Source of the DNA: Pohlia nutans
Taxonomy: Eukaryota > Streptophyta > Bryopsida > Bryales > Mniaceae
Assembly: GCA_022496805.1 (NCBI GenBank)
Contig: CM040104.1
Coordinates: forward strand, 7,167,650-7,231,649
Length of the DNA: 64,000 nt
Reading direction: 5' to 3'
In this document: in pieces, positions 1 through 64,000 of the stretch
Layout of the letters: each line of letters begins with the position of its first letter
Numbering within the stretch: the stretch's first letter is position 1
Notes under the pieces: generated by a model
Database searches by the model: none
The model's input: the letters and a program-made list of their open reading frames with translations, nothing else
Told to the model about the DNA's origin: nothing
Translations under genes and position numbers: made by a program

Positions 1-319
1 ATATTGCACATCAATGTGCTTTGTCCGTGAATGATGCGTTGGATTCTTCGCCAATGACATACTCCCTTGGTTGTCACACATGATTGTTGTAGCCTCCTCT
101 TGAGAGCATCTCACATCCGCCATTAGTTGCCTCAACCAAATGGCCTCTTTCGTACCGTGGCTCGTTGCCATGTACTCCGCCTCAACCGTTGACGTGGCCG
201 TGGTTTGTTGGCGCTTGCTATTCCAAGAAACGGCCCCCGATCCAACTTTGAACATGTACCCCGTGGTTGATCTACGATCATTGGTATCACCCGCATAATC
301 CGCATCGCAATAACCACTC
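1..319 (-). pseudogene. Copia pol 3' part (RNase H), displaced half of the older copia element
   Basis: On the minus strand this encodes the RNase H end of a Ty1/copia polyprotein: [21 protein letters not shown], VEAEYMA and [20 protein letters not shown] motifs, closely matching 5191-5509 of the intact element in the opposite orientation. It begins exactly where the other half of the same reversed element stops at 5990, so it is the downstream half of the older element split by insertion of the 320-5985 element. The flanking CACTC at 315-319 is one copy of the target duplication. The 3' LTR of the older element should lie beyond position 1. Confidence 0.9.
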
Positions 320-637
320 TGTTGAAGTAGGATGATTGCGTGGGCTGAAGTTGCTCATAGCCATGCGCATTAGCTAGAGTAGATGATGCGAATGAGCTAG
401 ACTAGCAACTAGAGAAGTGGTACTAGTTAGAAGTAATGAGAATTGGGTCTCCCAAGTGATATGGGCTGATCCTAGTGTACTAGGAGTGGAGTATGGGCTG
501 ATGTCCCATATGGTTTGCCAAGGGGACTCCCTTGGGTGTGCTACTTAAGAGGGGCAGCCCATGAGTAAAGATCATCTCTTTCCTATGCATTCCAAGTGTT
601 TGTGTGAGGCTTTGGCATTCTAATCTAACCTTCGATA
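320..637 (+). repeat. 5' LTR of the younger copia element
   Basis: Starts TGTTGAAG, ends CTTCGATA, and is followed directly by the primer-binding site. It matches 5668-5985 with three substitutions visible. Contains several GGGCTGA words that recur through the leader. Confidence 0.93.
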
Positions 638-651
638 GGTTATGGGCCCAC
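638..651 (+). other. Primer-binding site complementary to the anticodon arm of initiator tRNA-Met
   Basis: GGTTATGGGCCCAC follows the LTR end without a gap. Its complement GTGGGCCCATAACC is the anticodon stem-loop of plant initiator tRNA-Met as I remember it, not the tRNA 3' end (which would need TGGTATCAGAGC). This is the half-tRNA priming known for Drosophila copia. The same site occurs in the older element at 10538-10551. Confidence 0.8.
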
Positions 652-689
652 TCATGTGTTTTGCGTGAGTGAAAGATTAGATTGCTCAT

Positions 690-1040
690 TGTGTGGAGGT
701 CGTGCGTTGGAGCGCTGATTTTGGAGTATTGGAGCGCTGATTTGGAACTTTGGAGGGCTGAATTCGAGCTTTGGTGGGCTGATTTCGACATTGGGAGGTA
801 TTACAATCTTCCTACCTTTGATCTACGTGTTGGAGGGCTGAATTCGCACTTTGGAGCTATCATTTGTTGATTTGGAGCTTTTGGAGCACTTTAGAGCACT
901 TTTGGAGTTTATACACGTCTACAAGGGCTGAATTGGAGCTTTGGAGCTTATTGGTGCTTGTTGGAGTATATTGGAGCTGATTGGAGCTTATTGGAGCTTA
1001 TTGTAGCTCATTGTAGCTTATTGGCTCAATTTGTGCTCAA
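690..1040 (+). repeat. Tandem TTGGAGCT / GGGCTGATT repeats in the copia leader
   Basis: The untranslated leader is built of short degenerate repeats: TTGGAGCTTATTGGAGC-type units and GGGCTGATTT or GGGCTGAATT words, densest at 700-1030 and scattered to about 1580. No reading frame runs through it. The reversed older element has the same kind of leader (AAGCTCCAAT units, 10170-10300). Confidence 0.8.
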
Positions 1041-1610
1041 TTTGTGCACTTGTGTTGTTGCAAGGCACTTTTATGCTTTGAGGCTCTTGGGGTGAGTCTA
1101 CAATCTGATTTTGGTATTGCAATTCTTGCACAAGGGTTTGGAATGTGAGTTATGCCCTTGGAGTGCTCAAAATTAGAGTTTGGGTTAGTGAATGCACAAC
1201 GGGGCTGATTTGATGAATTTCAATGCAATTAGGACTTGAAGGGGCTGAATTTGCATTGATTTAGAGTCCTTCGAAGGCACAAGGGTGTCCATAGGGTGCA
1301 TTACGTGTTGTGAAGCACAAGGGTGCTGATTTGAGTGGATTTGAGCCAACGAGTGCGCAATTCTCCTAGTTAGGGTGTTGTGGTACGATCTTGTGCAAAT
1401 TCACTAAGAACCATCACGATTGAGTGTTGTGAGGTTGATGTGTAGCACAAAGGTGCTGATTTAGTGTTTGGAATTAGTTTGGAGGCATTAGAAGCACGTA
1501 CGTGTGCAATTTGCCTCACAAATCACAAAATTGTCAAAAAATCGTAAAAACAATTTTTCTTAGCTTTCTAGGGGCTGAATTTTGTGAGCGTACGTCCTTC
1601 AATCAAGGAT

Positions 1611-4600
1611 ATGGCTACATTTGAGGGTGAAGGTGCTAAGGTTGTAGACAAGTTCGATGGCGTCAACTTCCACTTGTGGAAATTCAAGATGGAAATGGTC
1701 ATGGCCGAAAAAGAATTGTGGGAGATAGTTGAGGGTAGTGAGGAACCGCCTTCGTCCGACGCCGAGGCTAGGGTACGAATTGCGTACACTCGGCGAGAGA
1801 AAAAGGCCTTTGCGATTTTGGCTTTTAATCTTTCTGATTCCCAGCTTTCTCATATTCGGTCGTGCAAGACTCCCGCCGAGGCATGGGCCAAGCTTTGCAA
1901 TATTCATGAGGCAAAGAGCTTGGTCAATATCTTGTTTTTGAGGCGCAAGTTTTTCACCATCAAGATGGAAGAAAACGACGACATGTTGGCGCACATCAAC
2001 AAAGTGAAGGCTCTTGCGGATCAGCTCAACGGCGCAGACGTCAACATTACCGACGGTGATATCGTTATGACGCTCCTCGAGAGTTTGCCGCCGTCGTACG
2101 AGTATCTTATCGTTGCTATGGAGAGTAGGCCCATTAGCGAGCTCACTCTTGATTATGTGACATCACGGTTGTTGCATGAACTCTCGCGGCGCAAAGAGAA
2201 CGAGACTCGTGGCGATAGCGCGGCGCTTATGGCGAAGCAATCCAAGAGCGGTGCCAGTGGAAGCTCTACAGACAAGGTATGCTACTATTGCGATAAGAAG
2301 GGCCACTTGGCTAAATTTTGCTACAAACGCAAGAGAGAGGAAAGTGCCAACAATACAAAGGTCAACGATGCAGGTGATGAGTACGCATTTATGACTAGCG
2401 TCTCTTCTTGTAGTGATGACGGGGACGAGTATGCAATGATGGCAAGTGACGTGTCATGCAATGGTAGTGTGATCGATTGGATTGTTGATTCGGGAGCCTC
2501 GAGTCACATGGCGCCCATTAGGACTTGTTTCCAATCATATCACGTCATATCTCCAAAGAATGTCATTTTGGGTGATGATACGGTTCTTCAAGCCGTGGGT
2601 AAAGGATCCATCGTCGTAGACACCGAGGTGAAGGGTCGTGTGAAGACAATTACCATCCATGATGTCCTCCACGTTCCCAAGTTGAAGGCAAATCTTTTAT
2701 CGGTGCGACATTTGGTGATGAAGCATTTGCGAGTGGAATTTAGCGACCAAGGGTGTTTTGTGTTGTCTCCAAGTCGTGAGGAGGTGGCCATTATACACGA
2801 AGTCAACGGCTTGTACCAAATCAAGTTTTCCAAGATGCACGCGGCGGAATCCGCAACGTTGGTGCAATCGAGTTCAAACGAAGACAAGTTGGCGTTGTGG
2901 CATCGTCGTCTCGGGCATTTGAATGTCAAGAGTGTGAAAGCACTGCGTGGAATGGTAAGTGGCATGGATCTTGCACAATCACACGTCGCACCTAGTTCAT
3001 TCACATGTGAGGGTTGTATTGAAGGCAAGCAACAACGCTCACCGTTTCCAGTTGATGGGGCAACTCGTGCAACCAAGGTTCTTGAGATTGTGCATTCCGA
3101 CGTGTGTGGTCCAATGAAGACCACGTCTATGGGGGTTGCAAGTATTTTATGACGTTCATTGATGATTTTTCGAGGAAGATATGGTTGTATCCGATCAAAG
3201 CAAAGAGCGAGTGTTTTGAGAAGTTCAAAGAGTTCAAGGCGTTGGTTGAGAAGCAATCCGAGCACAAGATCAAGGTGTTTCGATCGGATAATGGCGGTGA
3301 GTTCATGTCCAACCAATTTGGAGAGTTATTGAAGAAAGAAGGCATTGCTAGACAAACCACAACGCCATATACGCCACAACAAAACGGAGTTGCAGAGCGT
3401 GCAAATCGAACAATTGTGGAAATGGCAAGGAGTATGTTGCATGCACAAAATTTGGGTTTGGACCTTTGGGCGGAAGCGGTGGTGACTGCGGTGTACACAC
3501 ACAACCGATGCCCGACGAGTGCGGTTCAAAACATGACACCAGAGCAAGCGTGGAGTGGGAGGCCACCCCGCGTGGAGCACATGCGCACATTTGGATGCAT
3601 CGCATTTGCAAAGGTACCCGATTCTCAAAGAACCAAACTTGAGGCCAAGGCAACAAAATGTGTGTTTCTTGGATATTGTGAAGGTACCAAGGCGTATAGG
3701 CTTATGTCGCTCGAGACCAAGAAGATCATTCGAGCTCGTGATGTGACATTTTGCGAGAATTCCAAGGTTGAAAACAATTTGGACGATGGTCCAAGTGGGA
3801 GAAGTGGCGATAAACCGGCGATTGTGGACCAATCTTCCAAATCTCCCGTTATTGATATTGTTGATGAAGACGAAGATGACGACGATGGTGGTGATGAGGA
3901 ACATATTGAGGAGCGACATTTGAAGACGAGGAATGGCGAGAAAAAGGCACAAGCAACGGCGGTTGAAGACAATGCATCCTCGAGCGATCGTCGTTATCCA
4001 GAGAGAAATCGTAGACCACTTGGCGAGTGGTGGAAGAATCATATTCTCCCTCAAGGTGAGGAGGAGCATGCAAACGTTGCACTTTTAGATGCTCCATTGA
4101 CGATTCGTGAAGCGTTGAGTTGTGATGATGCAAACAAGTGGGAGCAAGCCATGCAAGAGGAGTACAAATCGTTGATGGACAATGGCACTTGGGAATTGAC
4201 TCCCCTCCCCAAGAATCGCAATGCTATCGGTTGTAAGTGGGTATTTCGTGCAAAGAGAGATGCAACGGGTGATGTGGTTCGTTATAAGGCAAGATTGGTC
4301 GCAAAGGGCTTTTCACAAATCGAAGGTGTTGATTTTCATGAGACCTTTGCACCGGTGGCGAAATTCACCACTATTCGATGCATTTTGGCCATCGGGGCTG
4401 CCATAGATTTGGAAATGCATCAAATGGATGTGAAGACGGCGTTCTTGAACGGCGAGTTGGACGAGGACATCTACATGGTGCAACCCGAAGGATTTGTGCA
4501 ACGAGGTAATGAGAACCTTGTTTGCAAGTTGAATAAGTCATTGTATGGGTTGAAGCAATCTCCACGCGCATGGTATCAAAAGATTGACACGTTTCTTGTT

Positions 4601-5683
4601 CATATCGGGTTCACAAGGAGCATCGCTGATCACAGCTTGTATTTCATGCAAAAGGGGCAACATGTGGTTATCGTGATCATATATGTGGATGATTTGATCA
4701 TCCTTGCAAGTTGTATGAGCTCTTTGAAGGCATTGAAGGCAATGCTTGAGAACGAGTACGAGATGAGTGATCTCGGTGAGTTGCACTTTTGTCTAGGAGT
4801 TGAGTTTGTGCGAGATAGAGCAACACGCACCATAACAATGAATCAAAGCAAGTATGTTATGGATGTTCTCAAACGCTTTGGCATGGAGGATTGCAAACCG
4901 GTTGGCACTCCATTGGATGTGAATTCCAAACTCGTGAAACTCACCGATGAGGAGTATGCATTAGAGGCTCAATCTATGGTGGATGTGCCATACAAGCAAG
5001 CTGTAGGGTCATTGATGTATGCTATGATTGCAACAAGGCCGGACCTTGCGTATCCAATCAGCGTTGTGAGTCAACACATGGCAAGACCGGGTTCAAGTCA
5101 TTGGGTTGCGGTCAAGAGGATCATGCGGTACTTGAAAGGCACAAGTGATGTGAGGTTGTGTCTTGGAGGTGACAACATTGTGTTGAGTGGGTATTGTGAT
5201 GCGGATTACGCGGGTGATACCAATGATCGTAGATCCACCACAGGGTACATGTTCAAAGTTGGATCGGGGGCCGTTTCATGGAATAGCAAGCGCCAACAAA
5301 CCACGGCCACGTCAACGGTTGAGGCGGAGTACATGGCGACGAGCCACGGTACGAAGGAGGCCATTTGGTTGAGGCAACTAATGGCGGATGTGAGATGCAC
5401 TCAAGAGGAGGCTACAACAATCATGTGTGACAACCAAGGGAGTATGTCATTGGCGAAGAATCCAACGCATCACTCACGTACAAAGCACATTGATGTGCAA
5501 TATCAGTTCATTCGAGAGAAGTTAGAGATGAAGGTGATAGAGTTGAAGTATTGTCCAACGGAGCACATGGTGGCGGACGTGCTGACAAAGGCTCTTGCGA
5601 GAGATCGACATCAAAGACTAGTGGTGGCATTTGGGCTCCAAGGCTTTGGCTATTCGCAAAGTGGGAGTGTTGAAGTAGGATGA
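1611..5683 (+). pseudogene. Copia gag-pol polyprotein with one frameshift
   Basis: Encodes the retrotransposon structural and enzymatic polyprotein. ATG at 1611 is chosen because the older copy starts at the same place (MASFEGEG-like). Domains in order: gag (WKFKMEMVMAEKELWEIVEG region), zinc knuckle CYYCDKKGHLAKFC near 2280, protease DSGASSH near 2490, pre-integrase LWHRRLGHLN, integrase with DDFSRKIW, DNGGEF and ERANRTIVEMA, reverse transcriptase with NAIGCKWVFRAK and the catalytic YVDD near 4680, RNase H with VEAEYMA and DNQGS. A one-base deletion near 3130 (older copy reads ATTGGGGG, this one ATGGGGG) shifts the frame at the start of integrase; the second half is open to 5683, running 16 bases into the 3' LTR. 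Confidence 0.93.
5658..5667 (+). other. Polypurine tract
   Basis: AAAGTGGGAG directly abuts the 3' LTR start (TGTTGAAG), the place and composition expected for plus-strand priming in LTR retrotransposons. Confidence 0.75.
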
Positions 5684-5985
5684 TTGCGTGGGCTGAAGTT
5701 GCTCATAGCCATGCGCATTAGCTAGAGTAGATGATGCGAATGAACTAGACTAGCAACTAGAGAAGTGGTACTAGTTAGAAGTAATGAGAATTGGGTCTCC
5801 CAAGTGATATGGGCTGATCCTAGTGTACTAGGAGTGGAGTATGGGCTGATGTCCCATATGGTTTGCCAAGGGGACTCCCTTGGGTGTGCTACTTAAGAGG
5901 GGCAGCCCATGAGTAAAGATCATCTCTTTCCTATGCATTCCAAGTGTTTATGTGAGGCTTTGGCATTCTAATCTAACCTTCAATA
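5668..5985 (+). repeat. 3' LTR of the younger copia element
   Basis: Same length (318 bp) as the 5' LTR and almost identical; ends CTTCAATA and is followed by the target duplication CACTC at 5986-5990. Confidence 0.93.
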
Positions 5986-8900
5986 CACTCAACACAATGT
6001 TGTCACCTCCAAGACACAACTTCACATCACTTGTGCCTTTCAAGTATCGCATGATCCTCTTGACCGCAACCCAATGACTTGAACCCAATCTCGCCATGTG
6101 TTGACTCACAACGCTGATTGGATACGCAAGGTCCGGCCTTGTTGCAATCATTGCATACATCAATGACCCTACAGCTTGCTTGTATGGCATATCCACCATA
6201 GATTGAGCCTCTAATGCATACTCCTCATCCGTGAGCTTCACAAGCCTAGAATTCACGTCCAATGGAGTGCCAACCGGCTTGCAATCCTCCATACCAAAGC
6301 GTTTGAGCACATCCATAACATACTTGCTTTGATTCATAGTTATGGTGCGTGTTGCCCTATCTCGCACAAACTCAACTCCTAGACAAAAGTGCAGCTCACC
6401 GAGATCACTCATCTCGTACTCATTCTCAAGCATTGCCTTCAATGCCTTCAAAGAGCTCATACAACTTGCAAGGATGATCAAATCATCCACATATATGATC
6501 ACGATGACCACATGTTGTCCCTCTTACATGAAATACAAGCTATGATCAGCGATGCTCCTTGTGAACCCGATATGAACAAGAAAGGTGCCAATCTTTTGAT
6601 ACCATGCGCGTGGAGATTGCTTCAACCCATACAATGACTTATTCAACTTGCAAACCAGGTTCTCATTACCTCGTTGCAAAAATCCCTCGGGTTGCACCAT
6701 GTAGATGTCCTCCTCCAACTCGCCGTTCAAGAACGCCGTTTTGACATCCATTTGATGCATTTCCAAATCCATGGCAGCCCCGATTGCTAGAATGCATCGA
6801 ATAGTGGTGAATTTGGCCACTGGTGCAAAGGTCTCATGAAAATCAACACCTTCAATTTGTGAAAAGCCCTTTGCGACCAATCTTGCCTTATAACGAACCA
6901 CATCACCCGTTGCATCTCTCTTTGCTCGAAATACCCACTTACAACCGATAGCGCTGCGATTCTTGGGCAGAGGAGTAAATTCCCAAGTGCCATTGTCCAT
7001 CAAGGATTTGTACTCCTCTTGCATGGCTTGCTCCTACTTGTTTGCATCATCACAACTCATAGCTTCACGAATCGTCAAAGGAGCATCTAAAAGTGCAACA
7101 TTTGCATGCTCCTCCTCACCTTGAGGGAGAATATGATTCTTCCACCACTCGCCAAGTGGTCTACGATTTCTCTCTGGATAACGTCGATCGCTTGAGGATG
7201 AATTGTCTTCAACCGCCGTTGCTTGTGCTTTGTTCTCACCATTCTTCGTCTTCAAGTGACGTTCAACAATATGTTCTTCATCACCGCCATCTTCGTCACC
7301 TTCGTCCTCATCAACAATATCAATAACGGGAGATTTGGAAGATTGGTCCACAATCGCCAGTTTATCGCCACTTCTCCCACTTGGACCATCGTCCAAATTG
7401 TCTTCAACCTTTGAATCCTCGCAAAATGTCACATCACGAGCTCGAATGATCTTCTTGGTCTCGAGCGACATGAGCCTGTACGCCTTGGTACCTTCACAAT
7501 ATCCAAGAAACACACATTTTGTTGCCTTGGCCTCAAGTTTGGTTCTTTGAGAATCGGGTACCTTTGCAAATGCGATACATCCAAACGTGCGCATGTGCTC
7601 CACGCGGGGTGGCCTCCCACTCCACGCTTGCTCTGGTGTCATGTTTTGAACCGCACTCGTCGGGCATCGGTTGCGTGTGTACACCGCAGTCACTACCGCT
7701 TCCGCCCATAGGTCCAAACCCAAACTTTGTGCATGCAACATACTCCTCGCCATCTCCACAATCGTTCGATTTGCACGCTCCGCAACTCCGTTTTGTTGTG
7801 GCGTATATGGCGTTGTAGTTTGCCTAGCAATGACTTCTTTCTTCAAGAAATCTCCAAATTGGTTGGACATGAACTCGCCGCCATTATCCGATCGCAATAC
7901 CTTGATCTTGTGCTCCGATTGCTTCTCAACCAACGCCTTAAACTCTTTGAACTTCTCAAAACACTCGCTCTTTTCTTTGATCGGATACAACCATATCTTC
8001 CTCGAAAAATCATCAATGAACGTCACAAAATACTTGCAACCCCCAATAGAAATAGTCTTCATGGGACCACACACGTCGGAATGCACAATCTCAAGTACCT
8101 TGGTTGCACGAGTTGCCCCATCAACTGGAAACGGTGAGCGTTGTTGCTTGCCTTCAATACAACCCTCACATGTGGATGAACTAGGCCCGACGTGTGATTG
8201 AGGTAGATCCATGCCACTTACCATTCCACGGAGTGCTTTGACACACTTGACATTCAAATGCCCAAGTCGACGATTCCACAACGCCAGCTTGTCCACGTTT
8301 GAACTCGATTGCACCAACGTTGTCGAATCAGCCCCGTGCATCTTCGAAAACTTGATTTGATACAAGCCGTTGACTTCGTGTATATTGGCAACCTCCTCAC
8401 GACTTGGAGACAACACAAAACACCCTTTGTCGCTAAATTCCACTCGCAAATGCTTCAACATCAAATGCCGCACCGATAGAAGATTTGCCTTCAACTTGGG
8501 AACGTGGAGGACATCTTTGATGGTAATTGTCTTCACACGACCCTTCACCTTGGTGTCTACGACGATGGATCCTTTACCCACGGCATGAAGTACCGTATCA
8601 TCACCCAAAATGACATTCTTTGGCGAAATGAGGTGATATGATTGGAAACAACTCCTATTGGGCGCCATGTGACTCGTGGCTCCCGAATCAACAATCCAAT
8701 CTATCACACTACCGTTGCATGACACGTTGCTTGCCATCATTGCATACTCGTCGTCGCCATCACTCATGTCATCACTACAACACATATGGCTAGTCATAAA
8801 TGCATACTCATCCCCTGTGTCGTTGACTTTTGTGTTGTTAGCACTCTCCTCATTTCTCTTGCGCTTGTAGCAAAATTTTGCCAAGTGGCCCTTCTTATCG

Positions 8901-9580
8901 CAATAGTAGCATACCTTCTCCGTAGAGCTCCCACTCGCACCGCTCTTCGATTGCTTCGCCATAAGTGCCGCGCTATCGACACGAGTCTCGTTCTCTTTGC
9001 GCCGCGAGAGCTCATGCAACAACCGTGATGTCACATATTCAAGAGTGAGCTCATTAATGGGCCTACTCTCCATAGCAACGATAAGATACTCGTACGACGG
9101 CGGCAAACTCTCGAGGAGCGTCATTACAATATCACCGTCGGTAATGTTCACGTCCGCGCCGTTGAGCTGATCCGCAAGAGCCTTCACTTTGTTGATGTGC
9201 GCCAACATGTCGTTGTTTTCTTCCATCTTGATGGTGAAAAGCTTGCGCCTCAAGAACAAAATATTGACCAAGCTCTTTGCCTCATGAATGTTGCAAAGCT
9301 TGGCCCATGCCTCGGCTGGAGTCTTGCACGAGCGAATGTAAGAGAGCTGGGAATCGGAGAGATTGAGAGCAAGAATCGCAAAGGCCTTCTTCTCTCGCCG
9401 AGTGTATGCAATTCGCACCCTAGCCTCGGCAGTGGACGGAGGGGGTTCCTCACTACCCTCAACTATCTCCCACAATTCCTTTTCGGCCATGACCATTTCC
9501 ATCTTAAATTTCCACAAGTGGAAATTGACTCCATCGAACTTGTCTACAACCTTGAGACCCTCACCCTCAAATGAAGCCAT
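5986..9580 (-). pseudogene. Copia gag-pol polyprotein of the older element, two nonsense codons
   Basis: ATG at 9580. Gag, zinc knuckle (CYYCDKKGHLAKFC), protease (DSGATSH), integrase (DNGGEF) and the start of the reverse transcriptase are open to 7034, where a TGG codon of the younger copy is TAG. The frame resumes at once and runs to a second nonsense codon just after SLYFM (CAA to TAA, about 6521), then continues through YVDD to 5990 where the younger element is inserted. Both nonsense changes are C-to-T type transitions, as expected from deamination of methylated cytosine in a silenced element. RNase H is at 1-319. Confidence 0.92.
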
Positions 9581-10169
9581 TTCCTGAACTCAAGTATGTA
9601 CCTTCACAAAAATCAGCCCCTAAAAAGCTATGAAAAATTGTTTTTATGAATTTTTGACAATTTAGTGAATTGTGAAGCAAATTACACACGTATGTGCTTC
9701 CAATGCCTCCAATCTAATTCCAAACACTAAATCAGCTACACATTAATCTCACAACACTCAATCGTGATGCTTCTCAATGCAAATGCCCAAGATGTTACCA
9801 CAACACCTTAACTAAGTGAATTGAGCACTCTTTTGCTCCAATCCACTCAAATCAGCACACTAGTCCCTCACAACATGTAATGCACCCAATTGGCACCCTT
9901 GTGCCTCCGAAGGACTCTAAATCAATGCAAATTGAGCCAAATCAACCCCTTCAAATCCTAATTGCATTAAAATTGATCAAATCAGCCCTCTTGTGCATTC
10001 ACTAACCCAAACTCCAACTTTGGGCACTCCAAGGGCATGAAACACATTCAAAGCCCTTGTGCAAGTATTGCAATACTCAAATCAGATTGTAGACTCACCC
10101 CTAGAGCCTCAAACCATAAAAGTGCCTTGCAACATCACAAGTGCACAAATTGAGCACAAATTGAGCCAA

Positions 10170-10300
10170 TAAACTCCAATAAGCCTCAATAAGCTCCAAT
10201 ATGCTCCAATAAGCTCCAATCAACTCCAATCAACTCCAATCAACTCCAATCAGCTCCAATAAGCTCCAAAACTCCAAATCAGCCCTTGTGGACGTGTATG
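10170..10300 (-). repeat. AAGCTCCAAT tandem units in the older copia leader
   Basis: About ten 10-bp units alternating AAGCTCCAAT and CAACTCCAAT, the reverse-strand counterpart of the TTGGAGCT repeats of the younger element. Confidence 0.8.
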
Positions 10301-10537
10301 AACTCCAACAATGCTCCAAAGTGCTCCAAAAGCTCCAAATCACCAAATGATTGCTCCAAAGTGCCAAATCAGCCCTCCAACACCTTCAACAAAGATAAGA
10401 AGATAGCAATACCTCCAAATGTCGAAGTCAGCCCACCAAAGCTCCAAATTAGCGTTCCAAAACTCCAAAATCAGCGCTCCAACGCACGACCTCCACACGA
10501 TGAGCAATCTAGTCTATCACTCACGCAACACACATGA

Positions 10538-10551
10538 GTGGGCCCATAACC
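10538..10551 (-). other. Primer-binding site (initiator tRNA-Met half) of the older copia element
   Basis: On the minus strand GGTTATGGGCCCAC follows the LTR end CTTCAATA, identical to the site at 638-651. Confidence 0.8.
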
Positions 10552-10870
10552 TATTGAAGGTTAGATTAGATTGCCAAAGCCTCACACAAACACAAGGAAT
10601 GCATAGGAAGGAGATGACCTTTACTCATGGGCTGCCCTTCTTTAGTAGCACACTCAAGGGAGTCCCCTTGGCAAACCATATGGGACATCAGCCCATATTC
10701 AACCCCAACTACACTAAGGTCAGCCCATAACACTTAGGACTACCATTTCTCATTACATCTAACCTTTGCTACTTCACTAGATGTAAGTTCAGCCCATATA
10801 CATCATCTACACTACCTCATATGCATTGGCTATGAGCAACTTCAGCCCATGCAATCATCCTATTTCAACA
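10552..10870 (-). repeat. 5' LTR of the older copia element
   Basis: Begins TGTTGAAATAGG on the minus strand and ends CTTCAATA; clearly related to 320-637 but with many substitutions. 319 bp. Confidence 0.88.
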
Positions 10871-11748
10871 GAAACTCCCGAAACTCCCGAAACTCTCAAT
10901 AGTCTCACTCTCTGAAACTTAAAACTCAAAATTCAAAGGCAGACTCTCGATTGCTCGACAGAACCGATCTGAAACTCTCGAACTCCGATCTAAACTCTTC
11001 AGCGAGCGCCTCTCAAAATTCTCGATGGTCTCCCTGCGTTTCTCCGAATTCACTCCCGATCTCGCCACTCAGAACTCCGATCTCCTAGATCTCTATTCGG
11101 CAAAAACTGTAGACCTCGAACACTGAGAGAGAGACTCCGATCTCTCTGAACACTCTCGAGACTCCCTGCGATCCTCGAACTCTCAACTCCGCTCTCTCCG
11201 CTCCGATCTCCTGCGACACATGCGAACACTCTTGAGATAGATGCAAACATTCTCGAGACAGAGAGACAGACAAGTGAGAGACAGACATGCTGAGCCTATC
11301 GAGTCCCATCAGCCCATGCAGTCGCATCATCAGGCCCCGTCATACAGCGCCCCGTCAGTGCCCCGCAGTTGTGTACGTGGACCCCTCAGCGCCCCGTGGA
11401 CCCCCCAAGAATGCAGAGATGCATAATATGTCCTGAAATTACGTGTACCCCCCTCTTGCGTACGTGGAGGGGCTACTTTAATTTCTTTTTAAATTCAGGG
11501 GCCCCGTGTTATCCGGGCCACCCCCGATCTGAACTTTAGGGTCATAGTGAAGCTCATATTGCCATTAATGAACCTCCCTTGTGAAAGTTATGCAAAAAAA
11601 ACAAGGTTGCTGATTCCATTTCATGAATGATGGATTAAGCATTAGAAAACAATCATTGTACTTCATGGATCATGCTAAAACTATTTTCTATCAAGATTTG
11701 AGCTTCTATCAAGAATGAGGATACTAGTATGTGACAACTTTTGGTAAC
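10871..11748. other. Pyrimidine-rich intergenic stretch, no gene seen
   Basis: Short repeats ACTCCCGAA (10872-10900) and ACTCCGATCT (several copies, 10975-11220), then GC-rich CCCCGT words to 11540. Small frames exist in several directions but none has protein-like character. Confidence 0.6.
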
Positions 11749-12336
11749 TTAACCCTTAAACGTCAGAGCGTCCAGAAAGTGGACGACTAATAGATTCAAA
11801 CCCTTTTCACGTTCTCATCAATGCTTGGATGAAAGTCATCCAATTTTTCGGAGATTCTTCAACAAGTTGTTGTCCTATCTAACGGTTGGATTTAGTCATA
11901 CTTGATTACATATTTTTCTAAAATTACAAATGTAGAAGTATGTCAAGTCGTTGACTAACCCAAAATTGCATTGACTGTAGTTCAAAAGTGGCCTTGCAAA
12001 AATGAGGTCATAGATTTAAGAAACACAAAAATTTCAAAGAATCACCACGTTTAAGAGTATCTCATTTCAAATTCATTCCAACAAATTTTACTCAAAAAAT
12101 ATTAAAATTTTGTTTATAATCGAATTTAGAAGGAATTTTTAATTTTAACTTTCAAATTTTATAATTAAATATTGGTGATAGTATTAGTGAATCAAACCGT
12201 ACAGATGGAATCTAAAATTCAAAATCTAGAACTTTCATTTGTATATCAATTCCAAAATATTCTTCTGAATAGTAGTTTATAATGCTTTTTCTCAAATTGT
12301 CAATTCCAGGGACACCTTGGTACGTTTAGGGGTTAA
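11749..12336. mobile_element. TTAA-flanked non-autonomous element, copy A
   Basis: 588 bp between TTAA sites; left end CCCTTAAACGTC, right end GTACGTTTAGGGG. The interior resembles copies at 27877 and 30394 (ATTGGTGATAG and GGAATCTAAAATTC blocks). No coding capacity. Terminal CCC and TTAA duplication are as in piggyBac-type elements, though the superfamily is inferred. Confidence 0.7.
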
Positions 12337-13147
12337 CCCCTAACCGTCCCGACGTCCATATTTTGGACTTTTTTGGAGGTACATTCACCTTTGAAGAGCT
12401 ATAACTTTTGCAAAACGTGTCCGATTTTGATGAAATTTTGGAAAAACAAAACGCATGATGTATGGAATGTGTGGTAAGAATTTCAGATCAATCCCAGATG
12501 AATTGAATTTTTGGTGAGCACTTGAAAGTAGGTATCTTTTTTTGGACAGTTTCTGTGAATTTTGATGGCAACAACTTTGGGGGCTTGTATCTCCTTCATC
12601 CCAAGTCCGTTTTCAATAAAACTTATTGGGTTGAATTCCCCTTGAAGTGTAGTTATCATGGTAAAACTTTCATGTCAATCCATGTTGTTTTGAATGTTTG
12701 GGAGTCATTTAGTGCACGGGTCTAGTTTGGACACTTTTTGCTTTTTGGTTCATATGGGTCACTTTTCAGGCTACTTTTTGACATTGCAAGGCCATTTTAG
12801 GGCACATTAAATTTTTTCATGAGAATTTTTTGGTACCAATGTGTTTATATGATGATTTTGAACTACTTTATAGTTCAAAGTTTTTTCATTTGAGTAATTT
12901 TGAAAACGAATTTCACCTCTAACTGTGTTGGTAGGAAAATCTCAACATCCTTTTTTAGCATTAAAACACTACAATCTTGCAATCTATATGCCCAAATGAC
13001 CCCAAAATTGATCCACATGATCTACAACATGTATGTTACAAGATTGTACGGTTGAGATTTCTATACCTCACTTACATTTAGACCTATAACACATCAAAAG
13101 CGATGATGATTTTAAGCCCAAAAAAGCTAGGGACCCTTAGGGGTTAA
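12333..13147. mobile_element. TTAA-flanked non-autonomous element, copy B
   Basis: Shares the TTAA of copy A as its left site; begins CCCCTAACCGTCCCGACG and ends CCCTTAGGGG before TTAA at 13144-13147. At 815 bp it is longer than the others, and its interior is not obviously the same family. A further pair of facing ends sits at 13172-13190 (TAGGGGGGTTAACCCCTAA), so the cluster may be several partial elements. Confidence 0.5.
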
Positions 13148-13189
13148 TTTAATATGGGCACTTGCTTGGTTTAGGGGGGTTAACCCCTA

Positions 13190-15630
13190 AAGGATGTTGG
13201 GGTATTTAATACGTTAGTAGTATCAAAATACAGGTGATGCTAAGGGGTGTAAAAGTGTGAATTTGGAGGGGAGATCTTTTGAGGAGGTGCATATCCATGC
13301 ACTGTGCATATGGTGATTTTCAAGAGCATTTCCATCCGTTGTGGGATCCTAAACAAATTATGTATTTTCCCAGTACACGACTCAAAATACATAGAAAACG
13401 CCCTTTGAGTAGCCATATCTTTTTTTCTGCGTCACATATTATTAAATCATATTTTTAATGTTTAGTTCCCATTCCAAGCTCCATTTTTCATATTTGCAGT
13501 TTTTATCAACACCATAGTCTTCGTGGTGAAATACCATTTGGAAGAACACTTGCAACCCTTTTTGGCATGCAACCTTCTTTAGGGGTTCAGGCATGTTTTT
13601 AGATAGCTCATCCATTCTCCTCTTAACTAAAGGTTGCACTTGCCATTATGAGGAATAGTAAACCTCTAGTTGTCTCCCTAGTGTTCCCTATGAACTTTAG
13701 TTACCCTCTTTACTCTTCTTCTCCTCTTTTAATTAACCTTAGATTCTTCTTTTTTCTCTTGTGTTAACCAAGAATAATGAGGTGGTATGTGCTTTCTTAA
13801 CTCCTTTTCAATAGATACCTTAGCACAATTGGAACATGGTATAAACTTGTCTCTTTGGCTTCCTAGTACCCTACAATTGACTTTTTTAACCCAATTGGTT
13901 TTCAAACCAACTAATTGGGCCAAAGGCCTAAGTAGGCTAAATTAATTGAAAATCACAAGTATGGGTTTTTTAATTAAGTGATGTTTGATTAGTTGGTTAA
14001 GTCTATGAGGCTTAGTTTAGTAGTGCACATATTTTATTTTTACAATAGTTGTTGTTAGCCCTTTTGGTTCATACAAGTATACAACCTTATGCAAATGATA
14101 AAAGTCTTTTTTAATCTTTAAATGACAATAAATGGCAAGTGTACCAATCAACGAGGTACTTTTGTCTTCTTCAAGACAATAGACAACCCACATGTCACAA
14201 TATAAAATTTCCTAAATTCTCCAATCTTCACAATATGTAAAGAAATCATGATTGGAAATGTAAAAACCACCTTGACAAACTTGTCTTTTGGAAACAAATA
14301 GAATTATATTAAGAATTTGCACTAATGCTTTGCAAATATTCAAAAGCCAACATCAAATAAGTATGCATGTTTCTAAATAAATGACACATAATGAGGTTCT
14401 TTTTATATTTACAATTGATCAATTAATTAGTAACTATTTAGAATGGAAAGCTTAATTGTCAAGGAGGTACTTTTAATCAATTTCAAGTATTTGCGAATGA
14501 TATTATTGTCAAATACATGAAGCATTTTCCATGGGTAAAATGGTCTTTACCTTGACATCTAAACAATTGATGTAAAAAAGTTATATATACTAAATATACT
14601 GTAGTTAAATAAAATATTATCGCCATTGTTTATGAAATCTCTAGGGTGTCATTGTTTATGACAAATATGGAGCTCTTGTTGATGGCCACTGTTTCAAAAT
14701 GAAGTATAGTTGAAGAAATAATTGAAGTATGATAACCTCTATACCAAGGTTTGATAACCATGTTTACAATCCATGTCCTTGACTTAATAAGGGTAAAAGA
14801 TTATCTATGGAGAAGGAAGTTTTGTAAATATATAATCAAATATAGAATTTTGTCCAAAATTTGAAAAATCAGTTGTACATGTATATTTTACAAAACGATC
14901 AACCTAAGAAACTAACAAAGACTCTTAAAACTCTTAGAATCAACATCTAAACAATCTTCATACAAATAATTTTTAAGGTTAGAAAGTTTGATTTAGCCTT
15001 TGAAATTGTACAAACTCTAAGAAGTAAATTATTTCAAAAATTGAAGTGTTAAATTTGCCTTTCCTATAGGTATTCCAAAATGTTTACTACTAGAAAAAGG
15101 TGTTGTTCATTACACTCTTTTTAACATTATTTTTAACACTCATTTCAAAAATAATGTCAAGAAGACCACATCCTTTTTTAACCCGCTAAAAAGAACTTGA
15201 AGCCTGAATTAATTGGGCATCATGTTGGTTTTAGTGTTTTTGAGTAGATTCTACATCATGCATTTCCTTTTTTTCACTTTTATTCATGTTTTGATCAACG
15301 CATGCAACATTCTTCACTAATTATGATAATATAAAATTGAATCTCATTTGTATTAGAATTTTCATATTATAATCAATCAAATTTTTCATTTTGAAACTGT
15401 GAATCCTTGATCCTTTAGGACTTAATAGTGGATATTTAGTTAGAATGTAAGTTATGCTCTAAATTCCTTTTTATTACGCTCTCTTTGTGTCGCATTCTAG
15501 TATATCAAATGTTGTGTACACAATGTGATTCCACATGTCATGTATACTTTGAACTCATTATTATCACAGTCTCTGATATCACAAACATTGTGTACACATG
15601 TGATTGAACACTTTCCACATGACAAGTTCT
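13190..15630. other. AT-rich intergenic DNA, nothing recognised
   Basis: No frame above about 65 codons, no RNA gene and no clear repeat apart from homopolymer-rich tracts. Confidence 0.6.
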
Positions 15631-15805
15631 AAACTGATACCAAGGGGTGATATAAAAGAGTACAATTATTGCCAAAGAACTGATGTACGTTGATTAGCAA
15701 AGGGTGATATAAGAGAGTTGGTTGCCAAAGAACTGATGACCAAGGGGCGATATAAAAGAGGACACTGGTTTCCAAAGGCTGTGACATAAAAGAGTTCTGC
15801 GTGGA
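15630..15805 (+). repeat. Degenerate tandem repeat with reiterated TATAAAAGAG
   Basis: Three to four copies of a roughly 60-bp unit (CCAAGGGGYGATATAAAAGAG ... GGTTGCCAAAGAACTGATG), each including a TATAAAAG- or TATAAGAG-like box. Could be a repeat relic or reiterated core-promoter-like boxes; no downstream gene is obvious. Confidence 0.65.
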
Positions 15806-16099
15806 CACAAAATTAGGGTTAAGAGAATCCCGGGGACAGTACGGTATAGAAAATGGAGAAGAAAAACAAGTGGAGCTCTGTGCACTGCAGGGCTATCCCG
15901 CCAGAGCCCGCATGCTGCGCCCGCGTGTCTTCCCATCACAACAGTGATGTCGGTGACGATTTGGCGATTGCACACACTACACTGACAACTGAGCGCAGGC
16001 AACAGTGAGGCAGCTGCATTTTAATGGATTCCTATGGCTTAGTCAATTAGTCGGCTTAGAACACAATTCCTGACATTCGCACGCGGCATCAAACAATCG

Positions 16100-16680
16100 C
16101 GTCATTAATCCAGAGCTTGCGTTCGGAGGAGTTGGAAGATGAGCACTCGGAAAACAAACAGGTGCGTACTTAATTCCGAGCTTATTACGGTTGGAAAGAC
16201 AATTCGTGAAGAACAAAGGACAGATTTGAATGTAAATGCCGTTTTTATAAAGCGGTGTGTTCGTGAAGCCAGTTTTGAGGTTTTCGGATTTGTCCTTGTG
16301 AGCGGGAAAACAGAGCATCACACAAGTGCGTAATCCAGAGCTTGCGTTCGGAGTTGGAAGACGAGCACGCGGAAAACTAACAGGTGCGTAGTTCCCGAGC
16401 TTACGGTTGGAAACACAATTCATGAAGAGCAGAGTAGATATCTGAATGTAAATCGCCGTTTTTATAAAGAGGTGTGTTCGTGATGCCAGTTTTGAGGTTT
16501 TCGGATTGGTACTTGTGAGCGGGAAAACAGAGCCATTGTGTGACGGCACGCGCAGTGCGTAATTCAGAGCTTGCGTTCGGAGGAGTTGGAAGACGAGCAC
16601 GCGGAAAACAAACAGGTGCGTAATTCCGAGCTTACGGTTGGAAACACAAATCGTGAAGAGCAGAGGAGACATCAAATGAC
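16100..16680. repeat. Tandem repeat, about 227-bp unit, two and a half copies
   Basis: The words CAGAGCTTGCGTTCGG, GAAAACAAACAGGTGCGTA, CGAGCTTACGGTTGGAAA, CCGTTTTTATAAAG and CCAGTTTTGAGGTTTTCGG recur at spacings of 225 and 229 bp (anchors at 16111, 16336, 16565). The minus-strand frame through it simply repeats the unit. It lies about 0.5 kb upstream of the gene at 17162, so it may act in its promoter or be unrelated. Confidence 0.85.
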
Positions 16681-17161
16681 ATTCAGTTTACATGATGTCC
16701 GCGGTGCACAAAAGGGGTATTAATTTGAGTATATGTGAGTGCACAAACGGGGTATTAATTTGAACATTGCCGTACAAATTATACATACTATAAACATATT
16801 TAGAGCTGAAAATATTGAAGTATACTTACATTAAACATTACATTAAATATTTAGGACGGAATAGATCTGTATACAAAGGTTTTAAACATTTAAACCCTCG
16901 TATAAACCCTCGTATAAGGGGTTTTTTTAGAATCAATTTGCTTTAAGTTTGCGTCTTCTGACGCATCGCGATTGACGATGCAGAGAGGGTCGATGTTTGC
17001 GTTTGAAATTTGGAGTTCAACTCGACGCGGTCTAGTTTCTTCTTGTGTGCGAGAGGGAGGGCGACTGATGCCTGCGACATCACTACCTTAGAGAGCCCAT
17101 CAAGTTTATTTTGCAGTTTCAGCTAGAGCGATTGTGTGTAAATTGCTTTTAGGTATTGATC

Positions 17162-18815
17162 ATGGGGTTAGGCATTATAAATTTAGCATTCGTAGAACAG
17201 ACAAGCATGTTGTCTGTGATTCCTTCGAGCTCAAGAGAAACGTCATGTAGAAACTTAGGTACTTCTGCAACGTTAGGGTTTTCAAGGAATTCTAGTTCCA
17301 GAGGTAATCGCTTGTCACCTTTTACTTTGACAATAACGGCATCGCCACTAAGAGCTCGGTTGGCGGAGAAGAGCTCATGCATTCTGGGAGGACAAGGTTA
17401 TGTTCATGCAAGATCGATGGCTCGTATACGGAAAGGATTAGCTGCAGCTGCGGGAAGCAATGCAGATTCAGAGGCAGCGGCAGATTCAGAGATTAGACAA
17501 GCGTCCGAGGAGGAAGACGTGACTGAGGTCCAATTATCAGGGGACGACATGGAAGTACAGGAAATCGGGGAGTCACTCGTTTCCGTCAGAACATTAAAGA
17601 AAATGGTTTTTAAAATTGGAGATGGCAGCAAACAGTTTGTAATGAACAGTGTTGGCGGAGTGGTTGGTATCTTCAAGAAGGAGAAGAAGCAGCCTGAGCT
17701 CTTAGCATTTGAGGCTTCGAATTACGAGTCGAAGGATGGCAAGACAGCGTTACATCAGTGGACCGCAACTGAGCTCACAATGCAGCATAATCAGTTAGTG
17801 CGCATTGCCACGGACCTCAACTACCTCATTTTCGCTTTCGGATTTTTCGGATGGGTGCGAGTGCTGGAGGCTGTCTTAGCAGCCTTTTCCACTCACCCTG
17901 TTAAACTCAGAAAACTGACGCAAGCCTCCAATGCCATGGATCCTCTCACCGTTGCGTGGTTAGCCTACAACTTACGCAAGCCAATTCTTGGAATTCTGCA
18001 AGTGAATCCCACCGACTTTCAGCAACTGGCCACCTTGAAAGGGAAATTATGGGAGGAGCTTCACGCTTTCTTTGAACGGCAGTGGAAAGTGGTATGTCAT
18101 CCTCTGCCGTTGCTTTTGACCTTCTATGTTTCAGTCGTTCTGCACTCAACCCTCTCTAATGATACCGTATATTAGAGATTCGCTGTATATCCTGGGATTC
18201 TGTCATTTTGTGTACACATCTGTGCACTTGAATGTTACAATTTTGGTGCTCTGAATCACGCCAATTTAACGAATATGACCATAAGTGCATTTAGAATCCC
18301 ATTTGTCCCCCTGAGGTAGTGTCATTAGAAAGGGTGTAATTGTAAGGGTAACAACACCTTTTGTGCAAGTTTATGTAGATTTTATGAATTGCCTGTGGGA
18401 AGACAACAATCGTTGTAATTTATGCCACCAGTTTTATGCACATATGTTATTAAATCAGGAGGCTGTGATCGACTTGCAGATGGCAACTTTGGCGGTGGTG
18501 AGATTTTTAGGCTTGGTCGGCAACAACGTACCCGCATCACAATGGATCACCAGCAAAGTGAAGCAGCTATGGGATGTAATGATGATGCTCCCAATCTTCT
18601 AGACACTGCTTCTGCTACTGAGAATGCAGACCTCAATGTAAATAGTCCTGGCAAATTAAACTGCAGTACCAGTGCAGATCTGAAGCGAAGAAAATAGTTG
18701 GCCATGTTAAGCTTAATGGTGGCATGAGAAAACAGAAATGGATATCCGCATTCCAGTTTCGTCGGGTTGGAACAAGCAACTCTCCGTCGACCGCTGCAAC
18801 TCGAAACGCAACCTG
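17162..18815 (+). CDS. Predicted plastid-targeted protein of unknown function, multi-exon
   Basis: ATG at 17162. Exon 1 (17162-18091) begins with a Ser/Thr/Arg-rich, acid-poor stretch of about 80 residues typical of plastid transit peptides, then an acidic linker (ASEEEDVTEVQLSGDDMEV) and a mainly helical part (LNYLIFAFGFFGWVRVLEAVLAAF, hydrophobic). Donor GTATGT at 18092 and acceptor ending AATCAG at 18458 join two phase-0 exons; exon 2 (EAVIDLQMATLAVVRFLGLVG...) either stops at TAG 18600-18602 or is spliced again (GAT/GTAATG at 18576, CTGCAG at 18666) into exon 3 YQCRSEAKKIVGHVKLNGG to 18815. Further exon-like pieces occur at 18907 and near 19175-19235 (YGDPNFEVVSSSVKVQPRY before GTAAGT). 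I do not recognise the family. Tandem repeats lie upstream; the 3' structure is uncertain. Confidence 0.6.
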
Positions 18816-19565
18816 GTTTGTGTAGTCTCACTCTTTCCGTGTACGAAATTTGGAAGGTCTATGTAATGTTGTTTACTTCAACATTTCTGCACAATGACTC
18901 CTGTAGGTGCAGAAGTGAATCGGAGTCTCATTTCTTGCATGTTGACGATGAGATGTCAACCCTTGGAACTCAATTTCTAATTGCAACGATTCTCAAATGT
19001 GGTTATGATCTGCATAGCTTATACGTCCTGTTCCTCCTTGCTATTTTTATTCTTCGAACGTTGAATATATTTAACTAACATAACCTCAATTGCTGTCTCG
19101 AGGTGGCAACCCAGCATTGGATAATTATGGAGACCATGGTTAAATTATATCTCATAATCTTATCCTTCTTTAGTATTATGGTGATCCAAACTTTGAGGTT
19201 GTGTCCAGTAGCGTGAAAGTACAGCCTCGTTATGTAAGTAACATCCTTTGTCTGTCCTGGGGCTTAGCATGTTATTTTTCATTACAAGGCTCTACTTTCA
19301 CGTTATCTAGTCGGTTACGAAACGGCTCCCAATGGTGCAAATGCGAGTGCAGGAGTAGCAGCTCGTGAAGACGGGGATTACTATACAAAATTTACAGACC
19401 TTTTATTAAAAAAATTGAAACTCTAAAATACAGGAAGCTCATCACCACAACGACGGAGCGGCGTGGCGGTGAGCAATGACGGGCAAAACTGGCGAGCTAG
19501 CGATCAACAGATGCAGGACCCATCAATCGTCAGCTCTACAGACTGTATGTACATACAATGGCAAT
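18816..19565. other. Region downstream of the plastid-protein gene; possible extra exons
   Basis: Contains two or three exon-like stretches on the + strand with splice signals (acceptor CCTGTAG at 18906; TATTATGGTGATCC exon ending CGTTAT before GTAAGT near 19235). They may be 3' exons of the 17162 gene. After about 19440 it is the 3' flank of the minus-strand HMA gene. Confidence 0.35.
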
Positions 19566-22500
19566 TTAGCGTCTTCCGTTGTAGAATCTCTCCTGCCGGT
19601 AAGAAGCCTGGGGCGGACTCACGTATGTGACGTTATGAACCCGGGAGTTCGCAACGTAGGGCATGGCGTGGTCGCGCTCCGGCGGCAAGATGGCCGTCAC
19701 GGCGGGACCGTGGCGCTCCTGCGGCAGTTGCACGACCGTCACGGCGGGAGCTCTGGCAGCTTTGGCCGCTTTGGCGGATTCGGCTCTGGCTGCGTCGGCT
19801 CGGGCTGCTTCGGCCAGGGCCGCGCGGTAGCGGCGGTAGTTCTCGCTGTAGTCCACCGTGAGGTCCCAGAACGCGGACCGCTTCTTCACCAGCTTCACCC
19901 GGTTGAGGACGCGCGCTGGATCGGCGGGACCGTAGACTGTCACCTTCTGGTTGTACTGATCGGTAACCACGTTCTCCACTCCCTCTAGATCCAGTAGCCG
20001 GTCTTTCACTTTCTTCGCGCATTTCTCGCAGCACATGGGTACCTTCAGCTCGATGGGCTGGATTGCAAGGGGCAACACAAGTTACGAAAATGTTCACCAG
20101 GCTTGTCTTCCCTCATAACGTCTATCCCTTGATTGACAGACAGACAGACCGAGAGACACACAACTTCTAATAGACTCGGGTTGCACAGTTTGGAAGATCA
20201 ATTTGAGACAGGGAGGGACATTGACCCGGGACTTGGTGCGAATGTTTCGTTGTGGTTACTTAATGTTCCGAGTACCGGTACGTGCAAAAAAGTTAAACTA
20301 GCTTGGTACTTGGAACATCAATCACAAAGTGACACTTGCATTGTGTCCCACCGGAGGTCAAGTAGATTCTTTTCGTGTAAGACAATCCCGATTCTTAATG
20401 CAAACATTGTTAAGGCATATATTACGCAAACATCTAGTAAGAAAATTCTGGTTCAAGGTAAACATCTAACAAGACAATCCTGGTTCAATGCAAATTATAC
20501 TCTCATGTGAAAAAACTACCTGTCCCATGGTGGGACACGGTCAGTGAAGATATTTCACAAAGTCCAGTCTACTAAATGCCTGTCCAACCTTCTAAAATGT
20601 TGGTCCAACTGCCGAGCATTTACTCAACGTGAAGATTTGGAAAATCTAGAAGTAGGCTGGGCAGGCATTTTAGAAGGTCAGACTTTGTGAAAGAGCATCT
20701 CTGGACACGTTGCACATGTTACGTTGTAATTAGAGTCCTAGGTACCAACTAGTTTAATTTATTTTTTGCAAGTACCTCCAAGGACATAAACCCCAACGAG
20801 ACACTTGCACCGTGTAGCAGTTCAGTGTCCCTGCCTGTTTTCTAACATCGTACAAGGCAATCCTGGTTGAATGCCAACATTGGCAACATCTTACAAGGCA
20901 ACCCTGATTCAAAGCAATCCCGGTTGGATACAAACATCAACAAGGCAATGCAGGTTCAATACAAGAAGGCTTGAATCTACAACAGGTGGAGATCGATACC
21001 CGCTTGTGTAGAATAGGGGACTCACATGATGAACGATGGGACGCTGAATGGGCGGAGTGACGCTACGCTTGACAACAACTGGAGCCGGAGGAACATGATG
21101 ATGATGAACTTCAACAGGAACAGGCACTTCCACCACTTTCACGGGCCCCGGCACCGGCACTTCCACCACTTTCACCGGCCCCGGCACCGGCACTACTTCC
21201 CGAATCTCAGGCACAGGCACGGGGACTTCGACCACCTTGCGAATCTCCTCGTGCGGCCCGGCGCGTCGAATTTCCGGCGCCGGCGTGTGCACTCGTCGAT
21301 CCAGGCGCTCCACGGGGCGGATGCTGTGGCCGCGCTCGATCCGTTCGACCGGACGGAGAGGCTCGTTGACGATGGCTCGGCGCTCCACCGGACGGAGAGG
21401 CTCCTCGTCTACAGGTCGTCGATGGCGTGGTGCCTCGACGATTTCGCGTTCTTTGATGACCTCTCGCTCGATGTAGCGCCGTGGCGGTGGCGCTCTGTGG
21501 TCTTCAACGTAGTACTCTGGTGTCGGTACAATCCACGTGGGTTCTGTAGGTCCGTAGAATAACTGCACCAGTCGATCACCAAAAAAATTCACCCACCATG
21601 CATGTCACAACCACTTTCATGCTTCACATTTGATATATAGTAGGGTATACGTCTGGATCTTTTGCGGGGCCATTGTGGGATCGTTTTAGCTCATGTCGAT
21701 CTGCATGATCGACTGAAGCGCAGTGATACTTACTTCAATAGGAGCGATATCAGCTCAGTATCGATATCTAATGCGCCATATTCATTGAAATGGCCAGTCA
21801 AAGTTATTTTGGCCGCCATAGTAATTTAACATGAAGTTGAAATTCAGCGTCCAAAATAACTTTGACTGGCCATTTTAATGAATATGGCTTAGTAAGCTTG
21901 GTAACGATATCGATATGCAGCTGATATCGATATCTATTAAGAGCTTCGTTCGACCTGCTGCTGCAGTTAAGCTATCGATAAGTCTTGGATATCGATATGG
22001 AGCTCGATATCGATATCTAAGCTTATTCACACATACAGTGATCACTAATGGTTGAAGATTCAGTGAATCGATCGACACTAGCTTAGTACTGCAAATTTCA
22101 GTACTCATAAATAATTCATGAGTTGTCATGGCAAGTTAGACCGGGCTCGATCGAAAAACTGGCTGGCAGTTCATTTCTGTAAAAGACTTGAGTAAACGTA
22201 AGAATTTTACATATATGTTTAGCTTGAGTTTATTCTGAAATTTATCTTGACTCGTTCAGATTCAAACAGGATCAATGATTGTTAGCAACCTTAAGGAATC
22301 GGGTAAGTTTATCCTTACAACATTATTTACGGTTCCTAAATGTTAGTTAACAAACTGTAACGTTGCTTGAGTTACTTCCCTAGTACGTTGCTAACAAATG
22401 TAGCACAATGTATGATTCTAGTAGCAGTCAGTTTCTCAAACACTAAGTATGCCAATCTGAGGAACGTCAGTCATCTAGAAAAATCATGCAGCTTTAAGAT

Positions 22501-22612
22501 AAATTAACTAGAACCCTGTCTCCAAGTACCCAAATCAGATTTTAGCTTAGACTGTAAAGCATGAGCTAAGGGTTGCGTAACTTACATCTTCCATGCTCAT
22601 GAGGCTTGGCAT
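19566..22612 (-). CDS. HMA-domain (heavy-metal-associated) plant protein, 351 aa, three coding exons
   Basis: Exons on the minus strand: 22612-22586 (MPSLMSMED, donor GTAAGT), 21562-21026 (acceptor GTGCAG, donor GTGAGT) and 20057-19566 (acceptor ATCCAG); all junctions are phase 0. The N-terminal half is low complexity, rich in Arg, Pro, Val and Glu, with repeated LRPVER and VKVVEVPVPG units and a HHHH run. The C-terminal half has one ferredoxin-like HMA domain (about residues 189-255) with the metal-binding loop MCCEKC, then an Ala/Arg-rich tail ending FYNGRR. There is no CaaX box, so it is an HPP-type rather than an isoprenylated HIPP protein. Family members bind transition metals; the partner is unknown. 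Introns 1 and 2 carry fold-back insertions. Confidence 0.85.
20545..20700. repeat. Fold-back repeat in HMA gene intron 2
   Basis: TTTCACAAAGTCCAG ... ATGCCTGTCCAACCTTCTAAAAT on one side pairs with GCATTTTAGAAGGTCAGACTTTG on the other, about 130 bp overall. MITE-like, no coding capacity. Confidence 0.6.
21740..22020. repeat. Fold-back element with ATCGATAT-rich arms in HMA gene intron 1
   Basis: Inner arms at 21775-21812 and 21851-21888 (GCCATATTCATTGAAATGGC and its complement, continuing to TTATTTTGG) are about 38 bp and nearly perfect. Outside them are further inverted blocks of GATATCAGCT and TATCGATATC, so the fold extends to about 21945, and more GATATCGATATC palindromes follow to 22018. 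Confidence 0.8.
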
Positions 22613-22990
22613 CGTTGTCTTGAAATGAGTTGTATCGATGAATTCCTGCAACAATGAATGACTCTACTCCAACACCTCAAATTAGCCTTTGAGCACCTGT
22701 ACTCTCTCTCTCTCTCGATTGATCTCTACTTCGGAGGCGGTAAAACAGATCTCTCAACACAAGCAACAAGATGGTGCACTCTGAAATCAAAGCTTTCTAC
22801 AGAGCCGGAGCTGTACAAAATTAATTAACTGAGCACCAAACAACAATACTAACAACAAGAGCAGAAAATGAATGGAGCGTGAATCGTTTTTTTTGTTTTG
22901 TTTTTAAGAAAATGATGATTGAAGAAAGGTTAGGTATTTACAGATGAAGAAAATGATGTCCGGAGGAAGGCTTATAAAGGGGTATGAGAT
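22613..22990 (-). promoter_or_regulatory. Likely 5' untranslated and promoter region of the HMA gene
   Basis: Upstream of the MPSLM start there is an acceptor-like TTGTTGCAG before GAATTCATC (a possible 5' UTR intron), a GA microsatellite near 22700-22716 and a TATA-like CTTTATAAG at 22979-22971. Assigned by position only. Confidence 0.35.
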
Positions 22991-23390
22991 TTGGGTCCCT
23001 CCTTGAGGAACCCCCCTCTAAGTTCAGGAAAGGTGAGTGGACGGCCACTGGATTTCGTGCTTTATTTTTGGTCGGCCTAGACGTGTACACGTGTGATCAT
23101 TTTCTTGCAGCGGTGAAGAGTTTATTTGACTTGGGCAACTTTGGGAGGCAAAAATCTGCCTTGGCATAGACGCCGATGCCATTTGCTTACCTCTGTAATG
23201 ACACTTCATGCCTTGGGGGAAGAAATGGGGTTCTGAAATGCGTTCACAACTTGACATGTGGAAGTTGTTCACTCACATGTGTACGTTCTCAGAACTTTTT
23301 TATGTCACATTTTTGTTGCCAATGTACATGAATTCAGAGCTTGGTTTGTTCAAAGTGTCCAATCACATGGTTTTGTTACTAATCTATACA

Positions 23391-23977
23391 TTAACCCCTG
23401 AAGGACCACAACTATGTTTCTTTCCAAACACTCCAAAGTTGTCTAAAAGTACCCCTTCTCATAGAAAGGCAAATAGCTTTTAATCTAAAACCTTCTTGAC
23501 CAATTCAACCGTAGGATATTTCAACTAACTTGAATTTATTAGCACTTCAAATTTTCAACCGTTCATGGTTCCTCTAAAGTAAGATTATAAGCTACAAAGT
23601 TGGCTGCACTTTTCTTTTTTAGTTTGTTGTCCGAGTTTGAAACTTTCAGAAAATGCCGGGAATGCAAAGTTTAGTCTTAGATTTGATAAAATGAATTTGG
23701 CTGTTGAGTATATGGGGGTGTTAGCTCATTGTGTACAAAAATTCAAATGCATAGCTCATTGTATGAAAAAAATTCAGGAGTTGCCCGCAGTTAGGTTTTT
23801 CACCTTTGCATGATTGTACTTTTTGATCTATATATCACCTATGTACACAAATTACTATCCCATCTTCGTTTAAAAGAGTAGAATCACCACAAAATATTTC
23901 AAAAATTGAAGATCAATACTCATTCCACACTGAGTGGACCAAACTTGGAAAATCAACCTTGGTCTTTTAGGGGTTAA
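23391..23977. mobile_element. TTAA-flanked non-autonomous element, copy C
   Basis: 587 bp between TTAA sites; left end CCCCTGAAGGACCA, right end TGGTCTTTTAGGGG, a 14-bp imperfect inverted repeat. No coding capacity. Confidence 0.75.
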
Positions 23978-24734
23978 GAAAGGTAGATTGTTTTTATTTT
24001 GTTTGTTTTGTTTTGTATGTTACATTGAAATCTCCCGGACCAAGCGCCCACTGGCCGGTTCTTGGTATTGTTGAAAGCTCTCCACGAGAAGGGGTTAAAA
24101 GGTGCATCAAAGTCATTTCGTGCCTTTTGGACCCACCGTGTGAAAGTTATGGATTTTTTATCGAATTTTATCACCACAAATTGAATTAAACTAAAATAAA
24201 TTCTAAAAATAAAAGTAAAAGAAGTGAATAGAAAACACTTGGGCCAACAACACAAGGTGACACTAGTGTACATGAATTAAGAACTTGGTATGCTCAAAGT
24301 GTCCAATCACATGTGTACATTAGGGTTGTCTTAGTTTCTCAACCATTAACAAGTGTTGAAGTGACAGTCATCTAGCAGACCTTTATGTTTGTCAGACAAG
24401 TATATTCTTAGAATATATATGGAATATTCTAAAACATTCTTAGATATTTGGGTATATTTCATTCAAGTTGTTGAACATATTTAACACTACTTTAACTAAA
24501 CAATGACATCATATGTAGTATTTACGAATTATGGACAAGACAACCCTTTAGTGTACACGATTTTTTAGTGTACACAATTGAATATACTAGAATGGATTAT
24601 TGAAGAGTGCTATAATAATGAGTACAAAGTCCCTTTGTAATCCTTCTCACCTAAGTATGAGGAAAGCATCTATTGATAACTTTTACATGTTTTCATCCAA
24701 GAAAAGAGTTATTCATCTATAATCTAATATTTTT
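23978..24734. other. AT-rich intergenic DNA, nothing recognised
   Basis: Contains a short re-use of the GTACATGAATT ... GTGTCCAATCACATG block also present at 23320, but no gene or bounded element. Confidence 0.5.
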
Positions 24735-24738
24735 GTTC

Positions 24739-25000
24739 AAGGCCATATTTGTTATAATGAGACTTTTTGCAGATTTTGAGACATAATGCTAGTTATTCAA
24801 AAATTCATTTTAAAAATAATTATTGAAACAAAAAAAAATTAATACTCAAATAGTGATTCTATAATGAAATTCTAAAAGTTGGTGTTGTTAAATATTTATA
24901 AAAAATAATAGTAAAGAGATAAAATTGAGAAAAATGATAAATGATAAAACTAAGATAAAAATGAGACTGCGAAAAGTCTCAATATAACGAATATGGCCTT
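24739..25000. mobile_element. 262-bp MITE with AAGGCC ends and 4-bp target duplication GTTC
   Basis: Left terminus AAGGCCATATTTGTTATAAT and the complement of the right terminus AAGGCCATATTCGTTATATT, followed on both sides by TGAGACTTTTYGCAG. Flanked by GTTC at 24735-24738 and 25001-25004. Ends and duplication length match the 9.56-kb transposon at 41892-51450 and the left end at 37348. Confidence 0.85.
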
Positions 25001-25529
25001 GTTCATGAACAACTCGGTTAAATCCTGTAATTAGTCCCACTTACTCAACGGTAGCCTGGTCCAAACCTCTTGATTATGATTTTCTCTAAACTAAAATTCT
25101 AGAATATCCTGCATAGTTGTCACACTAACAATCATTCACTGAAGTACACTTGTCACACTATCAATCATTGAGTATACGACACTTGTCACACATTCCAATT
25201 CCAATTATGTCCTTGTGAGACTAGATGGTAAAATTTAAAGAGGTTTTAGCCTACAAGGATGTGCACAGTACAAAAGGGTGACGGTACAATGCACCTGTTT
25301 ATATGGAGTTTTATAGCATTGTGATTTTACTTGTGAAATACAGTAATTGTTTTATGGTCACTTTGAGTTGGGAAGGTGATCTTCAACCCTTTCCACACTG
25401 TCATGTTGAACTAGTTATAATCACACTTGTATAGAACTTCTTGAAACATGTGAGAGTATAGAATCACTTTTGAACTGGGTACATCTGTCTCAAAGAACAG
25501 AGAATGTGATATTAGAGAGGTCACGTTGT

Positions 25530-26490
25530 ATACCGTACCTTCCAAGCAGCTTCGTCTTTAAATAATTCAAAAAAACCAAGACGAATTTTTTTGGAAATTA
25601 TAAGTAGATTTTTCCGAATATCATATTTATTGTTTTTTGAAATAGTCGAAATGTTGAAATATTACCATTTTCACATATTTTATCATTATTTTGAGAAGAA
25701 AATGAGAATTGATGGGGAAGAAAGAGCTGACCTTGTAATCAAGTTCATTCCAAGTCACTCCCAAATGATATGGGATAAGAACTTGCAAGCTCATGTGAAT
25801 TCTCACCACACCATATTTTCAGTAGATTTTGATGCACAATTGAGCATACCAAATGATCTTATTTTGAAATTTTTTCAACTAGGAAAAGTGAGAAGAACAA
25901 GTTGTCTATCACCTCCAAAAAGAATTTTGTGATTTGAAGTTTTTATGCATGATTTATGAACAAAATTCAGCAAGGGTGTGAAGAACGTGCATGAGTTGAA
26001 TGAGAAGAACATGTGTTGTGATCAGACTTTCGAGGCTCAATTGTGCATAGTAGACTATCTTATTTTGAGAATTGTTCAACTAAGAATAGTTGCATTTTCA
26101 AGTAATCTTTCACTTCCAAAAAGAATTTTGTGATTTGATGTATTTTTTCTCAAGTTATTCACATTCTTGTAAAGGAGTTTAACCGGTGATTAAGAGAACA
26201 AGAAGTGAGAATTCTACATATCCCACATTCATTGTTGGCACTAGTGTCCTGAATTTTGTATAAAGCACAAGACTTTACAACTCTCAATCATTATGATCTT
26301 GCAAGTGGTGTGATCCACACTGTGGTACTAACTTGTAAGGCCCTTTTGGATGAATGACGAAAACACAATATTATGTTTTTTCAAGAAAATGAATTTAACT
26401 AATCTATAAAAATGGCAAACGAACAAGACTTTTTGAAAAATATTAAATATTCGTTTGAAGCATGACGAAGCTGCTTGGAAGGTACGGTAT
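25530..26490. mobile_element. 961-bp insertion with 27-bp terminal inverted repeats
   Basis: ACCGTACCTTCCAAGCAGC plus flanking bases at 25530-25556 is repeated inverted at 26464-26490. The paralogous segment at 29545-29585 lacks the insert, joining TTAGAGAGGT almost directly to AGGCCAAACAG. No transposase frame inside; target duplication not resolved. Confidence 0.65.
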
Positions 26491-26519
26491 TCAGGCCAAA
26501 CAGATGGGATTTTTCAAGC

Positions 26520-26750
26520 CAAACATGCCAAACAGACTTGTTGTTCTGGTTACTTTTGTATTGAAACAAGCGGCTAGTCGCGTAGTTTCTGCCTTGGTAT
26601 TTACCCTAGATTTACTTTTACACTTTGTTTGTAATGTTCAATCATGCAACTCCTTGAAAACGAAGTGTTTCCGTAGCCTCTCCCCTGGTGGGGCAGAGAC
26701 AATAAATTCTCTTCTGTGAACCCAAAAAAAATTTAAAAAAAAAAAAAAAC
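26520..26750 (+). mobile_element. Possible retroposon with AATAAA and a poly(A) tract
   Basis: Absent from the paralogous segment near 29600. Ends with a hairpin (CCTCTCCCCTGGTGGGGCAG), AATAAA and a nearly pure A tract at 26724-26749. No coding sequence and no clear tRNA-like promoter, so the class (LINE tail or SINE) is open. Confidence 0.45.
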
Positions 26751-27236
26751 AGGTCAGACAAGATCAGAACGAAGGGCCGTGTTCTAGTACGTTCCATGGA
26801 GTTGGGAGGTATTGATTTGCTATAGCCGAAAAAATCCAGGAGTCCTGTCTTGTACTTATCTGCTTCAGTGTATTATTTCTATGATTTTTGAATATTTCAC
26901 CCACCATGGGCTATGGGTATCATTTTACACTACTCTCTAGATACAAGAGGAATGAGATGCATGTATGTCGGTGCAAGGCCACTCAAGCCACAATAAGGTA
27001 ACTATACCTAAAAGCAACCTTCTCATTAAACCGTCCCTAGCTCAATCTTCCATAATAAGTAGATTTTGACACCCTATTATTGATGAGAATGTGCACAATT
27101 TGAACATCAGAGTTTAGGGTCGATTTATGATCAATCTATAGTCAGCACTTTGGAAATTCATAACTTATTCATATGGTGTCCAAATAATGCATGCTAAAGT
27201 GCGTTGGAATTCTCTTGAACTTGTTACTAACCCCTA

Positions 27237-27783
27237 AAAGTCTCAGGGGTATTGGACAAAACATAGATGTGTTATAATATATGCCTTCCATATGTTTGAT
27301 GAAGTTTGGTTCAATAGACAAAATGTAGAGCATCATCTCTACGAATTATCCATACGGTCAAACTTCCAAAAATAACTTTAGATCATTTTTTAATGAATTT
27401 AAATGCATTAATCTTTGAAATTTTTAATAAATTATAATTTTCAAATTTAGAGTTCAAAATTTAGTATGATTGGTTAAAGTTGGGCTATTTATTGTAAACT
27501 TCAAAAAAGCAAAAGAAATGATGGAGGAATCATCATTACCTTCCCAAAATATCACCTTTTATAACACTAAGACAATGTTGAGGTGATCCACTTTGAAAAA
27601 TTCTCCCGGGTGGAGTTTAACTTGGATTGCTATAATTCCAATTGCAATGGAAATTAGTATTTTATTTTATTTTTTAATGTTTTTTCAAAATCATAAATTT
27701 TTGTTATAGGTAGCCCGTTAGATTCGGGCAGCGACCAGAAAATGGTCGTTAACTTTGAGCGTTTAGGGGTAAAGACCCACCAA
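27237..27783. mobile_element. TTAA-type non-autonomous element, copy D (degenerate ends)
   Basis: Begins CTAACCCCTAAAAGTCTC and shares GGGGTATTGGACAAAACATAG with copies at 28744 and 52935; ends GAGCGTTTAGGGG followed by TAAA. About 547 bp. Confidence 0.65.
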
Positions 27784-27876
27784 AACTATTTTCTGTTTTA
27801 CAAGTGTAAATAGGCTCAGTTGGTAAGGGGGATGCTTTACGGTATAGTTACGTTAGTTCACTTATGCATGTCATTT

Positions 27877-28453
27877 TCAACTCCTAACTGCCCAACCATC
27901 CATTTTTTGGACGATGTATAGATTTCATCCATGTTTTCTCATCCGTGATGCACTTTTTGCAAGGGCCAAAAATACCACAAAATTCTACGGCAAGATAGCT
28001 TCATGCATGTTTGATCTGATTAGAAAGGGGATGATTTGTGAAAATTTTATGCTTTATTTTATGTTGCAGTGATTCATCAAACATTTCGAAGATTTTAGTC
28101 TAAATGTGCTCTTGAAAAAATAAACTCTTAAAATTAAGAAATAAAAAAATCCCCAAAAAATCACTACTCTTAGAGTATTACATTTCAACCCATCACGACA
28201 AATTTCATTCACAGATTATCAATATCTTATTCGTAATTGAATTCAAAATAATTTTGAATTTCAAGTTTCAAATTTTATACAAAAATATTGGTGATAGCAA
28301 TCACAGATCTATCTGTATGGATAGAATCTAAAATTTATAATGTACAACTTTTATTCATACATCAAGTTCAAAATATCCCACTTCATTGCATTTTATGATG
28401 CATCTTTACAAAACTGTTGAATTTGAAGAGGGGTAAGGACGTTTGGGGGTTAA
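27877..28453. mobile_element. TTAA-type non-autonomous element, copy E
   Basis: Begins TCAACTCCTAACTGCCCAAC and ends GACGTTTGGGGGTTAA; internal TTCATGCATG and CTGATTAGAAAGGGGATGAT blocks shared with copy G at 30394. 577 bp. Confidence 0.7.
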
Positions 28454-28743
28454 GGTTGTGTTAAAATGTGATATATATTCTATTTTATTGTATTTCATTT
28501 TGTAATATGATGCATTTAGGTCATAGACATGATAGGCAGACCATGTCCTGGGATAATGGAGATGTTACTCAAAGGATGATATTATGTTAATCTGGATTTT
28601 GGGATTTTCCAATAGCAAGCTCAAGATTATCAAGCACAAAGTGCAAAGATGATCAAAAGCATTGTCATTGAGTGCTTGCATGAAACATCCATATTATTTT
28701 GGCATCACACGTTGCGCATATGACATGTCTTGTATCATAACTT

Positions 28744-29296
28744 TTAACCCTTAAAAGTCTCCGGGGTATTGGACAAAACATAGATGTGTTATAATATGAG
28801 CCTTCCATATGTTTAATGAAGTTTGGTTCTATAGACAATATGTAGGGCATCATTTCTACAAATTATCCATACGGTCAAACATCCAAAAAATACTTTAAAA
28901 CATTTTTTTAATGAATTTGAAAGCATTAACCTTTGAAACATTGTATAAATTATAATTTTTCACTTTTAGAGATTAAAATTTAGCATGGTTAATTAAAGCT
29001 AGTTTATTTATTGTAAAATTCAAAAAAGCAAAAGAAATGATGGAGGAAACATGAGTACTTTCTCCAAATAGAAAATTTTATAACACTAAGACAATGTTGA
29101 GGTGATCCACTTTGAAAAACTCTCCCAAGTGGAGTGTAACTCGGATTGACATAATTCAAATTGTGTTGGAAAGTAGACTTGATACAATATTTCAAAATAC
29201 TTTTTTTATCTTTTCAAAAACATATTTTTTGTTCCAGGGAGCCCGTTCGATTTGGGCACTCATCAGAAAATGATCGTTTGAGCGTTTAGGGGTTAA
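28744..29296. mobile_element. TTAA-type non-autonomous element, copy F
   Basis: TTAA at both ends; left CCCTTAAAAGTCTCCGGGG, right GCGTTTAGGGG. Closely related to D and H (GGTATTGGACAAAACATAG, TTTGGTTCTATAGACAATA). 553 bp, non-coding. Confidence 0.8.
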
Positions 29297-29402
29297 AGTA
29301 TTAATGGGCTTAAACTTATGTTGAAGTTGGATATCACCCTTCTAATTATTATTTATTTATATTTGGATATTTTGAAAAATCTATTACTAAATTTAAGATG
29401 AA

Positions 29403-30390
29403 ATTTGGGAAGGTGATCTTAAACTCTTTCCACACTGTGTTGTTGAACTTGTTATAATCACACTTGTATACAATATCTTGGAACATGTGACAGTATAGAA
29501 TGACTTTTGAACTGGGTACATCTGTCCTATTGAACAGAGGATGTGATATTAGAGAGGTCTGGGTGTTGATTTCTAGGCCAAACAGATAGGATATTTGGAC
29601 ACACAAGAACGAATGGCCATGATGTTCTAGTACATTCTGTGGAGTGGGGACCCATTGATTTGTCATAGCTGTGAAAATTCAAGAGTCCTATCTTGTAAGG
29701 TAGAGGCTCATAATCCGTGCAGGACCAGAAACCGTGCACTAGGCCAATCTTCTCAAAAAGAAGATTCTAGCCTTCAAGCCCATCCTCAAATGTACACCAC
29801 AGCTTGATCGGTTTAAGGAACGCCTATGACATCACCTTCCAAAACTCATAACTAAATAAAGAAAAATTGGAAAATTTTGATTCCATCATCAATGCTCTCC
29901 AACAAACTTTGCACATTCTCCTAAAAAAACTCTTTTGAACACTCCATGAGGAACTTGTTCAACTTGAAATTTGAGCGGTTTATGAGCCCTCTACCTTACT
30001 TAAAGGCTACTTGTATCTACGTAAAGGCTACTGAATGTTATGTTACAATATCGATTTGCTACCCGGACCATATAATTGTAATACAAACGCCCTTCACCAA
30101 CCAACCTAGGAATCATGACTTGGCAACCACCAACAAAATAAACCCCAAATTATACCATAGTATTGATTTAAACACTCGATTAAAGGTTACTGTGGGCTAC
30201 TAGTACTTAGTTACTAGTCACTAAAGTGTCTATTCTCGGAAGGGGAGAGTAGTCTTGTACCAGTGACCCTTTGCCCGGTGGGCACTGGCTCATTGTCAAG
30301 ACGAATAGACACTTTATTCACGCTCGGCCTCGAAAGAGGACCGGAGTTTCTATCTATCTATCGATATGCTTCGGTGTATTATTTCTATGA
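29403..30390. repeat. Duplicated segment, copy 2, with a 670-bp insertion
   Basis: Paralogue of 25366-26890. Between CCTATCTTGTAA (about 29697) and GCTTCGGTGTATTATTTC (about 30368) there is an insertion absent from copy 1, ending in a hairpin (CCAGTGACCCTTTGCCCGG ...) and a CTAT microsatellite, which suggests a LINE-like tail. Confidence 0.65.
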
Positions 30391-30393
30391 TTT

Positions 30394-30975
30394 TTAACCC
30401 TTGACCCTCAAGTGCCCAACTATGCATATTTTGCATGATGTACAAAATCAAACTTTGATTTCTCATCCATCATGTACGTTTTGCAGTGTGAGTTTTTTAG
30501 TGAATTTTCTTATGGCAAGTTGGCTTCATGCATGTGTGATCTGATTAGAAAGGGGATGATTTGTGAAACTTTATGCCTCATTTTTTGTTGTAGTGTTTCA
30601 CCAAAGATTTCAAAGATTTTAGTCTAAAAGTGCTATTGAAAAAAAAACTCATAAAATTAAGCAACCAAAAAATCTTCAAAAATTACTACACTTAGAGTAT
30701 TACATTTTAACCCATCACAACAAATTTCATCCACAAGCTATCAATATTTTATTCATAATCAAATCACAAAATAATTTTGAATTTTATATTCCAAAATTTA
30801 TAGAAAATATTGGTGAAAGCAATCACACATCTAACCATATGGATGGAATCTAAAATTCATAGTGTACAACTTTTATTCATACATCAAGTTCAAAATATCC
30901 ATCTTTGTTGCATTTTATGATTTATCTTTTCAAAACTACCCAAATTGGACAAGGGTGAGGACGTTTAGGGGTTAA
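30394..30975. mobile_element. TTAA-type non-autonomous element, copy G
   Basis: TTAA at both ends; left CCCTTGACCCTCAAGTGCCC, right GAGGACGTTTAGGGG. Interior matches copy E (CTGATTAGAAAGGGGATGAT, ATTGGTGAAAGCAATCACA). 582 bp. Confidence 0.8.
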
Positions 30976-31262
30976 ACAACCCGAAAGTCCTTTGCGGCCG
31001 ATAGTATATTCCGTATTTGATGGTATTTGATCAAAATAACAATGACCAAACACTTTTCAATACAAAGCAAAATTGATAATCATGATGATATGTACTTAAC
31101 AATATATCACAATTTGTATAGTAAATCACAATTGAGCAATTAAAAAGCTAAATACAGGTTGTAGAGAGGGACCCCAAGGGCCTTTTAACCCTTAAAACTG
31201 CTATCCATTGCTAGATGCTCCGTTCCTCAACTATTGTTTGAAATTCATTCTCCAACTGCTGT

Positions 31263-31450
31263 TATATGGCCTGGGTCTACCGTCATCGACATTGGGTATG
31301 CCGTCACTGGCATTGGATCGGCCGTCACGGACATTGGCTGTCACCGGTTGACCGGCCTTGGGTTGGCCGTTACTGGCGTTGGGTTGATTGTCAGCGGCGT
31401 TGGGTCCGCCGTCACTGGCATTGGTCTGCCGTCACCGGCATTGGGTCTGC
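31263..31450 (+). repeat. Minisatellite, about 24-bp unit, eight copies
   Basis: Degenerate GGCCGTCACTGGCATTGGGT units. It is open in several frames, but no flanking coding sequence supports a gene. Confidence 0.8.
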
Positions 31451-31469
31451 CCAAATTGGGTTGATTAGA

Positions 31470-32600
31470 GCTCTTGGAAATTACAAGAGCGGTCTACCAA
31501 ATTGGTGATAACGAGTTGCGCAATGATTGATCTTCAACTTCATCGCAATTTGATTGATCTTGAACTTTGTCTGCCGTTAATGGCATAGGTTTTAGCGTGA
31601 TTCATTTGTGAGTGTGTGTTGCGCATCTACTATCTCAAACAACAAGTTGATCCCTTTGTGAATTAGTTCTTGCTTGCTTGGAAGTCTCGGAGGGCTGCTG
31701 GCCAAGCTGGAATCGTCACAACTCATCTCCCAGCTTGTTGCACGGGCTCTCATGTTGATGTTAGCAACAGATGCAAAGAATCAATCACGGTGTTGATTTT
31801 GCTGGAAGTCATCTTGTAATTCTTGTATATACAGCCGATTACCGAGTTTTTGGGATTTTAGGGTAGAACTTAAATTCACGTTGAGAATTTAGTTGAAGCT
31901 GTCGAATGCAAAGAGAGTGATGTAGAGATATAGGTCTGCCGTTGGGGAATGGCCTGCTATGAGTACCACTTTTACGTGTCTCACATAGTATGACTTATAT
32001 CTAACTCATTTTATGTGTGCTAGAAATTTCGTATTTAACACCATATATATAGTTATAGCCATGGTGCCTATAACACCCTCTAATTTTTTTAATTTTCCAA
32101 TGTTTTTTTTCTTACCAAAAAGATACTTCTTGAAAATCACACTATTTTTGGAGGGGTACCTATATCATGCCATCACCCCGTTACCAGCATTGCATTTCAC
32201 TTTCTGAACAAAAGCACGCATCATTGCCTTTGTTTCAAACCCGTCTTACTTCAGTCTCCTAATCAAATTTATAAATGCGATGAATGATTCATCTTTGTTC
32301 TAGATTTGTCAATCTCAAGTATATATAATATTAAAATATTTTGAAAGTGGCAATAAAATTATACTTTAGTTTCTAAGTTTAGAATATTATAGAATATCAA
32401 AATAGGTGTGAGGTTGAAAGTTGACTGAGTTGCATAGAGTAATTTAGAACGACAATGGTATGTACGTAGTTCTAACCACATTGTTCTTTTTTTGTCATAA
32501 CCACATATTCCACTTGTGATAAAAGAAAAAACACATGCAAATATAAACATGTGAATTCAAGTCTACAAAATATTAGAATCATCAACCTTCAAGTGCTCAG
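31470..32600. other. Intergenic DNA, nothing recognised
   Basis: No frame of note, no repeat with clear borders. Confidence 0.5.
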
Positions 32601-34055
32601 GTATCAACTATGAAGATGGTAAAATGTAGGAATTTGTCAACAATAGGAGGAGAAAGGGAGCTCTGTGAAATACAGTCTCATGACCTAGCCGCCATGCTTT
32701 GCCTGCACAACTGCCGCTGCCATGCTGCTCACAGCACTGTTCCGGCCTTGTCTTCGAGACTTCGACAGTTGTTGACCAGCATGACACTCATCATCCGCCT
32801 ACAACAGGCCAGCATACGCCAACAACGACACAATTCAAGATCCAGACGTACAAACCCATAAGCAAGTGTTTCTGAACACGATGACTCCAAACAAACGTTC
32901 AATGCGCTCAGGCCGCCCTTCCGACCTTGACTTCTTCAACTAACCCCAAAGCAGTTACCACCGCTAAAGGCTATACTTCAGAAACTTATCGTGCTCTCCA
33001 ACCCCCTCGTCACCACCTGTAAATATGCAACACTCTCCCCTTCCCTATTACACACCCTTCCACATACTCCCCACACCTTGTGAAAACTCCCACTTCCCAA
33101 CTCACTCCCCAACATCATACTCAGACTACAATACACCTCCCACTCAATACACCACCACCACAAGACGCAAACACATCCCGTCCCCCAGACGCCTACTTCA
33201 CTTTTTTATCACCATCATACTAATCATTGCTCCCACTCACTCCCACAAAAAAAACACATGTACACCACCAAAAACCCCACCACAATACACACTTCCCCAT
33301 TCAACGAATTGCCACCCTCACCACAGCTCACCTACAACCCCCAACACTTACAAACTCCTTCCACACAACTTCACTCCTTCACAATCTTTCCACAATCATC
33401 ACTACATCACAATCCAGGCATAAATACGACAGATTCAAATAAGGTTAGCCACCATTTATTTCCAACACATCTCTTCTTTACAATAATACCTCCACTCTAT
33501 ACAAAAACACGCATTTTCAACTACACTACCCAAACTGACAAGCTCCTCGTTCAACACCTTAATTCTACACCTACCACCCATATGCTACTACTACCCTACC
33601 ACCATCATCATTGCCTTCTGGACCAATACCACAACTACACTACAGCAACCGCCGCAGTCAATCCTTTTGCAACACGCTCCTAGAGCTCCACAGCCTCCTC
33701 ACCACCTGCACAGCCGCACCTCCTCCCACACCTCACTATGCACACAACCAACACTCTCCTCACTCCTCGCACCCAACTCCACTATCCCGTACCCACCTAC
33801 CACCTTCTCCTTACGATATCTTATCCTCACGTTACTCTGCCCCAAATCCACACCTCCACGACCTACAAATTTGCAGCCTCTCCACTCGAACCCCACCACC
33901 AACACCATACAGCTGCTGCTACAACTTCCCTCCCTGCTACATCACACCCAAAGCCACAGCACCGCCCCTTCCCAGCTCAATCCCTCTCCACTCACTGGCA
34001 AAATTTTATCCACCAGAGTTCACGTACTTGATGCACCACACTCACGCCCAGCTCT

Positions 34056-34388
34056 CACTATAACAAAACATGGTAAAAAAAAAACCGCAGTCAAAATTGA
34101 CTGCGGTTCTTTTTGCCACGTTTTTGTGCAGACCCACTACGCGCGCAGCTACTGTTTTTTGCAATTTGCGACTGTAATTTTTGGAAATTTAGGGCGTGTA
34201 ATATACCATTGGAAAGGTATTTTCAATACCTTTCCAACGGTATATTACACGCCCCAAAATTCTAAAAATTGTAGTCAGAAATTACAAAAGAAGCAAACAG
34301 CCCACTACGTCCACATGCACAAAAACGTGGTAAAAAGAACCGCAGTCAATTTTGACTGCGGTTTTTTTTACCATGTTTTGTTATAGTG
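34056..34388. mobile_element. 333-bp fold-back element with CACTATAAC ends and nested palindromes
   Basis: The ends CACTATAACAAAACATGG are perfectly inverted. Each arm (about 165 bp) contains an internal near-perfect palindrome ACCGCAGTCAA/TTGACTGCGGT, and the centre is itself palindromic (GTGTAATATACC ... GGTATATTACAC). CACTA-type termini point to a CMC/EnSpm-like MITE; the expected 3-bp duplication is imperfect (TCT and TTT). Confidence 0.85.
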
Positions 34389-34486
34389 TTTAGACTCACC
34401 GTTTTCACACAACCCTGGCACGCATTATCTCTACAACATTCTCCTCACACTCCCCCTCTTGCTCCACTCCATAGCTCAAATTCATT

Positions 34487-34891
34487 ATGACAAAGGCGCG
34501 CTCTTCAACCTTCGACAAGCCCACCAATTCTGCAAAATCCAAGACCCCTCGCATAATGTTTGTAGGTACAGCCCGCCCCAAGATCATCATCAAGTTGAGT
34601 GATTGTGCCGTCAACAATTCCATTGCCATAATCGAGGAGCTGGCCCCAATCGATGTTCGGGACTACCCTGCCGGATGTCATCCACTGCCACAACTGCTGC
34701 CTTCTGCACTCCTTGCTCATCCTACTACATCAACCAAACGCCCTCGCTCCCAACACAAATTGCTGGACCTAGACGACAACAATGACACCTTCGACTCTCC
34801 ACCCCGACACACTCGCGCCACTTTTTCACGAGGTTTTGCTTCAAGTGCCTACCACAACACCCCAACTAGCACACTCCTGCAACTCAACTGA
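34487..34891 (+). CDS. Hypothetical ORF, 134 aa
   Basis: Basic N-terminus (MTKARSSTFDKPTNSAK), a short hydrophobic segment (RIMFVGTARPKIIIKL) and a Ser/Thr/Arg-rich tail with a possible nuclear signal TKRPRSQHK. The frame starts 99 bp after the fold-back element. No family recognised. May be part of the same decayed element as 35653-36243. Confidence 0.3.
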   Translation: MTKARSSTFDKPTNSAKSKTPRIMFVGTARPKIIIKLSDCAVNNSIAIIEELAPIDVRDYPAGCHPLPQLLPSALLAHPTTSTKRPRSQHKLLDLDDNNDTFDSPPRHTRATFSRGFASSAYHNTPTSTLLQLN

Positions 34892-35652
34892 CAACTACCT
34901 CTCCACCTACTCAATGCCCATCTCTCGCTTTACAGAACGAACTCCCAGTCGCGTCCTCGGCTCCCATTCCAGGCATTTCCAAAAACTCCCCTACCCCCCT
35001 CTCTTCTATTGATCGTATTCCTTTACTTTGGCTTCCATTCAGTGTCCACAAATATCTCAACACTTAGCTAGGTCTACCAAAATGCAGAGAATCTGCACAC
35101 AAGGCACTAGCCTCTGGATTAGTCTCTGACTCTGAAGTCCTAGAATTCCATTCATGTCGTCATGCTTTCCCTCATGTCCTACAAAAATTGTATCCCTCTA
35201 CTCTGTAAAAGAGAGAATTTTCATTAAAGGGGAAATTATTACTCCTGTCTCAAAACCCCTTCTAAAACCCCAAAACTGCCTCCTTTAAAAAAACTTCTCT
35301 AAACCCTCCAAAGAAGAATTCTCTCCAAATGAGGGCACAATGCCCTCATATATTGCCCTAACCTTGGCCGCCCTAACCCTAGCCGCCACCCTAATTGTTT
35401 GCCCTAACAGAACTATTCATCCTGCGTGGACAGAACTGTTCATCCTGCTCTAATAGAATTGTTCATTCTGTCCTGACAAAACAGCAAGTCAATTTTGTTG
35501 ACTCTGCACAATCACAGTTACTGTCCCTGGATTTATCCAATTTTATTGTTATTGCTCAAAGTTACTGCCCTGTTTTTACCACTGTCCTGGCCGGCTTAAA
35601 ATCTCGTTAACATACTTGCCCTAATGGTATTCCCGGCCAATACTTACACCTT

Positions 35653-36243
35653 ATGCAGATTCCTATAGACACAGAAATTGTCCCTCCTATAGGTCTATTA
35701 CAAAGCTACCAAATTATCATACGACTTGATGTGGACTATCACCATATGACCAAACAAGTCCAGAATGCTGCTACGGCCCGCTTTGCCCACATGCAGATTC
35801 CACTGGCAAACCGCTACCGCGAGCCCATCTTGGCCATAGTCAATCGCAAGACACATGGATGGCTAGGCTTTCTACGCGCGGACTTGCTCAACCCTGAAAA
35901 AGACGCCATTGCACTACTCCAAGGACATTGCATCTTCACTTTGCAACTCCAAAACTCAGAATATGTGGTCGGTAAAGTCGAAAAAGGATACAAATTCCTT
36001 TCCACGGCCAACAACCGCCGACTACAAGTTTCTGGGCTGGTCCTCACCAACTACAACTCGCGCAACCTGCTAGACAACCTAATCAAGACTTGCTACACCA
36101 AGTCGGCACACGCTGAAGTCGTAGGAGTCTCCAAGAAATTCACCGACACGCCCACTACTGAAATCACTGTCACCGGCTTCCTCTCCAAACCAATTTCTTC
36201 TCACCTCACCCCCTACGCTATCAAGACAACCGACCACTACTAG
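35653..36243 (+). CDS. Hypothetical ORF, 196 aa, protein-like composition
   Basis: ATG at 35653, stop at 36241. Composition is mixed and ordered (GWLGFLRADLLNPEKDAIALL, CIFTLQLQNSEYVVGKVEKG), unlike the low-complexity frames before it, and codon use is C-ending. Plausibly a small globular or RNA-binding protein of a non-LTR element; I cannot assign a family. An upstream exon is possible because the frame opens shortly before the ATG. Confidence 0.45.
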   Translation: MQIPIDTEIVPPIGLLQSYQIIIRLDVDYHHMTKQVQNAATARFAHMQIPLANRYREPILAIVNRKTHGWLGFLRADLLNPEKDAIALLQGHCIFTLQLQNSEYVVGKVEKGYKFLSTANNRRLQVSGLVLTNYNSRNLLDNLIKTCYTKSAHAEVVGVSKKFTDTPTTEITVTGFLSKPISSHLTPYAIKTTDHY

Positions 36244-36274
36244 AAAATCACGACCAAATCAACAGAAAACCAAC

Positions 36275-36480
36275 AGAAAACCAACACATTTCTGTTGGTT
36301 TGTGCACTGTAAGTGCCTTTTTCACCGATTTCTAACTTCCTTTGAGGGCATTAACAAAAACCAACACATTTCTGTTGGTCCGTGCACTGTAAGTGCCTTT
36401 TTCACTGAAATTTTTTGGTCTATGCATTGTAAGTGCGTTTTTTCACTAATTTTTGTTGGTCCGTGCATTGGGTGTTTTTC
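36275..36480. repeat. Tandem repeat, about 80-bp unit, two to three copies
   Basis: CCAACACATTTCTGTTGGT followed by GTGCACTGTAAGTGCCTTTT occurs at 36281 and 36361, with a degenerate third unit from about 36405. The first word is itself a short inverted repeat (CCAACA...TGTTGG). Confidence 0.75.
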
Positions 36481-36499
36481 GCGGTAGGGCTGTCTTTTT

Positions 36500-37343
36500 T
36501 GCGCAAAATGAAAAGTGCATAGTATGTAATACATTTGTCATTATTGCATCATTAATACTATTAAAAATTATGGAAAATATTTAAAAATATTTAAAATATA
36601 ATTTTTTTATAATATTTGGAATCTTTTGGAATCTTTTCAATATATTTATGACATTTTGAAAATATTCCCGAAATCTTTTTGAAATTTTTTGAGGCATAGT
36701 TTGGAATATTTCCAAAATCTTTTAGAAGCTTTTTGGAATTTTTTTATATATGATACCTTCGAGTAATAGGAGTCAAAAAAATACCCATTACCATATCTTC
36801 AATGAAACATATCAATTAAGGCGTTACCAAATTGATGATATTACAATGTGTAATCGTAACAAATCAATGACATTACACATTTGGATCCAAATTCTATTAT
36901 TTGAATTTTGAAAAATCTTATATCACAAGTTTTGACATTTTTTTATAGAATCATGAAGCCCCTTATATCAAATTACTTTTTAAATAGATGCTAGAATATT
37001 ATGAATGTCAAAAACATCTTAAAATTCGAAGCTGTAACTACACATGTTGAACGCCCTAGTGTGAAAACGCCCCACAATAAGTGCGTATTTCCACTAATTT
37101 CTAATTGTTACTATGAAAATAACAACAAAAGTCGCTTGGTTTCTATTGGTTTTAGCTCTACAACAAAAATTGTGACAGAAAAAATAGAATCCAACAAGTT
37201 TCATAAATTACTAGTTCTCTAAATGTTTTAAAAGCATCAATTTCATAAAAACATGAAAAAAATAGATTAAAAATATATAAATTTTAGATTAATTTTATGA
37301 AAAAAAAGGTCAACAAATTCATCCTATATAAAATGTAGTAATA
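36500..37343. other. AT-rich intergenic DNA, nothing recognised
   Basis: Runs of TTTGGAATCTTTT-type words; no gene. Confidence 0.5.
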
Positions 37344-37347
37344 ATAT

Positions 37348-37470
37348 AAGGCTTTATTCGTTAAAATGAGACAAGTTGAAGTCTCATTTTAATCCCTTCT
37401 ATATTTAGATCATAAAAAGGGTTCATTAAATTGAGACATTTCAATAAATTGAGACTTTTAAATGCCAAAA
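37348..37470 (+). mobile_element. Left terminus and subterminal repeats of the DUF7869-type transposon
   Basis: AAGGCTTTATTCGTTAAAAT followed by TGAGACA, then GAAGTCTCATTTTAAT, GTTCATTAAATTGAGAC and TAAATTGAGAC. The same order of repeats is found at both ends of the 41892-51450 element. Preceded by ATAT as a possible 4-bp duplication. I could not find the matching right end, so this element is truncated or rearranged. Confidence 0.65.
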
Positions 37471-38008
37471 CACATTTGAAATTACTATTTTAAAAAGTAG
37501 AATGACCCCACAATCAATCTTTGAATTATTCCATTTCATTTGAAATCTAGGTAGACTATAGTAAACCGCAAGGTCAACAATTCCAACATTTCTGAAAATT
37601 GAGAGTTGCATGCGACAATAGATGAATTTTATAATATGATCCTGAACTTCAACATGTAAAACATCTTAAACAAAAAATCAAATCAATGTTCTCAATGAAG
37701 TACATTGAAAACGAATAATGAAAATTGAAATATGCTATTAATAGTAATCAGCAATCATTACATTGTCTGACTTTTTTAATAACATTGATAAAGTATATAT
37801 TTCCAAACATTTCAAAACAAGTAAATGCGAAGTCCATTCTTCGCCACACCCTACAACAAAGACAACTTCTATATCTATGAGTTACTCATCCTTCCGCAAT
37901 AGATGCGTCATCTTCGGAGTCAACCGTAAAAGCTTCCACTGATACCTTGATGATGTCAATTTGTGGCTTTGGTATTGCCACCCTCGGATATGAAGTTCGT
38001 TCTCGCAT

Positions 38009-40728
38009 TCATGGCTTCCAAGCCGTTATGATACAGTCCGTGCTAGACCACGTTGGGTTTATTGTTCGATCTTCGCGCCACACGTTCCCTTTTTTCGTGT
38101 CCCATCCATCATATGTTTCCATATTGATGTGTCGTTCTGAAGCAGGCGTCCAATATTGAATTTGGATCATATGGAAATGACCCGGATCCGGCTTGGGCTT
38201 GTTATTGCTCTGGCAAGCCAAAATGGCCTTGGGTCACTGTTAGCAGGACGGACTGCAACAAAATAACCTGCATACGTATCATGATTAACACGGAATGAAG
38301 CGCGTGGACGATCACGTTTACGTCCAACAAAGGGTGCATCCTCTGCTTGCACTGTGCCATCCCTCCGCCTGCGATCTGCCTCATCATGAACGATCCTCGA
38401 AGCCGGCCAAAATCCCTGTAGTAAGCCTTCACATGGCTTGAGTGCTGCATCGAGAGGAGTTCAAACACCTTTCCAATATTCTTTTAAAGCATCATTCTTC
38501 CGCCTGAATTCTCCAGAGAGATCATCGTCTGCCATTCCGTTCCAGTGTGCAATAAAACCGTTCAACCCTCTCTTAATCTCATCAAGTGAACGCATCTTCT
38601 AGGGAACTAGAGGTAGGGGATCACCGTTTGGAACTTTTGGTCGTCCGTCTTCAGTCTCAGACCACAAGCAAATCCCGTTGCCATGCTCTGGCAACCAATT
38701 TTTGTCCGTACACAAATTCTTGTACTCCATCAGAGGCCACCCACTGGAATCCATATAGAACTTGAATTGCTGGGACCTAGAATAACCTGATAATAAATCT
38801 CCGCTTGAGCCTAAATAACCATCAACAAATCGCTTGAAATCAGGAACCTCCTCAATAAAATGTGGAATCACAGGGTGTGCTTTACAATCCATGAAAGATT
38901 TCATGAGTCTTGGAACTGTCGGATAGTTATTTGTCTTCAACTTCAAGCTCCATCGGCCGAACATGGCATCTATGTCTTCGTGCGTGTGTCCAACTATGAG
39001 GAAGTTGATGTGCACTTCGCGGAAAATGCCTTTGTATACAAGGAGTGAACAAAAGGCAAAAACTCATCTATTCTTATTGTCACCTGAAGCATTATCCAGC
39101 TGCAAGACCAATATAGGGGGCAAAGATTGAGCTGGGACCAATACCTCTGGTAGAGGAAGAAGGGAGTCCAAGCAAGTATCCCAACTCTGCAGAACCGCCT
39201 TGGTTAATGTAGATTGCGTATTTTCCTCCGAAAACAGCTGACGAGAGGAATTCTTTAGTGGTTCTTCAAGATCACGGAGAAGCTTTGCGATGGACCCAAT
39301 GGTATGGTTGGAATTTGTTGGGAAGATTTCAAGGCCATAGTACGCATATCGAACATCTCCATGACCATGAGCAATCATTCCCGTAACTGCAACGGGCATT
39401 TTCATGAAAGAATCTGTAGCTTTGGTCTTGTGAGAAAAGTGTGGGGACGCGGTCTTGGAGTGATCTATTTTATCATGGATGATGGTTAGCATCTTGTGAG
39501 GAAAGTCTTTGGAAAGGATCCGATTAAAATAGTATAGTTCCCTATGTGCCCTTTGGCCCGTGAGGTGGATTTCCAAAGCCTGGGACCACTTCTCTTGTGC
39601 ATATGATAGGGGAGTGCATGCGCTCCGCAATTGCCTATATTTATCACACGAGCCACATCGAGCAAAACTATCTCCACGAGCTTTTGGAGCGAATTCTGGG
39701 AAAGAAGCACGCCGAATGTTGCTCAAGCCACTTGAAGAAATTGGCTGCAAATTGAATGCTGCATTTTCCTCATTGATATGTGTTAACTGGTCACTCCAAC
39801 AAAATGCAGACGGTAAAAGCATTGTAGGGACCTTTTCGCCGAATTCGAGCGTTCTCGTTTTGTGAGGTATTTTGTCAGCATCAGAAACTATTAGCGTTCG
39901 AAGTGTGGCAGTAGCTTGGATTGTATGTAGCCGTGGTTTTTTCAACCCCACATTCCCATGCACCTCAGCTTGCTTCCCACATTTGGCCATATCTTTGTAT
40001 CTATAGAAGGTAGCTTTAGAAATCCCGTGAATGGTCCACCAGGCAGTGGGACAAACTTCCCTACCTTTCAAGGTTATCCACTCCTTGCCAGCGAGATCCT
40101 TGTGGATCTGCCTATGCACTTCAAGAAGACACTTCTTCCGAGCATATATCCCATCGTTCACATGCAGTTGAGTGCGAATGGCTTGAATCTGCCCTCGTGG
40201 AAAGGGTTGCAAGCAATTCCTCTCACAACATGTTTGAGTGGAGAATGCAGTGATTGTTTTAGGAGCAAGGAGAGCCTCTTTCTTAAGAGGGACGGCAGTC
40301 TCCACTCTTCCACGGAAGCTTTCATAGGAACGTACGCCTTTACGACCTCTACAATTAAAAGCTTTCATGGCCACGTTGTACACATGGGTCTGGTCATGGT
40401 CATAGAGACTAATACCATCTAGGAAAACTTGTTTTATGTCCCAGGAGTGAAATAACCACATCCATCTGGACGGAACTTCTTCTTCGTATAATGACTCCGC
40501 AATTTGAACGGCAACTCGATCATCGCCAAAAGGCTTGCCGTCGTGATCAACCACGACAGCCGGATTCACATTTTGGCATAATGCTTTGGCAACATCCACA
40601 CCCTCATTGTTGCGTAGAGTGTCTGCTTTGAAGTACCATTTTGAGCGAGGAATCCCGTCGCAAACAGCGACATCAGGAGCTAATATAGGTACAGGCTTGG
40701 CAAATTCTTCAGGCCCATGCGTATCCAT
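38009..40728 (-). pseudogene. DUF7869-like putative transposase with HTHEDID motif, decayed
   Basis: One frame from ATG 40728 gives 554 codons, then an in-frame TGA (39064-39066) between DNKNR and VFAFCSLL where the family has an aromatic residue as I recall; the frame then continues through HINFLIVGHTHEDID to TAG at 38599, through KMRSLDE to TGA near 38468, and after a one-base deletion near 38190 to TGA at 38009. Features: Cys pairs TCCERNC and CGSCDKY, acidic motifs IIHDKIDHSK (about residue 417), LQLDNASGDNKNR and HTHEDID, spaced like a DDE/D RNase H-fold catalytic set, and a C-terminal DPGH..YWTPAS..GWDTK..GN domain also present at 50150-50727. Transposase function is inferred from the motifs and its position inside terminal repeats. 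Three stops and one frameshift make it inactive. Confidence 0.75.
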
Positions 40729-40969
40729 TCTGCAAGAAGATCAACCCCAATCAATACATGTATTTGAAAAAAATAGTGCGGAAACCTCACTGATACGAAG
40801 AAATTCAAATCCCACACGACGTAATTGACATATCACTGAAAACACTCTAACAGCTATCATGGAGTCAACGATACTATATAATCCCCTAATGTATTGACGA
40901 TAGAGAAGATTCGATTTTAGATTTCACCAAATAATAAAAACATGATCAGGGGTCTGCCACCCACAACAT

Positions 40970-41495
40970 GGAAGGGTATCGTCGACCCGACAATAACTTG
41001 GTCTCCAAGCTATCGTCGACCCGATGATAACTTTGTGTGTTCCATCAATTCTATTGAACGCAAATAGTTATCGTCGACACGACGATAACTCTGAGGCCGT
41101 CGACCATTTTATGATGCCCAACACGTTATCGTTGGGTCGACGATAACTTTGAATCTATCGTAAGCATGATGACAAGCTCAAGGTTATCGTCGACCCGACG
41201 ATAACTTGTTGCACACCATTTAAATGACTGTGACATGAGAGTTATCGTCGATCCGACGATAACATTGACCTTCCTATCGAATATGTATCACGCTCAATGC
41301 TATCGTCGGATCGACGATAACTCCCATGTCACAGTCAATATGAAGATTCGCTCAATGTTATCGTCGACCCAACGATAACTCTGAGCGTGTCGTCATCGTG
41401 AGGGTGAGCTCTATGTTATCGTCGACCCGACGATAACTTTGAGCGAATCTTCATATGGACTGTGACCTTTGAGTTATCGTCGACCTGACGATACC
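40970..41495. repeat. Array of ten palindromes, about 58-bp period, upstream of the putative transposase
   Basis: Consensus TATCGTCGACCCGACGATA with 9-bp arms and a 3-bp centre, starting near 40975, 41011, 41069, 41128, 41183, 41241, 41301, 41358, 41416 and 41473. Spacers are about 35 bp and are themselves partly repeated in both orientations (ACTGTGACATG with CATGTCACAGT; GAAGATTCGCTCAATG with TTGAGCGAATCTTC). The array lies 240-770 bp before the ATG at 40728, where a promoter or a subterminal transposase-binding region would be. Confidence 0.9.
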
Positions 41496-41887
41496 ACGCA
41501 TAAAATTTAGAATACGTTCCGCCATTTCCGGCATGAATATCGGACCGTGGAGAATTCACTAATTTGTTGTTCGCCATCGGATACTCTGACTGAATACTCC
41601 AACCATTGTAGTATAGTTTTTACATAAATCATTTCTTCAAACTCCCAGGAAGTTCTCTCATGGAAGACTCAAAAGGTTTCAAGTTGTGGCTAAAGCTATA
41701 CATAATTAAATTAAGACTATGCAAAGTTAAATGGTATCAATTTGACATTTAGACAATTTAATTTCACTATTACTCCAACCATAAAATGAGTTGACAATTA
41801 ATTGCTTACAAACTTAATGCGACTAGAGTACTAGCCACCTATGAAAACAAATGGATAAGCAATTCCTAAACCACGACACACTACTAT
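41496..41887. other. Spacer between the palindrome array and the 9.56-kb transposon
   Basis: AT-rich, no gene. A right end for the element starting at 37348 would be expected here but none is recognisable. Confidence 0.5.
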
Positions 41888-42551
41888 GTACAAGGCAATA
41901 TTCATTAAAATGACACAAAATGGTCATTTTGAGACTCCCATCCCTCTATTGTGGGCTTATTTCCAAAGATAGTTGTTGAAGCCAAAGATAAATAAAGGCC
42001 GAATGAGATTGATTGATGAAATAAGAGAAGGTGTAGTTACTTTGAGCTTATTGCAATCAAGGATAAACAAATAAATTTAATGTTCATTAAATTGAGACAA
42101 ATTGCATATTTTGAGACTTTCACACATCAAACCACATCAAATCTAGTCATGGATGGGTAAGAGAAGTGGGCGTTCAAAAACAAGAACGAATAAAAACAAA
42201 GAGGGCGCCACAATTAAACACATTTGTGGAAATGAGAAGTCCGCACGTATTATTTAATATATGGCAACGTGGGAATGTACAAAACCGTGCTCATGTACAC
42301 AAGTATAACGTGTGCTCGAGTATACAAGTATGACTAGTAGTAGATCATGATACAGTTATAGACATGAGATATTCGAATATTCCCTTGGCAGTAAAGGTTT
42401 CCAAGAACAACAGAGGGTAGTACACAAGAACAACCATACGCTATGAGGATAACAAATGTTTAAGGGATTTTATAAAGAATGCTAATATCTATAGTAACAC
42501 AACAGTAAGTGACGCACTACTACTACTACGCGGAACACATGACCCACTTAT

Positions 42552-43448
42552 CTAGCCATTGTGGCCTGTACTATGACGACTCTTCGCAGCCTCCAACGCT
42601 TTCACCTTTAACAGGCCTCGAAGGATATCGTTGCGTCGAGAAAGCTTCGGGGATCCACTTCGGGAAGGCATTGCACCGGGAAGGTTCAGCAAGCGAGCCA
42701 AGTTTACATCAGAATGGCCCCTGAAAGGGCGCGGTGGAATCTCGGAAGTTGAGAGTGATCTGGTAGGCCGAGGAGCCTTCACTCGGTTCGTGGAGCGAAG
42801 GTTCGGGCACGCGACGCCCATGGATCTTGAGTCCTCGGGCCGACGATCATCACGCACAATTCGACGACCGGGGACCGGACCCGCTGAGCCGGAAGAGCCG
42901 CCCCTCCGAGGCGGAGCCGGGCTAAGCAAATTATCTTCGATCCGAGGAAACTGAGCAGGTTTCAAGGAACGCAAAGGGGCCGGGCGCTTGCGACCCCCGC
43001 CCGATGGGGCCGGATGCGCTTCTGCAGGTGCAGAAGAACGCACCGGCGAAGCACCGCCATCCTCGACGCGAGGAATCACAGCGTCATCGCCACAGTCTCC
43101 GTACAATTTCCTCTGCGGGGTGGACTTGGTACGCGGAGTTGGCGAATGAGAGCGATCTCGGACCGGCGTGGAGGTTGAACGCTTCAGCGGCGAAGGGGAG
43201 CAGACGGGGGTCTTAGCGGAACCTCGACTGGGAGGGCTATCGACGACGCCATCATCCACACTCCCCTTGGAGAAATCGATAGCGGCAGATGCAGCGTCCG
43301 TGGCCGAGCAGAGGACGTAGGGCTTTGAATACCCGGAGGGACCGCAGCTACCTCCAGCAGACTCCGAGGCGGGGGCGTCAGAACCCGACAGCAGACTCCT
43401 TGTCAGGGGCTGCGCGGCGGGCAGCGAGTACACCGGGAAAACGCCAAC
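42552..43448 (-). CDS. Ser/Pro/Arg-rich ORF of the transposon module, 298 codons plus stop
   Basis: Open from an acceptor-like TTGGTTCTCAG before 43448 to the stop at 42552, phase 0. The protein is disordered-looking: repeated SP and TP pairs (RSHSPTPRTKSTPQRK), basic clusters and two palindrome-encoded IPRVEDGG and FPRIEDN peptides. It may be the last exon of a longer gene; a small upstream exon (MLDSLLVMSAALDPC, near 43570) is possible. Function unknown; no enzymatic motif seen. Nothing breaks the frame. Confidence 0.5.
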   Translation of the reverse strand, partial: VGVFPVYSLPAAQPLTRSLLSGSDAPASESAGGSCGPSGYSKPYVLCSATDAASAAIDFSKGSVDDGVVDSPPSRGSAKTPVCSPSPLKRSTSTPVRDRSHSPTPRTKSTPQRKLYGDCGDDAVIPRVEDGGASPVRSSAPAEAHPAPSGGGRKRPAPLRSLKPAQFPRIEDNLLSPAPPRRGGSSGSAGPVPGRRIVRDDRRPEDSRSMGVACPNLRSTNRVKAPRPTRSLSTSEIPPRPFRGHSDVNLARLLNLPGAMPSRSGSPKLSRRNDILRGLLKVKALEAAKSRHSTGHNG

Positions 43449-43727
43449 CTGAGAACCAAACAGGATTAGAAACGAGGCATGAAACGAACCAATACAACGA
43501 CAGGTGGTCCCACACCCGATCCGCGATGCAAGGATCTAGAGCAGCGGACATGACCAGAAGAGAATCTAACATACAAGCCTAGCTCCCGAGAACACACGGA
43601 GCATTTACAAATTCCGATATACACATTTAATGATACAAAAAGTGGAAGTATAGAATTAATAATACAAAATGAAATTACAGTTCGACACTCAGACAACGTC
43701 ACTTTCAAAAACTACGGCGGCCCGGAA

Positions 43728-44628
43728 CTAACGAATCCCCGGAAAATCGTGAGAACAGCCGTAGGCGGCGCTGGACAGTGCGAGCCCACGAGCGATATGG
43801 GAATAGAGCGGATCGGACGGCTGCAGGGGACCACGCCCGATCCGATTTCGCTCGACATACTGTCGGAGATGGCCCGGAGCACAAGAAGAGTGCAGCTGAC
43901 GAAGCCACGGAGCGAGGGTCCCCATGAGGACGTCGTCACGACGCTGTGAACGAGACCAGGACTCTAGGAATATGGCGTTACCGGTCTCATTGCACACACT
44001 CTTCTTGGGGGAATCGTCTATGAGAAGGGTGTTGTCCTTGTGGAAGGAGGCAGCCCCACTGGAATTGGAGAACACCCGTTTGGCGAGGTCCTTGAAGAAG
44101 ATCTCCTTGGTGCCAGACAGATCCATAAGGTACCTCCCGCGAGAGATTTGAACCTTGGTGCAGAACTCCTGCCCCATGATCTCGAAGGGTTGATTGACGC
44201 CCTCGAAGAGGAAGCCTGCGATGAGCTCGACGGTGGACCTCCTCATCGAGCTCCAGACGACGACACGATCGGCGACCTCAGCGACCACGGCGAGGAAATC
44301 GGCCAGACGAGGACGATTGTAGACGTGCTTAGGTCCAAGCAAGGTGGGATTCGAAGAGGAGAAGGCGTGCCAGTCGACAGGGTTGACCCATGCATTCTTT
44401 GGGAGTTGGGACTTATCGACGCACTGGCAGAGAATGCCGTTCAAGTCAAGCACGAGATTCAACCACTTGCCCCGCGGCTGGGACTCTAAAGACGAAACAG
44501 TCCGTGGCAGAGCGACTTCGCTAGACGGCGACACGACCTGATCAAAGCAAACACAGAACAAGTGGAGTTACCTGATCGAACGCAGAAGCAGAAACAGGAG
44601 TGCCAGAGAGTGGGGTAAAGCATTTCAT
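43728..44628 (-). CDS. FCP1/NIF-type HAD phosphatase-like protein in the transposon
   Basis: Main exon 44477-43728 encodes LNLVLDLNGILCQC (HAD motif I), RPRLADFLAVVAEVADRVVV, VWSSMRR (motif II), a KEIFFKDL lysine region and LLIDDSPKKS (motif III), then PWLRQL as in FCP1-like proteins. Motif I reads DLNG instead of DxDxT: the nucleophilic Asp remains but the second Asp is Asn, so phosphatase activity is doubtful. A small first exon MKCFTPLSGTPVSASAFDQ (44628-44572) splices in phase via GTAACT to TCCCAG at 44478 (94-bp intron), giving 268 aa; a start at an internal codon is possible. No stops or frameshifts, unlike its module neighbour. A role acting on phosphorylated nuclear proteins would fit the family but is speculative. 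Confidence 0.7.
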
Positions 44629-45097
44629 CCCACTAAGTGACTGTAGGACACCTCCAACAAGTGATGGTTTCAGGGGCAGCGGACGGTGCACACTTCTAAG
44701 CAATTTCGGCTGGGACGAAAAGACATGGACAATGGAAAGACATTAGGCAAGGATTTGCAAAAATGTAGTGCCTTATATATTAAATTTACATAGTGAATAA
44801 TATACAATCATCCGGTCGTTTAAAATCTCGCCCAGGGGGCAGCTATGCACGCATCCAAAAACTACATCCGAAATCCGTGAATCTACACTATTCTACAGGA
44901 GGCTGTCACAGCGGGGTGGGTCGACAACGCCACACAATCACAGACGAGGCACCCCCTCCTGTCAACCAGAATGAATAGAAATAAGAGTCTACGTACAGGA
45001 AATGACAGATTGATGGAGGCAACAAAACACTTCCATCAAGCGACATCCTGGCGACTCATAAATATTCATAAGGGTCAGAATGGTCAGGAGAGTGTAC

Positions 45098-48000
45098 CTG
45101 AACTGCTTGATCAGGTGGTGCGCTGTCGACGATATCATCCGCGGGAACGTCCGGTGCCAATTCATGCTGCTCCTGAAGTGGCTCATCTTCGTAGTCCACC
45201 AGCTCTTTGTTCTCGGTCTCAAGGGGACAGTGTTCGTCTGCTGCGAAGACGGGAGGGGGAGTTGAGTGAACAACATCACAAAGAGCCTCGGTCTCAGGTG
45301 GAGGAGCGGGGCAGGCCTCCTCTGGGATTGGAGGAGGATGCCCAGAATTATCCTCGCCTCGAGGATGTTGCTGCTCGTCTTGCGGCTGAGCGTTGGGGCA
45401 GGAGGACTGGGGGGCTTCCGCCTGACCTTGGTCTTCAAGGTCCCGAGGGGGAGCGGTATCAGGAGAAGCAGGACGGGGCGCATCACATGCCATCGCAGCA
45501 GGAGCAACGGAGGAGTGAGACATATCCTCGGATCGAGGATCCTCAGGCGCATCGTAGCTGGGAAGGTGCAGGCCCGACCCCTCAGAAGTGGCCATGAGGG
45601 CCGCTGCCGCATTGGAAGGTTCAACAACTGGAGCAGATGAACCCGTTAGCATGGCCCTCAACTCCGCCATGTCCCTTAAGGATTTCTCTTGAGATTCTCT
45701 CAACCGCTGAATCTCAGCAAGTAGTGCGTCCTCCACCTCCTTCTTGTGCTTCCTCTTCTGCTCCTTCTCTTCCCAGAACATGACCTCGTTCGCACGGCAC
45801 TTGTTGAGGATATTATCTTTATCGCAGGAGGACGCATCCTCACCGTCACGTATCGCACGCAACTCCTTGAGTTTTAATGCGACACCCTCGTTTGTTTTGA
45901 GGGACGGAGGGGGGGTGATACTCGCGGGTTTTGTCGCGGGAGTAGATGCGGCTACTGTCGCGGGATTGTCTTCGGTGTCGCTGAGCTTGAGGATTTCAGC
46001 GGTAACAGGTATGGCAGTGACGCCCTTTCCCTTATCACGCACCCGTCGAGGAGGAAGAACGTCTGAACTGGACGGCGCGACTGGTTTCTGCGACTCATTA
46101 GGAGGGGACGGATTTGGAGAACCCTGGACGGGGCGGCTATCCTCGACTCGAGGATCCGGTGGCACAACTGATATCTGCATCTCCTCAAGAGGAGGAGGAG
46201 GTGAACCCTGGACGGGGCGGCTTTCCTCGACTCGAGGATCCAGTGGTGCAACTGATATCAGCATCTCCTCAGGAGGAGGACGAGGAGGAGGTGAACCCTG
46301 GACGGGACGGCTATCCTCGACTCGAGGATCCGGCGGCGCAGATTGGCCAAGTGCTGGAGTCTCCGGATCACGATAGTCCGAATCGTCAGAATCATCCGAC
46401 AAATCATCGCTCGACAAGCTTAACGAATCATCTGCTCCAATGTCTTGGGGTTCAGGAAGCTGAGACCCGTACTGGTCATAGTGCTCCTCTCCCTCCTCGC
46501 CACGATCCTCCGCACTACGGTCCTCCTCCTCACGCTCGTCCTCCTCCGAAAGGGGTTCCACATCCCTATGTGCCTCTCCAGAGGGAGTTGCCTCAGCGTC
46601 GTTCGTGCGCAGGATTACAGGATTAATGTAATTACCCATGTACGGGGAATTCCCGAAGAGGAAATCCTTCATGTTGAGGCTATCTGCCTTCTTCCCCAGC
46701 CTCTCGAGCTTCTTTATCCCCACATTGCTGGCGATCCCGTAGTAGTTCAACCCGTACATCTGCATCAGCAAGCGGACGTGCAAGATTCAGTAAGAGCAGC
46801 AGAGACCCCTAACTAGGTGAGCTTCGGCCAATTATCCTCGAGTCGAAGATAGAGGAGAAGTGAAAATCACCAAGGTTAGTGGGGAATACTACACATACAA
46901 AATGACAAGGACACACCAGAAGCCACAGAATGACAGCAGCAAATGAAGACAGTGACTATCTTCGATTCGAAGATAACAGTAGTCCACAAACTGCGCCGCA
47001 AATGGAATGGGAAGTATACCTTTGCAGCCAGCATGCATTTGGCACCCGTGTAGATGCCGAAAAAGTTCTCCCCCGGAGTTGCAAAGTTCTGGAGGACCTC
47101 CAAGTAGAACTCCATCCGCAGCTCGCTGGAGTAAAATCTCCACTTCGCCTCGTGGTTCTTCGAGGGATCATTGTAGTATGAGATGGGGCTGGCGGAGTAC
47201 TCTTTCTTGACAAGTCCAGGAATGTATTCCGGGACACCCCGCTTGAACATGAAGTGCAGCATGACGTCGGAGGCTGTTTGCCGATTGGAAACGTCATTGA
47301 GCCGTTCTGCCTTGCACGGCTTGCAGACGGACGACTCGTATTCGTAGTCAGGGAAGTACATCTTGATGAACGTAGACGCCGTTGCGTCATCAAGAGTAGA
47401 CGCCGTTATCCAGAGCCACACTTTGGGCTGTGTCATAGGCGGGTCCTTGAGCTCAAGGAGCTTCGTGAGGAAAGGGAAAAGCGGAGCCGGAGCGGTAGGG
47501 TTCTCGGATGCTTTGTGCTTCGGAGCCTCCCGGAGATCCGCAATCCCGAAGCTCATGCCGTTGCGAGGGTTCTACTTCCACTTCGAATTCATGATGAACG
47601 CCATGGACGGTCCGTCATGGGCCCGAAGCTGAATCCTGCCTGCATGCTCTTGGAAGCGGCACTTGTGCGACATGAACGACTTGAACATGTCATTGAGCTC
47701 TTGGAATTTCTCCGTCATGTCGCTCAGTCGCTTGTTCATGGCCTCGTTGGTCAGGCGCCTCTTAAAGAAGTCTCCCGACGGAGTGGAGAGGAGGAAGTCA
47801 AACGTCGCCGTGGAGAACCGGTAAGTCTTCTTCCAGGACTTCCAGCTCGCCTTGTCCACAGACCCGTCGGGTTTAAAGAAATTGAGGGTCTTGTTGATAT
47901 TCATCAACTCCTCAAGAATGATCTTCTTGCGCTTGCGGCGCTCCACCCAATCAGTCCCGCTGTAGTGACCCACGACGTATGATCTCGTCTTCATTACTCA

Positions 48001-50029
48001 TACCTTGGGGTATGGCAGCGTCCTGTTTGGGGTCCTCCCGAGGAGATGTTGCACGTAGGCCTTTAGGTCCTCATCCGTTAAATGGCCCATGCGCTTGAAG
48101 AATTCACGCTGCAGCGTGAACCTTTTCTTGACGCCCTTGGCTTCTCTGTAGGGCTGGAGCGTCTCGGGATTTATCAGGTCCCCGTTGGAGTATTTGGTCA
48201 GGAACTCCTCCCACATGGCGTAGTGGTCTTCTGGGAGCGTGATCACCTTGATCTCATACTTGAGGTCAGCGGCCCCCTTCACAATACTTCCTTCTTTGTC
48301 TGGGTTGATACTCTGGAACCGGCCAACGATCAAGGTGGTGAATGTCTGCAACCAAACGAATAACGAAACAGTTGTTAGAGACAGACAACTCCCGGGGGGA
48401 ACTGGCGTGATTATCTTCGAGGCGAAGATATTGACTGCAGTACCTATAGAAAAGGGAAGGACTTAGTATGACATTCCACATTTGCATTGCTATTAGCATA
48501 GCTAAGTGTCTAATCTACAGAAATGTACATGGTGTCGTTGAGATGAAGTTGTGGGTTGAGCGAGAGCCCGTATCTTCGAGTCGAGGATATATGCACAGAA
48601 AAGGGGGACTTACGTGGTACTTCGACTGAGATAACACCGCACCGTTATGTCTCGTTGCTGCCTCCGTAGCAATGTTGGTGGGCCTCCCGCAGTGGAGCCA
48701 GATGTTGCAACCGCTGATGATCTGGTTACCCCATGTTGGCTGCGCGTGGTTCAGGTGGTTTGTGGAGTTGTAGAACTTGGAGATGTTGTGCAGTTGGACA
48801 GTGTCCAAAGTCCACACAATATATGCGTTCCACGTCCTCAACTCATTCCGTCGAGTCTCCCCGCATCCCTCACGCTGAAATTCTTTTGATGCGGTGATGC
48901 TGTGTTGACCGTTTATAATCATAAAGCGGCCATTTTCGATATCCTCCCATTTCTTTGGTTTACTCTTCAGCAGTTTGAAGTTCTCGTCAACAGGAGTGAG
49001 GCAGATGGTTTGTTGCTGTCTGATGTCTGCAAGCTGAACGAGCTCCCTCTTGCAGTCCTCCACAATTTCCTTCTCTAGCTTTCTGATGACATACTCGTCA
49101 TTGGCAAGAAAGCATTGGTCGATGGAGACCTTGTACGATAATTCATCAAACACATAGCAGGCCTTGTGTTTGTCCCAGAAATCTTTTCTCATTTCATCGA
49201 ACTTCAGGTACTCAGGCACGGGGTCTGCACTCTGGTTGTGTCTCCCCTGCACCGTCGTCAATGCTGATCCTGAGCTCCCGGCGGTTGACGGTCTTGCGGC
49301 AGGCGTTGATTTTCTCCGCTTCCTACTTGATTCACCTGCTGCTGCGGTGCCGGGAGTCGACACTCGGGGGTTCGAACGGGCTCTCTTGCCGGCTCTTCCT
49401 CTACTGTTTGCTCGAGGTGTTCCCGACTGGGAACGGTTGGCGTCAGCTGCATCTGGCTAGCGGAGTCGCCTGGTTTGGATTGCTGAGGAGGCCGGGATGC
49501 AGTTCTGCAGTGCGTACCTGTCCAGTGCCTGAAAGACGTGGCCGAGCTTGCGAACTAGGGCCTCGACCGTTGCGCACTGCCATGGGAGGTAATTAGTCCT
49601 GAACGGGTCTGCGAACTCTGGCGTGGAGAAGTCTTGCAGAGAATCCATGAGCACATCCATGTCGAATTTTGCTCCCCGGTCGTGCACTTTGATGACCAGG
49701 GAATGGGTGTGTTGCTGAGCACGGCCCATATCGTCGACTGCCTGGAGGGCTATGACAATGTAGTCCTTGTGGTGCTGCTCGATGAACGTGACCTCGTTGT
49801 TGTTCCATACGAGGAAGTTCGGACTGTTGTGCTCACGGTGCCTGAGATACACATAATTCTCGAACCGGCTGAACCCAAATGTCCAGGCTGCAACGCACTC
49901 TTTGAACTGCCACAGGGATCCATAGTTGGACGGCATGTCGTAGATGAATGGGGTGTCTCCCAGTGGATTCTGGAATGGCTCCATGAATGGTGTTGTGGAC
50001 GAGTAGTCGTAGTTCTCTCACTCAGCCAT
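45098..50029 (-). pseudogene. Large three-exon module gene, about 1470 codons, four in-frame stops
   Basis: Exons 50029-48614 (472 codons), 48345-47020 (442) and 46759-45098 (554) have lengths divisible by three and clean GT-AG borders (GTAAGT/GTTGCAG; GTATAC/GATGCAG), so the gene model is strong. Stops: TGA at codon 4 (avoidable by starting at ATG 49984), TAG 49457 where the second copy has CAG, TGA 47998 and TAG 47572 where the second copy has tyrosine codons. Exon 1 has a basic Ser/Arg linker and GRFMIINGQHSITASKE (about residue 367), reminiscent of ParB/DGQHR-type folds. Exon 2 is globular. Exon 3 is acidic (SSDDLSDDSDDSD), carries three DPRVEDSRPVQGSP repeats encoded by palindromes, and has a charged coiled coil (WEEKEQKRKHKKEVEDALLA). 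Function unknown; DNA binding is a guess. Confidence 0.75.
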
Positions 50030-50149
50030 TTCAACAGACCTGCACAGGACATCGTAGCAGCTTGACTGTTAGAGAGTCTGCAATACTCAGGTATCTTCGA
50101 GTCGAGGATACATGGGATTATCACATGAATTCGACTTGCTATCTTCTAT

Positions 50150-50727
50150 TGCTTTGGTCCGTGTACATCTTCGATGGATTCATCGCTCTATGGGGCACTA
50201 TGGCTAATGAAGATTTGTCTGGAGAATTTAGGAGGATGAATGAGCCCCTCAAGTACTACTGGCGCGGGGTGAAATCTGCTCTAACCACGCCAGTTCCGGC
50301 GCGGGAGACTTTGCAGAATGGATTTTGGCCATCTTCGAGATTCGCACCCGAAATAGAGGACCAATTTCTGGACAATGGGACAATCCGTGAGGAGTTTGCT
50401 GAGGATGCTCCCTTCATTGGTCGTAGGCGTGACCGTCCAGCCCCTTCATTTCGCGTTAGTCGTGATGTGTACGCTGGCTATTTCCTCGCAGTGCGCCCTG
50501 CTGATGATGACCGCCGACCATTTTGGCTGGCTAAGGCCTTGACGAATCCCAGTCCAGATCCTGGACATGTGAATTTAATTCAGATGCAGTATTGGACACC
50601 TGCTTCACGGCAACACATTGATATGGACACTTATTGCGGTTGGGATACAAAAGAGGGGAATTCTTGGCGCGAGGATAGATGTTTCCAACCAAATTGGTCC
50701 CATACAGATTGTATCATGACAGCGTGA
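50150..50727 (+). pseudogene. C-terminal remnant of a DUF7869-like transposase gene
   Basis: Encodes GFIALWGTMANEDLSGEFRR ... FAEDAPFIGRRRDRP ... YAGYFLAVRPADDDRRPFWLA ... DPGHVNLIQMQYWTPAS ... GWDTKEGNSW, aligned throughout with the C-terminal domain of the minus-strand gene at 38009-38590 but better preserved (no frameshift). Similarity starts abruptly near 50170, so the catalytic part is missing. It reads toward the right terminus, about 720 bp away, just as the gene at 38009 reads toward the left terminus at 37348. It could be a short expressed protein, but no start is convincing. Confidence 0.7.
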
Positions 50728-51454
50728 AAGCCGCGTACAAGAAAAGAGACTTCCGATCCAAGGATTAAAATTCCTCAAACACAAATCAACATCATCAAAG
50801 CATCTATAGACTCCTATGTATCAGATTCCATGAATGAGGCATCACCGCCTCGTGAATGATTTGTATCTAGGCGTATGTTTAGTAGGGATTTGTAGTGATT
50901 CATGTAGTGTGTGGATCTAGATGTAAACGGGTTTGTAGTATTACAATGGCGATGTCGTTATTGTAGAACATTCTATTACATTTATTGAAATTTACCGAGG
51001 TGCCTATGCACAATGGATTTCGAATTTTGTATATTGGTATTGCTATTACATTGCATGTATGAATGGTAGGACCATTTTTTTCATTGATAGCTCAATTGAT
51101 TTAGGACCTCAATGGAAAGTGTCATTCCATTTGATTAAGTCTTTGTTGGTTGGGACAAGAATATTATAATTGCCTTAGTACAGCTTTGTACCAGCATTGA
51201 GGATGGTTGTGTAGCCTTAATCGTTGGGTCAGCAGTCCCAATGTTGAGCAGAGAAATGCAACATAGATGTCTGGACTTCAACAATATTAAATGACTACTC
51301 TTAATTGTATAGATGAATATGAGTGATCCAACGTAGTTAAGTCTCAATTTAATGAATTGCCTCAATATAATGAACGCTTATTATCTTCCACACTTGGGGT
51401 CATAATTAAAATGAGACTGCAAATTGTGTCATTTTAATGAATATTGCCTTGTAC

Positions 51455-52930
51455 CAAATTAACAAAAAGTTGGCTTGCAACCTGCAAGCTAATACTATAA
51501 ACTGATTACACTTGTGAGACGACAAATCCATTGGAACAACTTATCACAACATGTGGCACCAATCGTGCACAAGATTTTTTGATAACTTTAAAATATATTT
51601 GTATATTGATAAAAATTGTGTGAATTACAACAACTTGACTAAAGCAAACTATGACTATTGATTATACAATGTACAAGAGTGAGTAAGAAAATAGAATACA
51701 AGTGGTCTAATAGCTAGCATTGGGAATTGAAGAGTCGCTTAACTTCTACTAGAAGTTCAACTTATCTACTTATCCTACTTCATATCCTAGCCAATTAGAC
51801 TACTTGGTATCTAATTTGCAAATAGTCCTTTTGTATCAATTATCAACTAATTTATCATGGTCAAGTAGAAATACAGTCTATTAGTTACCCCTATTTACAC
51901 TAGAAAGAGCAAATAGACAAAAATAAATAATACACATGACTACAACCATCGACTCCGATGATTCACAGAGTTGTACCTGCAATCTCAAACATCAATTGAT
52001 ATACATGCGATGTTTGCAAGAATGGCACTAGCACCTATATAGAGAAAAACCCAAAGGATTCCAAATCTTATCAGGAATATCGATGAATTCAGTCGCTCCT
52101 TCCGAAAAACCCAGTGTTGTGTACAAGCAGGACCCAAAACCTTGGCGGAAAACAGAACAAGGTAGCACCGTGCGGGTCTGCAACGAGCAATGGAGAGACA
52201 AGAAGGAACTAGCAGCGCGACTGTGCACGAAGAAGAGAATGTCCACGTCGAGATGAAGTGAGACCAAGCATACCCTTCCGCGAAGATTGGGCGGCAAAAG
52301 AAATGGGGCGGGAATTCTCAATTTCAAATGTTTCGAAATCCACGCCGCCTTCCAACATTTAATGCTCGCATTTCCTGCCAAGGTTGGAGCGCCGATTTAT
52401 TTGTCACTTTTTGACAGATTCATGATCGAAAGATGCGGATGCAATAAAGCAGACCGAAAAGGCCTCGTCCGGGTATAGTTAGATTCGACAACTGTACTGC
52501 TTTTCGTCTCGGGAATTACGCTTGTGGCTGGATTCTGCATGGGATTCCGTTTATTTTATTCACTATTAAAAGCCTCGATTCCATAATTTCCTTATCCTTC
52601 TCAGCATCCATTCGTTAGAGTCTAGGGCAGAGGGCATCGAGTTAGGTTTTAGGGGTCAGAATTGAAGAGAGGAAACGGATACTTATTACTATTTCGGAGA
52701 TTTGTCTAGAGTCCATTACTGTTTTTTAGGGTTTAGGGTTTAGGGTTTAGGATTTATGATTGAACATAGAGGTAGGGTATATCATCGCGGTAGTGATATT
52801 AAAAATGCGTTTACGCTTGAGATATATTTATAAATCACTATCTAATATAGCACACATGCATTATATCGACATATTTGGAAAGCCGATATTCACATAGGCC
52901 ATTGATGAACCTCTTCACTTTTATTTCTGA
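51455..52930. other. Intergenic DNA with a TTTAGGG tract
   Basis: A GC-richer island at 52060-52680 holds a minus frame of 117 codons without protein-like support. At 52725-52755 there are three to four TTTAGGG units, the plant telomere-type repeat, here a short interstitial tract or promoter telo-box cluster. Confidence 0.5.
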
Positions 52931-52934
52931 AATT

Positions 52935-53491
52935 TTAACTCCTAAAAGCCCAAGGGGTATTGGACAAAACATAGGTGATTGTGTTATAATATGTGCCTTC
53001 TATATGTCTAATGAAGTTTGGTTCAATAGACAAAATGTAGAGCAAGTCTCTACATATTATCCGTACAATCAAACTTCTAAATGTAACTTTAGATAGTTTC
53101 TTCAAGAGTTTAGAAGAATTAACCTTTGAAAATTTGTATAAATTCTAATTTTCACTTTTAGAGTTTAGAATTTAGCATAAATTGTTACATTTGGTTTGTC
53201 TACTGTAAACCTCAAAAAGGCAAAATAAATGATGGAAGGATGATCAGTACTTTCCCCAAAGATCAATTTGTGTAACACTAAAACAATGTTGAAGTAACAT
53301 TTTGAAAAATTCTCCCGAGTAGAGCTTAACTCTTAATGATTGACATAATTTAAATTCGGTTGGAAAGTAGATTTGTTTTAATATTTTAAAATAATTTCAC
53401 TTACAAATTTTTTTTCAAAAAAGAATTCCTGGTACCTCGTTAGATTTGGACAGCGACCAAAATTGGTTATTATGGCGTTTTTAGGTTTTAA
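52935..53491. mobile_element. TTAA-type non-autonomous element, copy H
   Basis: TTAA at both ends; left CTCCTAAAAGCCCAAGGGG, right GGCGTTTTTAGG. Shares GGTATTGGACAAAACATAG and TTTGGTTCAATAGACAAAAT with copies D and F. 557 bp. Confidence 0.75.
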
Positions 53492-53869
53492 TAAAACTCT
53501 ATTTAAATTTGAAGTCATGCATCCTTATAAATTTCATTTTTGAGTGGGCATTATACAGTTAAAAAAGCATATCTTCCAATGAATCCAATGATCCAATATT
53601 CCAATCTTATCAAGGGTTTAACCGGCACTTATTTCTGTAGACTATATTTACATTCATACCGAAAGTTACTAATACTGGTTTTCGGAATTTCAATAGAAAC
53701 AGTTGTTAGGATAAACTATACGATTTATTTAGAAATATACTTTTCAATTTTTTTTGTATAATCATCTTTTTCAAATTTTAATAGAGTTTTGGGTATTTCC
53801 ACCGTAAGGTATTTCTACTTTTAGTAACTTTACTCTTAAGGTATTTCCAACGTAAAATACTAAAAAATT

Positions 53870-54532
53870 TCTTATTGAAGTTCACAATAGATAGCCGAAC
53901 TATACATAATGAAACTAAATTCTGAAGTCTAAAATTAAAATTATAAATTATACAAATTTTTAACGGTTATCGCTTTTAACTTTATATCAAATTCATCCAT
54001 AGTTGTTTTAGGAAGTATAACCGTGCAAATAATTTGTAAATATGTTACTCTGGGTACATTCACAGTAACACGACCCAACCCCGCCCTGTTATAACGACTC
54101 TTGATGAGTGCTTAGAAAATAATATCTTCAATTTTTGTAGATATTAGAAAAATTTAAGGACATTTTGCGACATATTTTGAACATTTTAGCACATTTTAGT
54201 CGTTATTAACGACTGGTTACGACCATATTTTAGTCGTTTTGGAGTACCAATAACTTCCCAAACATTGTCAAACTTTAGTATATTGTATAATGACATATAT
54301 TATATGTAGTTACTAATTTATATTGCATTATAAATTCATATGATAAGATTATTGCTTAACAATCCGTTAAATTAATCACTGGTTACAGTTTCCTTGGGTT
54401 GTGTTACTGTGAATGTACCCCTCTACATTTTGTCTATCGGAAAAAACTTCATCAAACATATTGAAGGCACATATTATACAACACATCTATAATTTATCCA
54501 ATACCCCTCAGGGTTTTACTGAGGGTTATTAA
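53870..54532. mobile_element. Reverse-oriented relic of the TTAA-type element, interrupted by a 369-bp MITE
   Basis: The complement of 54421-54532 matches the left part of copies D, F and H (GGGGTATTGGATAAATTAT, ATAATATGTGCCTTCAATAT), ending at TTAA 54529-54532; the complement of 53870-54047 matches their interior. The 369-bp MITE lies between. Confidence 0.6.
54052..54420. mobile_element. 369-bp MITE, copy 1, target duplication CTCT
   Basis: About 27-bp terminal inverted repeats GGGTACATTCACAGTAACAC + GACCCAA. Flanked by CTCT at 54048-54051 and 54421-54424. Inserted into the relic at 53870-54532. Internal TAACGACTGGTTACGAC and an otherwise AT-rich body; no coding. Confidence 0.85.
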
Positions 54533-55247
54533 GGTGATAGTACATTACAAAAATATAAAGTGGAAAGTACTTCTTCTAGTTTTTGAATTGTTTATGGCCT
54601 AAGTACGCAGTCACTTTTGATTCATGAAAGGTTTGCGTAGGGCATGGAGTGTATAGAAGTTGTATTAAAATAATATATTAATAACTTTAATATGCTTATA
54701 ACTTTGAAAATTTGTTTTAATATGTCACAAAACATTATTAATGTGTTGAATTGGTAATTTCTGATATCTTTTCTATTTTTTCGAAATGGTGACCACTCAA
54801 GTGTTATCACTATTTAAAATATATTTATTTGGTTGATAATTATTAAAATAACATAAAAGAATTCCGTCTTAAATTTGGTTATCTTACTATCTATAATAAA
54901 ATATGATAGGCATTGAATCGTTTGCTAGAAAAGGATTTGAGGCCAAAACTCAATCTATTGATTTCTATGAATGGATGTTCCGTCGCACCAGGTTTCATTC
55001 ATTATTTTGCAATCAAGTGTCTCAATCCATGCATGTTTCTTAATAAAGAATGTGTAACATTAATGTAATTTACAATTAGATATTGACAACTTCTAATATT
55101 TTAGGCTAGTAACTCATGCAATACAATCAAGACGGTGAATTATAGAATGATGATTATTTCATTTGTCAATCATTCAATTCGCAGGAAATCAATGAAAAAT
55201 GCTTATTAAAATTAATGCAGAAGTTGTAAATATTTTGAATAAGACTA

Positions 55248-55616
55248 GGGTACATTCACAGTAACACGACCCAACCCCGCCCAGTTATAATGACTCTTGA
55301 TGAGTGCTTAGAAAATAATATCTTCAATTTTTGTAGATATTAGAAAAATTTAAGGACATTTTGCAACATATTTTGAACATTTTAGCACATTTTAGTCGTT
55401 ATTAACGACTGGTTACGACCATATTTTAGTCGTTTTGGAGTACCAATAACTTCCCAAACATTGTCAAACTTTAGTATATTGTATAATGACATATATTATA
55501 TGTAGTTACTAATTTATATTGCATTATCAATTCATATGATAAGATTATTGCTTCACAATTCGTTAAATTAATCACTGGTTACAGTTTCCTTGGGTCGTGT
55601 TACTGTGAATGTACTC
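55248..55616. mobile_element. 369-bp MITE, copy 2, target duplication ACTA
   Basis: Same length and almost the same sequence as 54052-54420. Flanked by ACTA at 55244-55247 and 55617-55620; the right terminus has one change (GTACTC for GTACCC). The two differing 4-bp duplications show independent insertions. Confidence 0.87.
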
Positions 55617-55620
55617 ACTA

Positions 55621-56870
55621 AATACATGCAATTGTGCCTGCAAGTTCAGGAATATTTCAAGTGGTTTGGATATTTTTACGTAAGAAAATCATTAACAAAA
55701 TTCACCGATCCGTTGCTATACTTAAAAGAACTCAACTCATAAATGTCATAGAATTTGCATCCAAAAGCATGAAAAAAATAAGTGAACAACTTGTAAATAC
55801 ATTTTTGATGTCAAATCCATTTTTGCATGCAAGTGGTTTGGGTATTTTTACGTAAAAATATTTATATCAATTATTGAAAGTTCACTGGTACATTGCCTCA
55901 TAAAATTATTGCCATGGAAAATTAGAGATTCAAAATGAATCTCATTTAAATAATAGTTGTACAACTAAAATATATTAAGTTAATTCGACATGTGTGTCTT
56001 ATACCATGGGAAGTTGATACTATTAGCAAGTCATAGTGGTAAGGAGTGAATCCGTAAAGACTGGCCATCTTTAAGGAAATTGTTCTTTAATCACTTTACT
56101 TTTGATTGGTATTACAGATTCTTGCAGGGGTATAATAGAAGCAATGTCGTTGTAGTGACTTAAGTGATGAAATACTTAAGAATAAAGAAATATCTTATAT
56201 AAGGAATGCCTTAACGGAGCACGTGAAAGTATAAAGCTTAAAGTGAAAAGACTTCTATGAGATAAGTATTCTTACATATCTTCAAGTAGAAATGAATCGT
56301 GAGTTAGTATCAAGCAGTAAAGATTGATCTGTCTATTTGACTTACTTTGGCAACTATAAAAGGGTATTGCCCTTTGTCATGACTATTTGACCTTAGGATA
56401 GGACAAGACAGACGCATATTTAATTGACTGGAATTAGTTATAGGCAAGTGACGCCACCACATTCTAACATTAACCAAGTCTTATTAACATTGGGTGATTG
56501 AGTTGAATAATCTTTAAACTTATAAGTGACTTTAGTGAATTATCCATAAACGCTTTCATCTTTCCCCTTATAGAACTCTACCAGGAAAGTTAACTTAGTA
56601 TGAAAAGCCTTGTTGAACTTTTCGATACTATAATTTCCAACCCGGACGAAAACCGGATCTAGTCGCAACCGGGTCAGTCAGTAGAAGAAGACCCGGTTCA
56701 GCAGGAAAGAGGAATTTAGCTGGTGATAGTAAGAGAGGGATCATCAGCCCGGGACCATCTCCGGAAACCTCCCACTTCACAGAATCTCCGCGGAACGATA
56801 ACCCGGAAATCACCTCTATGAGCGTTCTTAATACGAAAAAGTGCGTTCTAGGGGAGTATCCGGTATCACG
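55621..56870. other. AT-rich intergenic DNA ending in an ACCCGG-rich stretch
   Basis: No gene. 56637-56830 has repeated AACCCGG, ACCCGGTT and ACCGGAT words that abut the truncated module copy. Confidence 0.5.
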
Positions 56871-59255
56871 TGCTACGACAGTAGTATGAGATGGGGCTGG
56901 CGGAGTACCCTTTCTTGACAAGTCCTGGAATGTAGTCTGGGACACCTCGCTTGAACATGAAGTGCAGCTTGACGTCGGAGGCTCTCTGCCGATTTGACAC
57001 GTCATTGAGCCGTTCTGCCTTGCACGGCTTGTAGACAGACAACTCGTATTCGTAGTCGGGGAAGTACATCTCGATGAACGTAGACGCTCTTGCGTCATCA
57101 AGAGTAGACTCCGTTATCCAGAGCCACACTTTGGGCTGTGTCATAGGCGGGTCCTTGAGCTCAAGGAGCTTCGTGAGGAAAGGGAAGAGCAGAGCCAGAG
57201 AGTTAGGGTCCTCGGATGGTTTGTGCTTCGGAGCCTTCCGGAGATCCGCAATCCCGAAGCTCATGCCGTTGCGAGGGTCGTACTTCCACTTTGAATTCAT
57301 AATGAACGCCATCGACGGTCCGTCATGGCCCTAAAGATGAATCCTGCCTGCAGGGTCTTGCAAGCGGCACTTGTGCGACATGAACGACTTGAACATGTCA
57401 TTGAGCTCTTGGAATTTCTCCGTCATGTCGCTCAGCCGCTTGTTCATGGCCTCGTTGGTCAGGCGCCTTTTAAAGAAGTCTCCCGACAGAGTGGAGAGGA
57501 GGAAGTCGAACGTCGCTGTGGATAACCGGTAAGTCTTCTTCCAGGCTTTCCAGCTCGCCTTGTCGACAGATCCGTCGGGTTTAAAGAAATTGAGGGTCTT
57601 GTTGATATTCATCAACTCCTCAAGAATGACCTTCTTGCGCTTGCGGCGCTCCACCCAGTCAGTCATGCTATAGTAACCCACGACGTATGATTTCGTCTTT
57701 CCCACATATACCTTGGGGTATAGCTGCATCCTGTTTGGGGTCCTCCCGAGCAGATGTTGCACGTAGGTCTTTAGGTCCTCATTCGTTAAATGGCCTATGC
57801 GCTTGAAGAATTCCTGCTGCAGCGTGAACCTTTTCTTGACGCCCTTGGCTTCTCTGTAGGGCTGAGCGTCTCGGGATTGATCAGGTCCCCGTTTGAGTAT
57901 TTGGTCAGGAATTCCTCCCACATTGCGTAGTGGTCGTCTGGGAGCGTGATCACCTTGATCTCATACTTGAGGTCAGCGGCCCCTTTCACATTAATATTTC
58001 CTTCTTTGTCTGGGTTGATATTCTGGAACCGGCCGATGATGAAGGTGGTGAAAGTCTGCAACCAAACAAATAACGAATCAGTTGTTAGAGACAGACAATT
58101 GCCGGGGGAACTGGCGTTGATTATCTTCGAGTCGAAGATATTGACTGCAGTACCTATAGAAAAGGGAAGGACTTAGTATGACATTCCGCATTTGCATTGC
58201 TATTAGCATTCCTAAGTGTCTAATCTACATATATCTAGATGGGGTCGGAGAGATAAAGTCGCAGGTTGAGCGAGAGACTGTATCTTTGAGTCGAGGATAA
58301 ATGTACAAAAATGGGTACTTACCGTGTACTTCGTCTGGGATACCTTCGCACCGTTTTGTCTCGTTGCTGCCTCCGTAGTGGAGTTGGTGGGCCTCCCGTA
58401 GTGGAACCAGATGTTGCGACCGCTGATGATCTGGTTATCCCATGTGGGCTGCGCGTGGTTCAGGTGGTTTGTGGAGTTGTAGAACTTGGAGATGTTGAAG
58501 AGTTGGACAATGTTCAAAGTCCACACAATATATGCATCCCACGTCCTCAACTCATTCCGTTGAGCCTCCCTGCATCCCTCACGCTGCAGTTCCTTAGAAG
58601 CGGTGATGCTTTGTTGACCGTTTATAATCATGAAGTGGCCATTTTTGATTTTTGTCATTCGCGTCAACAGGAGTGAGGCAGACGGTTTGTCGCTGTCTGA
58701 TGTCTGCAAGTTGAACGAGCTCCTTCTTGCGGTTCTCCACAATTTCCTTTTCTAGCTTTCTAATGACGTACTCGTCATTGGCAAGAAAGCATTGGTCGAT
58801 GGAAACCTTGTACGTTAATTCATCAAACACGTAGCACGCTTTGTGTTTGTCCCAGAAATCTTTTCTCATTTCATCGAACTTTTGGTACTCAGGCATGGGG
58901 TGTGCACTCTGGTTCTATCTCCCCTGCACCGTCGTCAATGCTGATCCTGAGCTACCGGCGGTTGACGGTCTTGCGGCAGGCGTTGATTTTCTCTGCTTCC
59001 TACTTGGTTCACCTGATGTTGTGGTGCCGGGAGTCGACACTCGGGGGTTCGAACGGGATCTCTTGCCGGCGCTTCCTCTACTATCTGCTCGAAGTGTTCC
59101 CGTTTGGGAACAGGTGGCGTCAGCTGCATCTAACTGGCGGAGACGCCTGGTTTGCATTGCTGAGGAAGCCAAGATGCAGTTCTGCAGTGCGTACTTGTCC
59201 AGTGCCTAAAAGACGTGGCCGAGCTTACGAACCAGGGCCTCGACTGTTGTGCACT
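56871..59255 (-). pseudogene. Partial second copy of the large module gene
   Basis: Collinear with 47171-49585 of the 9.56-kb transposon on the same strand, including both exons and the intervening intron with two palindromes (58122 TATCTTCGAGTCGAAGATA and a degenerate one at 58281). Similarity ends abruptly at GTAGTATGAG on the left and GCCATGGGA on the right. Defects include TAG codons near 58917 and 59207, a frameshift near 57872 and loss of about 15 codons after CLTPVD. It retains tyrosine codons where the first copy has TGA (47998) and TAG (47572), which shows those are defects in the first copy. Confidence 0.8.
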
Positions 59256-61360
59256 GCCATGGGAATGGCCATATTCGCTAAAATGGGACTATTCCGGAGA
59301 TTTGGGACCTTTTCAACCCCTCGAAGTTGCCATATCTAGTACTTTGAATTCTGATAACTTGGAGAATTTTTTACTACGATGCCGCTAATTATAGTTGCAC
59401 TTGAACTTCCGTGAAGAATCTTGGATCCCTAAATTGTCCCCCGAGATAACAGCTACGCATTTCATTTACTTTCGGATTTCTTGTTTGCGCAGAATCCAAC
59501 AATCCTCCTAAGTATGTTCGAACAGCTAGATGATGTTTTTGGTCGCTCTCTTTCATCGTGCACCTTCATTGAATGATTTATACTCTATTTGTACTATGTT
59601 TAGTAACACTCGTCCCAGACGCACGACAATCTTTGATTGCAATATGTAACGACGTTCATGGTCACCTACGTTGTGGTGTAGGGTACACGTGATTATGACT
59701 TTACATAGTGTATAATAATAACCTACAGAGTGGTTTAGGGTACACTATACACAGATAATGTCTACTTTTGGTTGCATATCTGCTCCAAATTAAATCCACC
59801 ATTTTTTGCGAAATTTTAGTATTGATTATTGTATTCCATTCCCATTTTCACTTCATATACAATCATTGTATATACTACCTTCCGTTCTCATTTGTCTCTG
59901 CCTTATATTGGCTGGTCACAAATCATTCAAAACTATTCTGTTTTAAAATCCAACATATAAAGGTGATTTGAGTACAACACCTCTTAAGTTAAGTGCCGGG
60001 TTTGATTTAGAATATATTCCCCCAAGATTCCTTGAAACCGAGGGTGGCTCGTACGTTTTTCACATGCTCACCCCCTTCCCACAGCCACACCAAGTATTAA
60101 TAATTCTCAACACCATAACACCGTGCAAACTCGGGGAAGTCACTCTTTGTATCCTTTGAGTATCACGTGTGAACAAAGGGTATTTAAAAGTACCCTAAAA
60201 ATTAAAAATTATTTCTTACTATAGTTAGTAATATTTCAAAAATATGCTCATAGTTATATTCTTGTAATTAAGAAATATTTGGAAGTGACCTCCCCGAGCG
60301 TGCAAAAACAAAATAAAACATACATCCTCTTCATGTGTACATGATAATCCAACTACCATGGCATGAAGTAATGATTAATAGGTTAAGATTACATTTTAGC
60401 GCGTGACAATGTTCACGGCAAACGGACCATGACATATAATTTAGGAAATGAATCATACATTTTGTTAAGGGTTTGAGTTGTTTGGGTAACAATTACTCTT
60501 CACCCAATCTCCTACGCGTACACAAATTTTGTGCTTCTACGGGCTGGTGTTTCTGTGGTAAACAATCACCAAGAACTGAAGAGTATGTCTTGTGTTTCTA
60601 GAATGTGCGTCTGCCAATTGCTATTTTCAATTTTTTCCCTACATTCTTGAGTTCACTTCAATCTCCTACTCGACTTTGCATGCACAATCCATTTGTCATC
60701 TCATGAGACATGTCGAGTGAACTCATGATGATGACTCGCTGTCAGATACACACCTATTCAACTTCCGCCGTCTATGCAATTTGCCATCAGCAGAAATTTG
60801 AAGAACACGCTGCAAATTGCATAAAATTTGATCCATGTCAAGTTCCTACATTACATTACAGTTTAGGAATAGATTGAACATGGTAAGATGTAAATGATGA
60901 AACTCTGCCACAATACGCTTACCTCGCAAAGACGGTATTCATCCACACATGGTCTATTCTCCTGAAAATTTCCAAACCGGGTATGTTATCAAAACTTGGT
61001 ATTGCCACACATTTACAATTAATGTTTATGTTCACCGAGTCTTCTAGCGGTCGTCTAATAATTTGTAAAAAATCGGTTTTCACATGGGCGCTTCCTTCCA
61101 CCTGTGCTGATGAAAAAAAATAAAAAATTCTAGTGCCACGCTAGATTATGGTGGAAGGCGCCTAGTAAATACTTATATATCTACGACTGAAGTCTTCGTG
61201 GTGCCCGAATCTTCAACTTGATGCGCGCTACAAAGAAACTCAATTTTCCTGTACAGACCGGGCACCATTTCATTCAAAACTGACGCTCACATCCACTAAT
61301 CACAAACAGCTTCAATGCAATAATACGACAGAAAACTAACCTTGTTTGTCCTCGCTGCTT
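59256..61360. other. Intergenic DNA; transposon-like end at its left edge
   Basis: Starts GGCCATATTCGCTAAAATGG, resembling the AAGGC-type termini elsewhere in the window, directly at the breakpoint of the module copy. Otherwise AT-rich with no convincing gene. Confidence 0.4.
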
Positions 61361-63589
61361 CTATGGCTGCATGCTGCTCAATAACATCACATTCCTGCGA
61401 TTACCAGTAAGCGTGGTCAGCATCTCACGACTTTCTTGAATATACCATAGAGCATCCAGCAGATCTTTTGAATCAAGGACGGAAATCTTTACCTGTGTGG
61501 CTGGGATAATGTTGTCTACGGGACCTTCAGATACCTCCGCCTCATGGTCCGAGACTTCTCTTGCTAATGCAATCGATGTGGTTTGATGGGTAATATGTGT
61601 GGAAGGGGAGTCTGTGAACTCATTCACACTAACTACCTGACTCATCCAAATTGCCTCCTCCAACTTCAATTCCCTCTGCCTTGCTTCCTCGCGGACCCTC
61701 TCCAACTCCATTCTCAATACCTTGTTCTGTGTTGCCAGCTCCCTGCTCGCCCATAGTGCCTCTCGATTCACGGCCAACTTCTTCTTCGAGATCTTCTGCA
61801 GTTGTAATCTCAACGCTCTTTGTGTAGAGACCTTCTGCTCTCCACCGTCTGCTGGCACGACGACGTTGGGACCATCTGACAAGTCGGACTCCCCTTCGGA
61901 TGGGAAATCTAACAAGGATTCCCTATACGCATCATCATCTGATCCGCTGTCAATCTCAATGGGATTGTCCTTATTAGACGGCAGGGAGACCGTCACCTCC
62001 TCCTTCACAGTCCTCAGAGCTGGAATGGGTGGGACTTCAGGTGGAGGCACAGCAGATATCTCAGAAGTTGGACCCAGAACCGCAGCAAGCACAAGTCCCT
62101 CATCGTGGACAGCGTCGTTCTCGATGGTTACCAATGGGCAACTGACCACTGGCACTGGAGAGGGAGTGAAACCCAACAAATCTTCTGACTCAGCGGCCGT
62201 TGAAGAATTCGAGATTTCCATAGGGGCCACGCGTGCATCGTCCTCACCTTCCGATACCATTGAGCAATGGAGCGAATCAACGGCAACTGGGAGTTTGTCG
62301 GTATTGACAGTGCGCTCGTCGGTAGAAGGAAAACTCTCCTTGGGAACGGAAGCTTCCTCAGTGGTTGCCAGTGGGCAATTGACCACTGGCACCAGAGAGG
62401 GAGTGAACCCCAACATGTCTTCTGCCTCAAATGAAGGTGTTTCATTAATCTGCGCTGGGGCCATGCATGCCTCGTGCCCTCCAACTCGATGCAATACCAC
62501 GAACTGTGGGTTTGAGTTCACCTCTGCCCTATCGCCCGCTGCTCCGGAATGACTTCCCAGTTCGTCCTCAATGTCTACCGGAGGCGCACTCTCATCATGA
62601 CGGATTTCCAAATCATTGTATAGTTCATGGGCAGGGATACTGCCTTCACTGACCACGTTGCTGTCGACTCCAGTGGCCGCATGCACTGGCGACTTTTCTT
62701 GCTCAACAGTGACCAGTGGGCAATTCACTACTGGCAGTTGTGCATCACATGTGATCTCTTCACGCGCAGTTGGCGATAGTATGCGCACTCTGGAAGGAGA
62801 GGGTTCGGGTGTTAAGAGACCAGCACATTCCCCAAGAAGAGCCATTCCTTCGTTCAAATTCCTGGATTCAACAACCGGGCTCAAGGGTTGAGGCGATTCA
62901 TGATTGCCTTCTGCTTGCCAAGGAGGGCTGCACGGAGTCAGAGGTACTGGAGTACAGTGCTCTACAGTCTGCGCTGGTGCATCCGTTGGAGGCAAAAAGT
63001 GATGCTCATTCTCTACGTCCATGTCATTGCCTGAAGCTGAGGCTTCCAGATCTGTTGCCGTGGTCTCGGGAGCGTCGTCCTCGTCCTCACCGCTCGCTGC
63101 ATCTGAGCCGCTGACGTTATCAAAACCCTCTTCATCATCTCCCTGCAACGCACTTCCCGAAGGCTCATGTGCGTCGCTATCTTGGGATAGTAGAAACTGC
63201 CTGGGCTTGGGTTTTAGGGTAGAAGGAGGCCACTCCCCCTCGCTCCCTGCCCCTTCATCACTATGGTCACTGTCACGGACCTCGCCTGATTCTTCGCCGC
63301 TCGCGCCAGAGTCCACATTCAATGCGTCAGTGTGTGTCTTACCCCGGTCTGCAAAACTCTTGGACCATGATTCCCGGCGCCGGACACCCGAAGTTTCTGG
63401 TTCTTCATTTGGCGGAGTATGCTTCAATGGATACCACGTGCCGTCTTTCTGTGGCTCATCTAATGTGTCTATGGACGTCTCGTAGACGTGCTCGAACTTC
63501 TGAAGTTCGCAGCCGAGTTGGTGGCTGTTGACCATGATTTGGAAGTTATCCTCCGCTGTACCCACAGCAACGGGTTGGAGATCAAACAT
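61361..63589 (-). CDS. Diverged third copy of the module gene: exon 3 equivalent
   Basis: Begins after the acceptor TTGTGCAG (exon from 63589, MFDLQPVAVGT; first copy MYGLNYYGIAS). A donor CACACAG/GTAAAG at 61493 corresponds to the first copy's exon end (NIIPATQ versus PPDQAVQ); the frame itself runs on to 61361. The 699-codon exon is intact: acidic, disordered N-terminal part (SDHSDEGAGSEGEW), three PVVNCPLVT or PVVSCPLVT peptides encoded by a palindrome, DNPIEIDSGSDDD (a SUMO-interaction-like acidic motif) and a coiled coil (LQLQKISKKKLAVNREALW). Sequence similarity to the first copy is low, but intron positions, phase and order agree. Function unknown. Confidence 0.7.
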   Translation of the reverse strand: MFDLQPVAVGTAEDNFQIMVNSHQLGCELQKFEHVYETSIDTLDEPQKDGTWYPLKHTPPNEEPETSGVRRRESWSKSFADRGKTHTDALNVDSGASGEESGEVRDSDHSDEGAGSEGEWPPSTLKPKPRQFLLSQDSDAHEPSGSALQGDDEEGFDNVSGSDAASGEDEDDAPETTATDLEASASGNDMDVENEHHFLPPTDAPAQTVEHCTPVPLTPCSPPWQAEGNHESPQPLSPVVESRNLNEGMALLGECAGLLTPEPSPSRVRILSPTAREEITCDAQLPVVNCPLVTVEQEKSPVHAATGVDSNVVSEGSIPAHELYNDLEIRHDESAPPVDIEDELGSHSGAAGDRAEVNSNPQFVVLHRVGGHEACMAPAQINETPSFEAEDMLGFTPSLVPVVNCPLATTEEASVPKESFPSTDERTVNTDKLPVAVDSLHCSMVSEGEDDARVAPMEISNSSTAAESEDLLGFTPSPVPVVSCPLVTIENDAVHDEGLVLAAVLGPTSEISAVPPPEVPPIPALRTVKEEVTVSLPSNKDNPIEIDSGSDDDAYRESLLDFPSEGESDLSDGPNVVVPADGGEQKVSTQRALRLQLQKISKKKLAVNREALWASRELATQNKVLRMELERVREEARQRELKLEEAIWMSQVVSVNEFTDSPSTHITHQTTSIALAREVSDHEAEVSEGPVDNIIPATQVKISVLDSKDLLDALWYIQESREMLTTLTGNRRNVMLLSSMQP

Positions 63590-63685
63590 CTGCACAACGA
63601 CTGATTAGGGTAGCAATTGTCAACAATGGTGAGATGTAGTGTCAGATAACAGTAGACGATGCCAGTGGTCAATTGACTACTGGCA
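62129..63685. repeat. Four copies of a 26-bp palindrome unique to the third module copy
   Basis: Half-site TGCCAGTGGTCAA followed by its complement TTGACCACTGGCA. Copies at 62129-62154, 62365-62391 and 62711-62736 (in the exon, read as PVVNCPLVT-like peptides) and 63660-63685 (in the intron). Unrelated in sequence to the palindrome of the other copy. Confidence 0.88.
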
Positions 63686-63702
63686 CAAGCAAACGAGCGT
63701 AC

Positions 63703-64000
63703 CATGGCCGCGATCATGCACTTCAGCCCGGCAGCCACGCATAGCACAATTCGTGGGTTTTTGCTCTTGTGGTCAATGTGTGGAAGTTGCATAATGAATT
63801 GCATGTACACCTCCATCCTAAGTTCGTCTTCATGCATGTCGACCTCCCTTACAGATCCCATCCGCTTTGTCGACTCCGAAGAACGATTTTTTTTTTCTTC
63901 CAATTTATTGCGTTTGCCATCTCGGGATTCCAGAAGTACAAGATGCTAACACCTTTGCCTTTTTTCAAGATCCGGGGGGAGAAGAAATACGTCTCTGCTG
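63703..64000 (-). CDS. Third module copy: end of exon 2 equivalent, running off the window
   Basis: Encodes DELRMEVYMQFIMQLPH ... GLKCMIAAM before the donor GTACGC, matching SELRMEFYLEVLQNF ... GAKCMLAAK of the first copy at the same splice position. Upstream coding continues to the window end (WNPEMANAINWKKK region), with a run of A that may hide a frame change. Confidence 0.65.

Follow-up and report, generated by a model that had tools for sequence, protein, structure and literature searches.

We find that a short palindrome dispersed through a moss transposon is a conserved and lineage-specific tag, a property of element lineages and not of single copies. The 64-kb stretch of DNA analysed here (the window) contains one long element (copy 1), a related element to its left, a fragment of the same gene module (copy 2) and a diverged module (copy 3). 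The palindromes in it are genuine and occur far above chance: TATCYTCGANTCGARGATA matches the window at 19 places when up to 3 mismatches are allowed, where 0.02 would be expected. Using the generalised motif TATC-x-Y-CG-NNN-CG-R-x'-GATA, with 20 shuffles as control, we observe 23 window sites with no more than 2 mismatches (shuffles: mean 0.05, maximum 1); with 3 allowed the count is 27 (mean 0.65, maximum 2). Copy 1 holds 12 of the 27, the number given in a preliminary description of this DNA; a further 10 form an array at 40977-41493, 2 lie in copy 2, and 3 are weak single sites with 3 mismatches each (40855, 50659 and 52780).

Copy 1 (41888-51454) is a 9,567-bp transposon whose 31-bp inverted ends (41888-41918 and 51424-51454) are perfect; it has a possible 2-bp TA target duplication, which is inseparable from the element ends. 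Its large gene lies on the minus strand and has phase 0 introns. Exon A (48614-49984) encodes an N-terminal domain and a predicted ParB/sulfiredoxin-fold domain, and contains one in-frame stop. It is followed by intron 1 (48346-48613), by exon B (47020-48345), which encodes a helical half and then a predicted beta-class DNA-methyltransferase fold without DPPY and FxGxG and contains two in-frame stops, by intron 2 (46760-47019), and by the acidic, low-complexity exon C (45056-46759). Because exons A and B have three in-frame stops, copy 1 is probably not active. The minus strand also carries an ORF with a NIF/FCP1-like domain (43728-44567; Pfam NIF, E 5e-12) that is collinear with the C-terminus of Ceratodon proteins, and a basic low-complexity ORF (42552-43535) that, from its position, may belong to the same gene. 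On the plus strand, a putative transposase gene has left a remnant of its C-terminal part (50200-50727), homologous to 37941-38346.

The palindromes of copy 1 are found in exons and introns alike, as had been claimed. Seven of the 12 fall in low-complexity sequence of coding ORFs, two in the basic ORF (42932 and 43058) and five in exon C (45349, 45523, 46138, 46222 and 46312). Outside the ORFs are five sites: four in the introns (48412-48430 and 48571-48589 in intron 1, 46833-46851 and 46957-46975 in intron 2), and one at 50092-50110, in the gap from which the large gene (minus strand) and the transposase remnant (plus strand) run in opposite directions. The share of the two short introns, 4 of 12 sites, has a binomial P of 0.003, and the absence of sites from exons A and B, which encode both predicted folds, has a P of 0.019 (0 of 12). 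Position x is a mixture of C and T in this copy. The number of independent palindrome origins in copy 1 is lower than the number of sites, since three exonic sites (46138, 46222 and 46312) are units of an 84-nt tandem repeat.

The related element left of copy 1 (37345-41497) has a left end homologous to the right end of copy 1: its terminus at 37345-37457 is 77% identical to copy 1 51453-51339, and the end of the putative transposase gene is shared with copy 1 50804-50398 (69.5% over 407 columns). We looked for its right end and found none. An ORF on its minus strand (39064-40740) matches Pfam DUF7869 (E 2.7e-11), and we infer that this is the transposase. Upstream of the ORF, outside the terminal repeats of copy 1, is the array of 10 G-type palindromes (TATCGTCGACCCGACGATA; 40977-41493), nine of them at 58-bp spacing and all with G at position x; no ParB-fold gene is seen beside it in this element. 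Copy 2 (56881-59265, minus strand) is a partial module with the same palindromes as copy 1 in intron 1, at 58122 and 58281. Copy 3 (61361-63945, minus strand) is cut by the window end and comprises the end of exon B, intron 2 and exon C. Its homology to the other modules is weak by sequence, and the link rests also on the matching position of its intron (63590-63702, read from the sequence), which fits splice junctions. At up to 3 mismatches its 26-bp palindrome occurs at 62366-62391 and 63660-63685 (0 expected), and eroded copies lie within 62116-62154 and 62698-62736. Four such palindromes had been reported in this copy; two stand at up to 3 mismatches and two are eroded, and the three exonic ones resemble internal duplicates (families D10 and D11), leaving about two independent sites. 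The second intron is indeed tagged in both modules, as reported, at 46833 and 46957 in copy 1 and at 63660 in copy 3, and the splice junctions fit in both.

Relatives of the large protein are found in the mosses Ceratodon purpureus and Physcomitrium patens (protein P0136) as well, which makes a moss the probable host; one Ceratodon match represents 139 sequences, so that in at least one moss this is a large family. Structures modelled on two relatives predict a ParB/sulfiredoxin fold for the exon A domain (P0001) and a beta-class DNA-methyltransferase fold for exon B (P0133). Folds of these two kinds occur in proteins that bind or modify DNA. Pfam detected neither ParB nor methyltransferase, and the helical half of exon B, a possible place for a DNA-reading domain, had no match to anything. 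The catalytic DPPY is absent from all 37 rows printed of the 38 in the alignment, and the last position of the SAM-binding FxGxG motif is a lysine in all 33 covering rows of 34 printed. The CTP-binding motifs of ParB are GERR and ENxxR; at the first motif of the predicted fold GERR is absent and INGQHS is nearly invariant, and near the second we find FYNxxNH, not ENxxR. The NIF domain scores 46.2 bits in Pfam, with a cut-off of 21.8. Catalysis in NIF/FCP1 phosphatases depends on the motif DxDx(T/V), which the DLNGI of the NIF-like domain in the window, P0005, P0007 and P0008 does not match; P0006 and P0009 lack the DLNGI stretch.

The palindrome recurs in the introns of relatives. A profile search with exon A returned 229 relatives, of which the 120 listed, together with five Ceratodon proteins, make up a set of 125. 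Many of these are raw ORF predictions that read from exon A into intron 1. Palindromes of relatives were read via translations only, the proteins being scanned for the three-frame translations of the word; a scan of viral and genome contig sets found no DNA of the relatives. An exon A end could be located in 83 of the 125 proteins, and 64 of these have a tail of at least 10 residues; the Ceratodon proteins, being spliced, were left out. In this sample (the best 120 of 229 relatives, Ceratodon excluded) 30 of 64 intron-1 tails contain the palindrome, against a range of 0-1 over 20 shuffles; 26 of the 30 sites start 6-11 codons (18-33 nt) past the splice donor. The word is missing from the other 34 tails. 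In many of them an early stop limits the length, but several with at least 30 residues lack the word too, among them P0004, P0045, P0046, P0053 and P0058. The word is absent from 25,677 residues of exon bodies in the exon A set. Two matches occur in the remaining 42 exon A relatives, one probably by chance (P0104) and one in an intron tail (P0107), and none in the five Ceratodon proteins scanned, the further Ceratodon proteins P0126-P0132 having been left out of the word scan.

Exon B gives the same picture for further intron stretches. Among 51 aligned proteins, 30 have heads or tails of at least 8 residues, and 15 of these contain the palindrome (0 in 20 shuffles); three near misses (P0134, P0148 and P0168) are uncounted, and the word is absent from 16,877 exon B residues. 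The claim that the sites go with the gene module is supported, and in diverged relatives their place in the intron is conserved. The word of the copy 3 26-mer occurs in none of 185 relatives. When copy 1 is compared with P0001 or P0011, 5 of 6 palindrome residues are kept, and 8 of 24 and 4 of 24 flanking residues; overall, P0001 is 76% identical to copy 1 and 84% to P0011. The intron palindromes have the word in common and not the flanks, and the word stays in close relatives while the intron diverges. A test of the general palindrome compatibility of peptides was dropped in favour of this specific-word scan because codon degeneracy leaves it little power: 60 of 69 tails allow an arm of at least 8 (mean arm 10.2), as do 72% of 828 exon-body pieces (mean 9.1) and 78% of 552 shuffles (mean 9.6).

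Different versions of the word mark different lineages. Twelve of the 30 intron-1 tails with a site are C-type (TATCCTCG), 10 are G-type (TATCGTCG), 5 fit G or T, and 1 has both G and C; of two further tails, one fits TATCCCCG and the other TATCACCG. When the labels of 32 rows, 17 of them C or C/T and 15 G, are placed on a tree, they can be explained by two C/G changes, compared with 6-14 (mean 11) in 200 label shuffles. Five SSxRR tails labelled G (P0016, P0018, P0032, P0043 and P0083) fit G-type and T-type alike, and without them the 27 remaining rows still need 2 changes; P0059, P0073, P0076 and P0079 were labelled C by hand from peptides and are not strict word matches. Since site and gene adjoin, the agreement of version and tree reflects shared history and is no proof of binding co-evolution. 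Within copies, P0142 has two C-type sites and P0143 two sites that fit G, each pair in one intron, and P0016 and P0149, probably one contig by their common source and length, both fit G. Mixtures occur in P0003, with G and C versions within one intron, and in P0001/P0134, probably one contig on the same grounds, with a C-type site in intron 1 and a G-type core in intron 2.

The preliminary description had proposed a private tag for each lineage or copy, and had argued that drift would not replace one perfect palindrome by another at many sites. The private tag survives at the level of lineages, as the two changes on 32 rows indicate, and is not supported at the level of copies, where copies 1 and 2 share a version. 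Most versions are also not unrelated words: all versions except that of copy 3 belong to one TATC...GATA frame with one or two positions changed per half-site, and the 26-mer of copy 3, the sole really different word, rests on about two independent sites. The mixing described above is of related versions, and not of unrelated palindromes, the pattern that the description had set against its own proposal.

The best explanation of these palindromes, to which we give a slightly less than even chance, is that they are candidate sites bound by the element's own ParB/methylase-like large protein, as the modelled folds suggest. A predicted ParB/sulfiredoxin fold, then a predicted methyltransferase fold lacking its catalytic motifs, in a gene that continues into an acidic stretch and a NIF/FCP1-like domain of altered active-site motif, is what one would expect of a ParB-methylase fusion taken over as a scaffold for reading DNA. 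The protein would bind the dyad as a dimer, perhaps in the manner of ParB on parS, using sites that lie upstream of genes, within introns and in those low-complexity exons that tolerate them; it would sit along the element and might spread as ParB does. Binding would mark the element as self, and the bound protein could control transcription of the element (the transposase and its own gene) or prevent silencing. CpG is part of the TCGA cores, and binding could therefore be methylation-dependent. Protein and site may diverge together between lineages, by analogy with VANC proteins and their motifs. Reading the palindromes as a self-tag is plausible and is strengthened by the independent relatives.

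The strongest rival is that the palindromes are transposase binding sites, like internal or subterminal repeats, and serve transposition or transposase autoregulation. We consider it unlikely; it ranks above the others because the densest array, with 10 sites, lies directly upstream of the transposase-like DUF7869 ORF. That array, in an element where the ParB-fold gene is unseen, also speaks against binding by the element's large protein. Copy 1 retains a transposase remnant with one site just upstream of it, but its sites are spread internally over 7 kb and not placed at the ends, and relatives repeatedly show them at the same intron place of the ParB-fold gene. Host transcription or chromatin regulators, exploited by the elements, are another candidate, since dyads in promoters and introns could be read by host factors just as well. 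We hold this to be less likely again, as the versions differ among related lineages, several of them likely in one host kind, and track the lineages of the element.

RNA hairpins (8-bp stem, 3-nt loop) acting in splicing or processing are improbable. They would fit sites near the 5' splice site of introns and a stem that varies by compensating changes, but neither the array upstream of the ORF nor the site between the two gene starts is necessarily transcribed, and the C/T mixture leaves the sense RNA at 48571 with a C-A mismatch. Rfam, which covers RNA only, contains no family matching the window and reveals no other known RNA signal there, which counts against both the host-factor and the hairpin explanations. 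Least probable is that the palindromes have no function and arose through tandem duplication and hitchhiking. In its favour, the 84-nt repeat accounts for three exonic sites of copy 1, duplicates seem to make up the exonic sites of copy 3, and the array is a 58-bp tandem; against it, sites in introns have the palindrome but not the flanks in common, relatives retain the word where the surrounding intron has diverged, and the intron scans of relatives point to constraint on the palindrome arms. Binding by the element's own protein has observations against it as well, namely the 34 of 64 tails and five Ceratodon proteins without the word, the mixed versions, and the blank Pfam result for ParB and methyltransferase.

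The nearest system in logic is VANDAL/VANC, which combines a VANC-type protein with a Mutator-type transposase. Pfam found NIF and DUF7869 among ten window ORFs, and no VANC-type protein or Mutator-type transposase family. In both systems a plant DNA transposon carries a short word many times in introns or other non-coding parts, and the version differs between related elements. The VANDAL word is read by the element's own protein, whereas reading and anti-silencing are what we would propose for the moss element. In Arabidopsis VANDAL elements, VANC21 binds YAGTATTAY and VANC6 targets carry other motifs (PMC5735166), motifs and proteins diverge together (PMC5735166, PMC10398659), and the motifs are short, directional and located in non-coding tandem repeats, with anti-silencing demonstrated (PMC5735166, PMC10398659). 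Unlike these motifs, the moss word is a 19-bp palindrome, not directional, and is found also in coding exons; unlike VANC, the moss protein has predicted ParB, methyltransferase and NIF-like domains. The earlier statement that no described plant transposon has this arrangement therefore needs qualifying: VANDAL/VANC (PMC5735166) is comparable in the logic of its word, and the moss element differs from it in proteins, palindromy and exonic sites. In titles and abstract openings of the literature on bryophyte ParB, DUF7869, ParB-methyltransferases, Ceratodon elements and plant transposon palindromes, this system is undescribed.

The likeness to bacterial ParB-parS lies in the predicted ParB/sulfiredoxin fold and in palindromic sites near the gene and spread over the element; the differences are GQHS for GERR at the nucleotide-binding motif, the eukaryotic transposon setting, and one site version per lineage. 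ParB-DNA methylase fusions occur in bacteria and phages (PMC5512222), and we found a phage fusion protein of this kind in BFVD. The moss proteins resemble these in the order of a ParB fold followed by a DNA-methyltransferase fold, but they are without catalytic motifs and have an added NIF/FCP1-like domain, and the likeness is one of predicted fold. More tentatively still than the binding itself, we suggest that this moss DNA-transposon superfamily may be a eukaryotic counterpart of ParB-parS that captured a ParB-DNA methylase fusion of phage or bacterial type, lost catalysis and took to self-recognition, its palindromes being rewritten at many sites upon a shift in specificity. If so, each transposon lineage would be labelled with a molecular address peculiar to it, placed in promoters, introns and coding exons, and plants would have a second, independently built transposon self-recognition after VANC, made from bacterial-type parts. 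Natural pairs of protein and palindrome that are one base apart per half-site would make the joint change of specificity and a dozen dispersed sites testable. In Spm/En-type elements, TnpA, which the element itself encodes, binds a short word repeated many times in subterminal positions. The moss transposon likewise repeats a short word many times, but where the Spm/En sites cluster at the ends, the moss sites occupy promoter-like, intron and exon positions.

The Ceratodon proteins related to the large gene product of copy 1, the transposon with dispersed palindromes, form a large family (among them P0006, P0007, P0008 and P0126-P0132), with a single cluster holding 139 sequences. Several members carry UG or VG in their names, which suggests that they are located on the U and V sex chromosomes.

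Termini of the copy 1 type are also observed elsewhere in the window. A miniature element at 24741-24998 has termini, GGCCATATTTGTTATAATGAGAC, that belong to the end family of copy 1, and it was probably moved by the same putative transposase. Additionally, a terminal-repeat-like stretch of this end family lies at 59267-59289, precisely at the breakpoint of copy 2, the partial module. We observed a pair of short elements with inverted ends GGGTACATTCACAGTAACACGACCCAA (54051-54420 and 55248-55617) that are near-identical, with 99% identity over the 300 bases compared; the first of these is enclosed by a larger inverted-repeat element at 52943-54518.

Another short element, at 34056-34388, looks like a CACTA-type miniature element, having 27-bp perfect inverted ends that start CACTATAACAAAACATGG and consisting almost entirely of inverted repeats. 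Tandem arrays with unit sizes of 10 and 21 bp are found at 700-1024 and 10166-10482, the left containing TTGGAGC-related units and the right their complement, and the GC skew flips sign between them. These arrays are perhaps the subterminal repeats of a further large transposon. The plant telomere-type repeat TTTAGGG is present in 4.6 copies at 52725-52756.
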